A DNA stretch of 64,000 nucleotides, taken from the NCBI GenBank assembly GCA_902779055.1, contig CACZAD010000008.1:1-64000 (forward strand), written 5' to 3'. The DNA is from Fibrobacter succinogenes. Lineage in GTDB: Bacteria; Fibrobacterota; Fibrobacteria; Fibrobacterales; Fibrobacteraceae. Shown here one piece after another: positions 1 to 64,000 of this stretch. Under the pieces are notes generated by a model, which saw only the letters and a list, made by a program, of their open reading frames with translations, was not told where the DNA came from and made no database searches. The position numbers were made by a program, and so were the translations under genes. The stretch's first letter is position 1. Each line of letters begins with the position of its first letter.

Positions 1-732
1 CATTGCAGCCCGGATGGCACGTTCCCGCGCGGTGCAGAACCGATTCCTGAAAATCTCGGTGACTTGCGCAAGGCTGTCAAGGATAACGGCTGCGCTGTCG
101 GCTTTGCCGTGGATCCGGATGCAGACCGCTGCGCTCTCGTTGATGGCTTGGGACAAAGTATTGGTGAAGAGTACACGCTTGCGATTGCAACAGACGAAGT
201 GCTTGCCCAGAAGAAGGGTAGCGTTTGCGTGAACCTCTCCACGAGCCGCATGAACGAAGATGTCGCCGCCAAGTACGGTTGCGAATTCAGCCGCGCGAAG
301 GTCGGTGAAATCAACGTTAGCCTCCAGATGATCGAAAACGGTTGCGTCATCGGCGGTGAAGGTAACGGCGGTGTGATTCTCCCGGCACTCCATTACGGTC
401 GCGATAGCCTCGTGGCGGCAGCACTCGTGCTTAGCTGGATGGCCCACCATAATGGCGGTCCGGAAAAGTTCGTGGCTGAAAATCCGGCTTACGTGATGCC
501 GAAGAAAAAGTTCGAACTCGGCGACAAGAAGGTTGCTGACATTCTCCCGAAGGTCAAGGCAGAATTTGCCGGCTGGAAGACGGACGAACGCGACGGTCTC
601 TGGCTCGGGAGCGAAAAGTCCTGGGTGCATGTGCGCGCCAGCAACACGGAACCTGTGATCCGCGTGATTGCCGAAGCTCCGACTGCTGAAGAGGCTGAAT
701 CGCTCTGCTCTAAAGTGGAAAAACTCATTTAG
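1..732 (+). CDS. Phosphoglucosamine/phosphomannomutase, C-terminal part
   Basis: The gene enters from outside the window, so only about 243 C-terminal residues are visible. Enzymes of this family move a phosphate between C6 and C1 of a hexose in the cytoplasm, feeding cell-wall or nucleotide-sugar synthesis. The metal-binding loop DPDADRCALVDG lies near the start of the visible part. It is followed by the sugar-binding segment GGEGNGGVILPALHYGRD and the C-terminal phosphate-binding motif RASNTEPVIRV. The active-site serine would be upstream and cannot be checked. Substrate (glucosamine-, mannose- or glucose-phosphate) cannot be decided from this part. Family assignment is firm. Confidence 0.9.
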   Translation, partial: HCSPDGTFPRGAEPIPENLGDLRKAVKDNGCAVGFAVDPDADRCALVDGLGQSIGEEYTLAIATDEVLAQKKGSVCVNLSTSRMNEDVAAKYGCEFSRAKVGEINVSLQMIENGCVIGGEGNGGVILPALHYGRDSLVAAALVLSWMAHHNGGPEKFVAENPAYVMPKKKFELGDKKVADILPKVKAEFAGWKTDERDGLWLGSEKSWVHVRASNTEPVIRVIAEAPTAEEAESLCSKVEKLI

Positions 733-765
733 TAGGCAGTAGACAGTAGGAAGTAGGCAGTAATG

Positions 766-847
766 TCACCCCGGCCTCAGTGCCGGGGTCTCCTTTTTTA
801 GAGTGTTCCCAACTGTCATCCCGGCCTTGTGCCGGGACGGGGTCGCC
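766..847. repeat. Two copies of a dispersed GTCAYCCCGGC hairpin repeat
   Basis: Two related units lie side by side (766-794 and 816-847). Each has the form GTCAYCCCGGCC, a short loop, then GCCGGG and a GTCTCC or GTCGCC end, followed by a T-run. They can fold as hairpins and may also terminate transcription between the convergent genes on either side. Related units occur at 5944, 13619, 13723 and 38440 and inside the gene at 51768. Just before them (732-764) is a short low-complexity stretch built from GTAGGCAGTA/GGAAGTA words. Confidence 0.75.
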
Positions 848-864
848 TTTTTTGGGGGCGTTTT

Positions 865-2349
865 CTAGAACTGTGTAATAAATTCCCAGCCGGTTTCTGT
901 TGTCCAAACCTTGCCGTCTTCGCGGGGGGTGTATGTATGCTCGCCCTTGAACGTACACCATTTCACGGGGAAGCGCGGATCGACGGTCTTATAATCATAG
1001 CACACGTGATTGCCGCTGCCAGTGTATTCTTCGGCCTGTTCGCCTCTGGCGTCGGTGAAGTTTCCGTCATCATCGGTTTTACCGTTGTTCTTGAGGATTC
1101 TGTCGCGGGCGCTACGTCCGAGCTTTGGTGTGCACAGATTGTCTTCCATGCCGACCGTTCCCATCCATGCGATGGGCAAACCCTTGTTCTTGGGCATATA
1201 AATCACTTGGTCCATTGTCGCAAATACCACCACGCCGCGCAAACGGTGCTGGAAATCCTGGGCAAGCGCGTTAGAGAACATTGCACCAAAGCTGAACCCG
1301 ATGGAGAACACGCGCGAAGTATCGACGCAAAGGTTCTCGTTTAAGTAGGTGAGGAATTCATCGAAGAAAAGGTGGTCTTTGTTGTCGTTGCAACGCCATG
1401 GATTTTCTTTGCCGTTTTCATCCGTGTATCCGTGCGGTGCCACGAAGATGGTGTTTTCTTTGGCTCCCTTTTGGTTGCGGAATCCGTAATAAGCTTCCTT
1501 AGTAGCCACGTTTTTGGCGGAACCGCCCATATAATGCATGCCGAATACAAGACGGTAGGGCTTATTCTTGTCATAATTCTCGGGCATCGTGAGGTAAATC
1601 TCGTGTTCGATGCCGCCACCCGTGAATTTGAAGTAGTCCTTTAACGTGTTGTCTTTGCCGCAACCCTTGCTCGGTGTTGGGGCGTTGCCTATGGCGTAGC
1701 CGAATGCGTACGTTTGTTCGCCGGGAACTGCGGATCCTGACTTTTTGAGATTCAGGGTTAATGTCGTGTCGAGCTTGGGGAGGAACACCTTGAGAGTGTC
1801 ATAATCCTTTGCTGCTACGACCAAAGTATCTTTGGAATCGTCTTCGACTTTGAGGAGGCCCCCTCGCGAAGCGGAATAAGATTGGTTGAACGAGCTTTCC
1901 GTTGTAAACGGAATGGCCTGCTGTGCATTGCCGACCCGGACGCGGGCGACATAAGAACCTTTTGCGAGGACTCCCTGACGCAAATCGACCTGTCCCGTAC
2001 CATAGAGCGTTTGGCGGAGTACCTGATTGCCTGCCATATCGAAAATAGACACTTGCACGGGGGTATTGAGACTTTGTGCAAAATGAAGAATGCCGTTTGC
2101 ATAGCTGAGATATCCCGGCGTTAAGCTACCACCGTGTAGCCCCACAATCGTATCTGTTTTTTGTTCGATTGTAAACTTGCCGTCGGAATCGGTTGTTGCC
2201 GATTTCCCTTTTAAAAGAAGCTGGACGGTTGCCCCTGAAATTGGAGTGCCTGCTTCGTTTTGAACGGTTCCGCTCAACGTATAAGCGGATGCTGTGGAAA
2301 ATGCTGCTATAAGAGCAACAGGGAATACGAAAAAAAAGACTTTTTTCAT
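865..2349 (-). CDS. Secreted CE1-type carbohydrate esterase, paralogue 1
   Basis: This is a 494-residue exported alpha/beta-hydrolase, probably an acetyl-xylan or feruloyl esterase that removes side groups from hemicellulose. A signal peptide is followed by a carboxypeptidase-regulatory-like beta domain (about residues 24-70). Next comes a sorting-type beta domain with the motif VQVSIFDMAGNQV (about 85-155). The catalytic part starts near 230. The nucleophile serine is in GFSFG (about 350) and a candidate catalytic histidine is in GEHTY near the end. The start was chosen because AGGAG lies 7 nt upstream of this ATG and the signal peptide begins here. It is the most divergent of three tandem paralogues. 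The true substrate is not shown by the sequence. Confidence 0.85.
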   Translation of the reverse strand: MKKVFFFVFPVALIAAFSTASAYTLSGTVQNEAGTPISGATVQLLLKGKSATTDSDGKFTIEQKTDTIVGLHGGSLTPGYLSYANGILHFAQSLNTPVQVSIFDMAGNQVLRQTLYGTGQVDLRQGVLAKGSYVARVRVGNAQQAIPFTTESSFNQSYSASRGGLLKVEDDSKDTLVVAAKDYDTLKVFLPKLDTTLTLNLKKSGSAVPGEQTYAFGYAIGNAPTPSKGCGKDNTLKDYFKFTGGGIEHEIYLTMPENYDKNKPYRLVFGMHYMGGSAKNVATKEAYYGFRNQKGAKENTIFVAPHGYTDENGKENPWRCNDNKDHLFFDEFLTYLNENLCVDTSRVFSIGFSFGAMFSNALAQDFQHRLRGVVVFATMDQVIYMPKNKGLPIAWMGTVGMEDNLCTPKLGRSARDRILKNNGKTDDDGNFTDARGEQAEEYTGSGNHVCYDYKTVDPRFPVKWCTFKGEHTYTPREDGKVWTTETGWEFITQF

Positions 2350-2484
2350 GATATAGCTCCTTTCTCGTAACCCCAATGGCTTTCGAATTCTCGACTGCCA
2401 ATACAGACAATATAATTTCCAGAATAACGAAAAGAACGTGGTAAACATTTTTTTATTCGAAAAAAAATGGCCCAAGGCTTCAAC

Positions 2485-2516
2485 AAAAAGGGTTCGCCAA
2501 ATGGCGGACCCTTTAT
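2485..2516 (-). terminator. Rho-independent terminator of the second esterase gene
   Basis: The arms AAAGGGT.CGCC and GGCGGACCCTTT pair around an AAAT loop. Read on the minus strand the stem is followed by a run of T. It lies 24 nt after the stop codon at 2540. Confidence 0.8.
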
Positions 2517-2539
2517 TTTAGAGAGGAGTATAGGAATTT

Positions 2540-4057
2540 CTAGAACTGCTCAAAGAACTTGTGGACTTCTTCAGGAACCCAAGTTTGTTCCCAGTTCCAG
2601 CCGACGCCCATGTTACCGGTGTCGTGAGCTGTCCACTGGTGGTCACCCGGCCAGCTGCACCACTTGACCGGGAAGCGTTCGTCGACGTTCTTGAAGTCGT
2701 AGCAGACGTGTCCGGTGTTGCCGTTCACTTCTTCGGGCTTTTCGGAGCTTGCATCGGTGAAGTCGCCGTTGGCGTCGGCCTTGCCGTTACGCTTGAGAAT
2801 TCTCGGAAGGGCGCTATTTTTGGCGCGGTTGTAATCGCATCTGCCGTCGTTTTTGCCGTGAACGTTCATCCAGGCAATCGGCAAGTTCTTCATGTTGTTG
2901 CCTTCGGGGAGCCAAATGTTATAGTCAGCGACAGCGTAGGTGGCTGCTGCACGGACGCGGCTCTGCATGTCCTGCATCAAGGAGTAGCTGAACATGGCGC
3001 CAAAGCTGAAACCCGTAATGAACACGCGGCTGGTATCGATGCAGTAGTTATCGTTCAAAGTCGTGAGCGTCTGGGCGAAGAAGTCGTGGTCGCCCTGGCC
3101 CTTGGTCCAGAGGCCGCCAATGGCGTCAAGCGAAACAAATATGTAGTCGCCGTTCTTGTCGAGAACCTGCTGGCCATAGTACGGAGTCGGATGGTCGTAG
3201 TCTGCAGAGTGATGCACAAAGTCTTCGCCGCGGCTACCGTAGCAGTGGAGTGCAAAGAGAACCTTGTGCGGTTTCGTGTTGTCGTAGTTCTTGGGCAAGG
3301 TGATAAAGTAGTCGCGCGTGTCGCTACCGACCTTGATCTGGAACTGGTCGCCGTTTTCGACGCTCTTGACTTTCTTCAATGTGGAATTGGTGCCGCAGCC
3401 CTTACTCGGGGTCGGTGTGTTTTTCAAGGCGTAGCCAAACTTGTATGTAGGTTCGGATTTCTTGAGCTTCACGTCGACGGTCGTGTCGAGCGTTCCTAGC
3501 GGCACGGTGAGCGTGTCATAGCCGTCAAATGTAAAGCGGAGAGCTTCGTCCTTGGCAGCTTCCTTCATGAGGGCGCTTGCGTCTTGTGAACCGAAGGAGC
3601 TGTTGAATCCGCCGTCTGTTGTAAACTTGAAGTTCTGTTTTGCGCTGCCTACAGAAACCTGTGCGAAGTAGGTGCCACGTGCGCTGACCTTCTTGCTCAG
3701 GTCGAGCGTGCCAGTCCCCTGCAAGGAACTCTTGAAAACCTGATTGCCGAGAGAGTTGTAAATTGAGACCTGTACGGGCGAGGTGCTGCTCTGTGAATAC
3801 GAAAGGATCCCGTTGTTCACGCTGATGTAGCCGACCGCATTTCGGAAGGCGGACTTGATGCCCACTTCTTCTTCCTCGATGGTGAATTTGCCTTTATCGT
3901 CGGTCGTCGTGCTTTTGCCTTCCTTGAGAAGGCTTACCGAAGCGCCCTTGATGGCCTTGCCATCTTCATCCGAAACGGAACCTGTGATGCTGTAGGCCGA
4001 AGCCAGTCCGCAGAATGCGCATAGACTTGCTGTCGTGAAAATTTTGGGTGATTTCAT
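2540..4057 (-). CDS. Secreted CE1-type carbohydrate esterase, paralogue 2
   Basis: This is a 505-residue exported esterase with the same architecture as its neighbours: signal peptide, carboxypeptidase-regulatory-like domain (YSITGSVSDEDGKAIKGASV), sorting-type domain with VQVSIYNSLGNQVF, then the hydrolase. The nucleophile motif is GFSFG (about residue 349), preceded by CIDTSRVFITG. The acid candidate is in HGKNDGRCDY and the histidine in GDHQW. AGGAG precedes two adjacent ATGs (4060 and 4057); the second has the better spacing. It has its own terminator and upstream palindrome, so it is probably transcribed separately. CE1 family membership is likely. The ester it cleaves is unknown. Confidence 0.87.
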   Translation of the reverse strand: MKSPKIFTTASLCAFCGLASAYSITGSVSDEDGKAIKGASVSLLKEGKSTTTDDKGKFTIEEEEVGIKSAFRNAVGYISVNNGILSYSQSSTSPVQVSIYNSLGNQVFKSSLQGTGTLDLSKKVSARGTYFAQVSVGSAKQNFKFTTDGGFNSSFGSQDASALMKEAAKDEALRFTFDGYDTLTVPLGTLDTTVDVKLKKSEPTYKFGYALKNTPTPSKGCGTNSTLKKVKSVENGDQFQIKVGSDTRDYFITLPKNYDNTKPHKVLFALHCYGSRGEDFVHHSADYDHPTPYYGQQVLDKNGDYIFVSLDAIGGLWTKGQGDHDFFAQTLTTLNDNYCIDTSRVFITGFSFGAMFSYSLMQDMQSRVRAAATYAVADYNIWLPEGNNMKNLPIAWMNVHGKNDGRCDYNRAKNSALPRILKRNGKADANGDFTDASSEKPEEVNGNTGHVCYDFKNVDERFPVKWCSWPGDHQWTAHDTGNMGVGWNWEQTWVPEEVHKFFEQF

Positions 4058-4158
4058 CATACTACTCCTTTTTACCAAAACTCCTAACTAGAAACACTCC
4101 TCATTATAAACTAATCTAAATACAGATGTGATCAATGTTACACGGACGTGCTTTTTGA

Positions 4159-4179
4159 TTATAGACGAATTGTCTATAA
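4159..4179. promoter_or_regulatory. Perfect inverted repeat upstream of esterase 2
   Basis: TTATAGAC and GTCTATAA form 8-bp perfect arms around GAATT. The site lies about 100 nt before the start of the second esterase and just past the terminator of the third. A shorter related palindrome, ATAGACTCTAT, lies upstream of the third esterase at 5847-5857. It may be an operator for a shared regulator; this is inference. Confidence 0.45.
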
Positions 4180-4194
4180 AATGATTTTTACAAA

Positions 4195-4230
4195 AAAGAA
4201 AGGCCTCCGCGTTGGGAGACCTTTCTTGTA
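4195..4230 (-). terminator. Rho-independent terminator of the third esterase gene
   Basis: AAGAAAGGCCTCC pairs with GGGAGACCTTTCTT around a short loop. On the minus strand it is followed by TTTTTTG. It lies 32 nt after the stop codon at 4262. Confidence 0.8.
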
Positions 4231-4261
4231 GAGAGTAGTCAATTATGAATGTCGTTTGCTG

Positions 4262-5764
4262 TTAGAACTGGCCGAAGAACTTGTTGACTTCTTCAGGAAC
4301 CCAGGTGTTCTGCCACTGACCGTTGTCCGAAGCGGTCCACTGGTGGCCACCGCCCCAGGTGCAGAGCTTGACCGGGAAGCGCGGGTCTACGCTCTTGAAG
4401 TCGTAGCAGACGTGAGTGTTGCCACCGCTATACTTCGTTGCCTTTTCCTTGCCGCGAGCGTCGGTGCCGTCCGGGCCGTTGTTGGCGAGGATGCGGTCCA
4501 CAGAGCTATCGACGCGGCTGTAAGAGCAGAGGTTGTCCTGAGAGCCATGCACGTCCATCCATGCGATTGGCTTGCCGGCGTTCTTCGGGATGTAAATGTT
4601 CCAGTCAGCCACGGCGTAAACGGCAACAGCGCGGATGCGGTGCTGGAATACCTGTGCCAAGGAGTTTGTCACCATAGAACCGAAGCTGAAGCCCGTCACG
4701 AATACGCGAGAGGTATCAATGCAGTAGTTTTCTTCGAGCTTGGTGAGGAGTTCATCAAAGAAGATATGGTCCTTGTTGTCGCCGGTGCGCCAGGGGCTTC
4801 CGTCCGTATCGCCGCGCGGAGCGACAAAGATGAATTCGTTGTTCTTGTCGAGATTCTGCTGGCCATAGTACGGAGACGGATGGTCGGCGTCCGGAGAATG
4901 GTTCGTGAAGTCTTCGGCGTTAGAGCCCATACAGTGCATGGCGAAGAGAATCTTGTACGGCTTGGTGTTGTCGTAGTTCTTCGGAAGCGTGACCCAGAAT
5001 TCACGGTTCAGGCCAGCGCTTGTCATGTTGTACTTCTTGGCGTTGCTGTTCTGACCGGTCGACTGGAGCTTCGAATTCACGCCGCAGCCCTTACTCGGGG
5101 TCGGGGCGTTCTTCAAGGCGTAACCGAATGCGTAAGTCTGTTCGGTAGAAACCTTCGTGAGCTTTACCTTGAGAGTCGTGTCAAGCGTGTTGAGCGCGAT
5201 GGTGAGCGTGTCGTAGTCTTCGGCGACAAAGCGGATGGCTTCGCCTTTCTGGGCGTCCTTCATGAGGGCTACGTCAGACTGTGCGCCGAGGGTGCTGCTG
5301 TAGCTCCCTTCCGACGTGAACTTGATGCTCTGCTTGGCGCTGCCCACAGAAACCTGTGCGTAGTAAGTGCCACGTGCGCTGACCTTCTTGCTCAGGTCGA
5401 GCGTGCCGGATCCCTGCAAGGAGGCCTTGAAAACCTGGTTGCCGAGGGAGTTGAAAATCTTGACCTGGACAGGGGAGGAACTGCTCTGCGAATAAGAAAG
5501 GATGCCGTTGTTGATGTTTATGTACCCGACGGAGCTTCTGAAGCTCGGGTTGAGGCCCACTTCTTCTTCGTCTTCGTGGATGGTGAACTTGCCCTGGTCA
5601 TCTGTTTTTGTGGTCTTGCCTTCCTTGAGGAGGCTTACCGAAACGTCCTTGAGGGCTTTGCCCTGATCGTCGGAAACGGTTCCGCTAATCGTATAGGCAA
5701 ATGATGTGGTACATAAGGCCGCAACGCATACTGCGGACACTAACGAAAAATGTTTCGTTTTCAT
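4262..5764 (-). CDS. Secreted CE1-type carbohydrate esterase, paralogue 3
   Basis: This 500-residue exported esterase is the closest relative of paralogue 2. Order: signal peptide ending at TSFA, regulatory-like beta domain (YTISGTVSDDQGKALKDVSV), sorting-type domain with VQVKIFNSLGNQVF, hydrolase domain. The nucleophile motif GFSFG is at about residue 359, DVHGSQDNLC probably holds the acid, and GGGHQW the histidine. AGGAG lies 6 nt before the chosen ATG. Its presence with two paralogues, near GH5 and GH9 enzymes, suggests debranching of plant cell-wall polysaccharide outside the cell. No carbohydrate-binding module was recognised. Confidence 0.87.
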   Translation of the reverse strand: MKTKHFSLVSAVCVAALCTTSFAYTISGTVSDDQGKALKDVSVSLLKEGKTTKTDDQGKFTIHEDEEEVGLNPSFRSSVGYININNGILSYSQSSSSPVQVKIFNSLGNQVFKASLQGSGTLDLSKKVSARGTYYAQVSVGSAKQSIKFTSEGSYSSTLGAQSDVALMKDAQKGEAIRFVAEDYDTLTIALNTLDTTLKVKLTKVSTEQTYAFGYALKNAPTPSKGCGVNSKLQSTGQNSNAKKYNMTSAGLNREFWVTLPKNYDNTKPYKILFAMHCMGSNAEDFTNHSPDADHPSPYYGQQNLDKNNEFIFVAPRGDTDGSPWRTGDNKDHIFFDELLTKLEENYCIDTSRVFVTGFSFGSMVTNSLAQVFQHRIRAVAVYAVADWNIYIPKNAGKPIAWMDVHGSQDNLCSYSRVDSSVDRILANNGPDGTDARGKEKATKYSGGNTHVCYDFKSVDPRFPVKLCTWGGGHQWTASDNGQWQNTWVPEEVNKFFGQF

Positions 5765-5820
5765 CGAACACTCCTTTTTGAAATCCAAATATTTTCTTTG
5801 GACTCCACCTTAACCTCAAC

Positions 5821-5857
5821 CTATAATCTATTATAGTAAATAGAAGATAGACTCTAT
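5821..5857. promoter_or_regulatory. AT-rich palindromes upstream of esterase 3
   Basis: CTATAATCTATTATAG (5821-5836) is a perfect palindrome and ATAGACTCTAT (5847-5857) is a second. Both lie 57-93 nt before the start of the third esterase. The second resembles the longer inverted repeat before esterase 2. A promoter or operator role is inferred from position only. Confidence 0.4.
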
Positions 5858-5943
5858 TGTAAATATATTGTTATGGACTTTTTGTCAAGAATTTGACGGA
5901 AAAACAGTTTTTTGTAAGTTTTTGGTCCGTAGTCGTAACCTCG

Positions 5944-5972
5944 GTCATCCTCGACCGTTAGGGAGGAGATCC
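5944..5972. repeat. Dispersed GTCATCCTCGACC repeat unit
   Basis: The unit begins GGTCATCCTCGACCG and ends GGGAGGAGATCC. It is the intergenic counterpart of the sequence found inside the lipoprotein gene at 52488-52514. It lies in the divergent region before the NYN protein gene. Confidence 0.6.
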
Positions 5973-5995
5973 ATACGGTTCTTTGCTTTAAATTC

Positions 5996-6003
5996 TATAT
6001 ATG
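5996..6003 (+). promoter_or_regulatory. TATATATG promoter element 5 nt before the start codon
   Basis: TATATATG is followed by 5 nt and then the ATG at 6009. No Shine-Dalgarno sequence is visible. The geometry is the same as at the cassette regulators (44849, 50881, 57295), suggesting a leaderless transcript. Confidence 0.45.
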
Positions 6004-6008
6004 TTACC

Positions 6009-7166
6009 ATGAACCACATTGCAATTTTTATCGACGCGGAAAACCTCACCAACTGGGTGAAAAATAACGGTGTGCAGTCGTTGATGGACGAACTGCTCCC
6101 TCTTGGGCAGATTGTCGTGCGCAAGGCCTATGGCAAATGGTCCTCTCGCGAACTGATTTCGTTGCAGTCCGTGCTGAACGAGAATGGGTTCGAACTTGTG
6201 CATACGTTCCATCCGGTGAGCGGCAAGAATTCGACCGACATCAAGATGACCGTCGATACGATGGAAGTGGCGCTCGATTCCCAGGTGCAGTGGATTGTGC
6301 TTGCCACGGGTGATTCCGACTTTTCTCCGCTATTCCGCAAGTTGCGCGAACAGGGCAAGGAAGTGATTGGCGTTGGTCCCAAGTCCCCGTTGAGCGAGTG
6401 TGTCAAGAATTCGTGCTCCCGCTACATTTATACCGACGATGCCACGTCCGCAGACGATGATGCAAGTGATGACGATTCCTCGGTGGCAAAGGACCGCTCC
6501 AGCCTGATCGTTTCAGAAAAGATCGATTCTATGGAAATGCTCCGGACGGTTTTGCAAAAGGAAGATGGCCCGATTGCACTTGCCGCCGTCAAGCCCAAGA
6601 TGCTGGGGCTGGACAACGCGTTTAACGAAAAACGCCTTGGATTCAAGACGTTCAAGGATTTTGTGAAGTCGGCGGACTTTGTCCAGATGACAGATGTCGG
6701 TGGCGGTTCATATACGGTCGCGCTTGCGGAGCAGAAGGTGGCCGTCGAAGAAGATGCGCAGATGATTCTGGCCAAGGCGCTCAAGCGTAAGGGCTGGGAC
6801 ATGTTCCCGCGCAACATGCTCAAGAAGATTTATGCAGAAGCCTGCGACATCACGTCGTTTGTGCCGATGTGCAAGCAGGACCTGGTCCAGGAAATTGTTG
6901 CAAAGAATATTGCCGGGACGACTAGCAGCATCATCAATCGTGCGCTGGGGACGTTCTTCAAGGCAAAGCTCGTGACCATCAGCGGTGGTGACGACAAGCT
7001 CTGGACGATTAACGAGACGAACCAGTACTGGAAGGAAATCGACAAGGCGATGCTGGATCGCCTCCGTGTAAGCCTCAAGGAAACGGGACAGAAGGTCTCC
7101 AAGAAGGATATTGTCGGGATTCTCTACGGCAAGTATGCCGACGGCGAAGCTGAAAAGCTTGTGTAG
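6009..7166 (+). CDS. NYN-domain protein with an OST-HTH/LOTUS-like region
   Basis: This is a 385-residue cytoplasmic protein. Residues 1-150 form a NYN (PIN-like, LabA/DUF88 type) domain with acidic residues in [15 protein letters not shown] and [12 protein letters not shown], the usual metal-binding positions. An acidic linker ([10 protein letters not shown]) follows. The next region (about 165-245, ending in GGGSYTV) resembles an OST-HTH/LOTUS domain, and further copies may follow. NYN proteins are thought to be RNA nucleases and LOTUS domains to bind RNA or partner proteins, so an RNA-processing role is inferred. The start was placed at the ATG before [12 protein letters not shown]; upstream in-frame residues are not domain-like. 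Confidence 0.85.
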
Positions 7167-7168
7167 CG

Positions 7169-7190
7169 GCTGCGTCGCAGTCTCTTTTTT
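7169..7190 (+). terminator. Short terminator after the NYN gene
   Basis: CTGCG-T-CGCAG forms a small hairpin followed by TCTCTTTTTT, directly after the stop codon. The stem is short, so confidence is moderate. Confidence 0.5.
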
Positions 7191-8487
7191 AATCCAGCTT
7201 CCCTTGATACAAGTCTAGCAGGTTGCGGGCGAGGAGGCTCGTGTACTTTGCGTTCGTGAGCGTCACCTGAGCATTTTCGAGACTGTTCTTTTGTGAGAGA
7301 TAATCCGTATAAGTGAGGGCGCCTGCGTTACGTTGTTCTTCGGCGACGTGCAAGGCTTCCGTTTCTGCTTCGACCTGGAGGATTGCGGCCTTCCACTGCA
7401 TGTCGGCGCTCAAGGCGTTCAGATAAAGCTTTTCGATGGCGGTTTCAAGGGACTTGGCCTGTTCCTTCAGGGATACCATGCTTTCGGTCTCGCTGATCTG
7501 TGCCTGCAAGACCTTGTTTTCGGTGGCGCCGCCGTCAATGATCGGAATGTTCACGTTCAGGGAAATGCTGTGCGAATAGCCGTCCTTGAGCTGTCTGCCG
7601 TACTTGTCGGATTCCCAGGCCTGGAGGCCGGTGCTCGCGCTTGCGCCGAGTGTCACCTTGATGGACTTTCCCTTGCCTGCAATTTCAGTGTTCTTCTGGG
7701 CGACCTGCACGGAGAGGCTGTCGGATTTCAGGCCGGGATGCTTGTCCATCACGGTCTTTTGGAGTTCTTCCAGCGAGGGGATGGGGCTCAGGGCGTCGGG
7801 CGTCTGGATTTCAGATTCGATGCCTGCCACTTCGAAGTTCTCGGTTTCGGGGAGTTCGAGAAGTTGTCTTAAGGTGGTCTTGGCGGTGTTGACGCTCAAC
7901 TGCGCCGACAGCTGCGAAGCCTGCTTCTGCAAGACGTTCGCCTGGGACTGGGTCAAGTCTTTTTTTGTGATGGAGCCCGCATCGAACAACGTATTGTAGT
8001 TTTCGTATTCCGCATTGGCGAGTTCGACAGAGTTGTCGGCGGTGCGGAGCTTTTCGATGGCGGCGAGCAAGTTCATGTAGGCGTTCAGGACGTTTTCCTG
8101 TACGGTGCGTTCCGTTTCCTTGGTCGAGAGGTGCTTCGCTTCTTTGTTGAGTTCGCTTGCACGGATGGAAAGTCTTGTGGAACCGCCGTCCCACAAAGTA
8201 TAAGAACCGCTAATGCCGACGCTAAAGCGGTAGTGGTCTTGCGGACCGTCGCGGAACGGAGAATCGTAAAGGGAGTTGCCGATGCTGGCCGAAAGGGTGG
8301 GGTAGTTCCCGACCTTGGCCTGTTCGATGCTGACGCTAGCCTGCTGTTCACGGAGCCTTGCCGATTCCAGGGATAGGCTCTTTTCCTTGGCCTGCTTGAG
8401 GCACGAGGCTAAGGTCCAAGGACCATCGGCAAAAACAAGAGATGCTGACGCAAGAAAACCGAGAACGACTGCTTTTCTGTAATTCAT
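7189..8487 (-). CDS. TolC-family outer membrane efflux protein
   Basis: This is a 432-residue outer membrane channel protein of type I secretion or efflux systems. A signal peptide ends at VFADGPW. Two similar halves follow, each with long heptad-rich helices, for example NTAKTTLRQLLELPETENFEV and the C-terminal ENAQVTLTNAKYTSLLARNLL. The motif TLASCLKQAKEKSLSLESARL is typical of the TolC N-terminus. No periplasmic adaptor or pump gene is adjacent, and the MacB-like exporter is 15 kb away on the same strand. The family is clear; the partner pump is unknown. Confidence 0.92.
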   Translation of the reverse strand: MNYRKAVVLGFLASASLVFADGPWTLASCLKQAKEKSLSLESARLREQQASVSIEQAKVGNYPTLSASIGNSLYDSPFRDGPQDHYRFSVGISGSYTLWDGGSTRLSIRASELNKEAKHLSTKETERTVQENVLNAYMNLLAAIEKLRTADNSVELANAEYENYNTLFDAGSITKKDLTQSQANVLQKQASQLSAQLSVNTAKTTLRQLLELPETENFEVAGIESEIQTPDALSPIPSLEELQKTVMDKHPGLKSDSLSVQVAQKNTEIAGKGKSIKVTLGASASTGLQAWESDKYGRQLKDGYSHSISLNVNIPIIDGGATENKVLQAQISETESMVSLKEQAKSLETAIEKLYLNALSADMQWKAAILQVEAETEALHVAEEQRNAGALTYTDYLSQKNSLENAQVTLTNAKYTSLLARNLLDLYQGKLD

Positions 8488-8555
8488 ACCTTTTAGATGC
8501 CCCAGCTACATATTTTGGTTGCTTGAATTTTAAGATAGAAAATTTGTACATACAC

Positions 8556-8581
8556 AAAAAGGCTTCCTTGCGGAAGCCTTT
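8556..8581 (-). terminator. Terminator of the tRNA-Val gene
   Basis: AAAGGCTTCC and GGAAGCCTTT pair around TTGC/GCAA. On the minus strand the stem is followed by TTTTTG. It starts 5 nt after the tRNA. Confidence 0.85.
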
Positions 8582-8585
8582 CGAG

Positions 8586-8660
8586 TGGACGGTACTGGAT
8601 TTGAACCAGTGACCTCTGCCGTGTGAAAGCAGCGCTCTAAACCAACTGAGCTAACCGTCC
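8586..8660 (-). tRNA. tRNA-Val (anticodon CAC)
   Basis: On the minus strand the 75-nt sequence folds as a full cloverleaf. The acceptor arms are GGACGGT and ACCGTCC with discriminator A. The D-arm is GCTC...GAGC, the anticodon arm CTGCT-TTCACAC-GGCAG, and the T-arm ACTGG-TTCAAAT-CCAGT. The anticodon is CAC, reading GUG. The 3' CCA is not encoded. Confidence 0.95.
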
Positions 8661-8704
8661 GAGGTGAGAGCAAATATAGAAAAGCCGTTGAATGTTGTCA
8701 AGGG

Positions 8705-9169
8705 TTACAAGTACTTGTCTTCGGCGGCGCGGAGGATCGAGAGGAACTCGGCCGGAGTCTTCGAACCGATAAGATCCTTGCGGACGTTCCCGTCAGCGAG
8801 GAGGCGGCTCACGGAAGAGAGAGCCTTGAGGTGCGGACCTACGGTATTGCCCGGGCTCACGATGAGGATGAGCAAGTACACCGGTTCGCCGTCGAAGGAC
8901 TGGAAGTCCAGGCCCTTTTCGATGGTAGCTGCGACCATGCACATACGGTCAACGTAGTCGATCTTTGCGTGCGGGACTGCGAGGCCACAACCGATGCCTG
9001 TGGAACGGCTTTGTTCGCGGCTCCAGATGGCTTCGAAAATTTCGTCGCGGTGATCAAGTTTGTAGGCGCTGCAAAGTGTATCTACCAATTCGTTAAGAAT
9101 GGCTTCCTTGGTTTCACTGGAAGAATTAATCAAAATGCAATTATCTACAAATCTTTCAGATAGGCGCAT
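8705..9169 (-). CDS. PTS EIIA domain protein, PtsN-like
   Basis: This is a 154-residue single-domain phosphotransferase protein of the fructose/mannitol EIIA fold. The phosphorylatable histidine is His67 in GCGLAVPHAKI. The remaining motifs (LILIVSPGNTVGPHLKALSSVSRLL) fit the family. The start was set at the ATG with AAAGGA 8 nt upstream, not at an earlier in-frame ATG without one. There is no sugar-specific EIIB or EIIC next to it, so a regulatory role like PtsN is more likely than sugar uptake. Its partner phosphocarrier is not in the window. Confidence 0.88.
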   Translation of the reverse strand: MRLSERFVDNCILINSSSETKEAILNELVDTLCSAYKLDHRDEIFEAIWSREQSRSTGIGCGLAVPHAKIDYVDRMCMVAATIEKGLDFQSFDGEPVYLLILIVSPGNTVGPHLKALSSVSRLLADGNVRKDLIGSKTPAEFLSILRAAEDKYL

Positions 9170-9239
9170 GTTGTATCCTTTTGATGTACTAATCAACCTA
9201 ATATTTTAGAAAAAAAATGACATTTTGAAAGATTTATAT

Positions 9240-10001
9240 CTAAAATATGTTTAAAAAAGAAGATAATTCTAGCTCTGTTTCGGTCGTTTTTAGCTTTTCG
9301 ATCGCTTTTTTCATGAGACCGACGTCGATTTGGCCGGGGGCGGCCGCCTTCCCGATAGACCCGTAAGTGAGGTTTGCGCCTTCCTTCAAAGACCAGATTC
9401 GGCTGATTTTTCCGGTTTCGCCCATGCCGAAGGCGGCGATGAATTCGAACCCTTTTGCCCTTTTGGCAAACTTGTAAAGCCTTGCGCAGTCGTCCTTGGA
9501 GTTGCTCATGGCGGCAATCTTGATGCCGTCGGCCTTGACCTTCTTGACGTCGGTGAGGTAATTCTTGAGTTCGAGGTCGCTCGGGATGCGCGAGAAGTTA
9601 TGCTCGGAGATGAGGATCTTTACGCCGAGGGGCTTGGTGAGCTTGCGGAGCTCGTCGTAGTCGTGGAGGCAATCGCGTTCGAGGTCGATCCAGTCGGGAT
9701 GATCGCTTGCTTCGAGGATGGACTTCCACAGGGCAGGGCGCTCGATGGCTCTTGCGTTTTCGAAGATGCCTCCGTCTCGGTCCAGTCGGATAGTGCCTAA
9801 TTGTATAGCATCGGGGGCGATTTTGCGGATGCGTTCAGAAAGCCCTTGCCAGAGGGATTCGTCAAAGAAGTCGTAACGGATTTCGAGGACGTCGCAATTG
9901 TTGTAGTCGATGCGTGCCGGGTGAAGTTCTTCGCTTTCGGCGGCGGTGAGCGTATCGGGGTCTACAAGCCCGACCAGATGGGGACCTTGAGAGTTTTTCA
10001 T
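9240..10001 (-). CDS. aroD: Type I 3-dehydroquinate dehydratase
   Basis: This 253-residue enzyme catalyses the third step of the shikimate pathway, dehydrating 3-dehydroquinate through a lysine Schiff base. Visible motifs are EIRYDFF near the N-terminus, the catalytic histidine in ISEHNF, the Schiff-base lysine in DGIKIAAM, and the substrate-binding GSIGKAAAPGQ near the C-terminus. The start chosen is the ATG before KNSQG. It lies 4 nt after TATCTTTG on the minus strand and has no ribosome-binding site, which suggests a leaderless message. An upstream in-frame ATG at 10016 would overlap that promoter element. Confidence 0.88.
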   Translation of the reverse strand: MKNSQGPHLVGLVDPDTLTAAESEELHPARIDYNNCDVLEIRYDFFDESLWQGLSERIRKIAPDAIQLGTIRLDRDGGIFENARAIERPALWKSILEASDHPDWIDLERDCLHDYDELRKLTKPLGVKILISEHNFSRIPSDLELKNYLTDVKKVKADGIKIAAMSNSKDDCARLYKFAKRAKGFEFIAAFGMGETGKISRIWSLKEGANLTYGSIGKAAAPGQIDVGLMKKAIEKLKTTETELELSSFLNIF

Positions 10002-10005
10002 GTGC

Positions 10006-10013
10006 CAAAGATA
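10006..10013 (-). promoter_or_regulatory. TATCTTTG promoter element before aroD
   Basis: Read on the minus strand, TATCTTTG matches the Bacteroidetes-type TAnnTTTG element and is followed by 4 nt and then the aroD ATG. Confidence 0.45.
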
Positions 10014-10116
10014 CATTTTTTGAGTTTAGTACGATATATATTGGGCAGGCGATTCTTCCTGCTTCCTACTGTTAATTGCGAATTTTCTACATTATAATAG
10101 AACAAAAGGATTACTT

Positions 10117-10698
10117 ATGGCTGATTGTAACGAGAATAAAGAAAAGCAGACCCCCGACATGCTCAAGAAGGCAGAAGACTTCCTTGCCTCCAAGCGCAGA
10201 ATATTTTTGTGGGGCGGTGTCGATGACGAAAGCGCAGAACGTATTGTCAAGCAGCTTTTGTACCTGGATTCCCTGAATCACGAAGACATTGTCTTTTTCA
10301 TCAACAGCCCGGGTGGCGTCATCAGCAGCGGCCTTGCCATTTATGACTGTATGAATGCCATCCAGAGCGATGTCGTGACTGTTTGCTGCGGACAGGCTGC
10401 CTCCATGGGCGCCGTTCTTTTGACGGCCGGTGCAAAGGGCAAGCGCACCGCATGGCCGAATGCTCGCATCATGATCCACCAGCCGCTTATCCATGGCGAA
10501 ATAGTCGCTCCCGCAAGCGATATCCAGATCCAGGCCGAAGAAATGCTTCGCATCCGTGGCATCACGGGCAAGATTCTTGCCGAAACGTCCAACCACACGA
10601 TCGAACAGATTGACCGCGATACGGAACGCGACAATTTCATGTCTGCCGAAGAGGCCAAGGCTTACGGTCTCGTAGATAAAGTCGAGAGTTTAGTCTAA
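10117..10698 (+). CDS. clpP: ATP-dependent Clp protease proteolytic subunit
   Basis: This 193-residue serine peptidase forms the proteolytic chamber that works with ClpA/ClpX-type ATPases in the cytoplasm. The catalytic serine is Ser96 in GQAASMGA, the histidine is His121 in MIHQP, and the aspartate lies in DTERDNFMSAEEA. The oxyanion loop SPGGVISSG is present. AAAGGA lies 10 nt upstream of the ATG. The last base of its stop codon is the first base of the ftsY start, so the two genes are translationally coupled. No Clp ATPase gene is adjacent. Confidence 0.95.
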   Translation: MADCNENKEKQTPDMLKKAEDFLASKRRIFLWGGVDDESAERIVKQLLYLDSLNHEDIVFFINSPGGVISSGLAIYDCMNAIQSDVVTVCCGQAASMGAVLLTAGAKGKRTAWPNARIMIHQPLIHGEIVAPASDIQIQAEEMLRIRGITGKILAETSNHTIEQIDRDTERDNFMSAEEAKAYGLVDKVESLV

Positions 10699-11618
10699 TG
10701 GGTTTATTTTCTGCAATCAAGAATGGTCTTGCCAAGACTCGCGATGCATTGCTTGGCGAGTTGAAGGGCATTGTCGGTGCCGGTAAAATTACTGACGAAA
10801 CGCTCGAGGACCTTGAAGAACACCTCATCAAGGCCGACGTCGGTGTCGAGGCCGCATTCCTTTTGACGGACGCGCTCCGCGAAAATGCCTTGGGCAAGTC
10901 GCTTACGACAGAGCAGGTGCTTGACATCATGCGTTCCGAAGCGGAACGTCTCCTGAAGGATCCTCCTCCGTTCGAAATCAAGGGCAAGCCGCATGTGGTT
11001 CTCGTGATTGGCGTGAATGGTGCCGGCAAGACGACGACCATCGGAAAGCTTGCCGCCCGCCTCAAGGACGAAGGCAAGAAGGTGATGATTGCGGCTTGCG
11101 ATACGTTCCGTGCTGCGGCGATTGACCAGCTCGAAACTTGGGCCGAACGTTCGGGTGCCGAATTCGTGAAGCATCAGGAAGGTTCCGATCCGGCGGCTGT
11201 TGCGTTTGACGCCTGCAATGCCGCAGTCGCCCGTGGCTGCGACGTGGTGTTGATCGATACTGCCGGTCGTCTGCACAACAAAGACTACTTGATGGAAGAA
11301 CTCAAGAAGATTGTCCGTGTCATCAAGAAGGTGGATCCGGCGATGCCGCACGATATGTGGCTCGTGATTGACGGTAACACCGGACAGAACACCATCAACC
11401 AGACAAAGATCTTTAACCAGAGCTTCCCGCTGACCGGTCTTGTCGTGACAAAGCTCGATGGGACTGCCCGTGGTGGCTCCGTGCTTTCGATTGCAAGTTC
11501 TTTGCAGATTCCAATCCGTTGGGTCGGTATGGGCGAACGCATAGACCAGCTCGTGGAATTCAACAAGCGTGACTACGTGGACGGTCTTTTCGAAAACGCC
11601 TTGGAAAACAGGGAGTAG
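10698..11618 (+). CDS. ftsY: Signal recognition particle receptor FtsY
   Basis: This 306-residue SRP receptor GTPase targets ribosomes making membrane proteins to the inner membrane. It has the NG domain only, without a long acidic N-terminal region. The P-loop GVNGAGKTTT is near residues 105-114. The RAAAIDQLE segment, DTAGRLHNK and TKLDGTARGGS follow in the family order. It overlaps clpP by 1 nt and is followed 3 nt later by the small lipoprotein gene, so it sits inside an operon. Confidence 0.95.
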   Translation: MGLFSAIKNGLAKTRDALLGELKGIVGAGKITDETLEDLEEHLIKADVGVEAAFLLTDALRENALGKSLTTEQVLDIMRSEAERLLKDPPPFEIKGKPHVVLVIGVNGAGKTTTIGKLAARLKDEGKKVMIAACDTFRAAAIDQLETWAERSGAEFVKHQEGSDPAAVAFDACNAAVARGCDVVLIDTAGRLHNKDYLMEELKKIVRVIKKVDPAMPHDMWLVIDGNTGQNTINQTKIFNQSFPLTGLVVTKLDGTARGGSVLSIASSLQIPIRWVGMGERIDQLVEFNKRDYVDGLFENALENRE

Positions 11619-11621
11619 TTT

Positions 11622-11954
11622 TTGAGGCTTTTCGCGTTTATTGTAATTGTGGCTGCGTTTTGCGCTTGTTCGGATTCGGCTTCGAAGCCGGATGACAAGC
11701 TCGTTGCTGCATTTGTCGAAATGCGTGTCGCCGAGTCTCTTTATGGGGGCGAAGCTCCCATGTCCCGCCTAGTCCGTCGCGATATCATGAACAAGTACGG
11801 CTATACGCGCGAACAGTTTGTCAAGGAAGTCGACAAGGTCCTTGATGACGAGACTCGATGGATTGCTTTTCAGCAGGCTGTTTCGGACAGGATTGATTCC
11901 TTGCTTGGTATTCCGAAGGTCGTCAAGGTTGATGCAAAGAAGGGCAAAAAATGA
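11622..11954 (+). CDS. Small lipoprotein, DUF4296-like
   Basis: This 110-residue protein has a hydrophobic N-terminus and a lipobox-like end (AAFCACSD), so it is probably anchored to a membrane. The remainder (KLVAAFVEMRVAESLYGG, then VRRDIMNKYGYTREQF) resembles DUF4296 lipoproteins known from Bacteroidetes, whose function is unknown. The start is TTG, 3 nt after the ftsY stop. The C-terminus is Lys-rich. It overlaps the next gene by 4 nt (ATGA). Confidence 0.7.
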   Translation: MRLFAFIVIVAAFCACSDSASKPDDKLVAAFVEMRVAESLYGGEAPMSRLVRRDIMNKYGYTREQFVKEVDKVLDDETRWIAFQQAVSDRIDSLLGIPKVVKVDAKKGKK

Positions 11955-12427
11955 TGAAGCCGTTTGTGTGGATCGCTCTTGTGTTGAGCCTTGCCTTGTC
12001 CGCTTTCGCAGCTCCTCCGCCAAAGCCCAAGCTCGTGCGCTGGATGGACTATACCGAAGCCCTGAAAAAGGCGAAGGGTGCGGACAAGCTTATATTCGTC
12101 GATCTCTATGCGGACTGGTGTGTGCCCTGCCGCATCATGGATGCGAACACTTATTCGGATCCGACGGTAGCCTCGCTTTTGAACACCCGGTTTTTCCCGG
12201 TCAAGCTTGACGTGGATTCTCAAGACACGATTGTCTGTGACGGCAAGCGCAAGACGGTGCAGCGCTGCTACTTTGACGTGTGGAATTTGAGCGTGCTCCC
12301 GGCATTTGTCCTGATTGCCCCGAAAGGGCTCTCGATCTTGACGATTAAAGATTCCTATACTGCAGAGGAAATGAAGTATTTGCTCTACCAGATTCTTGAA
12401 AAAGAGAAGGAGTGGATTTCGAAATGA
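11951..12427 (+). CDS. Exported thioredoxin-like protein
   Basis: This is a 158-residue protein with a signal peptide (ending near AFA-APPP) and one thioredoxin fold of the thioredoxin_7 type. The redox motif is WCVPC within FVDLYADWCVPC. A further Cys pair (TIVCDGKR, VQRCYF) lies in the middle. It probably acts in the periplasm as a thiol reductase or oxidase. It overlaps the lipoprotein gene before it and the glycosyltransferase gene after it by 4 nt each. Confidence 0.85.
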   Translation: MMKPFVWIALVLSLALSAFAAPPPKPKLVRWMDYTEALKKAKGADKLIFVDLYADWCVPCRIMDANTYSDPTVASLLNTRFFPVKLDVDSQDTIVCDGKRKTVQRCYFDVWNLSVLPAFVLIAPKGLSILTIKDSYTAEEMKYLLYQILEKEKEWISK

Positions 12428-13575
12428 GTGAAAACGTTCTCTTTTATGCCCAGATCGTTTTTTGGGTGATGCTTTTCTTGATTGTCCATTGCTATTTGCT
12501 GTTCCCGATGACGCTCCCCTTTGTGAGTGAAATCTTCAAGCGCAAAAAGAAACCGGAAGCAGGCAATGCCGAACTCCCGACGGTGTCCATTTTGATTTCG
12601 GCCTACAACGAAGAAGCCGTGATCGAACGCAAGATCCATAACATCCTGGAGATCGATTACCCCAAGGAAAAGCTCGAAGTTCTCATTGGCGATGACGGTT
12701 CTGCGGACAGGACGGCTGAAATTGTCGCACGCTATGCCGACCAGGGAATCACGCTGGTCAAGGCTCCGAAGAATGCGGGAAAGGCGGCCATGCTGAACCG
12801 CTTGCAGAAAATTGCAAAGAACGACATCTTGCTCTTTTGCGATGCGAATACGATGTTCTTCCCGAACGTTGTGCGTAAGCTGGTGAACCCGTTCCAGGAT
12901 AAAAAAATCGGTTGCGTCTGCGGTCACCTGATTCTTTCGGACAAGAGCGGAAGCGTCTTGGGCAAAGGCGAAAGCTCGTACTGGGATCTGGAAAGTGAAA
13001 TCAAGAAGTTCGAAGGTGTGCTGGACCGTTTGATTGGCGGTAACGGTGCGCTTTACGCTATCCGTAACGGACTCTATACGGAACTTCCGGTCAAGAAGAG
13101 CGTCATGGACGACTTCTTTGTGACGACGAAGATTTTGCAGAAAGGTTATTACTGCACGTTCGTGGACAGTGCCATCGGTACGGAACAGACTTCGAAGGAA
13201 TCGAGCGGTGAATACAGACGTAAAGTTCGCATTGGCCGTGCAAACTTCAATTACTTGTTCTCTTACTTGCCGCTGTTGAACCCGTTCCGTCCGCTGTTGG
13301 CGTACTTGTTCTTTTCGCATAAGATTGTGCGCTGGTTCTCTCCACATATCATCATTCTTTTGTACGTGGCGAATGCGCTTCTTTTGACGAAGGGACTTTT
13401 CTATCAGGTGTCTTTTGGATGTATGACGCTTGCCCTGATTGTGGCGGTGACGCGAATACTCCCGAGTGCATATTACTTCTTGCTGATGAATCTTGCCATG
13501 CTCAAGGGATTCTTCCTTGCATTCAAGCGTGAACGCAGTGGCGGCTGGGCCCGCGAAGCCCGCAGCGACGAGTAA
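12424..13575 (+). CDS. Membrane glycosyltransferase, family 2
   Basis: This 383-residue inner-membrane glycosyltransferase has one N-terminal membrane segment and two or more near the C-terminus. The GT2 domain has SILISAYNEEAVIERKI, the nucleotide-sugar site IGDDGSADRT, the metal-binding FCDANTMF (DxN variant) and an acceptor region MDDFFVTTK. The Q(R/Q)xRW-like motif of processive synthases appears only as RRKVRIGRA. The start has GGAG 12 nt upstream and overlaps the previous stop as ATGA. Product is unknown; a role in surface polysaccharide is inferred. Confidence 0.87.
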   Translation: MSENVLFYAQIVFWVMLFLIVHCYLLFPMTLPFVSEIFKRKKKPEAGNAELPTVSILISAYNEEAVIERKIHNILEIDYPKEKLEVLIGDDGSADRTAEIVARYADQGITLVKAPKNAGKAAMLNRLQKIAKNDILLFCDANTMFFPNVVRKLVNPFQDKKIGCVCGHLILSDKSGSVLGKGESSYWDLESEIKKFEGVLDRLIGGNGALYAIRNGLYTELPVKKSVMDDFFVTTKILQKGYYCTFVDSAIGTEQTSKESSGEYRRKVRIGRANFNYLFSYLPLLNPFRPLLAYLFFSHKIVRWFSPHIIILLYVANALLLTKGLFYQVSFGCMTLALIVAVTRILPSAYYFLLMNLAMLKGFFLAFKRERSGGWAREARSDE

Positions 13576-13618
13576 TGGGCAATTAGGAGAGCGGAATTCG
13601 GAATGAGGAGTTAAGATT

Positions 13619-13751
13619 GTCATTCCCGACTTGGTCGGGAATCTCCTTATACGTATTACGCCTCGTCATCCTGAGCGAAGTGTAACGGAGTCGAAGGATC
13701 TAGTCAAGTCTTGTTTCGCAGTGTCATCCCGGCCCCAGTGCCGGGATCGCC
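13619..13751. repeat. Cluster of three dispersed repeat units
   Basis: Three units follow one another. At 13619-13646 is GTCATTCCCGAC...GTCGGGAATCTCC. At 13665-13701 is a unit beginning GTCATCCTGAGCGAAG and ending TCGAAGGATCT. At 13723-13751 is GTCATCCCGGCC...GCCGGGATCGCC. Each has inverted ends. The gap between the glycosyltransferase and the next gene consists almost wholly of these repeats. Confidence 0.75.
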
Positions 13752-13793
13752 ATCTTGTAAGTGAATAGAAATTATATATTAGAGTGTCGAGAT

Positions 13794-14252
13794 ATGAAGA
13801 AGATTTTGATAACATTACTCTTCGCGCTTGCGTTTGTCGCCGTTCCGGCGAACGCCTTCACGATGGATGCGCAGGGTGGCATCTGCAATCGCGTGAGCAG
13901 CATGGGACACTTCAACATGAGTTTCTATGGTCACTTGTGGTACCCGATTGACCAGATGGTCTTTGCTGGACTTGGCGTGGGTTATGAGGAACTCGACAAT
14001 GTCGGGTATATTCCTGTGTCTGGAAGCCTCTGGGTTCGTCTCCCAATTGGCCGCACGGTGTTGCCGGTTGCCACAGGCGATTTCGGTTATATGTTCGGCA
14101 AGGACGATCAGATGTTCTGGCGTGCCGGTGGCGGGCTCGACATCAAGAATGGTGACCGCACGTCAATCATCGTTTCGAGTGGCTATCAGTTCCTGAACAA
14201 CTCCGGCGAAGGCTACTGGTATTTCCAAGCCGGAATTCTCATCGAGATGTAA
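13794..14252 (+). CDS. Small outer-membrane beta-barrel-like protein
   Basis: This 152-residue protein starts with a clear signal peptide (MKKILITLLFALAFVAVPANA). The rest alternates short amphipathic strands with turns (FYGHLWYPIDQMVFAGLGVGY, SIIVSSGYQF, YWYFQAGILIEM), ending in a hydrophobic strand as outer membrane barrels do. No family was recognised with confidence. TATATT at 13775-13780 may be its -10 element. It converges with the GH5 gene and shares its terminator. Confidence 0.7.
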   Translation: MKKILITLLFALAFVAVPANAFTMDAQGGICNRVSSMGHFNMSFYGHLWYPIDQMVFAGLGVGYEELDNVGYIPVSGSLWVRLPIGRTVLPVATGDFGYMFGKDDQMFWRAGGGLDIKNGDRTSIIVSSGYQFLNNSGEGYWYFQAGILIEM

Positions 14253-14253
14253 A

Positions 14254-14280
14254 AAAATGCCCGCTTGCGGCGGGCATTGT
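14254..14280. terminator. Shared terminator between convergent genes
   Basis: AATGCCCGC and GCGGGCATT form a strong stem. The minus-strand side has a run of seven T, serving the GH5 gene. The plus-strand side has only a weak T-run. Confidence 0.75.
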
Positions 14281-14297
14281 AAAATCAGAAATTGACT

Positions 14298-14333
14298 GGA
14301 TCCTTTCGGTCGTGAAGCTCCCTCAGGATGACG
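14298..14333. repeat. Inverted dispersed repeat unit (GGATCCTTTCG...CTCAGGATGAC)
   Basis: This is the reverse-complement orientation of the GTCATCCTGAG...GGATC unit at 13665. It lies in the gap after the GH5 stop codon. Confidence 0.6.
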
Positions 14334-14371
14334 GGGATGCAGCGCGTTTACCAATCACAACGAAGAAGCCG

Positions 14372-15445
14372 TTACCCTTTCGCGATCATGTTCATGAGTT
14401 CGGAGTCGAGGCGTTCGGGGTTGTTGTACTGCTCCAGATTGTTATGGAGCGATTCGCCCTTCGAAACGAGGCCGAAGTCGAGATTCTTGTAGTTCCAGTA
14501 GCTATAACCTACGTCGGCATCGCGGAGAATGTCGAGGAAGTCGCGCATCCAGGCAAGCTGATACTTGCGGGGAACTTGTACGTAAACGCCGAACTCGTTG
14601 CAGCTTACCGGCAAGTCGTACTTGGCGCGGAAATCGAGGGCGTTCTGGATGCTCGCTTGCAAGCGGTCCTTGTCCCATCTGCCGTATTCCACGTCAAGGC
14701 GGGTCGTAGCGCCGGTTTGCGGAGCGGCGTAGTCACCCGGCCACGGGCGTTCAATCTTGAAGAACGGATCGTCGATCCAGGCGGCACCCTGGTGCGTGAA
14801 CGTCACCGGCGTGTAGGTATGGAAGCTGTAGATGGCGTTGTCGTCATCGAGCGGCGTCAGGAATTCGAATTCCCTGGCACTGTTCCACTTGTTGGCGCCT
14901 ACGACGATGGTGTTCTTCGGGGCGTGCTTGCGGATTTCCCAGAAGATTTCGTCCTTGACTTTATCCCAAACCTTGGAATCGCTTGCGGCCGGTTCATTCA
15001 AAAGTTCCATCATCACGCGCGGCATCGAGCTGTAGCGTTCGGCCAAGAAAGCCCAGATCTTGCGCGTGTCCTTGCGGGCGTTCGCATCGGCAAAGAAAGC
15101 CTGTTCGTGGTTGCTGGCGAGGTGGAAGTCGTGACCCGGGCACTTGTGCAAGTCAAGAATCACGTCCAGGTCTGCATCCTGGATGTCCTTGAGAGCCTTG
15201 TCCAGGAGTGCAAAGATTTCTTCGTCCGGCTTGAGTTCGTCGCCTTTAAATAAATTAAAGTAGTCCACCGGCAAGCGGACGTGGTTGAACCCCGCATCGT
15301 GGATGCGCTTGAAATCGCTTGTCCCAAGGAACGTCTTGATGTGTCCGACGACTCCCGGAAAACCGACCGGATCCTTTTCTTCGATGCAGTCAACCTGACT
15401 GAACCATCCTCCCAAATTCACTCCGCGCAATCTTTCTTTCTTCAT
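14372..15445 (-). CDS. Glycoside hydrolase family 5 enzyme without a signal peptide
   Basis: This is a 357-residue retaining glycosidase of the GH5 cellulase group. RGVNLGGWF opens the barrel. The acid/base glutamate is in ELLNEPAA (about residue 149) and the nucleophile glutamate in SCNEFGVY (about 283). HTYTPVTFTHQG and the C-terminal SYWNYKNLDFGL also fit. The N-terminus (MKKERLRG) is charged, and no signal peptide is seen from this ATG or from a TTG 33 nt upstream. It may act on oligosaccharides inside the cell, or be exported by another route. Exact substrate is unknown. Confidence 0.87.
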   Translation of the reverse strand: MKKERLRGVNLGGWFSQVDCIEEKDPVGFPGVVGHIKTFLGTSDFKRIHDAGFNHVRLPVDYFNLFKGDELKPDEEIFALLDKALKDIQDADLDVILDLHKCPGHDFHLASNHEQAFFADANARKDTRKIWAFLAERYSSMPRVMMELLNEPAASDSKVWDKVKDEIFWEIRKHAPKNTIVVGANKWNSAREFEFLTPLDDDNAIYSFHTYTPVTFTHQGAAWIDDPFFKIERPWPGDYAAPQTGATTRLDVEYGRWDKDRLQASIQNALDFRAKYDLPVSCNEFGVYVQVPRKYQLAWMRDFLDILRDADVGYSYWNYKNLDFGLVSKGESLHNNLEQYNNPERLDSELMNMIAKG

Positions 15446-15495
15446 GCGTGCCGTCCCATACTTTGGCTGCCGTGGCAACCGGTTGAATGAATAGG

Positions 15496-15786
15496 TTATT
15501 CGTTTACGATGTTCAAATCTTCGTCGGCGATATTCAAGTCCATGATGACTTCCATATCATCGGGAAGGTTATAAAAATCTACAACCAGGCCCACCTTCTT
15601 GTCTTCGTCCTTCTGCTTGTCGAACTGGACAACGTCGTAAATTTTCATTTTGACGACAGCTTCCTGCGTCACAGGAATTTCAATGGTCATACCCTTGCTG
15701 ATGGGGCCTTCTACAATCTTGCCCTTGAATACCAGACTGGTCTGGTCTTCGCCGAGCGAGGTCTTCTTCACGTGAAATACAGCCAT
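15496..15786 (-). CDS. Small hypothetical protein, beta-rich
   Basis: This is a 96-residue acidic protein with no signal peptide. Its pattern of short strands (SLVFKGKIVEGPISKGMTIEIPV, KMKIYDVVQF, KVGLVVDFYNL) resembles the domain II barrel of translation GTPases, but this is a loose impression and not an assignment. It ends acidic (IADEDLNIVNE). It lies between the GH5 gene and mqnA, 50 nt before the former. Function is not known. Confidence 0.65.
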   Translation of the reverse strand: MAVFHVKKTSLGEDQTSLVFKGKIVEGPISKGMTIEIPVTQEAVVKMKIYDVVQFDKQKDEDKKVGLVVDFYNLPDDMEVIMDLNIADEDLNIVNE

Positions 15787-15873
15787 TATTCTTTAGCCAT
15801 TAATTTTTATTAATCGGTTTCTTTTTTCGTGTGGACATCAATTCTTCCACGCATAAAAATTTAACTTTTTTAC

Positions 15874-16695
15874 ATGCCTCTCCGTGTTGGTCGAATCCCT
15901 TTTCTTGTCTGTGCGCCGTTTTTCTTCAATTCCGTAGGGCGCGAAAATGTTTTTTTTGATACCGAATTTTTTGACGGGCCGCCGAGCGTGCATTGTGCGG
16001 GGCTTAAGGATGGTTCCATCCACCTTTCTCCGGCGTCCTCGATCACCTTTGCGCAAAAACCGGGTGCCTTTGTCTTGTCGCCTTCGCTTTGCACGTCCTG
16101 TTCCTTCGAGGTCCGTTCGGTCAAGCTGTTCTCGCGATATCCAATCGAGGAGCTTTCGAATAAACGCATCCGCATGACTTCGCAAAGTAAAACGTCTGTT
16201 ACTTTGTTGAGGATTCTCCTCGAAAACCGCTATGGACTTTCGCCCGAATATGTGCCGGGGCTTGCCGCTGAAGAGTCTGACGACGCCTGCCTATTGATTG
16301 GCAACCTAGCTCTCGAAGAAAATGAACGCCACCGCTTTGCGTACAGCTATGACCTGGGGACGCTCTGGCAAGAATGGCAAGGACTTCCGTTTGTCTTTGG
16401 CGCCTGGATTATTTCGAAGGAAGCCCTTTCGCCAGGCTTGAGGCCCACGCTCGAATGCTATATGGAACATCTTGAAAAAGGAATCCAGGAGTTCCGCAGG
16501 GATCCGGCCAAGGCTCTGGACGTATGGCTTTCGAAGTACCCCGTCAGTCTGCCGCGCCCGATTGTTGAAGATTATTTTAGCGTTCTCGATTACCGCTTTA
16601 CGGACGAACGGAAAGAGTCCCTTGCCATATTCTTTAAATTGGCCGCCCAAATGGGGCTTGTCGAGTCGGCTCCTCCGATAGAGTTCCTGCAGTAA
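15874..16695 (+). CDS. mqnA: Chorismate dehydratase of the futalosine menaquinone pathway
   Basis: This 273-residue enzyme is MqnA-like (MqnA/MqnD fold), converting chorismate to 3-enolpyruvoyl-benzoate in the futalosine route to menaquinone. The segments VGRIPFLVCAPFF, LKDGSIHLSPASSITFA, VRSVKLFSRYPIEEL and TSQSKTSVTLLRILLENRYG follow the family order, with DDACLLIGNLAL and QGLPFVFGAWI behind. This fits an anaerobe with fumarate respiration. MqnD is similar in fold but these motifs fit MqnA better. No other menaquinone gene is adjacent. TAACTTTT lies 4 nt before the ATG, and no ribosome-binding site is seen. Confidence 0.85.
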   Translation: MPLRVGRIPFLVCAPFFFNSVGRENVFFDTEFFDGPPSVHCAGLKDGSIHLSPASSITFAQKPGAFVLSPSLCTSCSFEVRSVKLFSRYPIEELSNKRIRMTSQSKTSVTLLRILLENRYGLSPEYVPGLAAEESDDACLLIGNLALEENERHRFAYSYDLGTLWQEWQGLPFVFGAWIISKEALSPGLRPTLECYMEHLEKGIQEFRRDPAKALDVWLSKYPVSLPRPIVEDYFSVLDYRFTDERKESLAIFFKLAAQMGLVESAPPIEFLQ

Positions 16696-16741
16696 TCTAT
16701 TTTTGGAATTAGAGTGTGGTGTTGAGGATTCGGAGTTGAGA

Positions 16742-17611
16742 ATGATAGAAGAAAAAATTCTAATCGTCGATGATGATGCTTCTGAATTAAGACAGAACAC
16801 TGAAGTCCTGACAGGTGTCGGATACGAAGTCATCGGATGCAAATCGGGTGCCGAGGCGATAGAGTGCCTTAGCAAGGAGCGCATTGCGCTTGTGCTGCTG
16901 GATGTCAATATGCCAGGGATGAACGGCTACGATGTTTGCCTGCAAATCCGCAAGCATTATCCGTTGGACGACCTGCCCATCATCTTCCTTACCAATCGGG
17001 AAGACGCGGCGAGCGTGACGCAAGGGTTCCAGTCGGGAGCCTCTGATTTTGTACAAAAGTCTGCTGCGTCTAGCATTTTGCTTGCAAGGATTGGTGTCCA
17101 TTTGCGCTTGTCGAGATCTCTGAGGAACTTGCGCGAAATTTCTCTCACGGATGATTTGACCGGTTGCTATAACCGCAGGCATGCAATATGCTCCCTCCGT
17201 GAACATTTTTCCGAAAGCAAGCGTTACGGAACGCATTTCTCGATCGTTTATTTTGACTTGAACGGGTTAAAAAAGGTCAATGACCAGTATGGGCATTTGG
17301 CGGGCGACTTGCTGCTCCGTTCTGTCGTTACGACAACAAAGAAGCTGCTCCGCGAATCGGATATGTTGTTCCGTATGGGCGGTGATGAATTTATGGTGCT
17401 GTGCCCGGATACCGATTTGAAGGGTTCGTACGTTTGCGCAGAACGTATGCAGAATGCCGTGAAGTCGTTGACGATTGTCGATCAGGCCGTCGGGTTTGCT
17501 TACGGTGTCGCCAGTTCTGCGGAAGACTACAAGGATATGGACGAAATGCTGCGCAGCGCCGATTCGTCAATGTACGAATGCAAGCGCAAAATGCGCGAAG
17601 GCAGAGCGTAA
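16742..17611 (+). CDS. Response regulator with diguanylate cyclase (GGDEF) output
   Basis: This 289-residue cytoplasmic protein has a receiver domain (residues 4-120) with phospho-acceptor Asp54 in LLDVNMPGMNGY, acidic pocket VDDD, Thr in FLTN and Lys in VQKS. The GGDEF domain follows (about 135-289), with an intact MGGDEF and a product-binding I-site RESD five residues before it. It should therefore make cyclic di-GMP when phosphorylated, with feedback inhibition. GGAG lies 6 nt before the chosen ATG. No histidine kinase is adjacent. Confidence 0.92.
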   Translation: MIEEKILIVDDDASELRQNTEVLTGVGYEVIGCKSGAEAIECLSKERIALVLLDVNMPGMNGYDVCLQIRKHYPLDDLPIIFLTNREDAASVTQGFQSGASDFVQKSAASSILLARIGVHLRLSRSLRNLREISLTDDLTGCYNRRHAICSLREHFSESKRYGTHFSIVYFDLNGLKKVNDQYGHLAGDLLLRSVVTTTKKLLRESDMLFRMGGDEFMVLCPDTDLKGSYVCAERMQNAVKSLTIVDQAVGFAYGVASSAEDYKDMDEMLRSADSSMYECKRKMREGRA

Positions 17612-17631
17612 AATTTCGCCTTTGTTATCGC

Positions 17632-17662
17632 AAAAAAAGAAGCCGCATTGCGCGGCTTTTTT
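17632..17662. terminator. Bidirectional terminator between convergent genes
   Basis: AAGCCGC-ATTGC-GCGGCTT is flanked by A7 on the left and T6 on the right. It can stop both the diguanylate cyclase gene and the aldolase gene. Confidence 0.85.
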
Positions 17663-17678
17663 CAATTAGTGCTTTTCT

Positions 17679-18320
17679 TTACGCGATTGCTGCTTTCACG
17701 GCGTCCAGCAGTTTCTGGAGTCTCGCTTCGATGGTTGCCCAGTCGCCAGCCTTCATGAGTTCTGCATTGAAGATGCTTCCGCCGAACGAAAGCAAGTTCG
17801 CGCTGGCCTTGAGGTAGCTTGCTGCATTCTCGGCATTCACGCCACCGCATGCCATCAGCGGAATGTCACGGAACGGACCGCGCAGAGCCTTGATGTATTC
17901 CGGACCGCCCACGCAGTTCACCGGGAAAATCTTGATGGCGGTTGCGCCAAGGTCGTATGCTTTCTGCACTTCGGTCGGCGTGAGGGCTCCCGGGATAATC
18001 GGGATGCCTGCTGTATTCGAAAGTCGGATGACTTCGTGACGTGTATTTGGCGTAACGATGAATTCGGCACCTGCAGAAATAGCCTTTTCCACATCGCTCC
18101 CGTGACGGACGGTGCCTGCGCCGACCTTGATTCCAAGCGGCTTTGCAATGGACTTGAGCTTTGCGATAATTTCGGTTGCTGCTGCGGTGTTCATCGTGAC
18201 CTCAATCGCCTTGAGCCCGCACTTTGCAGACGCATTCACGCACGCTTCTTCGGCGCCCTGAGGAATGTCGCGGAGAATGCCCACGACCGGCATCGGTTGT
18301 AAAAATTCAAGGAAATTCAT
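17679..18320 (-). CDS. eda: KHG/KDPG aldolase
   Basis: This 213-residue class I aldolase cleaves 2-keto-3-deoxy-6-phosphogluconate (or 4-hydroxy-2-oxoglutarate) to pyruvate and an aldehyde. The Schiff-base lysine is in TAIKIFPVN and the catalytic glutamate in KAIEVTMNT. GAGTVRHG, FIVTPNT and the C-terminal phosphate-binding ACGGVN also fit. There is no Entner-Doudoroff dehydratase gene beside it, so it may serve uronate or hydroxyproline-type catabolism. TATACTAT lies 4 nt before the ATG. Confidence 0.93.
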   Translation of the reverse strand: MNFLEFLQPMPVVGILRDIPQGAEEACVNASAKCGLKAIEVTMNTAAATEIIAKLKSIAKPLGIKVGAGTVRHGSDVEKAISAGAEFIVTPNTRHEVIRLSNTAGIPIIPGALTPTEVQKAYDLGATAIKIFPVNCVGGPEYIKALRGPFRDIPLMACGGVNAENAASYLKASANLLSFGGSIFNAELMKAGDWATIEARLQKLLDAVKAAIA

Positions 18321-18503
18321 ATTGATAGTATAGAAAAACTAGGCCGTAGGAGGTAGGAAGTTGATGAAAAGAATTTAGTTGGTAGAGGCTAAAAAAACTA
18401 TAACTGCTTCCCAAAAAATTGAAACTGCTAGAAGTTCAAGCTTTGGCGGTTACTAGGGGCGGTCTTTGGTGTATTTAAATAAGTCCTTAAATAGGAGGAA
18501 AAT

Positions 18504-19480
18504 ATGAATAAATTGAGAAAAACTGGCCGTACTGCGGCTATTGGTTCCGTATTTCTTTTCAGTGGCGCGTTCATTATGGGCTGTGGTGATACAACAACTC
18601 AAGTGAAAAATGGCGTAAATGGCTTGTCTGCTTACGAACTTGCTCAGCAAAAGGACCTTGATGCAGAAGAACTAAGATAATTCCGCCCTTATTACGGTAT
18701 CTTGCGGATCGACGACGATGGATATCGCAAAATCATATTGTTTAAAGACTGACGGTGGGCTTACTGCTTTCGATCCCGAAAAAACAATTCTGTGACCATC
18801 GCTATGGTAATGATGGTACATGGCCGTTGTCTCCGGTTCTCTATGGAATCAAAAAGATTGAGATTGCAACACCCACTATGAATTATTCTGCGACTTGGAT
18901 GACTGAAAATTTGAAGTATTATCCGGGTGATGACTTTAAATATTCAGTAAGATGTTCGAGTTCTGAATCGTGTTCTAGTGAAGGGTGTTTGTATACATTT
19001 GCAGCCGCTGTTGGTCAACCTGAAAGTGTGTGTGGAAAAAATGGGTCTAAGTATAACGTTACGACGGTGTGTACAAGTCTTAATGTAAATCCCATTCAGG
19101 GGGTTTGTCCGAAAGGTTGGCGTGTTCCTGGTCGCCTGGATTGGCAAAATATGCTGACGAGCGATGGCCTTTATGGTATTCGGTTGCCGAAGGCTGGTGA
19201 AGGACATTACTATTATGTAACGAAGGCCAAATATTCTGTTGAATCAAACGAATATGAGCTTGCGAATGGATCTCTGTATTGGTCATCAACATTTTCTGAA
19301 GTCTATTCCGCAAACGAAACCAATAGAAAACGATATGCGGTAGCGGTTGCGTCAACTGAAAAAGACGGTGTAAACTATGTTGAAGTTAGGGGTACGGGGC
19401 ATTTAGCGAATTCCGGTAATCCTGATGTAGGTGAGTCTAAAGAAGAATTGCTTTATGTCCGCTGCGTTAGGGACAATTAA
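18504..19480 (+). pseudogene. Broken Fib_succ_major lipoprotein gene
   Basis: The first part (18504-18680) has a perfect AGGAGG 8 nt before its ATG and encodes 58 residues with a lipobox (FIMGCGD) and SAYELAQQ, then stops. The second part (about 18746-19480) is in another frame with no ribosome-binding site. It encodes a nearly complete Fib_succ_major domain: TWMTENLKYY, GVCPKGWRVPGRLDW, SLYWSSTF and the C-terminal LYVRCVRDN. The simplest reading is one lipoprotein gene split by a frameshift or deletion. Alternatively the first part is a genuine small lipoprotein gene. It is far from the cassettes at 38-60 kb and has no regulator gene next to it. Confidence 0.6.
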
Positions 19481-19510
19481 AATTGATTGACTGTTTCTTG
19501 CTGGTAATGT

Positions 19511-19537
19511 AAAAAAAGGCGGGCTTGCGCCCGCCGA
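19511..19537 (-). terminator. Terminator of the GH9 cellulase gene
   Basis: GGCGGGC and GCCCGCC pair around TTGC or its complement. On the minus strand the stem is followed by seven T. Confidence 0.85.
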
Positions 19538-19543
19538 AATTGT

Positions 19544-22500
19544 TTACTTCAACTTGAAGGACTGTATTGCGAGTTGCTTGTTGTTTGACAGCACCTTTGC
19601 AATGAGGGTTCCACGATGCGGAATCTTTGAGAGGGAAACCTCAGTACGGACTCCGTCGAAGGCTTGTTCCAGCAGCTGGTTTCCGAGAAGGTCAAAGATC
19701 TTTACGGTTTTTGTTCCCTTTGCACTCGCTGTAACAAAGAGGCTGTTTCCGTTCAGTAGCATACGGGCCTTGCCTGCGTTTGCAACGCTTGTGAAGCCTA
19801 CGCGGTCATCTGTGGTCTTGGCCGGGCCGTAACCCCACAGAAGTTCGTCCTTGTTGCGAATGACGATATACGGATCCTTGGGTGGCATCTGGAAGTCTCC
19901 GTCATCCTTTTCCCAGTCGGGGGCGCCGTCGTATGCGGGGGCATCCTTGGTTTCGGTATGGCTCGTGAAGCTCCAGCCGTCGGTAATCTTGATCTTGGCA
20001 GGTTCGTCCAGTGATTCGCACTTTCCTCCGGAGCTCATTCCCGAAGAGGCGATGACGTCCAGTCTGATGTAATTGCCGAAGTCCATTGTCTGTACAGGAA
20101 TTGTCTGGACCCATGTATACGTTTTCTTGTCTTTGTTGTAGGTATCTTCCACTTTTTCCGGACCGTTTTCTTTGAGATAATTGTTTAATTCGCTAAAGTC
20201 AGAACACGGCTTGTTGTATCCTACGATATCATGTTTTTCGCACAAATCAACATTGAACACGATGCCGCAGGATTTTACGTCATCTTCGGTTGCGTCAAAG
20301 TATATGTGTGCAACGGGGTTATCCAACTTTTCCGTGGTTTCGTTGAAAATGCGGATGTTGAAGACGTCGGACTCTTTCCATGTGTAATGGTATGCTGTTG
20401 CGTATACTCCGTCTGTAACGGGAGTGGCTTCGGTCTTGCAATTGTCGCATTTCTTTTCGAAGTAGTCGTTGCCGCCATTGCTGACGAGGGTGAGAGCCGA
20501 TAAAAGGACGGTAGAGGCGTCAAGGCAGGTTTCGGAGATGTGGTAGTCTTGCCAGCTCATGTTTTCGGGAACCCAGGAGTTTGTTAGATCAGGAGAGATT
20601 CCTCCCAAAAGACCTCCGACAGGACATACGTATTTATAGCTGAAGCCAGTAGTGCTTCGCCCTTCGGGGTTTGATGCCCTGTGGTGGGGATGGGCGTCAT
20701 TCTTGTCACCAATGCCGTATACAAAGGAGATGTCCCAAGGGTTCACGCCGAGCATGTAGTTCAGCTGGTTGATGGCGAGCTGGCGCATTTCGTTGGCTTT
20801 CCAGTCCGGGGTGCCCACTTTAGGGAGGGTAATGCCTTGCTTTTCGATGTCGGCTGCGACATCGGCGTAGGCTAGCACTTCAAAAATATTGCCCATTTGA
20901 TAGCGGTTGTTGTTCCAGGTCTGGTCCGTGTGCATCGTGTACCAAATCGGATCGAACTGGAACGTGCGGGATTTCCAGTTGCTGGTTACCGGGAGCTCGA
21001 TGGCGGCATTTCCGTTTCCGCTCATGTCGTTCAAGTTGCTGATCATATCGATGATACAGTCTTCAATGGCGTTCAGTCGTTCTTCTTTGGTAAGGCCGTA
21101 TTCGGTTGTGGCCTTGGTCTCGTCAGCAAGAATTAGTTTGTACAAGGCGTACAGGGCGTAGGAGTATGAATTTGCCCAGCTGGTGTTCTTTACGTCCTTG
21201 AAGAACCCCTTGCTGTCCGTGACGAACCATCCACCTTCAAAGAAACCTGCTTCATCGGCATATGCCTGGCCGCTTACAAGATTCTTGGTGCGGATCATGT
21301 CGTTGGCGTATTTCTCTTTGCCGGTGGCGTACAGGAGTGCTACCGAGGCGAGTGCCATGTCGTCATAGAATTCGTTATTGCCGTTGTAAGCAGGAGTGCT
21401 CCATCCTGCGGCTTTCGTGTTGTTCTTGAACTTTTTGCCCCCGTCGTAGGAGCTTTTGCCTTGGGCTAGAGCCTTGGCAAAGTCGTACATCTTTTCGGCG
21501 ACGGTCAAGCATTTGTCTGCGAAGTCCTTGTCGTAGATGGCGTAGTCCTTGCCCAAGATGGCAAGACCTGCTGCGATTTCGCCTGCGATGTTAGATCCCA
21601 GTTCTCCGAGACGGACTGTTCTGGATGCAGGACCTCCGCGGTCTGTTGCTGTGGCAGAGTTGTCAGTGGGGTGATTATCCATGATTTCAGGGCGACTCCA
21701 AAAAGCATGGTCGCTGCCAAAATTGCCTACGGAAACGGGCATGTCGTCGATGACGCCCTTGGCAAAATCATATGCTTTCAAGAAAAAGTCTGCACCGTGC
21801 TTTGCTTCGCGCAGAACGTCGGGCACGCCGTCGGTACTGACAAAGTTGGCCTGGTTGTAGGCGTAGTGGTCCACATCCTTTGATGGATTGGTGGCGGACA
21901 TCACGGCAAGTGCCATGAAGGCGAAAGCCTGCGTCTGCGATTCCTTGAGGTAGTCACCGCAGTCATACCAGCCGCCGGCAAGAGACCCTGCACGGGATTC
22001 GTCGAATGGTCCGCGAACATCTTCTGCCTCTGTCACGATGGCGCCGCCGCCGTCTTTCGTGTGGCTTGGACCGTGGAACCAGGATTCCGAATTGCCGCTG
22101 CGCTGGATGCCAAAGAACTTGAGCGTAGCGTCTTTGGCCATTGTGTAAACATCGTTGCTCACAATGAACGTGCTAGAAATTTCATCGCCGACCTTGATTC
22201 TCAGGCGCTTGTTTGTCGGGACGCTTTGTGGAATATGGCCCACAAAGATATTGCCGGACGGTCCCGTGAATTCCACCATGTAGCGTTTTTGGTCGGCCGT
22301 GTTTGCGCTTGAGCCAGCGATAATCGTCCAGTCGCTTTCTGTTTTGGTTCCGCTGTTGGTGAAAGTGCCGGTCACTTTTTTGCTGAGCGATTTGCCGTAT
22401 GCGTCAACAACTTCGAATTCCTTGGCGTTTGAACCGACAAAGTAGAACTGTCGTTCGTTGTCGCTTTCGAGGTAGCCGGCCTGGTTTACGCGGATCGGCG

Positions 22501-22777
22501 AAATCTTGGTGTTGATAGCGTCGAAGTATGCCTGGTCCAATGTGTCGGGCATCATTTCGCCGGCCTTGAAACTTGCGGGAGTTGCTTCTTTCGGGAGCAT
22601 CCCTGTTTTCTTGGTGATGGATGCATCGAACTGTTCGAAGACCTTGGAATCCCAGCTCAAAGGCCATGTCGGTCGAATCAGGTCGTAAGGGGTGGTTGCT
22701 GCAAATGCGGCTGAAACAGAAATTGCTCCCAATGTTGTGAAGGATGCTAGTAGCCTAGTCTTTTGGCTGTGAATCAT
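19544..22777 (-). CDS. Secreted GH9 cellulase with C-terminal sorting-type domain
   Basis: This 1077-residue exported endoglucanase-type enzyme hydrolyses beta-1,4-glucan by inversion. The order is: signal peptide (to AAFA), an N-terminal Ig-like domain (about 85-185), then the (alpha/alpha)6 catalytic domain. GGWYDCGDYLK (about 271) carries the base aspartates, HPHHRASNP (about 695) is the first GH9 signature, and ISETCLDAS (about 749) carries the acid glutamate. A further beta region follows. A sorting-type C-terminal domain (VKIFDLLGNQLLEQAF, last 80 residues) resembles type IX secretion tails. AGGAGG precedes the chosen ATG by 6 nt. Key residues are all present. Confidence 0.92.
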   Translation of the reverse strand: MIHSQKTRLLASFTTLGAISVSAAFAATTPYDLIRPTWPLSWDSKVFEQFDASITKKTGMLPKEATPASFKAGEMMPDTLDQAYFDAINTKISPIRVNQAGYLESDNERQFYFVGSNAKEFEVVDAYGKSLSKKVTGTFTNSGTKTESDWTIIAGSSANTADQKRYMVEFTGPSGNIFVGHIPQSVPTNKRLRIKVGDEISSTFIVSNDVYTMAKDATLKFFGIQRSGNSESWFHGPSHTKDGGGAIVTEAEDVRGPFDESRAGSLAGGWYDCGDYLKESQTQAFAFMALAVMSATNPSKDVDHYAYNQANFVSTDGVPDVLREAKHGADFFLKAYDFAKGVIDDMPVSVGNFGSDHAFWSRPEIMDNHPTDNSATATDRGGPASRTVRLGELGSNIAGEIAAGLAILGKDYAIYDKDFADKCLTVAEKMYDFAKALAQGKSSYDGGKKFKNNTKAAGWSTPAYNGNNEFYDDMALASVALLYATGKEKYANDMIRTKNLVSGQAYADEAGFFEGGWFVTDSKGFFKDVKNTSWANSYSYALYALYKLILADETKATTEYGLTKEERLNAIEDCIIDMISNLNDMSGNGNAAIELPVTSNWKSRTFQFDPIWYTMHTDQTWNNNRYQMGNIFEVLAYADVAADIEKQGITLPKVGTPDWKANEMRQLAINQLNYMLGVNPWDISFVYGIGDKNDAHPHHRASNPEGRSTTGFSYKYVCPVGGLLGGISPDLTNSWVPENMSWQDYHISETCLDASTVLLSALTLVSNGGNDYFEKKCDNCKTEATPVTDGVYATAYHYTWKESDVFNIRIFNETTEKLDNPVAHIYFDATEDDVKSCGIVFNVDLCEKHDIVGYNKPCSDFSELNNYLKENGPEKVEDTYNKDKKTYTWVQTIPVQTMDFGNYIRLDVIASSGMSSGGKCESLDEPAKIKITDGWSFTSHTETKDAPAYDGAPDWEKDDGDFQMPPKDPYIVIRNKDELLWGYGPAKTTDDRVGFTSVANAGKARMLLNGNSLFVTASAKGTKTVKIFDLLGNQLLEQAFDGVRTEVSLSKIPHRGTLIAKVLSNNKQLAIQSFKLK

Positions 22778-22805
22778 TTTTTCCTCCTTATTCACATTGT
22801 CTAAT

Positions 22806-22833
22806 AATAAAAAAATTCCCGCTTTCGCGGGAA
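22806..22833 (-). terminator. Terminator of the MacB-like ABC operon
   Basis: TTCCCGC-TTTC-GCGGGAA is followed on the minus strand by seven T. It lies 42 nt after the permease stop codon. Confidence 0.8.
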
Positions 22834-22874
22834 CTGTGTGTGGCTTCGCTGCCAAGGTAAAGTTTGTTCTGGTG

Positions 22875-24089
22875 CTATTCGAATCTCAAAGCTTCGATCG
22901 GATCGAGACGGCTTGCCTTGCGTGCTGGGTACCATCCAAAGAACACGCCCGTGGCAAAGCACACGCTAAAGCTTGCGACGATACTTGTGACAGAAATGCT
23001 CATCGGCCAGTTCATCACGTTCTTGACTATTTCGGATGCCGCGATGCCAAGGCCAATGCCAATCGCTCCGCCCAGGAGGCTGATGAGGATGGATTCGATG
23101 AGGAACTGCAAGAGGATGTCGCGACCGCGTGCGCCGATAGCCATACGTAGCCCGATCTCCTTGGTGCGTTCGGTGACGGAGACGTACATGATGTTCATAA
23201 TGCCGATACCACCTACTAACAAACTAATTCCTGCAATGGCGGTCAGCACGAGCGATAGCATGTCAGAAGTGCTTGTGACCATCTGGATCATTTCTTCTTG
23301 CGTAAAGACACGGAACGGATCCGTGGGCTTAGTCCAGTTGCGGCGTTCCTTGAGAATGGTCATGATTTCGTCGGTTGCTTTTGCGGCATAGCCTTCGCCG
23401 ATGGAGTTCGCGAGAATCTGGCGGATCTTTGTCGTTGCGCCGAAGCGCTTCATCACGGTCTGGTACGGAGTGAAGATGATGTCGTCCTGGTCTTGACCGA
23501 AGTCGCCGGAACCTTTCGCCTTGAGCGTTCCGATGACTTTTAGCGGAATGCTCTTGTAGCGGATGGTCTTTCCGATGGGGTCTGTGTCCGGGAACAGGTT
23601 CTTGACGACAGTCTGCCCGATGACGCAGACTTTGGCCATACGGTCGGTCTCGTCGTCGAACATCACGCCGTCGGCGATTTCGTAGTTGCGGATCTTGAGG
23701 TAGTCCGACGATACACCGGAAAGCGAAGTCGGGGAGTTATTGTTTCCGACTATAGCCTGGCCGCCGACGGAAATCAATGGGGATACGGCGTCGATGTAGG
23801 TCGCCTCGTTGCGGAGAGCAATGACGTCTTCTTCTTCGAGGGTTTCAGTGGAGCTGCTTGCATCCAGCTGCACGCCTCCGCGGCGGCTCTGGTTCGGCAT
23901 GATGGTGATGGCGTTCGTGCCCATCGCGGTCATCTGTTCCTTGATGGACTTCTTGGATCCTTCGCCCATAGCGACCATGGTGATGACGGCGGCAACACCG
24001 ATCACGATGCCGAGTACCGAGAGGAAGGTTCGCATGCGGTTGCGGAAAAGTGCGCGGATGGCAATCTTGATTAGGGTGAATACGCTCAT
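22875..24089 (-). CDS. MacB-like ABC transporter permease
   Basis: This 404-residue inner-membrane protein has the MacB/FtsX layout. An N-terminal membrane helix (RTFLSVLGIVIGVAAVITMVA) is followed by a large periplasmic domain (MacB_PCD, about 45-260), then three membrane helices with GIGIMNIMYVSVTERTKEIG and GLRMAIGARGRDI. Such proteins export peptides or lipoprotein-like substrates or act as mechanotransmitters across the periplasm. It overlaps its ATPase gene by 4 nt. No MacA-type adaptor gene is adjacent. Confidence 0.92.
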   Translation of the reverse strand: MSVFTLIKIAIRALFRNRMRTFLSVLGIVIGVAAVITMVAMGEGSKKSIKEQMTAMGTNAITIMPNQSRRGGVQLDASSSTETLEEEDVIALRNEATYIDAVSPLISVGGQAIVGNNNSPTSLSGVSSDYLKIRNYEIADGVMFDDETDRMAKVCVIGQTVVKNLFPDTDPIGKTIRYKSIPLKVIGTLKAKGSGDFGQDQDDIIFTPYQTVMKRFGATTKIRQILANSIGEGYAAKATDEIMTILKERRNWTKPTDPFRVFTQEEMIQMVTSTSDMLSLVLTAIAGISLLVGGIGIMNIMYVSVTERTKEIGLRMAIGARGRDILLQFLIESILISLLGGAIGIGLGIAASEIVKNVMNWPMSISVTSIVASFSVCFATGVFFGWYPARKASRLDPIEALRFE

Positions 24090-24874
24090 GCTTGTTCCTC
24101 CTCTTTCTCCTCTTCATCGTCTTCGAACGTTTCGGGTGGCGGAAGCGCTTCGAGGGCCGCCTTGGCGTCTTGCACGGAATAGTTCTTGACGTCTTTCTTG
24201 ACGAGCCCGTCCCTGAGGGTGATGGTGCGTGTCGAGAATGTGGCGATGTCCGGTTCGTGCGTGACGAATGCGATTGTCTTCCCTTGCTGGTTCAGTTCCT
24301 GGAAGATCATCATGATTTCGTAACTCGTGCGCGTGTCGAGGTTTCCGGTCGCTTCGTCGGCGAGGATGATGACGGGGTCGTTCACGAGGGCGCGGGCGAT
24401 GGCGACGCGCTGCTGCTGGCCACCCGAGAGCTGGTTCGGCAGGTGGTTCATGCGGCTTTCGAGCCCGACTCTCTTGAGGGCCTCGATGGCGCGGTGGTGG
24501 CGTTCCGCTGCCGAAATTGCCGGATTATATAATAGTGGAAGCTCGACGTTTTCGATGGCGGATGTTCGGCTGAGTAGGTTGTAGCTCTGGAACACGAACC
24601 CGATCTTTTGGCTGCGGATCTTGGCGAGCGCGTCTCTTTTGAGCGTCTCGGTATGTTCACCATCTAATATATAATGTCCTGAAGTCGGTCGGTCCATGCA
24701 TCCTAGAATGTTGAGCATGGTCGATTTTCCGGAGCCGCTCGTACCCATAATGGTTACGAATTCCCCGTTGTGAATGTCAAAACTGACGCCTCGAAGAGCA
24801 TGCACAATCTCGTTGCCCATTTTGAAATCTCGGCGCAGATTTTGAACAGAAAGTATGGGTGAATCTTTTTTCAT
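24086..24874 (-). CDS. MacB-like ABC transporter ATP-binding protein
   Basis: This 262-residue ATPase energises the permease downstream. Walker A is [11 protein letters not shown], the Q-loop is VFQSYNLL, the signature is [15 protein letters not shown], Walker B is [13 protein letters not shown], and the H-loop is FVTHEPD. The C-terminal 45 residues are an unusual acidic tail ending in [11 protein letters not shown]. ATPase and permease are separate genes here, whereas MacB itself is a fusion. Confidence 0.94.
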
Positions 24875-24925
24875 AAAGTCCTTTTTTCTTGCTCTTTAGA
24901 TGCTCTAACCTGTTGATTGCGTTGC

Positions 24926-25023
24926 GTTTACGAAAAACGTGCTTGAAATTTGTGTGTTTACGGAGTAATTTCCTCTAAAAGCAGGCAAATTTCATTTGAA
25001 TGTGATGTTTACGAGCATAAACA
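24926..25023. promoter_or_regulatory. GTTTACG repeats and a palindrome before the tyrosine kinase gene
   Basis: GTTTACG occurs at 24926, 24956 and 25007. The third lies in the inverted repeat TGTTTACGAGCATAAACA (25006-25023), followed by an AT-rich stretch with TTTTATATTCC. The ATG of the kinase gene is 76 nt further on. The arrangement looks like a promoter region with operator sites. It could also serve the divergent ABC operon. Confidence 0.4.
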
Positions 25024-25098
25024 TTAAATTTTTTTTTATTTTATATTCCGAATTGGACTACAGCAGGTGGTCCGTTCAGTGTCCTTGGAGATTATTTG

Positions 25099-27222
25099 AT
25101 GAATGAGAAAATGACTCAGAATACTTCGACGAAGTCGACTGATGACGAAATCGATATTCTTGAGATATTGGTGTATTTGAAAGGCAAGTGGAAATTCTTG
25201 CTCATTTTCTTGATCTTGGGAATCTCCTGCGGCGTTCTTGTTTCCAAGTGGCTTCGTCCGTCTTTTAAAAGCGATATTCTTCTTCAGGTTAATGTAAAGG
25301 GGAACAAACAGGGACTCGCTCTTGGTGAAATGGGTGCTTTGCTGGATGTTTCTACTCCGTCCGCCGCCGAAATGGAGCTCATCAAGAGCCGCGTCGTTTT
25401 GGATCAGGTGGTCAATGATGAAAGACTTTGTTTTTCTGCCGTTCCTCTGGATAAGGTCGACCGCCTTATGCAGCGTGAAGGCCGTATGGATCTTGAATTG
25501 CTGGTTATCCCGCGTGCGTTCGAAGAAGCCAAGGGTAAGCTTATTGCACGAGTTACAGCCGATTCCAGTAAGTACGAAGTGCTCGGACTTGAGGGCGAGG
25601 TTGTCGTTTCCGGTTCCGTTGGCGAAACTTACCGCACGCCGTTTGCCGGTGACACTTTGGTCATTTGCGTCAAGTCCTTGACTGCGACTGTCGGTCAGAC
25701 CTTCTTGCTCTCGGCTGCACATCCGCAGGTGGCTGCAGCAGCTCTCTTCAAGAATCTCAGCATTTCCGAAGAAGGCAAGAATTCCGGCATTATCAGGGTT
25801 TCTCTTGAACACCGTTATGCTGACCGTGTTGCTGCTATTTTGAACACTATTGCAAACACATACCTGAAGCAGAACATCGAAATGCGCAGTGCCGAAGCAA
25901 AGAAGACGCTTATGTTCCTGGAAGAACAGCTTCCGGGCGTCAAGGCCAAGCTCGATTCTGCTGAACAGAAGCTCACGACTTTCCGCCATTCGAAGGGGAC
26001 GATCGACCTTTCTGGCGAAACCCGCTTGCATCTCGAAAAGGATGTGACGCTCCAGCAGCGCATTATTGAACTGGAACAGAAAAAGCAGGAAGCTCTCCGC
26101 TTGTTCCGTGCCGAACATCCGACCGTGCGCACGATTGAAGAACAGCAGGCCAGGCTCCGTCGCGAACTTGCCAAGCAGCAGCGTTCTGCCGCAAGCCTTC
26201 CGGTCGTGCAACAAGAAGTGCTTTCGTTGCAGGAAGAAGTCGAAGTCAACAACAAGCTCTATACGAACCTGTTGAACAATATCCAGCAGCTCCGCGTGGT
26301 GCAGGCCGGTGAAGTCGGTAACGTTCGCATTGTTGACCAGGCCTATGAACCGATCAAGCCCGCCAAGCCGAACCGCAAAATCGTTTTTGCGGGTGTCGTT
26401 GTCGCGTTCCTGCTCTTGGGCTGCCTGATTGTCTATATCCGCCGTATGCTTTCCAATGGCGTTACCAGCAGTAGCGAAGTGGAACAGGCGACTGGCATTG
26501 GCGTGTACGGAAAGCTTCCGATGCTCGACGGCAAGACGCTCAATGATGTGACGAAGCCCTTTGTTTCTGAGCAGCCGGATGAACCGTTTGCCGAAGGCAT
26601 CCGTGCCCTCCGTACGGCCCTTGAATTTTCTGTTTTCGCAGACGACAAGAAGGTTCTTATGGTGTCCGGCCTTGTGCAGGGTGTCGGTAAGTCCTTTGTC
26701 TCGACGAACCTCGCCGCTTCTTTTGCAATGTCCGGCAAGAAGGTCCTGCTTGTCGATATGGACCTCCGTCGTGGCCACTTCTTCAAGCATGACCAGGAAG
26801 GGCTGTGCGAAATGCTTGAAAAAGAAAGCTATACGGACGAATTTGTCGTCAAGGTGACGGACTCCTTCCATGTTCTTGGGGCCGGTGCCCGTGTCGTGAA
26901 TCCGGGTAGCCTTTTGAATAGTTCTAGATTTAGCGCTTTCCTTGATGCATTCAGGGATAAGTATGACTTGATTGTTCTGGATACTCCTCCAGTATTCCAG
27001 TGCAGTGACGCATTGCTTGTCGAAAAGCATGCGGATTATCTGTTGTGTGTCTTAAAGCATGCAGCTCACACCCTTGAAAGCATCCAAGATGCCTTGAATA
27101 CTTTTGACCGCAGTACGGAAACTCCTTTGCCGAAGGCATTTGTCTTCAACAAGTGTGAACGTCATGTGGGATCTGGCTATGGTGGCTACAACGGCTACTA
27201 TGGCTATCACAAAAAATATTAA
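25099..27222 (+). CDS. Polysaccharide chain-length protein / BY-kinase, Wzc-like
   Basis: This 707-residue inner-membrane protein joins a Wzz domain to a bacterial tyrosine kinase. Residues 20-60 hold the first membrane helix (FLLIFLILGISCGVLVSKWL). A long coiled-coil periplasmic region follows to about 420, then a second helix (IVFAGVVVAFLLLGCLIVYI). The kinase has Walker A in GLVQGVGKSF (about 528), Walker A' in VLLVDMDLRRG and Walker B in LIVLDTPPVF. A tyrosine-rich tail (GYGGYNGYYGYHKKY) is the probable autophosphorylation cluster. GGAG lies 9 nt before the ATG. It normally controls export of capsule or exopolysaccharide, but no other export genes are near. Confidence 0.92.
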   Translation: MNEKMTQNTSTKSTDDEIDILEILVYLKGKWKFLLIFLILGISCGVLVSKWLRPSFKSDILLQVNVKGNKQGLALGEMGALLDVSTPSAAEMELIKSRVVLDQVVNDERLCFSAVPLDKVDRLMQREGRMDLELLVIPRAFEEAKGKLIARVTADSSKYEVLGLEGEVVVSGSVGETYRTPFAGDTLVICVKSLTATVGQTFLLSAAHPQVAAAALFKNLSISEEGKNSGIIRVSLEHRYADRVAAILNTIANTYLKQNIEMRSAEAKKTLMFLEEQLPGVKAKLDSAEQKLTTFRHSKGTIDLSGETRLHLEKDVTLQQRIIELEQKKQEALRLFRAEHPTVRTIEEQQARLRRELAKQQRSAASLPVVQQEVLSLQEEVEVNNKLYTNLLNNIQQLRVVQAGEVGNVRIVDQAYEPIKPAKPNRKIVFAGVVVAFLLLGCLIVYIRRMLSNGVTSSSEVEQATGIGVYGKLPMLDGKTLNDVTKPFVSEQPDEPFAEGIRALRTALEFSVFADDKKVLMVSGLVQGVGKSFVSTNLAASFAMSGKKVLLVDMDLRRGHFFKHDQEGLCEMLEKESYTDEFVVKVTDSFHVLGAGARVVNPGSLLNSSRFSAFLDAFRDKYDLIVLDTPPVFQCSDALLVEKHADYLLCVLKHAAHTLESIQDALNTFDRSTETPLPKAFVFNKCERHVGSGYGGYNGYYGYHKKY

Positions 27223-27241
27223 CCAATAACAAGGAGAATAG

Positions 27242-29344
27242 ATGAAAAAAATAATCGCAATGTCTCTCTTGGCTGGTAGCTTCGCATTCGCGCAGTCCGG
27301 CCTTCAGGGCGGAGCCGATGGTCTTAACCAGAAAACCGCCAATACCCTGGGTCAGGGTGGCTTTGCTGCCGGCTTCGGTGGCCAGGTTGCTTATGACGCA
27401 TGGGCACTTTCCCGTGGTGGCCAGATTGTCAAGAACGGTCAGAAGGACTCGTTCCACGAATCCGCTGGTAGCCTTACTGCAAACATCAACTTTGCAGCTG
27501 GCGTGACGGACTTCTTGGACCTCGGTCTCGTTCTTCCGCTCTACTACGACCATGCCAACGCTCACAAGATTCCGGAAGGTGACTTGTGGAAGGCTAGCCG
27601 TGGCGACCTCGAACTCTGGGCAAAGGCTAAGCTCCCGTTCGACGAAATGACTGACGGCGTGTTCAACGCTGCTGTCGCTGCTCATTTCTACTTCCCCACT
27701 GGCGACAAGTCCGTGGGTGTTCGTCCGCGTCATGCTTGGTACTTGAACGCTGATGGCAACAGAACTCATCCGTACACTCTCAACGGCTTTGCATTCGGTG
27801 GCGAAGTGATCTTCACTCTCGACCTCCAGAATGTTGGCGCTCCGCTCCGTTTCAACACCAACATTGGTCTCGTGGCTCCGGTTAGCCGCGGTACCATGAC
27901 GATGGTCTACGGCGGTGGCATCAACGTCCTCCCGACTGATTGGATGGACATCTTCGTTGAAGCCAACGGTGAATTCCGCGTAGAAAAGGGTGAATATCCG
28001 CGTGATCCGGGTTATGACCCGTTCACTCTTACTCCGGGTCTTCGCTTCCACCTCCCGGCAGACATCGACATCGCACTCGGTCTCGATGTGGGTATCCGTG
28101 CTCTCTCCAAGTTCACTTGGAAGTACAAGGACGAAATGCATGCAGCTGAAGCATACCAGTTGCACTACGTTGACAAGCACGGTCAGGAAATCTCTTACGG
28201 TTATACCCCGACCCCGCGTTACGCAGGTACCGCAGCCCTCGTCTGGCGCTTCGGTAACGTCCGCGGTGCTGACGAAGATAAGGATGGCGTAAGCAATAAG
28301 CTCGACCAGTGCGCTGGCACTCCGGCTGGTGCTGTTGTCGATGCTAACGGCTGCCCGATTGACTCTGACAATGACGGCGTATTCGACGGTCTCGACCAGT
28401 GCGCTGAAACTCCGGCTGGCGCTGTTATCGACGCTGCTGGCTGCCCGGTTGACTCCGACAACGACGGTGTTGCTGATGGCATTGACCAGTGCGCTGAAAC
28501 TCCGGCTGGTGTAGCTGTTGACGCTGCTGGCTGCCCGGTTGACTCTGACAAGGACGGCATTGCCGACTACCTCGACAAGTGCCCGAACACTGCTTCTGGT
28601 GCTCCGATCGACGCTGCTGGTTGCCCGCTTGATAGCGACAACGACGGTGTTGCTGACTACCTCGACCAGTGCGCTAATACTCAGGCTGGTGTTGCTGTTG
28701 ACGCTAAGGGCTGCCCGGTTGACTCCGACAATGACGGTGTTGCCGACTACCTCGACAAGTGCCCGAGCACTCCGGCAGGTCTCCCGGTTAACGCTGAAGG
28801 CTGCAGCCCGGATACCGATAAGGATGGCATCGTTGACGCTCTCGACAAGTGCCCGAATACTCCGGAAGGTGTCTCTGTTGACGAAGTTGGTTGCCCGGTT
28901 GACTCTGACAAGGACGGCGTTGCCGATCACCTCGACAAGTGCCCGAATACTCTCGTTGGCGTAGCAGTTGACAAGAACGGCTGCCCGAACAAGAGCCAGG
29001 ATCTCGACAAGCTCAAGAAGGGTATCCAGTTCAAGACCGGTTCTGCTAAGCTCACTGCAAGCAGCAACAAGACCTTGAACAACATCGCTAAGTTGATGAA
29101 GAAGCTCCCGGCCGTCAACCTTGAAGTCCAGGGCCATACGGACGACAGCGGTAAGGAAGAAAAGAACAAGAAGATCTCCGAACAGCGTGCTCAGGCTGTT
29201 GTCAAGTACCTCATCAAGAAGGGCATTGACAGCGAACGTCTCCGCGCAGTCGGTTACGGTTCTGACAAGCCGATCGCAGACAACAAGACGAAGAAGGGCC
29301 GCAAGCTCAACCGTCGCGTTGAACTCGTTCCGTTCGAAAAGTAA
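27242..29344 (+). CDS. OmpA-family outer membrane protein with eight TSP3 repeats
   Basis: This is a 700-residue outer membrane protein. A signal peptide (to FAFAQ) precedes a ~320-residue beta-barrel-like region. Eight thrombospondin type 3 repeats follow (DSDNDGVADYLDKCPNT type; acidic positions bind calcium), then a C-terminal OmpA domain (QFKTGSAKLTASS, VQGHTDDSGKEEKNKKISEQRA) that binds peptidoglycan. The codon set is very restricted, suggesting high expression. AAGGAG lies 7 nt before the ATG, 19 nt after the kinase gene. OmpA/TSP3 proteins are abundant on Fibrobacter surfaces and have been linked to attachment to cellulose; that role here is inference. Confidence 0.93.
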   Translation: MKKIIAMSLLAGSFAFAQSGLQGGADGLNQKTANTLGQGGFAAGFGGQVAYDAWALSRGGQIVKNGQKDSFHESAGSLTANINFAAGVTDFLDLGLVLPLYYDHANAHKIPEGDLWKASRGDLELWAKAKLPFDEMTDGVFNAAVAAHFYFPTGDKSVGVRPRHAWYLNADGNRTHPYTLNGFAFGGEVIFTLDLQNVGAPLRFNTNIGLVAPVSRGTMTMVYGGGINVLPTDWMDIFVEANGEFRVEKGEYPRDPGYDPFTLTPGLRFHLPADIDIALGLDVGIRALSKFTWKYKDEMHAAEAYQLHYVDKHGQEISYGYTPTPRYAGTAALVWRFGNVRGADEDKDGVSNKLDQCAGTPAGAVVDANGCPIDSDNDGVFDGLDQCAETPAGAVIDAAGCPVDSDNDGVADGIDQCAETPAGVAVDAAGCPVDSDKDGIADYLDKCPNTASGAPIDAAGCPLDSDNDGVADYLDQCANTQAGVAVDAKGCPVDSDNDGVADYLDKCPSTPAGLPVNAEGCSPDTDKDGIVDALDKCPNTPEGVSVDEVGCPVDSDKDGVADHLDKCPNTLVGVAVDKNGCPNKSQDLDKLKKGIQFKTGSAKLTASSNKTLNNIAKLMKKLPAVNLEVQGHTDDSGKEEKNKKISEQRAQAVVKYLIKKGIDSERLRAVGYGSDKPIADNKTKKGRKLNRRVELVPFEK
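28271..28990 (+). repeat. Eight 90-nt repeats encoding TSP3 units
   Basis: The unit is 30 codons, from the acidic stretch (GACTCYGACAAYGACGGYGT) to a conserved GGYTGCCCG. Copies differ by scattered changes. They lie inside the OmpA-family gene. Confidence 0.85.
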
Positions 29345-29368
29345 TCTTCTCGGATCTGATTGAGAACT

Positions 29369-29400
29369 AAAAAGGGGCGTCCGCAAGGACGCCCTTTTTG
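29369..29400 (+). terminator. Terminator of the OmpA-family gene
   Basis: AAGGGGCGTCC-GCAA-GGACGCCCTTTTT is a strong stem with a T-run, 25 nt after the stop codon. Confidence 0.9.
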
Positions 29401-29411
29401 TATTTGTTGAA

Positions 29412-29442
29412 TACAAAAAAGCGCACGGAAACCCGTGCGCCT
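29412..29442 (-). terminator. Second hairpin, probably a minus-strand terminator for the GtrA gene
   Basis: GCGCACGG-AAA-CCCGTGCGC has a run of A on its left side, giving T6 when read on the minus strand. It lies about 150 nt beyond the GtrA stop codon. Nothing else was recognised in the gap 29443-29589. Confidence 0.55.
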
Positions 29443-29589
29443 TTATACCATTATAAAATGATTTTTTGATGATAGTGGGGTGTTTTAATCAATGATATTA
29501 TTGCCGTATGGCGGCGAGAGAATAAAGCGTCGGTCACAACCTTAAAAGGCGAGTGCCGCGACGCTCGGCCTACGCATTTGTCCTACTGC

Positions 29590-30006
29590 CTATTTTTTAA
29601 ACACCCATTTCTTGTAGAGCGTAAAGCTGACGAGCACATAAACGACATTCGCGATGATGTTTGCGAAGTAGGTCGGCTTCATGAATCTGGAGATGAAGGC
29701 GGTAAATCCTTCGCACCAGGAGGCGTTCATAAGCACATGGGCGGAACCTTCCAAGACAAGCAGGTTAATCCCGTAAGAGCAGAGGAAGACGATGATGAAT
29801 CGTGCGACTTCGGTACGCTTCTGGTTTGTACTTTTGAAGTTCCAGATGCGGTTGCAAAGATAACTGTTGAGACCTCCGGCGACAAAACCGAGGAAATTCG
29901 AGAGTTCCAGGTTCCAGTCGAGGACTTGATGGAGAATCCAGACGGCGGCAAGCGTAATCAAGGTGTTCATTACGCCGATGATATTGTATTTGATAAAGTG
30001 TTTCAC
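29590..30006 (-). CDS. GtrA-family membrane protein
   Basis: This is a 138-residue integral membrane protein with four predicted helices (IIGVMNTLITLAAVWIL, LSNFLGFVAGGLNSYL, FIIVFLCSYGINLLV, YFANIIANVVYVLVSF) and the family motifs GVMNT and NRIWNFKS. GtrA proteins are thought to flip lipid-linked sugars for surface glycan synthesis. I chose the GTG start because longer versions (TTG at 30048) would overlap the divergent CoA-transferase gene. The start is uncertain. It stands alone. Confidence 0.82.
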   Translation of the reverse strand: MKHFIKYNIIGVMNTLITLAAVWILHQVLDWNLELSNFLGFVAGGLNSYLCNRIWNFKSTNQKRTEVARFIIVFLCSYGINLLVLEGSAHVLMNASWCEGFTAFISRFMKPTYFANIIANVVYVLVSFTLYKKWVFKK

Positions 30007-30032
30007 GGGCGTTAAAATACTAATTTTACGGC

Positions 30033-31520
30033 ATGAATTGGATTGCAAGTAAAAAATGCAGTGCTGATAGCGCTGCAGATATGATTCGTAATGGTGATGT
30101 TTTGGGTGTTTCCGGATTTACTTTGGCTGGATACCCCAAGGCTGTCCCGTTAGCCATTGCCGCACGGGCCGAAAAACTTCACGAACAAGGTCAAGAATTC
30201 AAGGTTACGCTTTTTGCTGGCGCCTCGACGGGCGATAGCTGTGACGGTGCGCTTGCACGTGCCAAGGCTCTTTCGCTGCGTATGCCTTACCAGTCCAACC
30301 CAAGTTTGCGTAAGGCGATTAACGACGGCAGTATCCGCTACATTGACGCCCACTTGGGCAAGATGGGTTACCTTGTGCGTACTGGTGCTGTCCCTGCGCC
30401 GACGGTTGCAATCATTGAAGTTTCTGCAATTCTGCCGGACGGTCGCGTTTGCTTGACGACCTCGGGCGGAAACTCCGTCTGCTATTTGGAAATGGCGGAC
30501 CGCATTATTCTGGAATTGAATACGCGCTTGGGCGATAGCTGTATCGGCATGCACGATAACGCTCTCCCGGAACTCCCGCCGCACGCAAAGCCGCTTGCCA
30601 TCTATAGCGCCGGCGACCGCGTTGGCGAAGAATTTGTGCGCATCGACCCGAACAAGGTCATTGCGATTGTCGAAAACGAAGCTTATGACGAAGTGACTCC
30701 GTTTGTGGAACCGGACGAAATTTCGAAGAACATCGGCGAACGCATTCTGGACTTTATCCGCTTTGAAGAATCCCATGGCAGGCTCCCGAAGGGTCTTGCG
30801 TACCAGAGTGGCGTGGGCAAGGTGGCAAATGCCGTGCTTTGTGCCATGGCGAATGACGATCGCTTGGGCCAAATAGACCTTTTCACCGAAGTCATACAGG
30901 AAGCGGTGCTGCCGCTCTTGAAGAAGGGAAAGCTCGGCGTTGCATCCGGAACGGCTTTGACGCTTTCGAAGGAAGCACAGAAAGAATTTGTTGAAAACAG
31001 TGCGGAATGGAAAAAGCATTTCATCATCCGCCAGCAGGAAGTGAGCAACAGCCCCGATGTGATTCGTCGTCTGGGTGTGATTTCGATGAACACGGCGCTT
31101 GAAGTCGACATTTTCGGCAATGTGAACAGTTCGCTTGTTTGCGGTTCTGCGATGATGAACGGCATTGGCGGCTCGGCCGATTTTGCCCGCAACTGCGCTC
31201 TCGGATTTTTCTTGACGCCGTCTGTGGCAAAGGGCGGTGCGATTTCGAGCATTGTGCCTTACGTGAGCCATGTCGACCATACGGATCACGATACGCAGAT
31301 TTTTGTGACGGAACAGGGCCTTGCCGATTTGCGTGGCTTGCCGGTCGAAGAACGCGCCCGCCTGATTATCAAGAACTGCGCCCATCCCGATTACCGCGAC
31401 GAACTCACGGACGTTCTGGAATTCGGTCTCAAGCATGCAAAGGGTATCCACCTGCCGCTTGCACTTTCCCGTGCGTTCGAGATGCATACCCGATTCTTGG
31501 AAACGGGAAGCATGAAGTAA
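30033..31520 (+). CDS. Acetyl-CoA hydrolase/transferase family CoA-transferase
   Basis: This 495-residue cytoplasmic enzyme belongs to the class that moves CoA between succinate, acetate or similar acids. Motifs: GVSGFTLAGYPKAVP at the N-terminus, a probable catalytic glutamate in LFTEVIQEAVL, GSAMMNGIGGSADFARN, and the C-terminal VTEQGLADLRGL. In a succinate- and acetate-producing fermenter it may be a succinyl-CoA:acetate CoA-transferase; this is inference from family. TAATTTTA lies 4 nt before the ATG, with no ribosome-binding site. Confidence 0.9.
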   Translation: MNWIASKKCSADSAADMIRNGDVLGVSGFTLAGYPKAVPLAIAARAEKLHEQGQEFKVTLFAGASTGDSCDGALARAKALSLRMPYQSNPSLRKAINDGSIRYIDAHLGKMGYLVRTGAVPAPTVAIIEVSAILPDGRVCLTTSGGNSVCYLEMADRIILELNTRLGDSCIGMHDNALPELPPHAKPLAIYSAGDRVGEEFVRIDPNKVIAIVENEAYDEVTPFVEPDEISKNIGERILDFIRFEESHGRLPKGLAYQSGVGKVANAVLCAMANDDRLGQIDLFTEVIQEAVLPLLKKGKLGVASGTALTLSKEAQKEFVENSAEWKKHFIIRQQEVSNSPDVIRRLGVISMNTALEVDIFGNVNSSLVCGSAMMNGIGGSADFARNCALGFFLTPSVAKGGAISSIVPYVSHVDHTDHDTQIFVTEQGLADLRGLPVEERARLIIKNCAHPDYRDELTDVLEFGLKHAKGIHLPLALSRAFEMHTRFLETGSMK

Positions 31521-31542
31521 TTCTATAGGCGAGATGCCTTGT

Positions 31543-31580
31543 AATGCGACTAACGACATCAAGTGCGTTAGTTGCATTTT
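31543..31580 (+). terminator. Terminator of the CoA-transferase gene
   Basis: AATGCGACTAACG pairs with CGTTAGTTGCATT (13-bp stem with one or two weak pairs), followed by TTTTATTTG. Confidence 0.85.
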
Positions 31581-31694
31581 TATTTGCGCAGAAAATGCCG
31601 CTTCTCGAAGAAGTAGTTGTTGAAATTTTGTTATAAAAAATATATCTTGTTATGGGGTGTTTAAGTGGCAAAATTTTTTTGAGGGCGATTTTCT

Positions 31695-33659
31695 ATGGGG
31701 AAATATTCTCGTCTATCTTATTCTCTTTTGCTCGCAACACTCCTTGCGGCGTGCGGTGATGATTCCGTATCTGAAGCAAAGCTCATTTCGGATGGGGATT
31801 CTAAGCTTTCTAGCGAAAAGGCGGAATCTTCTTCTAGCGTAAAATCCCAAAACAAATCTTCGTCTAGCGGTAAGGTCGATGGTTCGTCTTCTTCGACGGA
31901 TTCGGCTGATGTCGACATCGAAGGTCTGGATGTTATCTATGTGCTCGTGGACGGGACCGTTTCGGGTTCTGTTGCCCTGGAGTCGTTTGACAAGTCTGCA
32001 CAGGTGAAGATGGTGCTTCTGGATTCGTCGGAGAATTTCAAGAGGACGGGTTCTTCGTATGCGGGCGACATTGCTAAGGATGGCTCCTACGAAATCAAGA
32101 AGATTGATTTGCAACAGCCCTATGTGCTTTTCACCGCTGAAGGAAAGTTCGAAAACGTGGTCGATGGAAAAGCGGAGTCGACCCAGCTCTGGACTCTGGC
32201 TGACGCTTCTTCCGGTGAACTTTTCAACTTGAATTTGCTGACCTCCCTCGAATCGGAACGTACGCTGAACCTTTTGGTGAATGCGAAGATGCTGTATGAT
32301 GAAGCCAAGCAGCGTGCGGTTCAGGACGTGTGGAACGTATTCCACGTCGATGCAGACGGATTTGATGAAGTAGAAAGGATCAAGGTTTTTGAGGCCGGTG
32401 AAACAGCGACGGCCCTCCTTGGTGCGTCCGTTTTGCTGCAGGCCGGTGCCGATGGTGATTTCCAGAAGTTCTTCAAGTCCCTGGTTGGCGATATTGCCAA
32501 GAATGGTGTATGGGACGATTCCGTGACTCGTCTTGCTGTTGCGGACTGGGCACTTGGAACGGATCTCGAGGATGGCTATGCTTCGATCCGTAAAACGCTC
32601 GGAAAGAAGATGGACAAGGTGCCCGGCTTTGAGATGTACCTGAGGAACTTCTACTTGGCAGAACTTGGATTCCCTGCTTGCGACGAAGATGCTGTGGGCA
32701 AGGTGTTCTTTGTGAGGAACAAGGGTAGCGTTTACTATGCGGCAAGGTACGACGATCTTTCTCATTCGAAGGAGCGCTTTGTTTGCAATGAAAAGTTCAG
32801 CTGGGCCTCGATTCCGGATAGCCTGAAGGACTTTATGGGCGAAGTGCCGCTGGCTAAGGACGGCGATGTCCGTCAGGGGGCTTTCTCGGGTGACTTCTTT
32901 GTTTACGATGGCACTTCCAAGACCTGGCGTAAGGCGACCGCCATTGAAAAGGATAAATATTTTGTCCTTAATTCCAAGGCGACCGAATTTGTCGATATCC
33001 AGGACGTCTATGAAGGCATCAAGGACGATGAACGCGTAATCTTTGTGCTTCGCCATGCAGAACGTGGTGACGATACGAGCAAGAGCGGCACATTGACTAG
33101 CAACGGCAAAAAGCAGTCCGAAGACGTTGGCAAAAGGCTCACGAAGTTCAAGGAAGACTTTGTATTGGGCGGCTCCGAATTTTTGCGTGCGCACCAGACT
33201 GTGGAATCCATTGCGAAGGGTCGCGGCCAGCAATCCGATGTCCGTGATACAATCCCGCAGCTGAATGATGACTGGTATGTCAAGGATGCCGATGCCGTTG
33301 AAAAGGCCAAGAACGAATGCGGTGGCGGCTGGGAAGTGACGTCCAAGTATGCCTACACGGGTGCCTACTCGACGGGTGCCGATGCAGCATATTACGATCT
33401 TGCGGAACGTTCCGTGGAACTCATCGAAGATGTGCTTTTGAAAAAGTATCCGACGGAAAAGTTCGTGCTTTTGAGCTCGCATGATAAGTTGATGGTTCCG
33501 TTGGTCGCCTATTGCTCGAATTTCAACATCGAACTGAAAAAGTACGAATCGAACGGAAAGTGGATCAACTACCTGGCCGGTGTCGCCATTATCATCGACA
33601 AGTCCGGTAACCGCCGATATGTCGCTGTTCGTGGCTTGACTTCGGGCTTTGCGAACTAA
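31695..33659 (+). CDS. Lipoprotein with C-terminal histidine-phosphatase domain, copy 1
   Basis: This 654-residue lipoprotein has a lipobox LLAACGDD, a Ser-rich linker (residues 35-70) and a ~320-residue module shared with the cassette lipoproteins further on (NLNLLTSLESERTLNLL, ALLGASVLLQAG, AKNGVWDDS, VPGFEMYLRNFY). The C-terminal third is a histidine-phosphatase domain. Its phospho-acceptor motif is FVLRHAERGDD (about residue 452), and the second histidine is in LLSSHDKLMVP. In this copy the module lacks the QKGPF motif. It is probably displayed on the outer membrane or in the periplasm. The phosphorylated substrate is unknown. Confidence 0.85.
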   Translation: MGKYSRLSYSLLLATLLAACGDDSVSEAKLISDGDSKLSSEKAESSSSVKSQNKSSSSGKVDGSSSSTDSADVDIEGLDVIYVLVDGTVSGSVALESFDKSAQVKMVLLDSSENFKRTGSSYAGDIAKDGSYEIKKIDLQQPYVLFTAEGKFENVVDGKAESTQLWTLADASSGELFNLNLLTSLESERTLNLLVNAKMLYDEAKQRAVQDVWNVFHVDADGFDEVERIKVFEAGETATALLGASVLLQAGADGDFQKFFKSLVGDIAKNGVWDDSVTRLAVADWALGTDLEDGYASIRKTLGKKMDKVPGFEMYLRNFYLAELGFPACDEDAVGKVFFVRNKGSVYYAARYDDLSHSKERFVCNEKFSWASIPDSLKDFMGEVPLAKDGDVRQGAFSGDFFVYDGTSKTWRKATAIEKDKYFVLNSKATEFVDIQDVYEGIKDDERVIFVLRHAERGDDTSKSGTLTSNGKKQSEDVGKRLTKFKEDFVLGGSEFLRAHQTVESIAKGRGQQSDVRDTIPQLNDDWYVKDADAVEKAKNECGGGWEVTSKYAYTGAYSTGADAAYYDLAERSVELIEDVLLKKYPTEKFVLLSSHDKLMVPLVAYCSNFNIELKKYESNGKWINYLAGVAIIIDKSGNRRYVAVRGLTSGFAN

Positions 33660-33690
33660 AAAAGGCTGGAAAATTACTAATATTCTCCTT

Positions 33691-35940
33691 ATGCGGGTTT
33701 GGATATTAGCTTTATCAGTTTTCTTCTTGGCGTCTTGCGATTCCGTTCGCTACGGTTCTTTGCCGTGCGAGGGTGATGAATGCGAGGCGTCTTCTGATAT
33801 TGGAAGCTCTGATTCGAAGGAAAACCCTTCGAAGGACGAACCCTCAAAAGATAATCCGTCCAAGGACGGAAAGGACAATCGTGACCAGAAGGATTCCTTG
33901 GAGAACAAGGGTAAAGATCCCGAGGTCCGTGATTCTGTTGAAGTCCCCGATTCGACTGCCGTTTCTGATGCAAAGTCGTTGCCGGCCTGCAATGCCTCAA
34001 ACGAGGGCGAAGCCTTCATGGTTTCTGGCGAACAGGCGCTCTATTACTGCATTTCTGGAAAGTGGGAAAAGGGGGCCGAAGAACTTTTTGCCGTCACATG
34101 CAAGGACGGCGTCCTGAAATTGAACGCTTCGGCGGCTGATGCGGAATCCGATGATGCGGGAGATTTCCGCAAGGAAGGCATTTCGATTGTCGGCGTGGCT
34201 CAGAAGGGACCTTTCCGTTACGGGGCTTCCGTGAAGCTCGTGGAACTTGATAGTGCGATGCGCCTTGCCGATTCCAAGAGGACTCATGAAACCTGCATTA
34301 CCTCTGCGGACGGGACTTTTGGATTTGACAATGTGAATCTTGTTTCGCCGTATGTGAGGGTCGAGGCCAGCGGTTATTACAAGGACGAGTTGACGGGCGG
34401 ACTTTCTTCGTCGCTTGTCACGCTGAATGCGGTTGTGGATTTGTCCAAGCGCGATACGTTTAACGTGAATATGCTTACGCATATGGCGGCTCCGCGTGTC
34501 CTCAAGCTTGTGCAGGATGCGGGCAACAACCAGCCGATCGGTAGCATGAGCGGCCGTGCGTTGAGCGATGTGCTTTCGTCGTTCGGAATCAGCCTTGGCA
34601 GTTCTGGTAGCACTGGCGGCTTTTCGGGGTGGGGCTGGAATCGTGGCGGTCAGACGTCTACGACTTCGTCCAGTGACCACTCTGCAGAGGACTTGAACAT
34701 TTTCGGTTCCGATGATTACGATGCGGCTCTCCTTGCGGTTTCGGTGATGATGCAGAGCTTTGGCTCGGTGAGCGATATGCTCTCGTTTGCGGACTTTGTG
34801 GCATCCGACATCCAGGGCGATGGCAACTGGGGCGACAATGCCTCGAAGGCAAAGCTTGCAGACAAATTGCTTAAGCTGGATTCAGAAGGCGGTCTTGAAA
34901 AGATCCGCAAGAATATGGAAGGCTGGAAGCTCGGCGACGTGCCGGACTTTGAAAAGCATGTCCGCAATTTCTGGACAAAGACTCACGGCTTTGAATCTTG
35001 CGGCACGATGAATGCCGGACAGGTCAAGCATGTGGGCAATAGCCAGAGCGAATATTTCGTCTCGTACTACGAACAGCCCGAAGGCACCAGGATCCGTTTT
35101 ATTTGCGATAAGACGACCAAGTCCTGGCGCGTGGCGACCGATATCGAAAAGGATACCGTTGGCTTTGGCGCTGGCGATTATGACGGGCAGATCAAGAGCG
35201 GAAAGATCAACGCCGACAAGTTCTATGTTTACGAGCTGGGCAAAAAGAGCTGGCGCGCCGCGACTTCGGATGATATCCAGGAATTTGTCGACGTCGAAGA
35301 AGTCTACAAGAACCTTGCCGCTGGCGAGAAGGTCATCTTTATCTTGCGACATGCCGAACGTACGGACGATACGGGCAAGAATGGCCACCTGACGAACAAT
35401 GGCAAGAGCCAGTCCCAGTCGGTGGGCGCAAAGCTCAAGGGCGAAAGCATCTACTTTGCGAATTCGACTTATACGCGTAGTTACGAGACCTGCCAGAACA
35501 TTGCGACGGGTGCCGGGATTTCTGAAATGGGGAACGATACCATTCCGGAACTGGATGGCGACTGGTTCGTGAAGGACGATTCGAAGTTCGAAAGCTACAA
35601 GAATTCTAATGGCGGTGGATGGGTCGTGGCTTCGGAATATGCGTACAAAGGAAGCTATAGCGATGCCTACTATCCGCTCGAGTCCCGTGGCGAAGAATTC
35701 ATGACCGAGATCGTGAAGCCCCGCTTTGCAAAGGTGAGCAAGGTCGCAGTCTGGATTTCCCACGATATGATGGTCGTGCCGCTCACGGCTTTTGCGACGA
35801 ACGGCAAGGCGAACCTCCGCTATTTCGACACGAAGCAGTGGATCAATTACCTCGCTGGCGTGGCGATCATCCTGGGGATCGACGGCACCCTCCGTTATGA
35901 GCCCGTGAAGGGTCTTTCTTCCGGTACGATGACGATGTAA
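33691..35940 (+). CDS. Lipoprotein with C-terminal histidine-phosphatase domain, copy 2
   Basis: This 749-residue lipoprotein is a tandem paralogue of the previous gene. A lipobox (FFLASCDS) is followed by a charged linker of ENPSKDEPSKDNPSKD type. The full shared module has GVAQKGPFRYGASVKLVELD, VNLVSPYVRVEASGYYKDELTG, NVNMLTHM and VPDFEKHVRNFW. The phosphatase domain has FILRHAERTDD (about residue 552) and WISHDMMVVP. The start was set at the ATG that begins the signal peptide; an in-frame TTG at 33649 would overlap the previous stop. A Gly/Ser/Thr-rich insert (SLGSSGSTGGFSGWGWN) interrupts the module. It is the link between phosphatase and Fib_succ lipoproteins. Confidence 0.86.
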   Translation: MRVWILALSVFFLASCDSVRYGSLPCEGDECEASSDIGSSDSKENPSKDEPSKDNPSKDGKDNRDQKDSLENKGKDPEVRDSVEVPDSTAVSDAKSLPACNASNEGEAFMVSGEQALYYCISGKWEKGAEELFAVTCKDGVLKLNASAADAESDDAGDFRKEGISIVGVAQKGPFRYGASVKLVELDSAMRLADSKRTHETCITSADGTFGFDNVNLVSPYVRVEASGYYKDELTGGLSSSLVTLNAVVDLSKRDTFNVNMLTHMAAPRVLKLVQDAGNNQPIGSMSGRALSDVLSSFGISLGSSGSTGGFSGWGWNRGGQTSTTSSSDHSAEDLNIFGSDDYDAALLAVSVMMQSFGSVSDMLSFADFVASDIQGDGNWGDNASKAKLADKLLKLDSEGGLEKIRKNMEGWKLGDVPDFEKHVRNFWTKTHGFESCGTMNAGQVKHVGNSQSEYFVSYYEQPEGTRIRFICDKTTKSWRVATDIEKDTVGFGAGDYDGQIKSGKINADKFYVYELGKKSWRAATSDDIQEFVDVEEVYKNLAAGEKVIFILRHAERTDDTGKNGHLTNNGKSQSQSVGAKLKGESIYFANSTYTRSYETCQNIATGAGISEMGNDTIPELDGDWFVKDDSKFESYKNSNGGGWVVASEYAYKGSYSDAYYPLESRGEEFMTEIVKPRFAKVSKVAVWISHDMMVVPLTAFATNGKANLRYFDTKQWINYLAGVAIILGIDGTLRYEPVKGLSSGTMTM

Positions 35941-36018
35941 AATCCCTAAAATTGCTATATTCACGCGCGTTGATTTTTATCAAACAGTTCACTTAATTAA
36001 ACATGGACGCATTCCGAT

Positions 36019-36861
36019 ATGAATGATACACTAAAGAAAGCTATGGTCTTTGCCGCAATGACGACGGTTTCCGCTGCCTTTGCGTCTGAAATCGTAGCTC
36101 AACCTGCTGCTTCCCAGGCTGCAAAGGTTGGCCGTTTTGATGAGCAGATCGCTCTGATGCCGGACTCCATTGCCGCTCCGATCAAGGAACAGCTCAAGTG
36201 GATGGATGAATCTACTGTTTTCCAGATTGTGGAAACTCACGGTGGTGGCTATTCCATTCTTTATAAGACATACGAACAGTCCGTTCGCGCCCGCGATATT
36301 CGCGATTCCGTCGAAAATGCCAACGGTACGGCCGTTCTCCCGATTGCCAAGGCTAAGCTCGGTAGCGAATACTGCCAGGGCAAGATGGAAGGTGGCAAGT
36401 GCCATGGTGAAGTCCAGAAGTTCACACTTGGCAAGCTCGTCGAATTCCAGGCTACAGGCCTCATCGTCGTGATGTCTGTGATCATTGGCCTCCTCGTCCT
36501 CTGCACTATCATGAGCGCTATCATGAAGAAGCTCGGCTTGGACAAGGTCAAGGCTCCGGCTCCTGCTAAGAAGGCTGCTCCGGCCGCTGCCGCTGCTGCC
36601 GCTCCGGCTCCTGCGGTTCGTACTCCGGCACACTGCGACTGGGATCCGAATGCAAAGAGCATCCATCCGGGATTCACCAACAAGCAGCTCCAGGCGTTCC
36701 TCAGCATTGCCGCCGTCGCCGCCCTCGAAGAACATCCGGGACTGACAAACGAACAGTTCCTCGTGATTGCTACCGCTGCTGCAACGCAGGCTCTTGGTCA
36801 GCCCTGCCGCGTGACCGCTTACAGAAACATTAACTCCCCTGCTTGGACGATCGTCAAGTAA
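36019..36861 (+). CDS. OadG-like gamma subunit of a Na+-pumping decarboxylase
   Basis: This 280-residue membrane protein has a signal-like N-terminus (to AFAS), an extracytoplasmic region with two Cys (EYCQGKMEGGKCHG), one membrane helix (TGLIVVMSVIIGLLVLCTIM, about 147-166), an Ala/Pro-rich linker, and a C-terminal region with AHCDWDPNAKSIHPGF. Gamma subunits anchor the carboxyltransferase to the beta subunit. It is longer than typical gamma subunits (about 80-120 residues), because of the extra N- and C-terminal parts. It is 48 nt before the biotin-carrier gene. Confidence 0.8.
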   Translation: MNDTLKKAMVFAAMTTVSAAFASEIVAQPAASQAAKVGRFDEQIALMPDSIAAPIKEQLKWMDESTVFQIVETHGGGYSILYKTYEQSVRARDIRDSVENANGTAVLPIAKAKLGSEYCQGKMEGGKCHGEVQKFTLGKLVEFQATGLIVVMSVIIGLLVLCTIMSAIMKKLGLDKVKAPAPAKKAAPAAAAAAAPAPAVRTPAHCDWDPNAKSIHPGFTNKQLQAFLSIAAVAALEEHPGLTNEQFLVIATAAATQALGQPCRVTAYRNINSPAWTIVK

Positions 36862-36909
36862 GGCTCAACTTTTAAAACTTAACAGGCTTTTAAGCCAGGA
36901 AAAATAAAA

Positions 36910-37248
36910 ATGAAGAAAACAGTCCGTATCAGTTTCGAAGGCAAGACCTACGACGTCGAAGTAGAAGTTCTTGATTCCGCAGTTGCTGCAGCTCCTGCTG
37001 CTCCGGTTGCCGCTCCGGCACCGGCTCCTGCTGCTCCGGCAGCCGCTCCGGCCGTCGCTGGTGGCACCGAAGTCAAGAGCCCGCTCGCTGGCTCTGTGTT
37101 CAAGCTCAAGGTTGCTGTTGGCGACACTGTTGCTGCCAACCAGGAAGTGGCTGTTATCGAAGCCCTCAAGATGGAAAACCCGGTCGTCGCTCCGTGCGCA
37201 GGCAAGGTCACCTCTATCTCCGTCAAGGTCTTGATGACCATTGCCTAA
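36910..37248 (+). CDS. Biotin carrier protein of the decarboxylase, with a shortened biotinyl domain
   Basis: This 112-residue protein has an N-terminal segment, an Ala/Pro-rich hinge (residues 26-50) and a biotinyl domain whose target lysine is in EALKMEN (about residue 87). The first half has the expected VKSPLAGSVFKLKVAVGDTVAANQEV. After GKVTSISVK the chain goes straight to VLMTIA, so the second-half hairpin, normally a GDxVxxGD-type stretch of about ten residues, is missing. This may impair the fold or be a sequencing collapse. It lies between the gamma and beta subunit genes. Confidence 0.85.
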   Translation: MKKTVRISFEGKTYDVEVEVLDSAVAAAPAAPVAAPAPAPAAPAAAPAVAGGTEVKSPLAGSVFKLKVAVGDTVAANQEVAVIEALKMENPVVAPCAGKVTSISVKVLMTIA

Positions 37249-37262
37249 TGAGGTAAAAGTCA

Positions 37263-38423
37263 ATGAGTGGAATTATTAACTCAGTCGCGGACTTCGCCTC
37301 GAGCACAGGATTCGCGCAGATTACCGTTCCGATGGTAATCATGTGGATCGTGAGCTTCGTGTTGATGTTCCTTGCGATTGTCAAAAAATACGAACCGCTT
37401 CTGCTCTTGCCGATTGCTATCGGTGCACTTGCGGTGAACATCCCGTCCGTCGCGTTCTACGACGGTGGCTGGAGCATCGAAGGTATGTTCAGCCCGACTG
37501 GCGGTCTCTACTACTACATCAGCCAGGGTATCCATCTGGAACTCTTCCCGCCCATCATCTTCTTGGGCGTGGGTGCCATGACGGACTTTGGACCGCTTAT
37601 CGCTAATCCGCGTACGCTCATCCTTGGTGGTGGCGCACAGTTTGGCGTGTTCATGACCATGTTTGCAGCTGTCGCTCTCGGTGGCTTTACGCTCGGTGAA
37701 GCAGCTTCCATCGGTATCATCGGTGGTGCTGACGGTCCGACGTCCATCTTCACTGCGAACAAGCTTGCTAAGCACCTCATCGGCCCCATCGCCGTTGCTG
37801 CTTACACCTATATGGCTCTCGTGCCGCTCATCCAGCCGCCTATCATGCGCGCTATGACGAACGACGCCGAACGCAAGATTCGCATGAAGGCTCTCCGCCA
37901 GGTTTCCAAGGCCGAACGCATCGTGTTTGCCGTGATGGTGATGATCGTTTGCGTGCTCGTCGTGCCGGATGCTTCTGCCCTTATCATCATGCTTATGATG
38001 GGCAACATCTTCAAGGAAGCTGGTGTCGTCGATCGCCTCGTGAAGACTTCTTCGAACGAACTCATGAACATTGTGACGATCTTCCTCGGCACGTCCGTGG
38101 GTCTCACGATGTCTGCTGACATCTTCCTCAAGCCGCAGACTCTCATGATCATCGCTATGGGTGTGGTTGCCTTTGGCTTCTCCACTTTCGGCGGTTTGCT
38201 CCTCGCAAAGATCATGAACAAGTGCTCTCCGAAGAACCCGGTGAACCCGCTTATCGGTTCCGCAGGCGTTTCCGCTGTGCCGATGGCAGCCCGTGTTTCT
38301 CAGGTTGAAGGTGCCAAGTATGACCCGCAGAACTTCCTCCTCATGCACGCTATGGGCCCGAACGTCTCTGGCGTGATTGGTACGGCAGTTTGCGCTGGTT
38401 ATATGATCAGCCGCTTGAGCTAA
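37263..38423 (+). CDS. oadB: Na+-translocating decarboxylase beta subunit
   Basis: This 386-residue polytopic inner-membrane protein couples decarboxylation of carboxybiotin to Na+ export. Family motifs are GVGAMTDFGPLIANP, GEAASIGIIGGADGPTSIF (with the conserved aspartate), LVPLIQPPIMRAM, and the C-terminal NPLIGSAGVSAVPMAARVSQ and HAMGPNVSGVIGTAVCAG. The acid decarboxylated (oxaloacetate, methylmalonyl-CoA or glutaconyl-CoA) is set by the alpha subunit, which is not in this operon or window. The symbol is therefore tentative. It lies 14 nt after the biotin-carrier gene. Confidence 0.9.
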   Translation: MSGIINSVADFASSTGFAQITVPMVIMWIVSFVLMFLAIVKKYEPLLLLPIAIGALAVNIPSVAFYDGGWSIEGMFSPTGGLYYYISQGIHLELFPPIIFLGVGAMTDFGPLIANPRTLILGGGAQFGVFMTMFAAVALGGFTLGEAASIGIIGGADGPTSIFTANKLAKHLIGPIAVAAYTYMALVPLIQPPIMRAMTNDAERKIRMKALRQVSKAERIVFAVMVMIVCVLVVPDASALIIMLMMGNIFKEAGVVDRLVKTSSNELMNIVTIFLGTSVGLTMSADIFLKPQTLMIIAMGVVAFGFSTFGGLLLAKIMNKCSPKNPVNPLIGSAGVSAVPMAARVSQVEGAKYDPQNFLLMHAMGPNVSGVIGTAVCAGYMISRLS

Positions 38424-38439
38424 GATAATCGCGAGTATT

Positions 38440-38492
38440 GTCATTCCCGCCGGAGCCTGTGCTGAGCGCAGTCGAAGTAAGCGGGAATCTCC
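38440..38492. repeat. Dispersed GTCATTCCCGC repeat unit with insert
   Basis: Outer arms GTCATTCCCGC and GCGGGAATCTCC enclose GAGCCTGTGCTGAGCGCAGTCGAAG-type sequence. It is the intergenic form of the unit found inside the gene at 53221-53250. Confidence 0.75.
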
Positions 38493-38506
38493 ATCGCCTT
38501 TAAATT

Positions 38507-38535
38507 CCCTCGGCATTAAGCCGGGGGATTTTTTT
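38507..38535 (+). terminator. Terminator of the decarboxylase operon
   Basis: CCCTCGGC-ATTAA-GCCGGGGG is followed by TTTTTTT. It directly precedes the first regulator cassette. Confidence 0.85.
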
Positions 38536-38552
38536 GTTTTATAGAATTTAGT

Positions 38553-38628
38553 TTTTGTTCTTTAGATTTCTAAAATTTTTAATTGTATTTTAAAAGTGCT
38601 TAAATTTGCTTAAAAACGCCATTTTTGT
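38553..38628 (+). promoter_or_regulatory. Upstream region of cassette 1 regulator
   Basis: TTTAGATTTCTAAA (38561-38574) is an inverted repeat containing the TTCTAAA word found in cassettes 3 and 4. TAAAAACGCCATTTTTGT (38611-38628) matches the block at 50840 and resembles those at 44809 and 57255. The long palindrome of the other cassettes is not seen here, and the last 58 nt before the ATG are different (TATATGCG instead of TATATTTG). Confidence 0.45.
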
Positions 38629-38686
38629 TTTCGCGAAATATTTTTAAAACCTTGTGCGCTTATATGCGATTAAGTAAATTTATGTT

Positions 38687-39520
38687 ATGATGAAATCGGT
38701 TATTGAATACAAGAACTATCGCGAGTACGTCCTGGACTATTACCAGGAACGCAAGCGTTGTTCTGCGTTTACGTGGCGAGAATTTGCGAAGAACGCCGGC
38801 TTTGCTTCGGGTTCGTACTTGAAACTTGTGAGTGACGGAAAGACGCGCTTGCGTGAAGAAAGTGCGAAAAAGACTGCCCTTGCGATGGGTCTGGTGGGTT
38901 TTGAGTTTGATTATTTTGTCTTGATGGTCCGCTATGAAAATGCGAAGTCGGATCAAGAAAAGAAAAAGTGCTTTGAAGAAATGCAGGCGCTTGGTGATGC
39001 CAGCCGTGTGAAAATTCTCGGCAGCGAAATGTACACGTTCTATGAAACGTGGAAACACTCAGTTGTCCGCGAGTTGGCTGTGGCGATGCCGGGGGCTAAG
39101 CCGAACGAAATTGCAAAAGTTTGCAGGCCTTCGATTTCTGCGGCGGATGTGAGCGAAAGTCTGCATTTTCTTGTCAAGTCCGGACTCCTGAAACGTGATA
39201 TCAGGGGCCATTACCACCAGACGAGCCAATCGCTTTCGACGGGGCGCTTGAACGTGGTTGCCGTGGCAGTGCATTCGTTGTTGCGCCAGATGGGCGAATT
39301 TGCGCTGGACGCTCTGGACAAGCTTCCGATTTCGGAACGTCATTTTAGCGGGATCACGATGGGCGTGACGGAAGAAAGCTATACAAAGATTGTTGATGAA
39401 ATAGCGGCATTCCGCAAGCACATTGTGTCGATGGTCGCCGCCGAGAAAAATCCGGAAAAAATTTGCCGATTGAACTTTCAGTTTTTCCCGCTGACGGAAA
39501 AGATTAACGTAAACGCATGA
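38687..39520 (+). CDS. TIGR02147/DUF4423 regulator of cassette 1
   Basis: This 277-residue cytoplasmic protein belongs to the TIGR02147 family, first described in Fibrobacter and of unknown function. The N-terminal 75 residues look like a helix-turn-helix of the XRE type (FTWREFAKNAGFASGSYLKLVSDGK). The middle region (ISAADVSESLHFLVKSGLLKRD, about 155-180) looks like a winged helix. A conserved tail ends in RLNFQFFPLTEK. It overlaps the first lipoprotein gene as ATGA, so the two are coupled. It is the most divergent of the four regulators. A role as DNA-binding regulator of its cassette is inferred from fold and position. An ATG at 38690 is an equally good start. Confidence 0.85.
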   Translation: MMKSVIEYKNYREYVLDYYQERKRCSAFTWREFAKNAGFASGSYLKLVSDGKTRLREESAKKTALAMGLVGFEFDYFVLMVRYENAKSDQEKKKCFEEMQALGDASRVKILGSEMYTFYETWKHSVVRELAVAMPGAKPNEIAKVCRPSISAADVSESLHFLVKSGLLKRDIRGHYHQTSQSLSTGRLNVVAVAVHSLLRQMGEFALDALDKLPISERHFSGITMGVTEESYTKIVDEIAAFRKHIVSMVAAEKNPEKICRLNFQFFPLTEKINVNA

Positions 39521-41655
39521 GTGTGCTTATGAAGGTGATGAAGTTTTTATCAAATTTTGCAACGCTTGCTTTTGGACTTTTGCTTTGGGCGTGTGCTGAA
39601 AACAATACCGCCGGCACGAGCGAAGAAAGCGAAGGCATTGTCGCAATCAAGGATCGTGAAATCGCGGGCGTGACGCAGAAGGGACCGTTCTTGACTGGTT
39701 CTTCGTTGACCGTCCAGGAACTCAATGGCGAAACTCTGGCCCAGACTGGAAAAAGCTTTATAACGAGAGTGAAAAGCGATCGGGGCGATTTTGTTCTTGG
39801 TGGTGTAAATCTGGTTTCGCCGTATGCCTTGCTTAAAGTGAACGGTTATTACCTGAATGAAGTCACTTGGAAAAAAACCGATGGAATGGTTGTGCTGAAT
39901 GCTCTTACGGACTTGTCGGACCGTAGCCATGTGAATGTGAACGTTCTCACGCATTTGACGGCAGACCGCATCTTGACTTTGGTCCGTCGCGATGGAAAAT
40001 CATTTGCAGAAGCCAAAAAGCAGGCCGAAAGGGAAGTCCTGAAGTCCTTTGCCATCATGAAGGATGTTGGAAATAGCGAAGATCTGGATTTGTTCGAAGA
40101 TGAAAATGGCTCGGTGTTGCTTGCAGTGTCTATCCTGATGCAAGGCGAGAGAACGGAAGCTTCGTTCTCTGAACTGCTTGCGAAAGCGGCCATTGCATTT
40201 GCGGATAGCGGAGTCTGGAACGGACCGGAAAAAGCCGAAGTTGCGGATTGGGCGTTCTTGACTGAAAAGGAATATTGGGAAAATCATGGAAATTACAGGG
40301 AAGGTTTACTCAGTGTCATTAAGGAAAATGTCATGTCCTGGGTAGGTGGCGATTCCGAAGATTCCTCCCTGGAAAAATATATATATGATTTTTGGGTAAA
40401 CGAATATGGGCTCGGGGTGTGCAGTGAAAAGAACTCGGGTGAAATACGTAATAATACAGATGTACATAGCAAGTTCTATAATGTGGAATTTGAATGTGAT
40501 GGTGTACACAAACGCTGGATTTGGATGGGTGTTGCCAATCCCTCAGATTCCAGTGCTGTTGGAGTCCTTGATTTACGAGATGAAAAGACGTATAAGACGA
40601 AACGCTTTGGAAATGTCGTTTGGATGACTGACAATTTGCGGTATGGCCCAAAGCCTTTAAAAGGTGTGTATTTGTATGACCGTAAATCCGCATTGGAGGC
40701 GTGCCCTGTAGGAACTCGTTTGCCGCGATATGACGAAGTCGAAAATTTGTTATCGCAATATGGTGGTGCCGGAAAAAATGCGGCAGATTCGTTGATGGCG
40801 GTGGATGGCTTCAATGCGCTACAGGACGGGTTTCCGAGTTCATTTTTCTTGGATGAATACTGGATGGCTGAAGATGGTTCCCAGTATCAGTATGAACGCA
40901 AGGGGGTTGCCATATGGATTTCGACAGAGGATATTTATTCTGGTGAATCCTTTGCTTTATGGATTGATTCTGCTGGGGCTGAAATAAGAGTATTTTCCAG
41001 TTATCTTAGTGAAGCTTCTGTTCGTTGTGTTGTTGAATCTGAATCGGAACATATGCCAGTTGTTCATGAAGAGAAACAGTATAGTGCGGACAGTTACATA
41101 AAAGATGTACGTGATAACGAAGTGTACCGTTTTACTGAAATAGATGGCAAATATTGGTTGGCGGAAAACCTGCGCTATAAAGGGGCTGTGCCGAACGATT
41201 CGATGTGCGGTGATGATGGTTGCTTTTATTCGTGGCTTGAAGCTGTAGGCCCTGATTCCACTTATAATGTGTGCCCCGAAGGTTGGCGTCTCCCTAGCCG
41301 GCTTGATTGGGATGAAATGCTGACGTTTGTGGCAAATGGAAACGTTGAGAATTTTTCCTTGGGTGGATTAAGGTCTGGTTTGAAAGATTATCATATTGGA
41401 TACAGATTGTGCGATTATAGAGACTGGAACCAGGGAGACTATGTCCTTCGGGAGGATAATGATCCGTATGATTTTAGTGCAAAAGATTTTGATTTGTCTA
41501 GATTCTGGACAAGTTCTGATACCGCTTTTGTGGAAGAGTACAGTGATAAACATATCGAAGGCGCCTGGATGATTGCATTGCGTGATAAAGAAGCTGGAGT
41601 GTGGCTCGAAGAAAAACAGGACCGATATGCTGTTCGCTGCGTAAAGGATGAATAG
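39517..41655 (+). CDS. Cassette 1 lipoprotein A, two Fib_succ_major domains
   Basis: This 712-residue lipoprotein (lipobox LLLWACAE) has the shared module from IAGVTQKGPFLTGSSLTVQELN (about residue 46) to about 340. Typical segments are NLVSPYALLKVNGYYLNEVTW, LTDLSDRSHVNVNVLTHLTADR and VLLAVSILMQ. The first Fib_succ domain (about 350-510) is atypical and lacks GWRLP, having ACPVGTRLPRYDEVENLL. The second (about 530-712) is typical: YWLAENLRY, VCPEGWRLPSRLDWDEML, FWTSSDTA, YAVRCVKDE. It is probably outside-facing, anchored in the outer membrane. Its best match in the window is the pseudogene at 45713. Confidence 0.88.
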   Translation: MSVLMKVMKFLSNFATLAFGLLLWACAENNTAGTSEESEGIVAIKDREIAGVTQKGPFLTGSSLTVQELNGETLAQTGKSFITRVKSDRGDFVLGGVNLVSPYALLKVNGYYLNEVTWKKTDGMVVLNALTDLSDRSHVNVNVLTHLTADRILTLVRRDGKSFAEAKKQAEREVLKSFAIMKDVGNSEDLDLFEDENGSVLLAVSILMQGERTEASFSELLAKAAIAFADSGVWNGPEKAEVADWAFLTEKEYWENHGNYREGLLSVIKENVMSWVGGDSEDSSLEKYIYDFWVNEYGLGVCSEKNSGEIRNNTDVHSKFYNVEFECDGVHKRWIWMGVANPSDSSAVGVLDLRDEKTYKTKRFGNVVWMTDNLRYGPKPLKGVYLYDRKSALEACPVGTRLPRYDEVENLLSQYGGAGKNAADSLMAVDGFNALQDGFPSSFFLDEYWMAEDGSQYQYERKGVAIWISTEDIYSGESFALWIDSAGAEIRVFSSYLSEASVRCVVESESEHMPVVHEEKQYSADSYIKDVRDNEVYRFTEIDGKYWLAENLRYKGAVPNDSMCGDDGCFYSWLEAVGPDSTYNVCPEGWRLPSRLDWDEMLTFVANGNVENFSLGGLRSGLKDYHIGYRLCDYRDWNQGDYVLREDNDPYDFSAKDFDLSRFWTSSDTAFVEEYSDKHIEGAWMIALRDKEAGVWLEEKQDRYAVRCVKDE

Positions 41656-41665
41656 GAGACTGATT

Positions 41666-43189
41666 ATGAAAAAATTGATGTTACCGTTTTTGCTTGCTTT
41701 AGGAACGGTTCTGCTGGCGTGTTCCGATGATGTTTTGAATGGTGCTTTGGATGATGCTGGTGTCGTTGCGATCAATGATCGTGAAATTGCTGGCGTTACG
41801 CAGAAAGGACCCTTTTTGATGGGTTCGTCGGTGACTATTCAAGAACTCGATGGACAAACCTTGGTTCAGACCGGGAAAAGCTTTAAAGCTTTTGTAAAAA
41901 GCAACCAGGGTGATTTCTCCATCAAGGATGTAAGTCTTGTTTCTCAATACGCAATGCTCGAAGTCGAAGGCTATTTTCGAAACGAAGTTACAGGACAAAA
42001 TTCTGGTGGAATGATTCTGTTGAACGCTTTGACGGACTTAAGAAAACGTGACCGTGTGAATGTGAACTTGCTTACCCATATTGAATCCGGCCGAATTCTT
42101 AATCTTGTCCAAAAGCATGGACTTTCTGTTGCCGCTGCGAAAAAGCAGGCTGAACAGGAACTCTTTTCGTCATTTGGTTTTATGAAAGGAAATGTTGCTC
42201 CAGAAGATATGGATCTCTTTTCAAAAAATAATGATGGCGCAAAGTTGCTTGCTGTGAGTGTGCTGATGCTGCAGGACAGTTCGTCGGACGCCGATTTTTC
42301 GGAACGGATGTCCAAGGTCGCTTTCGCTTTTGCGGAGAATGGTTCGTGGTCAGGGACGGATCGCGCAAAAATTGCAGATTGGGCGATGCGCTCCGAAATT
42401 GCAAATGATTCCGGTTTAAGTGTGCTGCAAAGAGTTCGGGAAAATCTGGAATCCTGGAATGAGTCTGTCCCTCCGTTTGAGGAGTATATAAACCTCTTTT
42501 GGACTAACGAATATGGGTTGGGGGCGTGTAGTGATGCAAACTTTCATGAGGTTCGTTCCAACATAAACGAGAACAGCTTGTTTTACCTTGATGAGTTCGT
42601 GTGCAACTCGAATCATCGCTGGAGCTTGATGGCGTATCGAGAAAATGCAGGCGATATCAATGTTGCTGGCGTTTATTGGGCTCCCAGAAATGTCGGTTGT
42701 GAAAGCCAAGATGATATGACCTTTGGAGGCTATGATGATACTGAAGAAGCTTTGGTGATTGACAAGCAATGCCTTGCTTATGGAGGGTATTTCTCGGCTT
42801 CTGATATATTCGGGAGTTACTACTCCGCAGCTATGGATGTGTGCCCGGATGGATATCGGTTGCCGACGCGGGAAGAAGCTCAGGCGCTGATAGATGCGTA
42901 TGGTGGCGCTGAGAATGCCGCTGCGGGGTTGCGGTCGGTAGATGGCTTTGCTGCCGTGATGAGTGGTTATGTGAATCCGATTTCGATAGGTTCTTTATAT
43001 TCGGATGTTCATTCGATGACCGGATTTTGGACATCGACCTCAAATACATGGCTGGATTCAGCGTTCAATGTGTATGTGACGGATCACTATTATTTGAAGA
43101 TAGACGCGAATGGCGCTACCATTGATAGTGTCAATCTTAAAAACAACGCGTCTATGAAGATATCGGTACGTTGCGTAAGGGATTTATAA
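41666..43189 (+). CDS. Cassette 1 lipoprotein B, one Fib_succ_major domain
   Basis: This 507-residue lipoprotein (lipobox TVLLACSD) has AGGAG 8 nt before the ATG, which decides the start over an earlier ATG at 41648. The shared module begins at IAGVTQKGPFLMGSSVTIQELD and includes VSLVSQYAMLEVEGYFRNEVTG, LLAVSVLMLQDSSS and FEEYINLFWTNEYGLGAC. The C-terminal domain starts near VAGVYWAPRNVGC and has DVCPDGYRLPTREEAQALIDAYGG, GFWTSTSNT and ISVRCVRDL. It is 10 nt after lipoprotein A and very similar to the gene at 47749. The last ~100 residues differ most between the two. Confidence 0.88.
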   Translation: MKKLMLPFLLALGTVLLACSDDVLNGALDDAGVVAINDREIAGVTQKGPFLMGSSVTIQELDGQTLVQTGKSFKAFVKSNQGDFSIKDVSLVSQYAMLEVEGYFRNEVTGQNSGGMILLNALTDLRKRDRVNVNLLTHIESGRILNLVQKHGLSVAAAKKQAEQELFSSFGFMKGNVAPEDMDLFSKNNDGAKLLAVSVLMLQDSSSDADFSERMSKVAFAFAENGSWSGTDRAKIADWAMRSEIANDSGLSVLQRVRENLESWNESVPPFEEYINLFWTNEYGLGACSDANFHEVRSNINENSLFYLDEFVCNSNHRWSLMAYRENAGDINVAGVYWAPRNVGCESQDDMTFGGYDDTEEALVIDKQCLAYGGYFSASDIFGSYYSAAMDVCPDGYRLPTREEAQALIDAYGGAENAAAGLRSVDGFAAVMSGYVNPISIGSLYSDVHSMTGFWTSTSNTWLDSAFNVYVTDHYYLKIDANGATIDSVNLKNNASMKISVRCVRDL

Positions 43190-43207
43190 AAAAGGGAGGA
43201 TGGTGAT

Positions 43208-44677
43208 ATGAAAAAGATGACTTTGTTTGTGTCGTTTGTTGTTCTCTGTTTGCTTTGCGGTTGTTCTGCGGAAAAGCCAATGGATGTTTCTGGTGTTGGG
43301 ACGCATTTTGATGGAACTGTTGATGGCGTTTCGCAAAAAGGTCCTTTTTTGACGGGATCCACGGTGACCCTTCAGGAGCTTGATGCAAGCTCTTTGGGAC
43401 AGACTGGAAAAAGTTTTAAGGGAATGATTATGAACGATAAGGGAGAGTTCGCGATCAATGATGTTGATTTGAACTCCCCGTATGCACTGCTCGTGGCCAA
43501 TGGGTATTTTCGCAATGAAGTGACTGGAGAAAAATCGAGTGGAACGATCATCATGATGGCGATTGCTGATTTGTCGAACCGTTCTCATGTGAATATCAAT
43601 TTGTTGACCCATTTGGAATATGAGAGAATTCGTGTGCTGTTGGAACAAAAGAAAATGTCTTTTGCCGATGCCAAAAACACGGCGGAACAAGAAATATTCT
43701 CAAACTTTTTTGAGGTGTCCGCTTCAGAGAATGCTGAAAACTTGAATATTTTTGGGAATAGCGAAGGGGACAAGGCTTTGCTCGCGATAAATGTCCTTTT
43801 GCTGGGCGATTTAAGTGAACCGGAATTTATGGAGCGCTTGGTCGCGTTAAGCGATGATTTTGCCTGTGATGGTGTTTGGAACGATACCCTTCTCAAGGCG
43901 AAAATTGCGGATTATGCTTGTGGGTTGAGTATGTGGGGCGAGCTTGCGAAAATCCGCAAGAATATGGAAGCCTGGAAAATTGCCGATGTCCCGGCGTTTG
44001 AACCTTATGTGAATCGTTTTTGGGCGGACCAGTATGGTCTTGGAAAATGCGATGCTTCGAATGTGGGCGAACACAAGAAGAATGCGAATGAAACCAGTGC
44101 TTTCTATGGTATGAATTTTGTCTGTGACAAGGATAGCGGCTGGGTCGCGAATAAGAATGAATTTTATGGCGGTTGTGATTCCTGTTCTGTGATGAGGGAT
44201 TCCCGTGATGGCCATGTGTATAAATATATGAATATAGATGGAACGGACTGGATGGTTTCAAATCTCAGGTATGACAACGGGGATTTTGAATGTTTGCTTG
44301 GAAATTGCGAGGATTATGGTTATCTCTATAAAGATCCTGGCACAACAAAGTTTAGTGAAGGTTATTACTATGCCTATAATCCCGACGACCCTGCTGCTGG
44401 CATATGCCCCAGTGGCTGGCGCGTCCCAATATCGGATGATTTCCGTCATTTGCTCTATGATGCTTCCGATGATGAAAAGAAGCAGCTTTTTTCGGAAGCG
44501 GAACGGGATGCCGTTTTTGCGGCAGGAGGTGACTCAACTTCTTATTGGAGTGCCTTTATTTCGCTTTCTCGAAGAACTTGTGATTGGCGTTCTGCGTTGG
44601 ATGTGTTTAGTGACGGTTCTTTGGATATATCTCTAAAAGAGTCGGGTAGAGCGTTTGTCCGTTGCGTAAGAGATTAG
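43208..44677 (+). CDS. Cassette 1 lipoprotein C, one Fib_succ_major domain
   Basis: This 489-residue lipoprotein (lipobox LLCGCSAE) has GGGAGG before the ATG. The shared module starts at GVSQKGPFLTGSTVTLQELD (about residue 41) and runs to about 310, with VDLNSPYALLVANGYFRNEVTG, LLTHLEYERIR, ALLAINVLLL and VPAFEPYVNRFWADQYGLGKC. The Fib_succ domain (about 325-489) has GTDWMVSNLRYDNGD, GICPSGWRVPISDDFRHLL, SYWSAFISLS and FVRCVRD. It closes cassette 1 before a strong terminator. The gene at 49257 is its near-duplicate. Confidence 0.88.
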   Translation: MKKMTLFVSFVVLCLLCGCSAEKPMDVSGVGTHFDGTVDGVSQKGPFLTGSTVTLQELDASSLGQTGKSFKGMIMNDKGEFAINDVDLNSPYALLVANGYFRNEVTGEKSSGTIIMMAIADLSNRSHVNINLLTHLEYERIRVLLEQKKMSFADAKNTAEQEIFSNFFEVSASENAENLNIFGNSEGDKALLAINVLLLGDLSEPEFMERLVALSDDFACDGVWNDTLLKAKIADYACGLSMWGELAKIRKNMEAWKIADVPAFEPYVNRFWADQYGLGKCDASNVGEHKKNANETSAFYGMNFVCDKDSGWVANKNEFYGGCDSCSVMRDSRDGHVYKYMNIDGTDWMVSNLRYDNGDFECLLGNCEDYGYLYKDPGTTKFSEGYYYAYNPDDPAAGICPSGWRVPISDDFRHLLYDASDDEKKQLFSEAERDAVFAAGGDSTSYWSAFISLSRRTCDWRSALDVFSDGSLDISLKESGRAFVRCVRD

Positions 44678-44703
44678 TATAAAGTTTATTTTTCGATATG
44701 AAA

Positions 44704-44732
44704 CCTCGTTAGGAAACTAGCGAGGCTTTTTT
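44704..44732 (+). terminator. Terminator of cassette 1
   Basis: CCTCGTTAG-GAAA-CTAGCGAGG forms a 9-bp stem with a GAAA loop, followed by TTTTTT. The palindrome of cassette 2 begins at the end of this T-run. Confidence 0.9.
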
Positions 44733-44761
44733 ATGTTCTCAGAACATGTAGGGTATGTTCT
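44732..44761 (+). promoter_or_regulatory. Palindrome plus half-site, candidate operator of cassette 2
   Basis: ATGTTCT-C-AGAACAT (44733-44747) is a perfect 15-bp palindrome. TATGTTCT is repeated 22 nt downstream of the first copy (44754-44761). The same arrangement, with a different sequence, precedes cassettes 3 and 4. Confidence 0.6.
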
Positions 44762-44808
44762 GAAATGTTGAAAATTTTGAAAATACTGAAAAATTGGTAA
44801 AATTTTAC

Positions 44809-44856
44809 GAAAAACGCCAATTTTATGTCCTGAATGTACTAGAAAAGGTATATTTG
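44809..44856 (+). promoter_or_regulatory. Candidate promoter of the cassette 2 regulator
   Basis: CGAAAAACGCCAATTTTATG is followed about 20 nt later by TATATTTG (44849-44856), which matches the TAnnTTTG element. The regulator ATG begins exactly 5 nt later and no ribosome-binding site is present. Confidence 0.55.
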
Positions 44857-44861
44857 TACCT

Positions 44862-45686
44862 ATGAAGGAAATCGTTGAATATACGGATTATCGCAAGTAC
44901 ATCCAGGATTACTATGACGAACGCAAACGCACTTCGGCGTTTTCTTGGCATATGTTTGCACAGAAGGCGGGCTTTGCGTCGGATGTCTACTTGAAGTATG
45001 TTTGCGAGGGTAAGAAAAACCTGAGTGTCGGTTCTGCGGGTTCTGTCGCAAGCGCTATGGACCTTGCCGGTTTTGAACAGACTTATTTTGTCCTGATGGT
45101 TTCGTACGCCCATGCAAAAGATGACAAGACGAAGCGTGCCGCATTCGAGGAACGCTGTGCGCTTGCGAATGCCCACAAGATGCGTATTCTGGGGGATGAA
45201 GAGTTCAATTATTTTAAATCGTGGAAAAATTCTGTGATTCGAGAATTGGCTCCGCATATGCCCGGCGCAAAGCCTCTCGAAATGGCGCGTGCCTGCAAAC
45301 AAAAGATTTCTGCAACGGAAGTTTCCGAGACGCTTGACTTCTTGGTAAAAGCGAAACTTTTAAAAAAGGACAAGAATGGAAACTACCAGCAAACGGATAA
45401 GGCCATCAGGATGGCGCCTGTGGAGGCCGTTCCCTTGGCGGCCCGCGATTTGCAGCGCCAGATGGGTGAGTTTGCGATACAGTCACTGGATTTGCCAATT
45501 TCTGAACGTGTGATGTCGGGCTATACGCTTGGCCTTACGGAACGTGCTTACGAACGGATAAAAAAGGAAGTGGAGGAGTTCTACCGGCGTGTTGTCGCGA
45601 TTGCGACGGAAGAAGACGATACGGAGCGGGTTTACCGCTTGAATGTGCAGCTGTTCCCGATGAGCGAATGGTTGAATAAAAAATAA
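44862..45686 (+). CDS. TIGR02147/DUF4423 regulator of cassette 2
   Basis: This 274-residue protein is closely related to the regulators of cassettes 3 and 4. The opening EIVEYTDYRKYIQDYYDERKR is nearly invariant. A helix-turn-helix-like segment follows (FSWHMFAQKAGFASDVYLKYVCEGKKNLS), then a winged-helix-like segment (ISATEVSETLDFLVKAKLLKKDKNGNYQQTD) and the tail RVYRLNVQLFPMSEW. WHMF replaces the WREF of the other three. The ATG lies 5 nt after TATATTTG. The first lipoprotein of the cassette follows after 26 nt. DNA binding and autoregulation are inferred. Confidence 0.87.
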   Translation: MKEIVEYTDYRKYIQDYYDERKRTSAFSWHMFAQKAGFASDVYLKYVCEGKKNLSVGSAGSVASAMDLAGFEQTYFVLMVSYAHAKDDKTKRAAFEERCALANAHKMRILGDEEFNYFKSWKNSVIRELAPHMPGAKPLEMARACKQKISATEVSETLDFLVKAKLLKKDKNGNYQQTDKAIRMAPVEAVPLAARDLQRQMGEFAIQSLDLPISERVMSGYTLGLTERAYERIKKEVEEFYRRVVAIATEEDDTERVYRLNVQLFPMSEWLNKK

Positions 45687-45712
45687 ACGGGTTTAAATAC
45701 GGGTAAGAAGAA

Positions 45713-47737
45713 ATGAGATGGAATGTTTATAAAAAATTTAGGAACGGTCTAGCAAACGCATTGTCGATTGCCCTTACGACTGTTTTTATGGCGGGCTGCT
45801 CGAACGAAAACGTTGCTGGTGGCGCTTCGGGCGATGCCGGCGTTGTTTCGGGGGATACAGTGGACTGTGTGATCAAGAATCGTGAAATTGCGGGTGTGAC
45901 GCAGAAGGGCCCGTTCTTGACCGGTTCTTCGTTGACTGTCCAGGAACTTGATGGCGAGACTCTGGCCCAGACTGGAAAAAGCTTTAGGACGAGAGTGAAT
46001 AGCGATCAGGGCGATTTTGTGCTTGGTGGCGTAAGTCTTGTGTCGCCGTATGCCTTGCTGGAAGTGAACGGTTATTATCTGAATGAAGTCACTTGGGAAA
46101 AATCCGATGGAATGATTGCGTTAAATGCTCTTACGGACTTGTCGGACCGTAGCCATGTGAATGTGAACATTCTGACCCATTTGACGGTAGACCGTATTTT
46201 GACTTTGATACGACGCGATGGAAAAACATTTGCCGAAGCTAAAAAGCAGGCTGAAAGGGAAGTCTTGGAGTCCTTTGGCTTTACAGGCGTTATTGAAAGT
46301 AGTGAAGAATTGAATTTGTTTGAAGAAGGAAATGGCTTGGTACTGCTTGCTATATCGGTTCTAATGCAAGGTGAGAGGGCTGAAGCCGAGTTCTCTGAAC
46401 TTCTTGCGAAAGCGACCATTGCATTTGCTGATAGCGGAATCTGGAGTGGACCGGAAAAGGGTGAAGTTGCGGATTGGGCGTTCCTGACAGAAAAGGAATA
46501 TTGGGATGCAGGTCATAGTGCCACTAGGCCCTTAATCACCGAGATTAAGAAAAATGTGGAGTCTTGGAATGTGGACCCTTTGAAGAGGGAATATTATGCA
46601 GATTCTACTTTGGAAGTGTATATATATGATTTTTGGGTAAAAGAATATGGACTTGGTGAGTGTAGTGAAGAGAACTTGGGTGAAATACGTAATAATACAG
46701 ATGTATATAGCAAGTTCTATGATATGACGTTTAAATGCGATGGAGACTATCATAAGCATTGGATTTTGATGGGTGTCGCTGATCTTTCGAACTCCGATAC
46801 GTTTCGAATAGCTGATTTGCAAGAGGAAAAGACGTATAAGATGAAACGCTTTGGGGATACCTTTTGGATGACTGGCAATTTGCAGTATCGCTCAAAGCCT
46901 TGGAAAGGTGAGTATGAATCTGCATTGAAAATTTGCCCTGTAGGATCTCGTTTGCCTCGATATGACGAAGTTGAAAATTTGTTGTTGCAATATGGTGGTG
47001 CCGGGAAAAGTGTTGCTGATTCGTTAATGAAGGTGGATGGCTTCAATGCGCTGCAGGACGGGCTCTTTAGTATAGATTTTTGGTGGTATGATGAAAATGG
47101 CCTTAGACAAGAATATGAACAAAAGGGTGTCGCGATATGGATTTCGACGAAGGATATTTATTCTTATGAAAATTTTGTTTTATGGATTGATTCTGCAGGG
47201 GCTGAAATAAAACAGATTACTGACTATTTTTCTGGTGCTTCTGTTCGTTGTGTTGTTGGTCCAGAATCGGGTAAAAAACAGGATGCTCGTGAACAGAAAT
47301 AGTATAGTGAGGACAGCTACATAAAAGATGTGCGCGATGATGAAGTGTACCGTTTTACTGAAATAGATGGCAAATATTGGTTGGCGGAAAACCTGCGCTA
47401 TAGAGAACCTGTGCTGGATGCTTCGATGTGCGATAATGATGGCTGCCGATATTCATGGCTTGAGGCTGTAGGCTCTGATTCCGCTTACAATGTATGTCCC
47501 GAAGGTTGGCGTCTCCCTAGCAGGACGGATTGGGGAGAATATGATCCGTATGATTTTAGTGTGAAGCCTTCTGGTAATACTGGATTTTGGACAAGTTCTG
47601 ATACCACGTATGTGGTACAATACGGTGATGGATATGCCGAAGGAGCCTGGATGATTGATTTACGTGATAAAGATGCTGGAGTGTGGCTTAAAGAAAAACT
47701 GAATCGTTATTCTGTTCGCTGCGTAAAGGATAAATAG
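45713..47737 (+). pseudogene. Cassette 2 lipoprotein A, interrupted by an in-frame TAG
   Basis: The reading frame from 45713 encodes a lipoprotein (lipobox FMAGCSNE) with the complete shared module (IAGVTQKGPFLTGSSLTVQELD) and the first Fib_succ domain, then stops at TAG 47300-47302 after 529 residues. The same frame continues to 47737 with a second domain: YWLAENLRY, VCPEGWRLPSRTDW, FWTSSDTT, YSVRCVKDK. The intact paralogue at 39517 has CAG (Gln) where this gene has TAG. The second domain has also lost about 50 residues after RTDWGE compared with that paralogue. The first 529 residues could still be made and exported. Confidence 0.82.
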
Positions 47738-47748
47738 GGAGGCTGGGT

Positions 47749-49239
47749 ATGAAAAAAAGGATGTTGCTCTTTTTGCTTGCTTTGGAAATAGTGCTTTTGG
47801 CGTGTTCCGGTGGTGATGTTGCGGGAGGCGCTTCGGGTGATGCGGGCGTCGTTGCGATCAAGGATCGTAAAATCGCAGGTGTTACGCAGAAGGGTCCCTT
47901 CTTGACGGGATCTTCGGTGACGATCCAGGAACTCGATGGACAAACCCTAGTCCAAACAGGGAAAAGCTTTAAAGCTTTTGTAAAAAACAATCAGGGTGAT
48001 TTCGCCATCAAGGATGTAAGCCTTGTTTCCCAATATGCGTTGCTAGAAGTTGAAGGCTATTTTCGAAACGAAATTACAGGAAAAAATTCTGATGGAATCA
48101 TTCAATTAAACGCCTTGACGGATTTGAGAAAACGTAATCATGTGAACGTGAACTTGCTTACACATCTTGAAGCGGGTCGAATTCTTAATCTTGTTCAAAA
48201 ACATGGGCTTTCCGTTGAAGTCGCAAAAAAACAAGCTGAACAGGAACTTTTTACGTCTTTTGGATTCATGAATGAAAATACAGTTCCAGAAGATATGGAT
48301 ATTTTTTCGGAAAAAAATGGTGGTGCGATGCTGCTTGCTGTAAGTGTGCTGATGCTGCAAGACAGTTCGTCGGAGGCGGATTTCTCGGAACGGATGTCTA
48401 AAGTCGCTTTTTCTTTTGCCGAGAACGGAATGTGGTCGGGAACGGATAGAGCGGAAATTGCGGATTGGGCCGTGTATTCCGAAGTTGCAAATGGTTCTGA
48501 TTTAAGTGTGCTGCAAAGAGTTCGGAAAAATCTGGAATCCTGGAATGAGTCTGTCCCTCCGTTTGAGACGTATATCAACCTTTTTTGGTCTAACGAATAT
48601 GGTTTGGGTCCGTGTAGTGATGCAAACTTTCATAAGGTTCGTCCTAACATAAATGAAAATAGCTTGTTTTATCTGGATGAGTTCGTGTGTAACTCGAATC
48701 ACCGCTGGAGCTTGATTGCGTATCGAGAAAATGCAGGCGATCTCAATGTTGCTGGAGTTTATTGGGCGCCTAGAAATGTTGGATGTGAAAAACAGCAGTC
48801 CTTAAGTGGATATTATCCAGGTTCTGATATGGCTTTAAAGAGGGAAAAAATGGTAAAAAAACAGTGTATTGTTTATGGCGGGTACTTTTATGCATATGAA
48901 GCTTCGAGTGTGTGTCCGGATGGATATCGGTTGCCGACGCGCGAAGAAGCTCAGGCATTGATAGATGCGTACGGCGGAAGTGAAATGGCGGCCGTTGGCC
49001 TGCAATCTGTAGATGGCTTTGCTGCAGTGAAGGGCGGTCGTATTGCGAGGGTGGCGTATGGCTTGGATTATACGAATAACATTGCAGAAGAATATAAGTC
49101 TGTTCACGATGTTGGCGAATTTTGGACGTCGACCTCAGAATCGGAACCCCGTTACTTTTTGAATATCGGCTCGAATGGAGCTTTCGTTGATGGAGGTGAT
49201 TATAGTCGTCGGTCTGTTCGTTGCGTAAGGAACTTTTAA
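47749..49239 (+). CDS. Cassette 2 lipoprotein B, one Fib_succ_major domain
   Basis: This 496-residue lipoprotein (lipobox VLLACSGG) is the counterpart of the gene at 41666. The shared module has IAGVTQKGPFLTGSSVTIQELD, VSLVSQYALLEVEGYFRNEITG, LLAVSVLMLQDSSS and FETYINLFWSNEYGLGPC. The Fib_succ domain has VCPDGYRLPTREEAQALIDAYGG, EFWTSTSES and RSVRCVRNF. GGGAGG precedes the ATG by 7 nt. Identity with its counterpart is high up to the middle of the C-terminal domain and then falls sharply, with insertions and deletions around the FWTS segment. Confidence 0.88.
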   Translation: MKKRMLLFLLALEIVLLACSGGDVAGGASGDAGVVAIKDRKIAGVTQKGPFLTGSSVTIQELDGQTLVQTGKSFKAFVKNNQGDFAIKDVSLVSQYALLEVEGYFRNEITGKNSDGIIQLNALTDLRKRNHVNVNLLTHLEAGRILNLVQKHGLSVEVAKKQAEQELFTSFGFMNENTVPEDMDIFSEKNGGAMLLAVSVLMLQDSSSEADFSERMSKVAFSFAENGMWSGTDRAEIADWAVYSEVANGSDLSVLQRVRKNLESWNESVPPFETYINLFWSNEYGLGPCSDANFHKVRPNINENSLFYLDEFVCNSNHRWSLIAYRENAGDLNVAGVYWAPRNVGCEKQQSLSGYYPGSDMALKREKMVKKQCIVYGGYFYAYEASSVCPDGYRLPTREEAQALIDAYGGSEMAAVGLQSVDGFAAVKGGRIARVAYGLDYTNNIAEEYKSVHDVGEFWTSTSESEPRYFLNIGSNGAFVDGGDYSRRSVRCVRNF

Positions 49240-49256
49240 AAAAGGAGGATAATCAG

Positions 49257-50693
49257 ATGAAAAAGATGACTTTGTTTGTGCAGTTTGTTGTTCTCTGTTT
49301 GTTTTGCGGATGTTCTTCGGAAAATCCAATGGAGTTTCCAGGAGTAGGAACGCATTTTGACGGAACCGTTGATGGCGTTTCGCAAAAAGGTCCTTTTTTG
49401 ACGGGATCCACGGTAACCCTTCAGGAACTTGATGCGAAATCCTTGGAACAGACTGGAAAAAGTTTTAAGGGAAAGATTACGAATGATAAAGGTGAGTTCG
49501 CGGTCGATAATGTTAATCTGGACTCTCCGTATGGACTGCTTGTGGCCAATGGGTATTTCCGTAATGAGGTGACGGGGAAAAAATCGAGTGGAACGATAAC
49601 TTTGATGGCATTTGCGGATTTATCGAACCGTTCTCATGTGAATGTCAATTTGCTGACCCATTTGGAATATGGGAGAGTTCGTGTGTTGCTGGATCAAAAG
49701 AAAATGTCTTTCGTAAAGGCCAAAAATAAGGCGGATCAGGAAATTTTCTCAAACTTTTTTGATATGTCTATTTCTGAAAAAGCCGAAAACTTGAGTATTT
49801 TTGAGGATAGCGAAGGGGGCAGGGCTCTGCTCGCGATAAATGTCCTTTTGTTGGGAAATTTAAGTGAATCGGAATTTATGGAACGTTTGATTGCGTTAGG
49901 CGATGATTTTGCCCGTGATGGCGTTTGGAACGATGCCCTTCTCAAGACGAAAATCGCGGATTATGCTTGTGGATTGAGTGTATGGGGCGAACTTCTGGAA
50001 ATTCGCAAGAATATGGAAGCCTGGAAAATTGCCGATGTCCCGGCGTTTGAACCTTATGTGAATCGTTTTTGGGCGGACCAGTATGGCCTTGGAACATGCG
50101 ATGCTTCGAATGTGGGTGAACGTAAGAAGAATGCGAATGAAACTAGTGTTTTCTATGGCATGAATTTTATCTGTGACAAGGATAGCGGATGGGTTGCTAA
50201 TAAGAATGAATTATCTGTGATGTGGGATCACCGTGATGGCCATATCTATAAATATATGAATATAGATGGAACGGATTGGATGACGTCAAATCTCAGGTAT
50301 GACAACGGGGATTTTGAATGCTTCCTCGGAAACTGCGAGGATTATGGTTATCTCTATAAAGATCCTGGAGTATGGAGAACTTTTTTAGAAAGCAATTACG
50401 GTAACCCTGCTGGTATATGCCCTAGTGGCTGGCGTATTCCTGTATTTGAGGATTATGAACATTTGAAAAAATATGCTTCTGAAAATGACATAAAACCGCT
50501 TTTCTCGGAAGCTGAAAGGAACATCATTTTGGCGTCAGGGGTTGATTCGACTTCTTATTGGCTTGGGGATGTTGCGGTATCACAGCGGTATGGAGAACGG
50601 CGTCAAGCCTTGGATGTGTATCGTAGTGGTCGTTTTTATTTTCATGTGAAAAAAAGGGGTGATGCCGTCTTTGTCCGTTGCGTCAGAGATTAG
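49257..50693 (+). CDS. Cassette 2 lipoprotein C, one Fib_succ_major domain
   Basis: This 478-residue lipoprotein (lipobox LFCGCSSE) is nearly a copy of the gene at 43208. AAAGGAGG 10 nt upstream decides the start. The shared module begins GVSQKGPFLTGSTVTLQELD and includes LTHLEYGRVRVLL, ALLAINVLLLG and VPAFEPYVNRFWADQYGLGTC. The Fib_succ domain has GTDWMTSNLRYDNGD, GICPSGWRIPVFEDYEHL, SYWLGDVAVS and FVRCVRD. A stretch of about eight residues present in the copy at 43208 (YGGCDSCS) is missing here. It closes cassette 2. Confidence 0.88.
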   Translation: MKKMTLFVQFVVLCLFCGCSSENPMEFPGVGTHFDGTVDGVSQKGPFLTGSTVTLQELDAKSLEQTGKSFKGKITNDKGEFAVDNVNLDSPYGLLVANGYFRNEVTGKKSSGTITLMAFADLSNRSHVNVNLLTHLEYGRVRVLLDQKKMSFVKAKNKADQEIFSNFFDMSISEKAENLSIFEDSEGGRALLAINVLLLGNLSESEFMERLIALGDDFARDGVWNDALLKTKIADYACGLSVWGELLEIRKNMEAWKIADVPAFEPYVNRFWADQYGLGTCDASNVGERKKNANETSVFYGMNFICDKDSGWVANKNELSVMWDHRDGHIYKYMNIDGTDWMTSNLRYDNGDFECFLGNCEDYGYLYKDPGVWRTFLESNYGNPAGICPSGWRIPVFEDYEHLKKYASENDIKPLFSEAERNIILASGVDSTSYWLGDVAVSQRYGERRQALDVYRSGRFYFHVKKRGDAVFVRCVRD

Positions 50694-50734
50694 TAATGAG
50701 GCTGGTGCCAACAAATTGTTAGGAGAAAAATGTT

Positions 50735-50762
50735 GCCTCCGCCGGAATGGCGGAGGCTTTTT
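50735..50762 (+). terminator. Terminator of cassette 2
   Basis: GCCTCCGCC-GGAAT-GGCGGAGGC is followed by TTTTT. The palindrome of cassette 3 starts 2 nt later. Confidence 0.9.
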
Positions 50763-50763
50763 C

Positions 50764-50792
50764 TGTGTTCCTGGAATACATCTTTGTGTTCT
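50764..50792 (+). promoter_or_regulatory. Palindrome plus half-site, candidate operator of cassette 3
   Basis: TGTGTTCC-T-GGAATACA (50764-50780) has 8-bp arms with one mismatch. The half-site TGTGTTCT recurs 21 nt downstream (50785-50792) and is followed by AAAG and a second TTCTAAAA. Confidence 0.6.
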
Positions 50793-50838
50793 AAAGTTCT
50801 AAAATTTGCATTATTTCTGCAAATATGGTAAAATTTGA

Positions 50839-50888
50839 CTAAAAACGCCATTTTTGTATTCTGAAAACTGCGGAAATGTCTATATTTG
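50839..50888 (+). promoter_or_regulatory. Candidate promoter of the cassette 3 regulator
   Basis: CTAAAAACGCCATTTTTGTA is followed 24 nt after TTTTTG by TATATTTG (50881-50888). The regulator ATG begins exactly 5 nt later, with no ribosome-binding site. Confidence 0.55.
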
Positions 50889-50893
50889 TACAC

Positions 50894-51793
50894 ATGAAGG
50901 AGATCGTAGAATACACAGACTACCGCAAGTTCATCCAGGACTACTACGATGAACGCAAGCGAAGCTCGGCTTTTACGTGGCGCGAGTTTGCCCGTGATGC
51001 GGGATTTTCGTCGGCTGTGTATTTGAAGTACGTTTGCGAGGGCAAAAAGAATCTGAGTGTAGGGTCGGCGGGGTCCGTTGCTGCGGCGATGGGACTTGCC
51101 GGGTTCGAGCAGACGTACTTTGTCTTGATGGTTTCGTATGCGCATGCCAAAGATGACAAGGCGAGACGTGCCGCGTTCGAAGAACGTTGTGCGCTCGCGC
51201 ATGCCCACAAGGTGCGTGTGCTCGGGAACGAGGAATTCGATTATTTCAAGTCGTGGAAGAATCCGGTGCTGCGCGAGATTGCTCCGCATATGCCGGGTGC
51301 AAAGCCTCTTGAAATGGCTCGTAAGTGCAAGCCGCAGATTTCTGCGGCGGAGGTTTCCGAGACGCTTGACTTTTTGGTGCGCGCGAAGCTCTTGAAGAAG
51401 GACAAGAGCGGAAACTACGAACAGACGGACAAGTCGTTATCGATGGGGTCGGTCGATGTAGCGCCTGTGGCGGCCCGCGATATGCAACGTCAGATGGGGG
51501 AATTTGCGGTGAAGGCTTTGGACCTGCCGCTATCGGAACGTGACATGTCGGGGCTTACCATGGGGCTTACGCGCCGTGCTTACGAAAAAATCAGGAAGGA
51601 AATTGCGGATTTTCGCCGCCGCATTGTGGCGATTGCCAGTGAGGACGATGAGACGGATCAGGTGTACCGCCTGAATTTGCAGTTGTTCCCGCTGAGCGAA
51701 CGTCTTGGCGATGAATCGACACGCTCGGTTTCGGGTGAAGGTGTTGAAAAAAGAAAGGAGAAAGGTGATGAAGTCCGTCGTAAAAGTTTTTGA
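50894..51793 (+). CDS. TIGR02147/DUF4423 regulator of cassette 3
   Basis: This 299-residue protein has the family layout: EIVEYTDYRKFIQDYYDERKR, a helix-turn-helix-like segment (FTWREFARDAGFSSAVYLKYVCEGKKNLS), a winged-helix-like segment (ISAAEVSETLDFLVRAKLLKKD) and the tail QVYRLNLQLFPLSERL. It has a charged C-terminal extension (VEKRKEKGDEVRRKSF) that results from overlap with the next gene. I chose the ATG 5 nt after TATATTTG. An in-frame ATG at 50876 would place the promoter element inside the gene. Its last 26 nt overlap the lipoprotein gene, so the two are coupled. Confidence 0.87.
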   Translation: MKEIVEYTDYRKFIQDYYDERKRSSAFTWREFARDAGFSSAVYLKYVCEGKKNLSVGSAGSVAAAMGLAGFEQTYFVLMVSYAHAKDDKARRAAFEERCALAHAHKVRVLGNEEFDYFKSWKNPVLREIAPHMPGAKPLEMARKCKPQISAAEVSETLDFLVRAKLLKKDKSGNYEQTDKSLSMGSVDVAPVAARDMQRQMGEFAVKALDLPLSERDMSGLTMGLTRRAYEKIRKEIADFRRRIVAIASEDDETDQVYRLNLQLFPLSERLGDESTRSVSGEGVEKRKEKGDEVRRKSF

Positions 51794-54692
51794 TTTGTTC
51801 TTAGCGCTCGCTCTTGCTATGTTGATGGCGTCGTGTTCCGACGACAAGATGGCGGGCGGCACTACAGAAGATGCGGGAATTATCGCAAACTTGGATGTGG
51901 CGGGGCTTGCGCAAAAGGGACCGTTTGTCAAGGGCTCTGTCGTGACGGTGCAGGGCGTGAATTGCAAGACGATGGAATTCACGGACGAAGTTTTCGAAGG
52001 CTCCGTGAAAAACAACGATGGTGAATATGTTGTTGAAAATGTGAACTTGTCTGTTGCTTGCGCTCTGCTTGAAGTGACCGGCTATTACCTCAATGAAAAT
52101 ACCGGCAAAAAATCGACGGGCGAGATTACGCTCCATACGCTGACGGATTTGAGCGGCAGGGAATCTGTGAACATCAACGTGTTCACGGAACTGGAATACA
52201 AGCGCGTGATGAAGCTCGTCACCGAAAAGAAGAAGTCTTTTGCGGATGCCAAAAAGCAGGCCGAAAAGGAAGTGCTTGCGGCGTTTGACGTGAAAGGCGA
52301 TTTTGTTCCGTTCGAAGATTTGGATATTTTTGAAAACGGTAAAGACGATGTTGCTCTCCTTGATGTGAGCGTGATACTGCAGGCGGATTTGGACGCTACG
52401 GAACTTGCTGAACGCTTGGAAAACATTGCTGCCGACATCGCGAAAGATGGCAAATGGGATGACCGTAGCTCTGTCATTCCCGCCTCGTCATCCTCGACCG
52501 AAGGGAGGGAATCCAATAGCAGTATAAAAGACACTTACCTGAATCCTGGCATTGCTTACGGCGAAATGACCGACTCCCGTGACGGACAAGTTTACAAGAC
52601 TATAAAGATTGGGGAGCAGGTTTGGATGACGCAAAATTTGAACTATGAAGCGGCGACCAGTTATTGCTACAATGATAGTACGGAATATTGCGAAAAGTAT
52701 GGCCGGTTGTACACTTGGGCTGCGTCGGTGGACAAGTCGGAGAAAGAGTGCGGACTCGGAAACGAATGCAATCTGGCGTCTGGGAATATTCGAGGTATTT
52801 GCCCCGATGGCTGGTATTTGCCTAGCGAAGATGATTTCGAGACTTTAATCAAGGCCGTGGGTGGCGAAAAAGGTGCCGGCGCTAAACTGAAGTCTTTGAG
52901 TGGCTGGCATGACGATGATGGTGAAAGTGGCAACGGCACTGACGCATTCGGATTCTCGGCACTGCCTGTTGGCGTCGGTATGCAGGGCTATTACGGTGAG
53001 GGCTACAATACGCATTTCTGGGGCTCTACGGAGTGCGGTACCGGGAATGCTGCAGATAAAGGTTACAGCTGTGCGTCTATAATGAGCTTGGACTATGACG
53101 ATGTCGACGTGAGCTTGAGGAGCTACGCTGCTAAGGACTTCAAGTTTTCTGTCCGCTGCATCAAGGAAGATGGTGAATTTGTTCCGGTGTCCAGCAGCTC
53201 TGTCATTGCGAACTCTAGCTCTGTCATTCCCGCCTCGAGCGGGAATCTCCCTTCTTCGTCATCCTTGACCGAAGGGAGGGGATCCAGTGACAGTCTCGTT
53301 AACGCTTACCTGAATCCTGACGTCGAATACGTCGAAATGACCGACCCCCGTGACGGACGCGTTTACAAAGTTGCATACATAGATCGACGATATTGGATGG
53401 CCGAAAACTTGGACTATGCCGACAGCGTTAATATGCCGAGCCTTAAAGGCCGCAGCTGGTGCTACCAGAACAAGCCTGAAAATTGTGCAACGATGGGACG
53501 CCTTTACTCGTGGGCGGCCGCAATAGATTCCTTGAAGTTGGCGGCAGATGACAAGGATTGTGGTGCTGGAAAAACTTGTGGGCTTAGAGGCCCTGTGCAG
53601 GGTGTTTGCCCCGATGGTTGGCATCTGCCGACTAAGGTCGAATGGGTGGATATGTGGGAGGCTATTGCAGGGAACGAAGCCTGGAACGTGGCGGGGAGTT
53701 TGCTCAAGTCCAAAACGGGCTGGAATAACGATGCAAATGGTTCCGATGATTATGGCTTTTCTGCTGCTCCGGCTGGATTCAAGGCGGGTGCTGCTTATGG
53801 ATACTTTGGGGAATATGCACGCTTTTGGAGCTCTACGGAGAATGAGGAAGCGGAAAATGGTACCGCTTCGTCTAACAGAAATGCTTACAATGTCATCTAT
53901 GGCCTCAAGGATGATCCGCAATTGAGCGGCGATGACAAGGCTTATGGAATGTCGGTTCGTTGTGTTGCCAATGATGGACGCCTGGACTGGACTGTCCCTA
54001 AAGAATCTTATCTGAATCCTGACATTGACTATGGTGAACTGACGGATTCCCGTGATGGGCAAGTTTATAAGACCGTGAAAATTGGCAATCAGACTTGGAT
54101 GGCGCAGAACCTGAACTATGCTGATAGCGTTAAAACGCCGAGTCTCAAGGGAAATAGCTGGTGCTTCGGTGATAAGCCGAAACGCTGTAATGTTGGAGGT
54201 CGCTTGTACACTTGGGCGGCGGCGATTGATTCTGTGGGTCTTGCGAAGGATCCTGATAATCCGAGAGATTGCGGTAAAAATAAGGAATGTCCATTTACTG
54301 AAAGTGTCCATGGAATTTGCCCGGATGGCTGGCACCTGCCTTCGAAAGCGGAATTCGATACGCTGGTTGCTACTGTGGGTGGTAAAGAAATAGCGGAACT
54401 GAACCTTCGCTCTAGAATTGGCTGGTCTCTTTATGAAACGGGTTCTGATAGTTATGGTTTTTCTGCAATCCCTGTGGGGCGTCGCCTTAATGATAAAGAA
54501 AGCGGAAATGTGGAGTATCTGTTTTCGGGACTTGCTGTAGATTTTTGGAGCTCGAGTGAATGTTATACTGGCACAGAACCAAGTTCGACTATGATGGTGT
54601 ATGTATTACGCGTATATGATGACCAAAATTCATCCCCCGTGGTGATCGTGGGCAAAGGTGCTGGATATTCTGTCCGCTGCCTAAAAGACTAG
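51768..54692 (+). CDS. Cassette 3 lipoprotein, three Fib_succ_major domains with repeat-derived linkers
   Basis: This is a 974-residue lipoprotein (lipobox MLMASCSD) with AAAGGAG before the ATG. The N-terminal module (GLAQKGPFVKGSVVTVQGVN, about residue 44 onward) is shortened and ends near DGKWDDRS (about 235). Three Fib_succ domains follow (about 260-465, 515-735 and 745-974). They have GICPDGWYLPSEDDF, GVCPDGWHLPTKVEW and GICPDGWHLPSKAEF, and end SVRCIKED, SVRCVAND and SVRCLKD. The linkers SSVIPASSSSTEGRES and SSVIPASSGNLPSSSS are encoded by the dispersed GTCAT repeats. Multiple lectin-like domains on a membrane anchor suggest a surface binding role, which is inference. Confidence 0.87.
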   Translation: MKSVVKVFDLFLALALAMLMASCSDDKMAGGTTEDAGIIANLDVAGLAQKGPFVKGSVVTVQGVNCKTMEFTDEVFEGSVKNNDGEYVVENVNLSVACALLEVTGYYLNENTGKKSTGEITLHTLTDLSGRESVNINVFTELEYKRVMKLVTEKKKSFADAKKQAEKEVLAAFDVKGDFVPFEDLDIFENGKDDVALLDVSVILQADLDATELAERLENIAADIAKDGKWDDRSSVIPASSSSTEGRESNSSIKDTYLNPGIAYGEMTDSRDGQVYKTIKIGEQVWMTQNLNYEAATSYCYNDSTEYCEKYGRLYTWAASVDKSEKECGLGNECNLASGNIRGICPDGWYLPSEDDFETLIKAVGGEKGAGAKLKSLSGWHDDDGESGNGTDAFGFSALPVGVGMQGYYGEGYNTHFWGSTECGTGNAADKGYSCASIMSLDYDDVDVSLRSYAAKDFKFSVRCIKEDGEFVPVSSSSVIANSSSVIPASSGNLPSSSSLTEGRGSSDSLVNAYLNPDVEYVEMTDPRDGRVYKVAYIDRRYWMAENLDYADSVNMPSLKGRSWCYQNKPENCATMGRLYSWAAAIDSLKLAADDKDCGAGKTCGLRGPVQGVCPDGWHLPTKVEWVDMWEAIAGNEAWNVAGSLLKSKTGWNNDANGSDDYGFSAAPAGFKAGAAYGYFGEYARFWSSTENEEAENGTASSNRNAYNVIYGLKDDPQLSGDDKAYGMSVRCVANDGRLDWTVPKESYLNPDIDYGELTDSRDGQVYKTVKIGNQTWMAQNLNYADSVKTPSLKGNSWCFGDKPKRCNVGGRLYTWAAAIDSVGLAKDPDNPRDCGKNKECPFTESVHGICPDGWHLPSKAEFDTLVATVGGKEIAELNLRSRIGWSLYETGSDSYGFSAIPVGRRLNDKESGNVEYLFSGLAVDFWSSSECYTGTEPSSTMMVYVLRVYDDQNSSPVVIVGKGAGYSVRCLKD
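52473..52514 (+). repeat. Dispersed repeat inside a coding region, copy 1
   Basis: GTCATTCCCGCCTCGTCATCC through to GAAGGGAGGGAATCC is the same family as the intergenic units at 5944 and 38440. It is in frame and encodes SVIPASSSSTEGRESN between the N-terminal module and the first Fib_succ domain. Confidence 0.75.
53202..53285 (+). repeat. Dispersed repeats inside a coding region, copy 2
   Basis: Three units are fused: GTCATTGCGAA, the full hairpin GTCATTCCCGC...GCGGGAATCTCC, and GTCATCCTTGACCG...GGGAGGGGATCC. All are read through in frame as the linker between Fib_succ domains 1 and 2. Confidence 0.75.
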
Positions 54693-54715
54693 TGTTTGAA
54701 AAAAGGAGAAGGAAA

Positions 54716-57124
54716 GTGAAAGGATTCATAAGTAAATCAATTACTTTGTTTGTGGCGATTGCTTCGGCGGGGATGCTGTCGGCTTGCCTGGATGATAAAG
54801 TTGCGGGCGGCGTCACGGAAGATGCTGGGCTTGCCATCAAGGACTTGAATGTGGCTGGCTTGGCGCAAAAGGGCCCGTTCGTCAAGGGTTCTGTGGTGAC
54901 GGTGCAGGGTGTGGATTGCAAGACGATGAAGTTCACGGATGAAGAATTTACGGGCAAAGTCAAGAGCAACAAGGGCGACTTTGGCGTTGATGATGTGAAT
55001 CTCTCGGCGACTTGCGCGTTGTTCGCTGTGTCCGGTTATTACATGAATGAATTTACCGGTGAACAGTCTTCGGACAAGTTGACGCTCCATGCGATTACGG
55101 ATTTGAAGGACCGCAAGCACGTGAACATCAACGTGCTCACGGAATTGGAATACGAGCGCGTGATGAAGCTTGTCTCCAAGGAAAAGATGTCCTTTGACGA
55201 TGCGAAAATGCAGGCCGAAAAGGAAATCCTCACGGCGTTGGGCTTGGTGGATCGTTTTGAATCATTCGAAGGGTTGAACATCTATGAAAAGGGCGACGGA
55301 AACGCGACGCTCCTTGCGACGAGCGTAACATTGCAAGCGGATTTGGATGCGAAAAAGCTCACGGAACGTTTGGATGGCTTTGCCTCGTCCATCACGGAAA
55401 GTGGCGAATGGGACGACGAAAAGACGAAGAAGGAAATGGCCGATTGGGCGGATTCTGCAAAGTCCGATGGCAAATACGAAACGATTCGCGACAATCTTGA
55501 AAAATGGAGCGACTCCGATGAAATCCCCGACTTTGAAAAGGTTGTCGACGAAATAAATAAGGATGCCGATAAGAATGCCAAGGATTCTACTCAGAAAATC
55601 TCTGAAGGCTGGAGCTGGGATGTGCCGCAGTCCGCTCGCCTGAATCCGAATGTCAAATACGACACGATGATCGACCCGCGCGACAAGCAAGTGTATAAGG
55701 TCGTGAAAATTGAAGTGAAGGATCAGGACTATTCGCATGTGTGGATGGCGGAAAACCTGAACTATGCCGATAGCGTGAAGACGCCGAGTTTGAAGGGCAG
55801 AAATTGGTGCTATAATGGTGAAGAGAAAAATTGCAAGGTGGGTGGCCGTTATTACAGCTGGTCTGCCGCAATTGACTCTGTTGCTTTGGCAAATGATCCA
55901 AAGGATCCGCTGGATTGCGGCTTTGGCAGAATTTGCGGGCTCAATCGTGGTGTCCAGGGAATTTGCCCTGATGGCTGGCATTTGCCGACAATTCATGAAT
56001 GGGGCTTGCTGAGCGTGGCTTTAGGAAATGCAGGCGTTGCTGGTGATTCGCTTAAGGCACTGACCGGATGGGACTATGCCGGAACGGCTGACAACAATGG
56101 TCAAGATGCCTATGGATTCTCTGCCCTCCCGACCGGAAGACGAATTTCTGAGACTAGCTGGGAAAAGGTGGGCTCGGATGTTTATTATTGGAGCTCAAAC
56201 GAAAGTGGTGAGAATCTTGCCCGGTATTCGAATATAAACAACATTTATACCAAGTTCTATTTGTACCAAAATTTGAAAACTTACGGACAGAGCGTGCGTT
56301 GCATCAAGGGCGATGCTTCGACTGCCGCGATAAAGTCTTCATCAAGTTCAAGTGTCGTTGAAGCGAAGTCTAGCAGCAGTTCTGTTGTAAGATCAAGTAG
56401 TTCTGGAACCTCTACAGAATGGAGCTGGGATGTTTCCAAGGAAAAGCGCCTGAATCCGAATATCAAGTACGATTCCATTGTGGATTCCCGCGACAAGCGT
56501 GTGTATAAAGTCGTGAAGATTGAAGTGAAGGAACATGATTATTCAAAGGTGTGGATGGCGGAGAACCTGAACTATGATGATAGCGTCAAGACTCCGAGCT
56601 TGAAGGGGAATAGTTGGTGCTACCACGATACCACGAAATATTGCGATGTGGGTGGTCGCTATTACACTTGGGCGGCGGCGATTGATTCTGTTGCCTTGGC
56701 GAATGATTCGAAGGAACCGCTGGATTGTGGTTATGGCAAAACTTGCGGACTTGATCGCCAGATTCAGGGAATTTGCCCTGACGGATGGCACTTGCCGTCG
56801 AATGATGAATGGGGCAAGTTGAGTGTCGCTTTGGGGAACGCGGGCGTGTCTGGCGATTCGCTCAAGGCGCTGACCGGATGGAATTATGCTGGAACGGATG
56901 ACAACAATGGTCAAGATGCCTATGGATTCTCGGCGCTCCCGACCGGAAGACGAATTTCTGAGACTAGCTGGGAAAAGGTGGGCTCGGATGTCTATTATTG
57001 GAGTTCCAATGAATATAGTGAGAGTTATGCCCGGTATTCGAACATAAACAACATTTACACCAAGTTCTATTTGTACCAAAATTCAAAAAAATATGGACAA
57101 AGCGTTCGCTGCGTGAAGGATTAA
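54716..57124 (+). CDS. Cassette 3 lipoprotein, two near-identical Fib_succ_major domains
   Basis: This 802-residue lipoprotein (lipobox MLSACLDD) starts at a GTG with AAAGGAG 9-15 nt upstream. An in-frame GTG at 54692 would overlap the previous stop. The shared module (GLAQKGPFVKGSVVTVQGVD) runs to about 300, with LTELEYERVMKLV and TLLATSVTLQADLDAKKL. A linker with many charged residues follows. The two Fib_succ domains (about 310-530 and 570-802) are joined by SSSSSVVEAKSSSSSVVRSS. Both have VWMAENLNY, GICPDGWHLP and an almost identical NGQDAYGFSALPTGRRISE block. The gene closes cassette 3. Confidence 0.88.
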   Translation: MKGFISKSITLFVAIASAGMLSACLDDKVAGGVTEDAGLAIKDLNVAGLAQKGPFVKGSVVTVQGVDCKTMKFTDEEFTGKVKSNKGDFGVDDVNLSATCALFAVSGYYMNEFTGEQSSDKLTLHAITDLKDRKHVNINVLTELEYERVMKLVSKEKMSFDDAKMQAEKEILTALGLVDRFESFEGLNIYEKGDGNATLLATSVTLQADLDAKKLTERLDGFASSITESGEWDDEKTKKEMADWADSAKSDGKYETIRDNLEKWSDSDEIPDFEKVVDEINKDADKNAKDSTQKISEGWSWDVPQSARLNPNVKYDTMIDPRDKQVYKVVKIEVKDQDYSHVWMAENLNYADSVKTPSLKGRNWCYNGEEKNCKVGGRYYSWSAAIDSVALANDPKDPLDCGFGRICGLNRGVQGICPDGWHLPTIHEWGLLSVALGNAGVAGDSLKALTGWDYAGTADNNGQDAYGFSALPTGRRISETSWEKVGSDVYYWSSNESGENLARYSNINNIYTKFYLYQNLKTYGQSVRCIKGDASTAAIKSSSSSSVVEAKSSSSSVVRSSSSGTSTEWSWDVSKEKRLNPNIKYDSIVDSRDKRVYKVVKIEVKEHDYSKVWMAENLNYDDSVKTPSLKGNSWCYHDTTKYCDVGGRYYTWAAAIDSVALANDSKEPLDCGYGKTCGLDRQIQGICPDGWHLPSNDEWGKLSVALGNAGVSGDSLKALTGWNYAGTDDNNGQDAYGFSALPTGRRISETSWEKVGSDVYYWSSNEYSESYARYSNINNIYTKFYLYQNSKKYGQSVRCVKD

Positions 57125-57142
57125 TTTTTCGTTCTCATCATC

Positions 57143-57177
57143 CCGAGGCCTCGCTATTCACGGCGGGGTCTTTTTTT
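57143..57177 (+). terminator. Probable terminator of cassette 3
   Basis: CCCGAGGCCTCG...CACGGCGGGG can fold into an imperfect hairpin and is followed by TTTTTTT. The stem is weaker than at the other cassettes. The palindrome of cassette 4 begins within the T-run. Confidence 0.5.
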
Positions 57178-57204
57178 GTATCCCAGGGATACAACTTGTA
57201 TTCT
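57176..57204 (+). promoter_or_regulatory. Palindrome plus half-site, candidate operator of cassette 4
   Basis: TTGTATCCCAGGGATACAA (57176-57194) is a perfect 19-bp palindrome. The half-site TTGTATTCT recurs 20 nt downstream of the first half (57196-57204) and is followed by AAA. Confidence 0.65.
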
Positions 57205-57252
57205 AAATTTTTGTGTATTTTGTTTAAAAATGGCTAAAAACGTAAAAATTGA

Positions 57253-57302
57253 GCTAAAAACGGCTATTTTTGTATTCCAATATTATTGAAAAGCTATATT
57301 TG
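57253..57302 (+). promoter_or_regulatory. Candidate promoter of the cassette 4 regulator
   Basis: GCTAAAAACGGCTATTTTTG is followed 22 nt later by TATATTTG (57295-57302). The regulator ATG begins exactly 5 nt after it, with no ribosome-binding site. Confidence 0.55.
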
Positions 57303-57307
57303 TAATC

Positions 57308-58177
57308 ATGAGGGCGATTGTTGAATATACAGATTATCGCAAGTTCATTCAGGATTACTATGATGAACGCAAACGCGACTCCGCTTTTACCTGGCGTGAG
57401 TTTGCCCAGAATGCCGGTTTTGCGTCGGCAGTTTTTTTGAAGTATGTTTGTGAAGGGAAAAAGAATCTTAGCATCAGTGCCGCAAGTTCTGTCGCAAATG
57501 CGATGGGCCTTGCCGGATTCGAAAAGACGTATTTTGTTCTGATGGTGACGTACGCCCATGCAAAAGGGGACGAGGCCAAAATGGCGGCATTCGAAAAACG
57601 CTGTGCGTTGGCGAGGGCGCATAAGATCCGTGTTCTCGGTGGCGATGAATTTGATTACTATAAGTCCTGGAAAAATCCGTTGCTCCGCGAGCTTGCCCCG
57701 CATATGCCTGGTGCAAGGCCTGCCGAATTGGCCCGTGCGTGTAAACCGAAAATTTCAACAGCAGAAGTCGTTGAAACGCTTGAATTTTTGGAAGATGCAA
57801 ATCTCCTGAAAAAAGACCGGGAAGGGAATTATGTGCAGACGGACAAGTCCATTTCGATGGGCTCCGTGGATGCCGTGCCGATTGCCGCAAAGGATTTGCA
57901 GCGCCAGATGGGCGAGCTTGCCGTGAAGGCTTTGGACTTGCCGCTTGCGGAACGCTCCATGTCGGGAGTTGTATTGGGGCTGACGCAGGATGCCTACGAA
58001 CGGATCAAGAAGGAACTTTTGGAATGCCGTCGCCGCATTATTGCGATCGCCACGGAAAGCAGCGAAACGGAGCGCGTGTACCGCTTGAATTTGCAGTTGT
58101 TCCCGATAAGTGAACGGATTGGCCAATGCGAAGAAAATAAAGTGAGTGGAGTTGGTAAAAATGAAATGGGACGTTAA
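57308..58177 (+). CDS. TIGR02147/DUF4423 regulator of cassette 4
   Basis: This 289-residue protein has the same layout as the regulators at 44862 and 50894: AIVEYTDYRKFIQDYYDERKR, a helix-turn-helix-like segment (FTWREFAQNAGFASAVFLKYVCEGKKNLS), a winged-helix-like segment (ISTAEVVETLEFLEDANLLKKD) and the tail RVYRLNLQLFPISERI. The winged-helix region differs more from the other two than the N-terminus does. The stop lies 17 nt inside the following lipoprotein gene, so translation is coupled. A role as cassette regulator is inferred. Confidence 0.87.
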   Translation: MRAIVEYTDYRKFIQDYYDERKRDSAFTWREFAQNAGFASAVFLKYVCEGKKNLSISAASSVANAMGLAGFEKTYFVLMVTYAHAKGDEAKMAAFEKRCALARAHKIRVLGGDEFDYYKSWKNPLLRELAPHMPGARPAELARACKPKISTAEVVETLEFLEDANLLKKDREGNYVQTDKSISMGSVDAVPIAAKDLQRQMGELAVKALDLPLAERSMSGVVLGLTQDAYERIKKELLECRRRIIAIATESSETERVYRLNLQLFPISERIGQCEENKVSGVGKNEMGR

Positions 58178-59747
58178 TGGTTTGAGATGTATTCTTTCCG
58201 TTGTGCTGGTGTCGTGCATTCTTGTCGCGTGTTCGGAATCTGGACTCGCGGGCGGTTCTTCGGATGATGCGGGCATCTACGCCGTCAAGGATTTGGATGT
58301 GGTTGGCGTTTCGCAGAAGGGCCCGTTTGTCGCGGGTTCCCGTGTGACGGTGCAGGGCGTCGATTGCAAAACGATGGAGCTGACTCACGAAATTTTCGAA
58401 GGAACCGTCAAGAGTGGCAGGGGCGACTTTGGCATTGACGGTGTGAACCTTTCGGCATCTTGTGCGTTGTTCGAAGTTGCGGGGTATTTCCTTAACGAAG
58501 TGACTGGAAACGAATCTTCGGAAATGCTCACGCTCAGGGCTCTGACCGACCTTAGCGATAGAAAAACTGTAAATGTCAACTTGCTCACGCATCTGGAATA
58601 CGAACGCGTGAAGTATCTTGTGACGGTTGATAAGATGGACTTTGCGGCAGCGAAAGCCCAGGCGGAACGCGAAGTGCTTGCGTCGTTTGATATTGTAAAT
58701 GATGTTGATGAATTCGAGAACTTGAACATCTTTGAAAACGGCGAAGGCAACGCGGCGCTCCTTGCGGTGAGCGTGTTGATGCAGGTGTCCAGCGATTCTG
58801 TGGGAAGTGTTGGGAGCGAAGAACTTGCAAAACGTTTGGAGCTGTTCAGTGCGTCGTTTGCCAAAAGCGGCAAATGGAATGATGGCGTGAAGGTGGAAAT
58901 TGCAAGTTGGGCGTCGACCGCCAAGAATGAAGATCAGCTTGCGATGATTCGCAAAAATGTCGAAAGCTGGGGCTATGCAGATTCTGTTCCGATGTTTGAA
59001 AAGTACGTGGAAGATTTTGCAGAAAACTATGAATATTTCTCAAGCGTCTACAATGGATTTCTCATTGATTGGAGCATTCCTAAAGAGGAGTACTTTAATC
59101 CTCTAATCAGATACGATTCCATTGTCGATAATCGTGATGGTCAAGTTTATAGGGTTGTTACGATTGGCGATCAGGTATGGATGGCGGAAAACCTGAACTA
59201 TGCCGACAGTGTCCAGACGCCAAGTCTTCTGGGACGTAGCTGGTGCTTTGGTGATAAGTCCGAAAATTGTGCGGTGGCTGGGCGTCTCTACACGTGGGCT
59301 GCAGCGATAGACTCGGTGAAGTTGGCGAATGATTCGAAGGATCCGCTGGACTGCGGTTATGGCAAGACTTGCGGGCTTGATCGCCAGATCCAGGGAATTT
59401 GCCCCGAAGGTTTTCGTTTGCCGGATTCGACGGATTGGCGTATTTTGATTACTATGGCTGGCGGTGATATGATGGCGGGAAAAGTCCTTAAATCAAAGAT
59501 TGGATGGTATGGCGAGGAAGTCGCTTGGAATGGCTCCGATGATTATGGCTTTTCGGCGAATCCTGTTGGGGTTATGTACCATAATGAATCATTTACGGAA
59601 GATCGACGTTTTGCGGATTTTTGGAGTGTAACCGAAGATGCGGAGGATGAACGTTTCGCTATGATGCTGGATCTCTATTTAAGCACTGCTGATATCAGTT
59701 CTTCTATAAAGGATTCTGGAAATTTTGTCCGTTGCATAAAAGATTAA
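58161..59747 (+). CDS. Cassette 4 lipoprotein, one Fib_succ_major domain
   Basis: This 528-residue lipoprotein (lipobox ILVACSES) has GGAG 9 nt before the ATG. The shared module starts at GVSQKGPFVAGSRVTVQGVD (about residue 48), closest to the cassette 3 type. It has VNLSASCALFEVAGYFLNEVTG, LLTHLEYERVKYL, ALLAVSVLMQ and VPMFEKYVEDF. The single Fib_succ domain (about 310-528) has VWMAENLNYADS, GRLYTWAAAIDS, GICPEGFRLPDSTDW, DFWSVTED and FVRCIKD. GFRLP replaces the usual GWxLP. It is followed after 34 nt, with no terminator, by the giant GLUG protein gene. Confidence 0.88.
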   Translation: MKWDVNGLRCILSVVLVSCILVACSESGLAGGSSDDAGIYAVKDLDVVGVSQKGPFVAGSRVTVQGVDCKTMELTHEIFEGTVKSGRGDFGIDGVNLSASCALFEVAGYFLNEVTGNESSEMLTLRALTDLSDRKTVNVNLLTHLEYERVKYLVTVDKMDFAAAKAQAEREVLASFDIVNDVDEFENLNIFENGEGNAALLAVSVLMQVSSDSVGSVGSEELAKRLELFSASFAKSGKWNDGVKVEIASWASTAKNEDQLAMIRKNVESWGYADSVPMFEKYVEDFAENYEYFSSVYNGFLIDWSIPKEEYFNPLIRYDSIVDNRDGQVYRVVTIGDQVWMAENLNYADSVQTPSLLGRSWCFGDKSENCAVAGRLYTWAAAIDSVKLANDSKDPLDCGYGKTCGLDRQIQGICPEGFRLPDSTDWRILITMAGGDMMAGKVLKSKIGWYGEEVAWNGSDDYGFSANPVGVMYHNESFTEDRRFADFWSVTEDAEDERFAMMLDLYLSTADISSSIKDSGNFVRCIKD

Positions 59748-59781
59748 AAAGTAAACATATTGCACAAAAGAGGAATTTATA

Positions 59782-62700
59782 TATGAAAAAAGTTGTTTTA
59801 TTCATTCTTGCATCCTGTGCAATAGTCGGTGCAAAAGTGAACCCGACTGCACCCGTTGTGAAAGATGGATGTTATTCCATTTCCACGGCTGATGAACTTT
59901 ACGGCTTTGCCGCGATTGTAAACGGCACCCTCAAGGAGGGCCGTGCTGCGGAACGCTCCGCCTGCGGTAAGCTTGCTAATGACATTTTGGCCAACGATAC
60001 CACAACTTACTATTGTGGCAATAAAGTTGTGACGGATGAAGACTCTGATAAAGAGGATTCGGTTTATGTTTGCGTCAGGCCCGTTTACGAAGCTTCCGGT
60101 TACAAGGAAATTGAAGTTGACCCTGCGACGATAGAGCCTCATACGCAATGGACTCCGTTGAAAAATTTCTCGGGAACTTTTGACGGTCAGGGTCATACTA
60201 TTAGTGGACTTGAAAATGTCGGTGATTCTACTCAGAACAATTTGGGATTCGTAGCTTCTGTTGTTGGCGGTACGGAGAGCAAGCCCGTGATTGTTCGAAA
60301 CCTGACTTTCCGTAAATCCGAATTGAATGGACAGGATACGGTAGGGGGCGTTGTCGCAAAGAATGGCGGTTATCTTCTGTTGGATAATGTTGCCTCTATG
60401 ATGCAGGTAAAAGGCCGGAAGCATGTCGCTAGCATTGTGGGCCGGAATGAGGGCTCTCTTTCGCTTAAATCATCCGCCGCCTATTTGGGCAAGGGAATGA
60501 AGTTTGTCGGGGCTGCCGTTGGCTCCAATTCGGGAACGATTGATATTGATGGCTTGTCTTTGGGTAATGCTTCTGGCGTGAGCCATGTGGGCTTGGTTCT
60601 TGGTGTCAATGAAAAATCTGCTGAACTCAATGCAAAGAATGTGACTTTGGAAGAAGGGCGTGTCTCTGCCGATTCTCTTTATGCGGGGTTTGTGGGGCTG
60701 AACGAGAAAAACGCCAAGATTTCCATATCTACGTCATCGGTGTCGAATGGCTTGGATGGGGGAGACCGTAGCGTGTACGTTGGTGGCTTTGTGGGGGTGA
60801 ATCGCGGTATAGTCGATATCAAGAATTCGTATGTCAGGGGAAGCGTTCCGGGTATTGCTTCCGGCTGTTTTGTTGGTGCTAACGAGGATTCGCTTTCCAT
60901 TACTAATTCTTATAGTGCCTGTGATCCGAACGAGAAAACGGGTGACCCGATTGTGGGACAGTGCGATGGCCACATATCTCTCAAGAATACATTCTATAAG
61001 GAAAAATTAAGAGATTGTGGTTACCTTTGTACACAACCTATATCTTTTGGCTGTGCAAAGAAGTTGGGTGCAAAATCCGTAACGCAAAATGAGGTTTGGA
61101 ATGGTGTGCTGGCGATCCAGTTGCACAACTATAAGGATGGCGAAATTTGGGGGCAAGGTAAACCCGCCGAAGATGGGTGGCCTAAGTTGAATGCTGCCTT
61201 TGGAAGCTATGAATTTAAACTGAACCTATGCCAGACCAGTTATTATAATTACAGTAAAGGGGGTTATGGCTGCTCTTTGGACTCCTCGATGATGGCCTAC
61301 ACTTATGGTGAAGGTGTTAAGCAACTGCCGGAATATTCAAAGCCTGGATATGTTTTCTTGGGATGGGTCAATAAAAATAAGCCCGATTCTGTTGTCAAGT
61401 CGATAAGCAAAGAGGTGTATGGCGACATTGAACTCTATACGATGTGGGAGGGCGATGCTGTTGTCCCGCCTCAGGACTCTCTAGGGTGTTACCTGATTTC
61501 TAATTCAGGGGAACTGTACGGTTTTGGGGAAGTGCTCAGCGAAAGTGTCAGCGGGAAAAAATGTGCAAAACTGACGGCTGACATTGTTGTCAATAAAGAG
61601 ATGTTTGATTCTGATGGTCAGCTTTTGGAAGGAAATATCAGAAAGTGGAACGCCATAAGCTTTAGAGAAGGCGGGGTTTTTGATGGTCAGGGACATACGA
61701 TTTCTGGTCTGTATGCAGGGTCTTTTATTTCGGGCCGTGTTCAATCTGATACTCTTGTCATAAAAAATCTAGGCCTGATAAATTCTTACTTTATTGGAAA
61801 TTATTCTGGAGCCTTTGTTGATCGCAATGAAGCTACTTTGATTATTGATAGTTGCTTTAATGCGTCTACGGTGCGTAAAAAGTATTATGGTACTGGGGGC
61901 TTTGTCGGTTCAAATAGTGGGCGTCTTGTCATTTCCAATTCGTACAATAAGGGTTTTGTGAATGGTGGGCCTGGATTGGTCGGAACCAATAACGGGAATC
62001 TCATTATTGTGAATTCGTTCAATGAAGGGTCATTTACTGTTGCAGGAAGTTTGGTGGATCAAAATGAATTTTCTGTGACAATCGTTAATTCCTACAATAT
62101 TGGGCAACCGACTGTAAATACGGGCAATGCAAAACTCGTTGGCTCCTCGCTTTCTTATCGTACAACGACGGTGCTGAACTCCTATTACGTTGACGAAAGT
62201 ACAGAATGTCCAACCTCTAATTCTAAGGTTTATTCGAAGGTGGACAATGTCTACTATGTTGGAAATTGTACTCCGGAGGAAGGCGTAAAGAGTGTATCCA
62301 GGGAACTGTTCGAAAATGGATTTGTTGCTCAGAGCCTTCATAATTATGTTGTGGATGATAGCATAGCTTTGACTTATTCAAAGAATTTGGATGGAAGTGT
62401 GTGGGGCCAGAAGGTGGGCACGGATCCTTTGCCGGTGCTTCATGGAAAATTGGTTGGCGTTGTCGAATATTCTAGCTCGAGTGGTGTCAGCAGTTCTTCT
62501 GGCGAAGCCAATTCAAGTTCAAGCGTGGTTCCTTCACTTTCGCCGGTGTTGCCTAAGATTGCTGATGGCTGCTATCAAATCGGAACTGCTCAGGAAATGC
62601 AGGGCTTTGCTGCTGTTGTGAATGGAACTTACGGAATGCGGAAGAACGCTGCTGCTTGTGGCGTGCTGACTGCGGATGTTGATTTGGATTCCAGTAAATA

Positions 62701-64000
62701 TGGCGCATGGGAACCTATTGAGAATTTTGCAGGATCCTTGGACGGACAAGGCTATACGATTTCAAATTTGGGTATAGACACAAGCCGCTACGGAGGCGTT
62801 GCTTCGTTCATATCTTCTGTTGACGGCGGAACAAAGGATGATCCTGTTGTCTTCAAAAACATCGGGTGGGAAGATGCGACTGTTTCTGCGACGAAAGGGG
62901 CTGCATTTATCTATACCGTAAAAAGAGGCTCTTATGTTAAAATTGACCACGCACATAACGGGATGAATTTTGAGACCAAGGAAGGCTATGCTTCGGCATT
63001 TGTCGCCGTGGCAGAAGAATTCTCTACTCTGGACATTACGTATTCTTATAATACCGGGGATGTCAGCAATAGAACCCGCGCGATGCCTTTGGGCTGTTTT
63101 GTTGCCGCTGCGGATGGCAAGGTGACGTTGAAGAACGTGTATAATGCGGGAGGTGCTCGAAGCCTTGTCGGATCTGTACTTGACAGCGCGAAGATCATCA
63201 ATTCCTACAACAACTCAAGGTGGAGTAATGGAGAGGCTTCGGCCATAGTAGATTTTTGTGAGGAAAATAGGCCTGAAATTGTAATTGAAAACTCGTTCTA
63301 CATTGGAAATTCGATGGATTATTGCAATCGCCGTTCCATTGGTGCGTCCAAAAGTTCTTACATAGATGGCACTGTTGCAGCGATGTTGCATTACTACTTT
63401 AACGGTAGCGATTATGAAGGATTGGAATGGGGGCAGAATGTTGGCGTGGATGATGGACCGAACTTTAGCGGGGACATTGTTGGAAATCTGAGCTTGGTTC
63501 CTGCGGTTGCGAAGTTGGAGATTGTTTCGCATAGCGGAGATAAAACTCGGTATCCTCAATATTATGTTGCCAATAGTTCGTTGTTCTTGCCGGATCCGGA
63601 ACCTCGAAAGGGTTATGTTTTTGGCGGTTGGTTCGAGTCTCTGGATAGTTCGCAGTCCATTGGCAATAGAATTTACAGGCAGGATGTGGGCGAGAAGCTT
63701 ACTTATTACGCAAGGTGGTGGCCTCTGCCCAAGAATGATGGTAAATGCTATAAAATCAATTCCGCTGACGAAGTGATGGGATTTTCGGCCATTGTGAACG
63801 GAGGCAAGGATGTAGAAAAGGATTCGATGGCTTGTGGAATTCTGACGGCGGATGTTGTTCTGGATTCAAGCAAATTTGAACAGTGGAATGCTCTTGAAAA
63901 CTTTGCGGGCACTTTGGATGGTCGTGGGCATTCTATTTCGCTCACGTGGGTTGCATCTCGTTATAGCGGTGAGAAAAAGTCATTTATATCTTCGATAAAT
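59782..64000 (+). CDS. Giant GLUG-repeat surface protein, partial at the 3' end
   Basis: The frame stays open from this ATG to the end of the window (over 1400 residues), so the C-terminus is not seen. AAGAGGA lies 9 nt upstream. The N-terminus (MKKVVLFILASCAIVGAKV) could be a lipobox or an ordinary signal peptide. Four large repeats begin near 59850, 61485, 62565 and 63745 with CYxIxxAxEL.GFaaiVNG and continue to FxGTLDGQGHTISGL. Between them are GLUG-type strands (GGFVGVNRG, GGFVGSNSG, IINSYN) and two InlB/Flg_new-type repeats (KPGYVFLGW, RKGYVFGGW). A Ser-rich linker is at 62472-62530. The fold is expected to be an adhesin-like beta-helix. Confidence 0.85.

Follow-up and report, generated by a model that had tools for sequence, protein, structure and literature searches.

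A peptide tag of eight residues, lying just behind the lipid-anchored cysteine of a family of Fibrobacter lipoproteins, follows the class of the regulator encoded in the same cassette and not the body of the lipoprotein that carries it. This association, which is new here, is shown statistically. Across the genus, the regulators are also shown to hold fixed slots while the lipoprotein bodies behind them are reshuffled. The reference DNA is contig C8 of a Fibrobacter genome labelled G000 (93 contigs; contamination estimate 7.9%), and the window referred to below is the whole stretch that was analysed, 64,000 nt in length. Those of the compared relatives that carry names are rumen and gut Fibrobacter.

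Four cassettes are found 3' of an oadB-like gene (the names oadB and oadG are provisional labels of ours, with gene order as support). Each cassette starts with a TIGR02147 regulator, and the gene orders are R1-A1-B1-C1, R2-A2-B2-C2, R3-D-E and R4-F. The features of the array are as follows.

38424..38689, plus strand: R1 upstream region, with TTTTTGTTTT repeats and a TAAATTTA box close to the ATG (sequence, 29 R1-clade upstream regions compared)
38690..39520, plus strand: regulator R1 (TIGR02147/DUF4423; NCBIfam TIGR02147, E 1e-85)
39517..41655, plus strand: lipoprotein A1, with two FISUMP stretches and T1 tag GTSEESEG at 39613-39636
41666..43189, plus strand: lipoprotein B1, without a class tag, GALDDAG instead; 96% aa identity to B of G093
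43208..44677, plus strand: lipoprotein C1, without a class tag; 93-94% aa identity to C of G093
44733..44747, no strand assigned: R2-class palindrome ATGTTCTCAGAACAT, a candidate operator, with more half-sites at 44755 and 44825 and a TATATTTG box at 44849-44856
44862..45686, plus strand: regulator R2 (TIGR02147), predicted XRE-type HTH plus winged helix (AlphaFold2 model, pLDDT 85)
45713..47302, plus strand: lipoprotein A2, a native R2-slot head (signal peptide, T2 tag GGASGDAG at 45818-45841) fused to a trio body and terminating at an in-frame TAG
45812..45912, no strand assigned: 5' seam, where likeness to the G004 R2 cassette gives way to likeness to the G004 R1-slot trio (50-nt identity profile, sliding alignment)
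47330..47737, plus strand: remnant of the second FISUMP domain of A2 past the in-frame stop (ORF)
47749..49239, plus strand: lipoprotein B2, with T2 tag GGASGDAG at 47824-47847; 88% aa identity to B of G004
49257..50693, plus strand: lipoprotein C2, without a class tag; sister of C of G004 (support 100/100)
50690..50760, no strand assigned: 3' seam, from likeness to the G004 C-end/R2 upstream region to likeness to the G004 R3 upstream region
50764..50780, no strand assigned: R3-class palindrome TGTGTTCCTGGAATACA, a candidate operator
50894..51793, plus strand: regulator R3, 95% aa identity to R3 of G004
51765..54692, plus strand: lipoprotein D, with T3 tag GGTTEDAG at 51855-51878
54716..57124, plus strand: lipoprotein E, with T3 tag GGVTEDAG at 54806-54829
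57177..57193, no strand assigned: R4-class palindrome TGTATCCCAGGGATACA, a candidate operator
57308..58177, plus strand: regulator R4 (the R4 clade comprises 11 loci)
58146..59747, plus strand: lipoprotein F, with T4 tag GGSSDDAG at 58251-58274; a structure model was made

Unlike A in the relatives, which is uninterrupted, A2 of the window is split by an in-frame TAG at 47,300-47,302, beyond which the remainder of the second FISUMP domain stays open (47,330-47,737). Upstream of oadB, at 31695-35940, are two lipoproteins of the same N-domain family that have neither tag nor regulator, and their C-terminal parts, judged by eye, resemble histidine-phosphatase (phosphoglycerate-mutase-like) domains. 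Divergence around the array is very uneven: the oadG/oadB-like genes (36019-38423) are 95-99% identical in nucleotides to several relatives, the neighbouring flank genes about 81%, and the regulators are lower still at silent sites.

All four regulators match TIGR02147 over their full length (288-353 bits; curated cut-off 50), a family (TIGR02147/DUF4423, Fsuc_second) annotated merely as paralogous. The domain common to the trio is FISUMP (TIGR02145/PF09603); A1, C1 and C2 score above its curated cut-off of 41.65, while B1 and A2 (41.6) and B2 (40.0) fall just below. TIGR02145 is described as a putative cellulose-binding domain, and a cellulose-binding or cohesin-like role has been suggested in Fibrobacter (PMC4704652). 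What differs here is its occurrence in tagged lipoproteins whose bodies move between regulators.

Protein identity is 68% between A1 and A2, 76% between B1 and B2 and 77% between C1 and C2, with the remaining A/B/C combinations at 38-47%. Among the regulators, R1 and R2 share 50% identity, R2 and R3 77%, R2 and R4 70%, and R3 and R4 73%. A blastn comparison of cassettes 1 and 2 gave one block at 79%, which starts late in A and reaches C, and one at 70% that contains the regulators. A preliminary description, made from the sequence alone, had claimed that A, B and C occur in the same order in both cassettes, that R2 is nearer to R3 and R4 than to R1, and that trio and regulator have different histories. 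The first claim held, with the open reading frames at the positions listed above, as did the second (77% and 70% versus 50%) and the third, which rests on the A, B and C trees compared with the regulator trees. Its statement that C1 and C2 are almost copies was overstated (77% aa, 83% nt).

The discordance between regulator and trio is real and far above chance. The DNA trees for A, B and C included the two trios of the window (W1 and W2) together with G004, G074, G093 and G087. In each of the three, W2 and G004 are sisters with support of 100/100, and the AU test rejects W1+W2 (p 3.4e-66 for A, 8.5e-5 for B and 4.1e-8 for C). The trio of cassette 2 is thus not a tandem copy of cassette 1 but the sister of the trio in the R1 slot of G004. 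In the regulator tree, the syntenic R1 orthologs form one group and the syntenic R2 orthologs another (both 100/100), and R1 and R2 of the window as sisters are rejected (p 2.3e-80).

A rate artefact can be excluded, the regulators being the more conserved part between species: amino acid identity to G004 is 91% for R1, 95% for R2 and 95% for R3, against 72-82% for A, 88% for B and 77-81% for C. Because the lipoproteins are the faster-diverging part, correcting for rate widens the discordance. The claim of separate histories would have fallen had regulator and lipoprotein trees agreed after such correction; this was tested, and they disagree. At 4-fold sites, identity to G004 is uneven among the regulators (R1 62%, R2 68%, R3 89%), so the regulators possibly recombine too. 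A tandem duplication of the whole cassette within this genome, with fast regulators distorting the trees, would account for the gene order shared by cassettes 1 and 2, but is all but excluded by the AU rejections of W1+W2 and of R1+R2 and by the lower divergence of the regulators between species.

A breakpoint search by sliding alignment and by a 50-nt identity profile placed seams at 45,812-45,912 in A2 and at about 50,700, ahead of the R3 promoter. On the 5' side, the window tracks the R2 cassette of G004 to about 45,812 and the R1-slot trio of G004 from about 45,862, which puts the seam within A2, past the signal peptide and around or just past the tag. On the 3' side, likeness to the trio ends near 50,700 and is followed by likeness to the G004 R3 upstream region. 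The preliminary description had missed that the N-terminal tag remains with the regulator, so that the seam falls within gene A and not between the regulator and A.

Cassette 1 is itself a mosaic. It is 97-100% identical to G093 at about 39.45-39.99 kb and 41.77-44.40 kb and 60-85% identical in between, compared with best matches of 78-83% to these relatives over a 5.3-kb flanking stretch. The high-identity stretches are likely to be recent interspecies tracts. In line with such mosaic tracts, W1+G093 is supported (100/100) for B and C and rejected for A (p 1.3e-5). A chimera introduced by assembly or binning could be suspected from the contamination estimate and the mosaic identity, but is very unlikely: the whole array and its upstream flank are on one contig in the genus-wide order, and comparable head/body joints occur in many other genomes.

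In the loci compared, the first regulator after oadB is of the R1 type in all 27 that bear oadB, and the R2, R3 and R4 types come next, in that order, where present. There is one clear exception, G018C30, in which the order is broken. What lies behind each regulator changes. Behind R1 are trios in the window, G004, G074, G093 and G087 (diverged), and E-like proteins in G086, G089, G045, G070 and G073. Behind R2 are E-like or D-like proteins in G004, G074, G087 and G093, and a distant pair (A/B-like plus C-like, 47%) in G006; a close A-B-C trio in the R2 slot was seen only in the window.

Trees and seams show that the trio of cassette 2, which sits in the R2 slot, is of the type found in the R1 slot of relatives. 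The original direction of the move is not settled: a trio in the R1 slot of five genomes, including the window, against one in the R2 slot of the window alone favours the R1 slot as the older, yet the B tags of the window (B1, GALDDAG) and of G093 (GGALDDAG) are two residues off the R2 tag and could suggest the opposite. The preliminary description had proposed exchange by recombination of either the regulator-promoter end or the trio. Recombination is supported as the likely cause, and of the two options exchange of the trio fits, because R1 and R2 occupy the slots they hold across the genus and it is the trio that occupies an unusual one. That the mechanism was homologous recombination is likely but inferred. 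A possible joint of another kind is at G045:C23 (L089-L090), in a genome without R2 in its array. There an R3-clade regulator at 221920 occurs with a promoter of the R2 type and a T3 tag; it resembles a fused cassette, with promoter and regulator of different classes.

The tag lies between the lipid-anchored cysteine and the AGVxQKGPF domain and falls into four classes: T1 (GTSEESEG-like) behind the R1 clade, T2 (GGASGDAG) behind R2, T3 (GGTTEDAG-like) behind R3 and T4 (GGSSDDAG) behind R4. These classes were set after the first set of loci had been inspected. Among 105 cassettes, the first cargo gene carries a T1-T4 tag in 94, none in 7 and another motif in 4. By clade, 29 of 31 R1 cassettes have T1 (2 none), 23/23 R2 cassettes have T2 (one, GGASGDAA, scored as T2 by a hand rule) and 11/11 R4 cassettes have T4; the remaining 40 comprise 27 T3, 3 T4, 2 T1, 4 other and 4 none. 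For the 94 tagged cassettes, the four tag states require 4 changes when mapped onto the regulator tree, where 3 is the minimum, but 24 on a tree of the 200-residue first-cargo bodies.

Second and third cargo genes behave likewise when tagged. Of 60 examined, 25 carry a class tag and all 25 match their regulator, a result equalled in 0 of 100,000 label shuffles; the other 35, among them C1, C2 and B1, have no tag or another motif. Replicate loci from another collection were scored by the same rules after dropping 58 gene-regulator cases in which the regulator was at least 98% identical to one in the first set. They gave 22 matches among 22 tagged first cargo genes (n = 28; 6 untagged) and 2 among 2 tagged later ones (n = 8).

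Comparisons at matched bodies point the same way. For example, bodies that are 99% identical carry GGITEDAG behind R3 in G014C5 and GTDEQSEG behind R1 in G073C4. In 287 body-matched pairs, which are not independent, both tags match their regulators in 202, at least one member is untagged or unclassed in 82, and 3 are discrepant; these last have T1 tags behind regulators that were labelled R3 by default and that the regulator tree places beside R1. Pairs matched by signal peptide across clades numbered 14, with both tags matching in just 3, and are too few to serve as sole evidence.

A referee might argue that the tag has no partner, lies upstream of the seam and is simply inherited with the regulator, later-gene tags being copies of the first head. 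Such passive linkage remains possible. In its favour, the first-cargo tag is only about 100-150 nt from the regulator, the seam comes right after the tag, and tags within a cassette are somewhat closer at silent sites (codon difference 0.30, versus 0.42 between genomes), which indicates some shared descent or conversion. Against it, tagged later genes, which lie 0.8-6 kb downstream of the regulator, match in every case, often with a different signal peptide. B2 is a case in point, its signal peptide and body matching the B of G004 (which is behind R1 and has GGVLDG there), yet it has the R2 tag. Moreover, the peptide is kept while the DNA is not: across 25 within-cassette tag pairs a mean of 0.16 of 8 residues differ, whereas the 24 nt are identical in none and 30% of same-residue codons differ.

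Conservation of the tag at the protein level is thus shown, and the pattern is consistent with the peptide being under purifying selection, more so than with recent copying. Silent variation is unusually low in the middle codons of T1, T2 and T4 (in T2, Ala is GCT in 24/25 and Ser is TCG in 25/27), so a role for the nucleic acid is not excluded. The idea that the tag DNA doubles as a promoter operator was rejected, as the class-specific cores are absent from the 170 nt upstream of 99 regulators (both strands, own class).

A second alternative is surface sorting, in which the tag would resemble the lipoprotein export signal of Bacteroidetes and be unrelated to the regulator. Such a signal, K-(D/E)2 or Q-A-(D/E)2, is known in Capnocytophaga (PMC5080379); both are short, acidic and placed right after the lipidated cysteine, with differences in exact position and motif letters. 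The tag appears to sit in a disordered linker, since confidence is very low for residues 15-37 of the F model, which include the cysteine and most of the tag. We consider a sorting role unlikely. For general sorting, four classes tracking the regulator would be unnecessary. In addition, among lipobox-bearing ORFs outside the cargo and not adjacent to a regulator, 110 of 115 have no class tag; the other 5 all belong to this lipoprotein family and lie either at the end of a contig or in an array that the search pattern had missed.

Class-specific palindromes precede the regulators: ATGTTCTCAGAACAT for R2 (44,733), TGTGTTCCTGGAATACA for R3 (50,764) and TGTATCCCAGGGATACA for R4 (57,177). The R2-type motif is present in 23/23 R2-clade upstream regions, and the pattern is also found in 17/36 of the R3 clade, 8/11 of the R4 clade and 10/29 of the R1 clade; these short patterns are not exclusive, and those of R3 and R4 overlap. 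A TATATTTG box lies at most about 13 nt from the start codon of R2, R3 and R4. The box resembles the -7 box of the Bacteroidetes type, and with such a box just before the ATG the messages would be leaderless. Over 44678-57310, R2, R3 and R4 each have in front of them, in this order, a terminator-like hairpin plus T run, the palindromes and the TATATTTG box. The palindromes are candidate operators, and autoregulation through them is inferred, with no binding or expression data.

For R2, whose DNA-binding role is assumed, structural matches reach only middling Z scores (VIA-align). The N-terminal part of the R2 model (pLDDT 85) is XRE-like (HigA, Z 8.2; SinR, Z 6.2), and the C-terminal part is winged-helix-like (4g6q, Z 8.4; CzrA, Z 6.3). 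Foldseek returned no match below E 0.001 for the R2 or F models, and a PDB sequence search with the regulator profile gave none up to E 1. In F, residues 45-257 (the N-domain) superpose on the non-heme domain of PgcA (Z 11.7), and the FISUMP domain (316-528) aligns with the C-terminal domain of Legionella Lcl (Z 7.5, 100 aligned, rmsd 2.5), possibly indicating a C-type-lectin-like adhesin fold. Residues that differ between regulator classes occupy 30 columns scattered over the protein, with no obvious reading site among them.

Genome-wide, G000 has 35 TIGR02147 matches. At 60 regulator loci in three genomes (30, 15 and 15), the next ORF bears a lipobox in 53 by a crude rule; one of these calls was in the wrong frame (the true neighbour is a lipoprotein), and inspection by eye identified lipoproteins in two of the seven misses. 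Across these loci (L113-L172), most TIGR02147 regulators, even remote ones, have a lipoprotein within tens of bases downstream, and many such lipoproteins have a looser post-cysteine motif, [VIT]xGxx[ST]xE..., for example VAGTSEEPN, TAGVTEDGN and TAGATSETTNG.

Overall, the best explanation, and a likely one, pictures the array as four sockets that accept interchangeable plugs. Each socket would consist of the promoter with its class palindrome, the TIGR02147 regulator and the head (signal peptide and tag) of the first lipoprotein; a plug would be the body of that lipoprotein plus any later lipoproteins. Plugs would be swapped between slots and species by homologous recombination, with the conserved AGVxQKGPF coding stretch as one end of the exchange and the conserved promoter region in front of the following regulator as the other. 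A partner specific to the class, in the simplest case the regulator, would read the tag on the not-yet-exported lipoprotein, and this reading would adjust expression of its own operon through the palindromes. That the tag is kept to the local regulator class at the protein level makes reading by a class-specific partner the most likely reason for it; reading of the peptide by the cognate regulator or another such partner is nevertheless inferred and unproven, with no binding or expression data. A bolder version, which we regard as more likely wrong than right, is that the tags form a peptide identity code, in which each of the approximately 30 TIGR02147 regulators per Fibrobacter genome recognises the tag of its own lipoproteins before export and sets their expression via its own palindromic operator, the bodies being freely exchangeable if the tag fits the socket.

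The pairing of TIGR02147 with tagged lipoproteins was not found in the literature searched. There, FISUMP and TIGR02147 are not mentioned as terms, DUF4423 appears only as a table entry, and Fsuc_second and PF14394 are absent where Fib_succ_major, TIGR02145 or PF09603 occur; the string TIGR0214 is absent from the examined passages of the S85 genome paper (PMC3079729). Partial parallels exist. Targets of diversity-generating retroelements with Fib_succ_major or DUF1566 domains have been described (PMC4159848) and use the same domain type as the variable part, with a reverse transcriptase and a template repeat expected next to the target; the variation observed in this array is replacement of entire bodies. 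Mosaic surface-antigen loci and systems of cassette exchange have a constant head and an exchanged body; unlike these, each Fibrobacter slot has its own regulator and a matching cargo tag. Peptide-sensing XRE regulators of the Rgg/PlcR type combine an XRE HTH with a TPR peptide-binding domain; the R2 model has an XRE-like part, and its C-terminal part aligned to winged-helix proteins among the matches obtained.

These results bring TIGR02147 and FISUMP, two large paralog families of Fibrobacter without established function, into a single testable system, in which regulators stay fixed, surface proteins are exchanged and a tag names the regulator to which a protein belongs. If the regulator does read the tag, the system would represent a novel way of sensing a cognate secreted protein. 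Otherwise, the array still shows interspecies reshuffling of surface proteins in a rumen cellulose degrader, with the tag of each slot kept.

Follow-up and report, generated by a model that had tools for sequence, protein, structure and literature searches.

Operators of fixed layout and paralog-specific sequence upstream of TIGR02147/DUF4423 genes in Fibrobacter succinogenes: candidate sites of Cro/CI-like autoregulation across predicted bent DNA

The DNA considered here, hereafter the window, is a stretch of 64,000 nucleotides from Fibrobacter succinogenes (GCA_902779055.1, CACZAD010000008.1:1-64000), in which several cassettes are each headed by a gene for a TIGR02147/DUF4423 protein (Table 1). 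In cassettes 2-4 these regulators score 307-353 bits with the NCBIfam profile TIGR02147 (cut-off 50), and the start of the cassette 3 regulator was set at 50894, not 50876, following the family model and orthologs. Most of the downstream ORFs start with a lipoprotein-type signal and most contain FISUMP domains; in cassette 2, the ORFs at 47330, 47749 and 49221 match Fib_succ_major, the last one below its cut-off. The genome, whose TIGR02147, TIGR02145 and Fib_succ_major families mark it as Fibrobacter-like, has about 34 TIGR02147 genes. This family is annotated without function and occurs widely in the phylum, in 71 of 81 sampled genomes.

DUF4423 was found by Pfam in all 85 aligned members, and the same search returned no HTH_3 match, the only other hit being a weak CYNS_N in nine members; for this reason we term the regulators Cro/CI-like and do not assign them to the XRE family. 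The sequence profile of the N-terminal HTH shows a weak XRE likeness (residues 23-72 with 3kxa, E = 0.007; C.BclI, 2b5a, E = 0.75), and the AlphaFold model (pLDDT 87.5) places the HTH helices at residues 29-36 and 43-48, with residue 30 in the first of them. A fold search with the whole regulator model gave no significant full-length match (SinR, 1b0n, at E = 0.5 only), and the DUF4423 part carries a winged-helix-like segment.

Table 1. Regulators, operator half-sites, linkers, promoter elements and downstream genes of cassettes 2-4 (positions in the window).
Feature	Position	Strand	Description
Cassette 2 site A	44732..44748	+	TATGTTCT-C-AGAACATG, convergent half-sites, 1-nt centre; core ATGTTCT-C-AGAACAT 44733-44747; kept in orthologs
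Cassette 2 site B	44754..44761	+	Direct half-site TATGTTCT
Cassette 2 linker	44762..44823	+	A-tracts phased ~10 bp (power 6.8, shuffled 1.2, p=0.01); predicted bent DNA
Cassette 2 site C	44824..44831	+	Half-site TATGTCCT over -35 position
Cassette 2 -10 element	44849..44854	+	TATATT(TG), 13 nt before ATG
Cassette 2 regulator	44862..45686	+	TIGR02147/DUF4423, His30, A-type operator
Cassette 2 downstream genes	45713..50693	+	ORFs at 45713, 47749, 49221 with lipoprotein-type signal; 47330 without
Cassette 3 site A	50764..50780	+	TGTGTTCC-T-GGAATACA
Cassette 3 site B	50785..50792	+	TGTGTTCT
Cassette 3 linker	50793..50854	+	Phased A-tracts; power 8.6 vs 1.1, p=0.005
Cassette 3 site C	50855..50862	+	TGTATTCT over -35 position
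Cassette 3 -10 element	50881..50886	+	TATATT(TG)
Cassette 3 regulator	50894..51793	+	TIGR02147/DUF4423, Arg30, G-type operator
Cassette 3 downstream genes	51705..57124	+	Two large Fib_succ_major (FISUMP) proteins, lipoprotein-type signals
Cassette 4 site A	57177..57193	+	TGTATCCC-A-GGGATACA; extends 1 base each side: TTGTATCCC-A-GGGATACAA, 57176-57194
Cassette 4 site B	57197..57204	+	TGTATTCT
Cassette 4 linker	57205..57270	+	Phased A-tracts; power 9.2 vs 1.2, p=0.005
Cassette 4 site C	57271..57278	+	TGTATTCC over -35 position
Cassette 4 -10 element	57295..57300	+	TATATT(TG)
Cassette 4 regulator	57308..58177	+	TIGR02147/DUF4423, Arg30, G-type operator
Cassette 4 downstream gene	58146..59747	+	Fib_succ_major protein, lipoprotein-type signal

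A preliminary description of this DNA had placed a palindrome with a repeated left half-site before each of cassettes 2-4. The three palindromes (site A) are present in the window sequence at 44733, 50764 and 57176, as described, and the left half-site recurs as site B, at a distance of 22 nt from the start of the palindrome in cassette 2, 21 nt in cassette 3 and 20 nt in cassette 4. The degenerate palindrome YRTRTYCYNRGRAYAYR has four sites in the whole 3.88-Mb genome, whereas the reversed pattern, used as control, has two; three of the four are those of cassettes 2-4, and the fourth (contig C8, 82037), inside a coding ORF, was rejected as an operator and taken as chance. When the palindrome is followed by N2-5 and a half-site there are exactly three matches genome-wide, all before cassettes 2-4, and none for the control. 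The window palindromes are real, exactly placed and not a product of chance. Cassette 1 (regulator at 38690) has degenerate copies only, so that restricting the claim to cassettes 2-4 was correct.

Absent from the earlier description is a fourth half-site (site C), which we identified 70-74 bp downstream of B in cassettes 2-4, where it covers the -35 region of the promoter of the regulator itself. The array begins with A-left and A-right (palindrome with a 1-nt centre); B follows 20-22 nt from the start of A, and then come an AT-rich linker of 62-66 nt, C, the -10 element and the ATG. The regulators of cassettes 2-4 would have a leaderless start. A Bacteroidetes-type promoter with C as the -33 TTTG element was considered and rejected: the spacing to TATATTTG is 24 nt, the ATG-class sites have no TTTG, and other paralogs have a TTGAC-17-TATATT arrangement.

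The comparison of regions upstream of TIGR02147 relatives, which had been proposed as a check, recovered the array in all 102 distinct upstream regions of the window's subfamily, all belonging to regulators that share 66% identity or more with the one of cassette 2 and come from genomes of the same genus. The half-site varies between paralogs and the spacing holds, as expected from the fixed layout with differing sequence that had been described: A lies 130-132 nt before the ATG in 98 of 102 loci, B and C are 68-74 bp apart in 100 of 102, and TATATT lies 13 nt before the ATG in 98 of the 99 regions having that hexamer. The 98 main-layout loci use 18 spacing combinations and every one sums to 130-132 (variance 0.46 vs 4.2 permuted, p = 5e-5); indels seem to have been purged or compensated, and either case suggests that total length matters. 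Movement of half-sites by substitution, where indels are rare, is an alternative source of constant length. Among the exceptions, A and C are displaced together by about one helical turn in L142 (A to ATG 141, C to ATG 49), the palindrome is doubled in L148 and L153, where C lies 49-50 nt before the ATG, and in L164 the layout is shifted by 13.

The same regions bear on the contact between palindrome and terminator. Terminator-like stems end in the window at 44725, 50757 and 57172, and the palindrome starts 0 nt after the T-run in cassette 2, 1 nt after it in cassette 3 and inside it in cassette 4, in agreement with the earlier account. As a feature of the layout this contact is frequent, a hairpin plus T-run ending no more than 4 nt from A in 62 of 102 loci, and yet dispensable; as a functional element it was rejected as not general, since the other 40 loci keep A without an adjacent hairpin and T-run. 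The terminator is not part of the operator, and the contact perhaps comes from tight packing of the cassettes. We consider it extremely improbable that the palindromes are parts of a terminator or RNA hairpin rather than protein sites: they do touch the T-run in the window, and that of cassette 4 scores as a weak terminator-like hairpin, but those 40 relatives, the occurrence of B and C as direct single half-sites, and a site sequence that tracks the protein all speak against it.

Outside the window's subfamily, we observed the spacing between B and C with other half-sites. In subfamily 2 (L011 type), whose members share 65-100% identity with L011, B and C have the cores TATATTGT, TGTATTGC and TTTATTGT and are mostly 71-73 bp apart, in a search for C whose register was anchored on the core, the second base being left free. 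Among ten other paralogs of the same genome and ten loci in other genera, where C sites were chosen by eye, the distance is 70 bp (L007, L020), 71 bp (L013, L016, L023) or 73 bp (L012, L017) in the own genome, with 60 bp, one turn less, in L022 and a layout that does not fit in L015 and L024, and 71-74 bp in other genera of the same family (L282-L288, L303, L304). In five of these own-genome paralogs B is preceded, at 2-3 nt, by a divergent partner, an arrangement equivalent to A-right/B of the window; the wider unit is thus a divergent pair at B plus C. The palindrome by itself is not the unit: what stays constant across the family is the distance of 70-74 bp between B and C, to which the window's subfamily adds an arm in the form of the convergent palindrome. 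In distant TIGR02147 members (about 25-39% identity, mostly from other families) a B-C pair could not be made out clearly, L293 at 78 bp being a possible exception, and the layout is therefore claimed for the closer clade only. With tandemly duplicated cassettes and 102 loci that are all related, the likeness could reflect common descent of duplicated promoters, with no function behind it. This seems very unlikely, because A, B and C change together while the flanking sequence diverges, the spacing is kept in paralogs and genera with an unrelated half-site, and the composite occurs nowhere else in the genome.

The linkers between B and C consist of A-tracts that follow one another, centre to centre, mostly at 10 bp, and their AA/TT power at 9.5-10.5 bp is 7.7, whereas shuffled sequences and off-band periods both give 1.2. 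Taken one by one, the linkers are significant (p<=0.05) in 98% of the 102 loci, in 63% of subfamily 2 and in 40% of the ten other own-genome paralogs; of AT-rich pieces of the window used as controls, 18% reach this level. The linker sequences are related and so non-independent, the signal nonetheless recurring in separate subfamilies. Phased A-tracts are known to bend DNA, and from this behaviour the linker DNA is predicted to be bent. Phased A-tracts alone could also serve promoter strength.

The half-sites of one locus resemble each other more than those of other loci: C shares 6.46 of 8 letters with its own A/B and 5.66 +- 0.09 with the A/B of other loci, none of 10,000 permutations being as high as the own-locus value, the half-site consensus that placed A, B and C having been drawn from the same sequences with A and G at the second base treated alike. 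This second base is A in 37 loci of the subfamily and G in 65, and residue 30 is the most informative column of the whole protein alignment, with Arg accompanying G (65/65) and His or Gln accompanying A (37/37). In subfamily 2, Arg30 goes with G (14/14), Gln30 mostly with A and Pro30 with T (13/14), and nearly all Gln30 proteins with G have Arg at residue 41 (SSR instead of SSP); in another genus, the Gly30 protein of L285 goes with A. Taking Arg at 30 or 41, the latter added after the fact, 189 loci are divided into 101 with Arg and G, four with Arg and another base, none with G and no Arg, and 84 with neither, a test from which 29 subfamily 2 loci lacking the core and three doubtful ones were omitted. 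All 84 loci without Arg carry A or T at the variable base, the four that break the rule have GTACAC-type sites of uncertain register, and six of six independent tree pairs agree with the Arg-G rule (p = 0.031). The HTH codons lie near the operator and the two may be inherited as one block, so that part of the covariation could be linkage; L091 and L108, in fact, look recombinant, operator and HTH travelling together against the protein body. The earlier proposal that three related regulators each read their own operator is supported by this comparison, in that C matches its own A/B and the base follows residue 30, and cognate recognition appears well supported at the level of sequence covariation. 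We regard as improbable that one other shared regulator or a nucleoid protein reads the sites and that the TIGR02147 genes are mere targets. The linker block GGTAAAATTT..TAAAAACG is alike across operators of different type, so something common may bind there, but a shared reader would keep one sequence, and within one genome the half-site changes from a paralog to its neighbour and tracks residue 30 of the adjacent gene.

We hypothesize that each TIGR02147/DUF4423 protein probably acts as a Cro/CI-like autoregulator, reading its own operator and linking the distal array to the promoter half-site over bent DNA. The N-terminal Cro/CI-like HTH would read an 8-bp half-site specific to its paralog, present, in the window's subfamily, as three upstream copies (A-left, A-right and B) and as C over the -35, 70-74 bp after B; the A-tract linker, predicted to be bent, may let protein at A/B touch protein at C on the same DNA face, and the regulator would control itself and, probably, the lipoprotein genes behind it. 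Two features that such looping would need are found, namely two separated site copies in conserved helical phase, with exceptions shifted by about one turn, and A-tracts phased near 10 bp between them, which predict a bend. C is a single half-site, and a dimer would need help from A/B to fill it.

As to the sign of the control, negative autoregulation by a short loop seems somewhat the better bet. The promoter of subfamily 2 is near consensus (4-5/6 at the -35 plus TATATT, with C about 12 bp further upstream), which favours repression. The promoters of the window's subfamily match the -35 at 2-3/6 at best, which does not exceed random AT-rich DNA, and in every main-layout locus the -35 place is occupied by C. 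C lies 24-28 nt before the -10 element; other members have it about one turn farther upstream. This poor -35 occupied by C is compatible with activation or occlusion. Lambda CI recruits RNA polymerase at PRM, and with the same operators and the same cognate reading the regulator might similarly activate, C replacing the missing -35, the bound protein recruiting RNA polymerase and A/B acting as a high-affinity loading array. The absent -35 and the placement of C fit such activation, which we nevertheless hold to be a possible but distinctly weaker candidate, as the subfamily 2 promoter hardly needs an activator, though its operators are of the same kind, and a poor -35 may be the mere price of an overlapping half-site. 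Mixed control or another reader takes up the rest of the probability.

That one address letter varies with one DNA-reading residue suggests how a large number of near-identical switches may avoid cross-talk. More tentatively, genomes of the lineage may each hold a natural set of looping autoregulators, many in number and insulated from one another, that share one rigid geometry (upstream array, phased A-tract linker and promoter half-site) and are told apart by a simple residue-to-base code, which would allow the surface-lipoprotein cassettes to be switched independently, possibly one at a time. The system offers an unusually clean natural experiment on the insulation of recent paralogous regulators, in which geometry is fixed, the address changes and a residue predicts the base, and a possible source of orthogonal switches. 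A role, an operator and a partial recognition code are predicted for TIGR02147/DUF4423, a large family with no function described so far in the lineage to which the rumen cellulose degrader Fibrobacter belongs, as are the promoters driving the FISUMP lipoprotein cassettes. In a search of open-access papers, we found no mention of TIGR02147 and no paper treating Fibrobacter together with DUF4423; one paper (PMC12546842) names DUF4423, where a table lists Bdellovibrio Bd3700, and the operator is new with respect to these papers.

Cro/CI-like autoregulation, looping and phased A-tracts are all of known kinds; what seems new is their combination and the scale on which it extends over paralogs. Lambda CI, 434 repressor and the C proteins of restriction-modification systems are Cro/CI (XRE) autoregulators, with which the regulators described here share a weak N-terminal HTH profile likeness, palindromic half-sites before their own gene and sites beside or over the -35; they differ in the extra half-site 70-74 bp off across phased A-tracts, in the DUF4423 part and in their number, with dozens of paralogs in a genome and a separate half-site for each. 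Lac, Gal and AraC are looping repressors, similarly having distal and promoter-proximal sites about 70-95 bp apart, with constant spacing and shifts of about one turn; the paralog-specific half-sites and the built-in phased A-tract linker set the present system, in which looping is inferred, apart from them.

Among the 99 upstream regions of the window's subfamily (the relatives of the cassette 2 regulator) that contain TATATT, the ATG lies 13 nt downstream of this hexamer in 98. At this distance transcription would begin at the start codon itself, and the regulator mRNAs of cassettes 2–4 are, judging from sequence, probably leaderless. Subfamily 2 (L011-type regulators, with a different half-site core) has, unlike the window's subfamily, long leaders with GGAGG. 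Within the window's own genome, the commonest spacing between TATATTTG and ATGA is 5–6 nt, seen in 17 of the 33 matches; TIGR02147 genes account for 7 of these. We also noticed, in the linker between half-sites B and C, a block, GGTAAAATTT..nTAAAAACG, common to operators that differ in half-site type, which may thus be a contact site for a common protein or for the polymerase.

Promoter and linker features of the regulator genes
Feature	Positions	Also in
TATATT to ATG, cassettes 2–4	44849–44864, 50881–50896, 57295–57310	
GGTAAAATTT..nTAAAAACG block	44800–44823, 50830–50854, 57230–57270	relatives

A second position of the recognition code is possibly formed by the inner base of the half-site (position 7) and regulator residues 51–53. 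Across the two subfamilies, EGKKNLS accompanies a C at this base, whereas EGRFNLS accompanies a G; in another genus (locus L282), TGTATTC is again paired with EGKKNLS.

With 0.3 kb of upstream sequence included, regulators L091 and L108 have an A-type operator and HTH (second half-site base A), yet their protein bodies group with G-type paralogs; both probably arose by recombination at a point just past the HTH-coding part. The cassette 1 regulator, 50% identical to that of cassette 2, carries Arg30; upstream of it (38420–38690) no operator was definable, only degenerate TGTT-type repeats.

Subfamily 2 regulators (L174–L262) also occur in tandem, up to five per contig and approximately 3 kb apart (for example, contigs G071:C3 and G048:C26), and cassette amplification is thus not restricted to the window.
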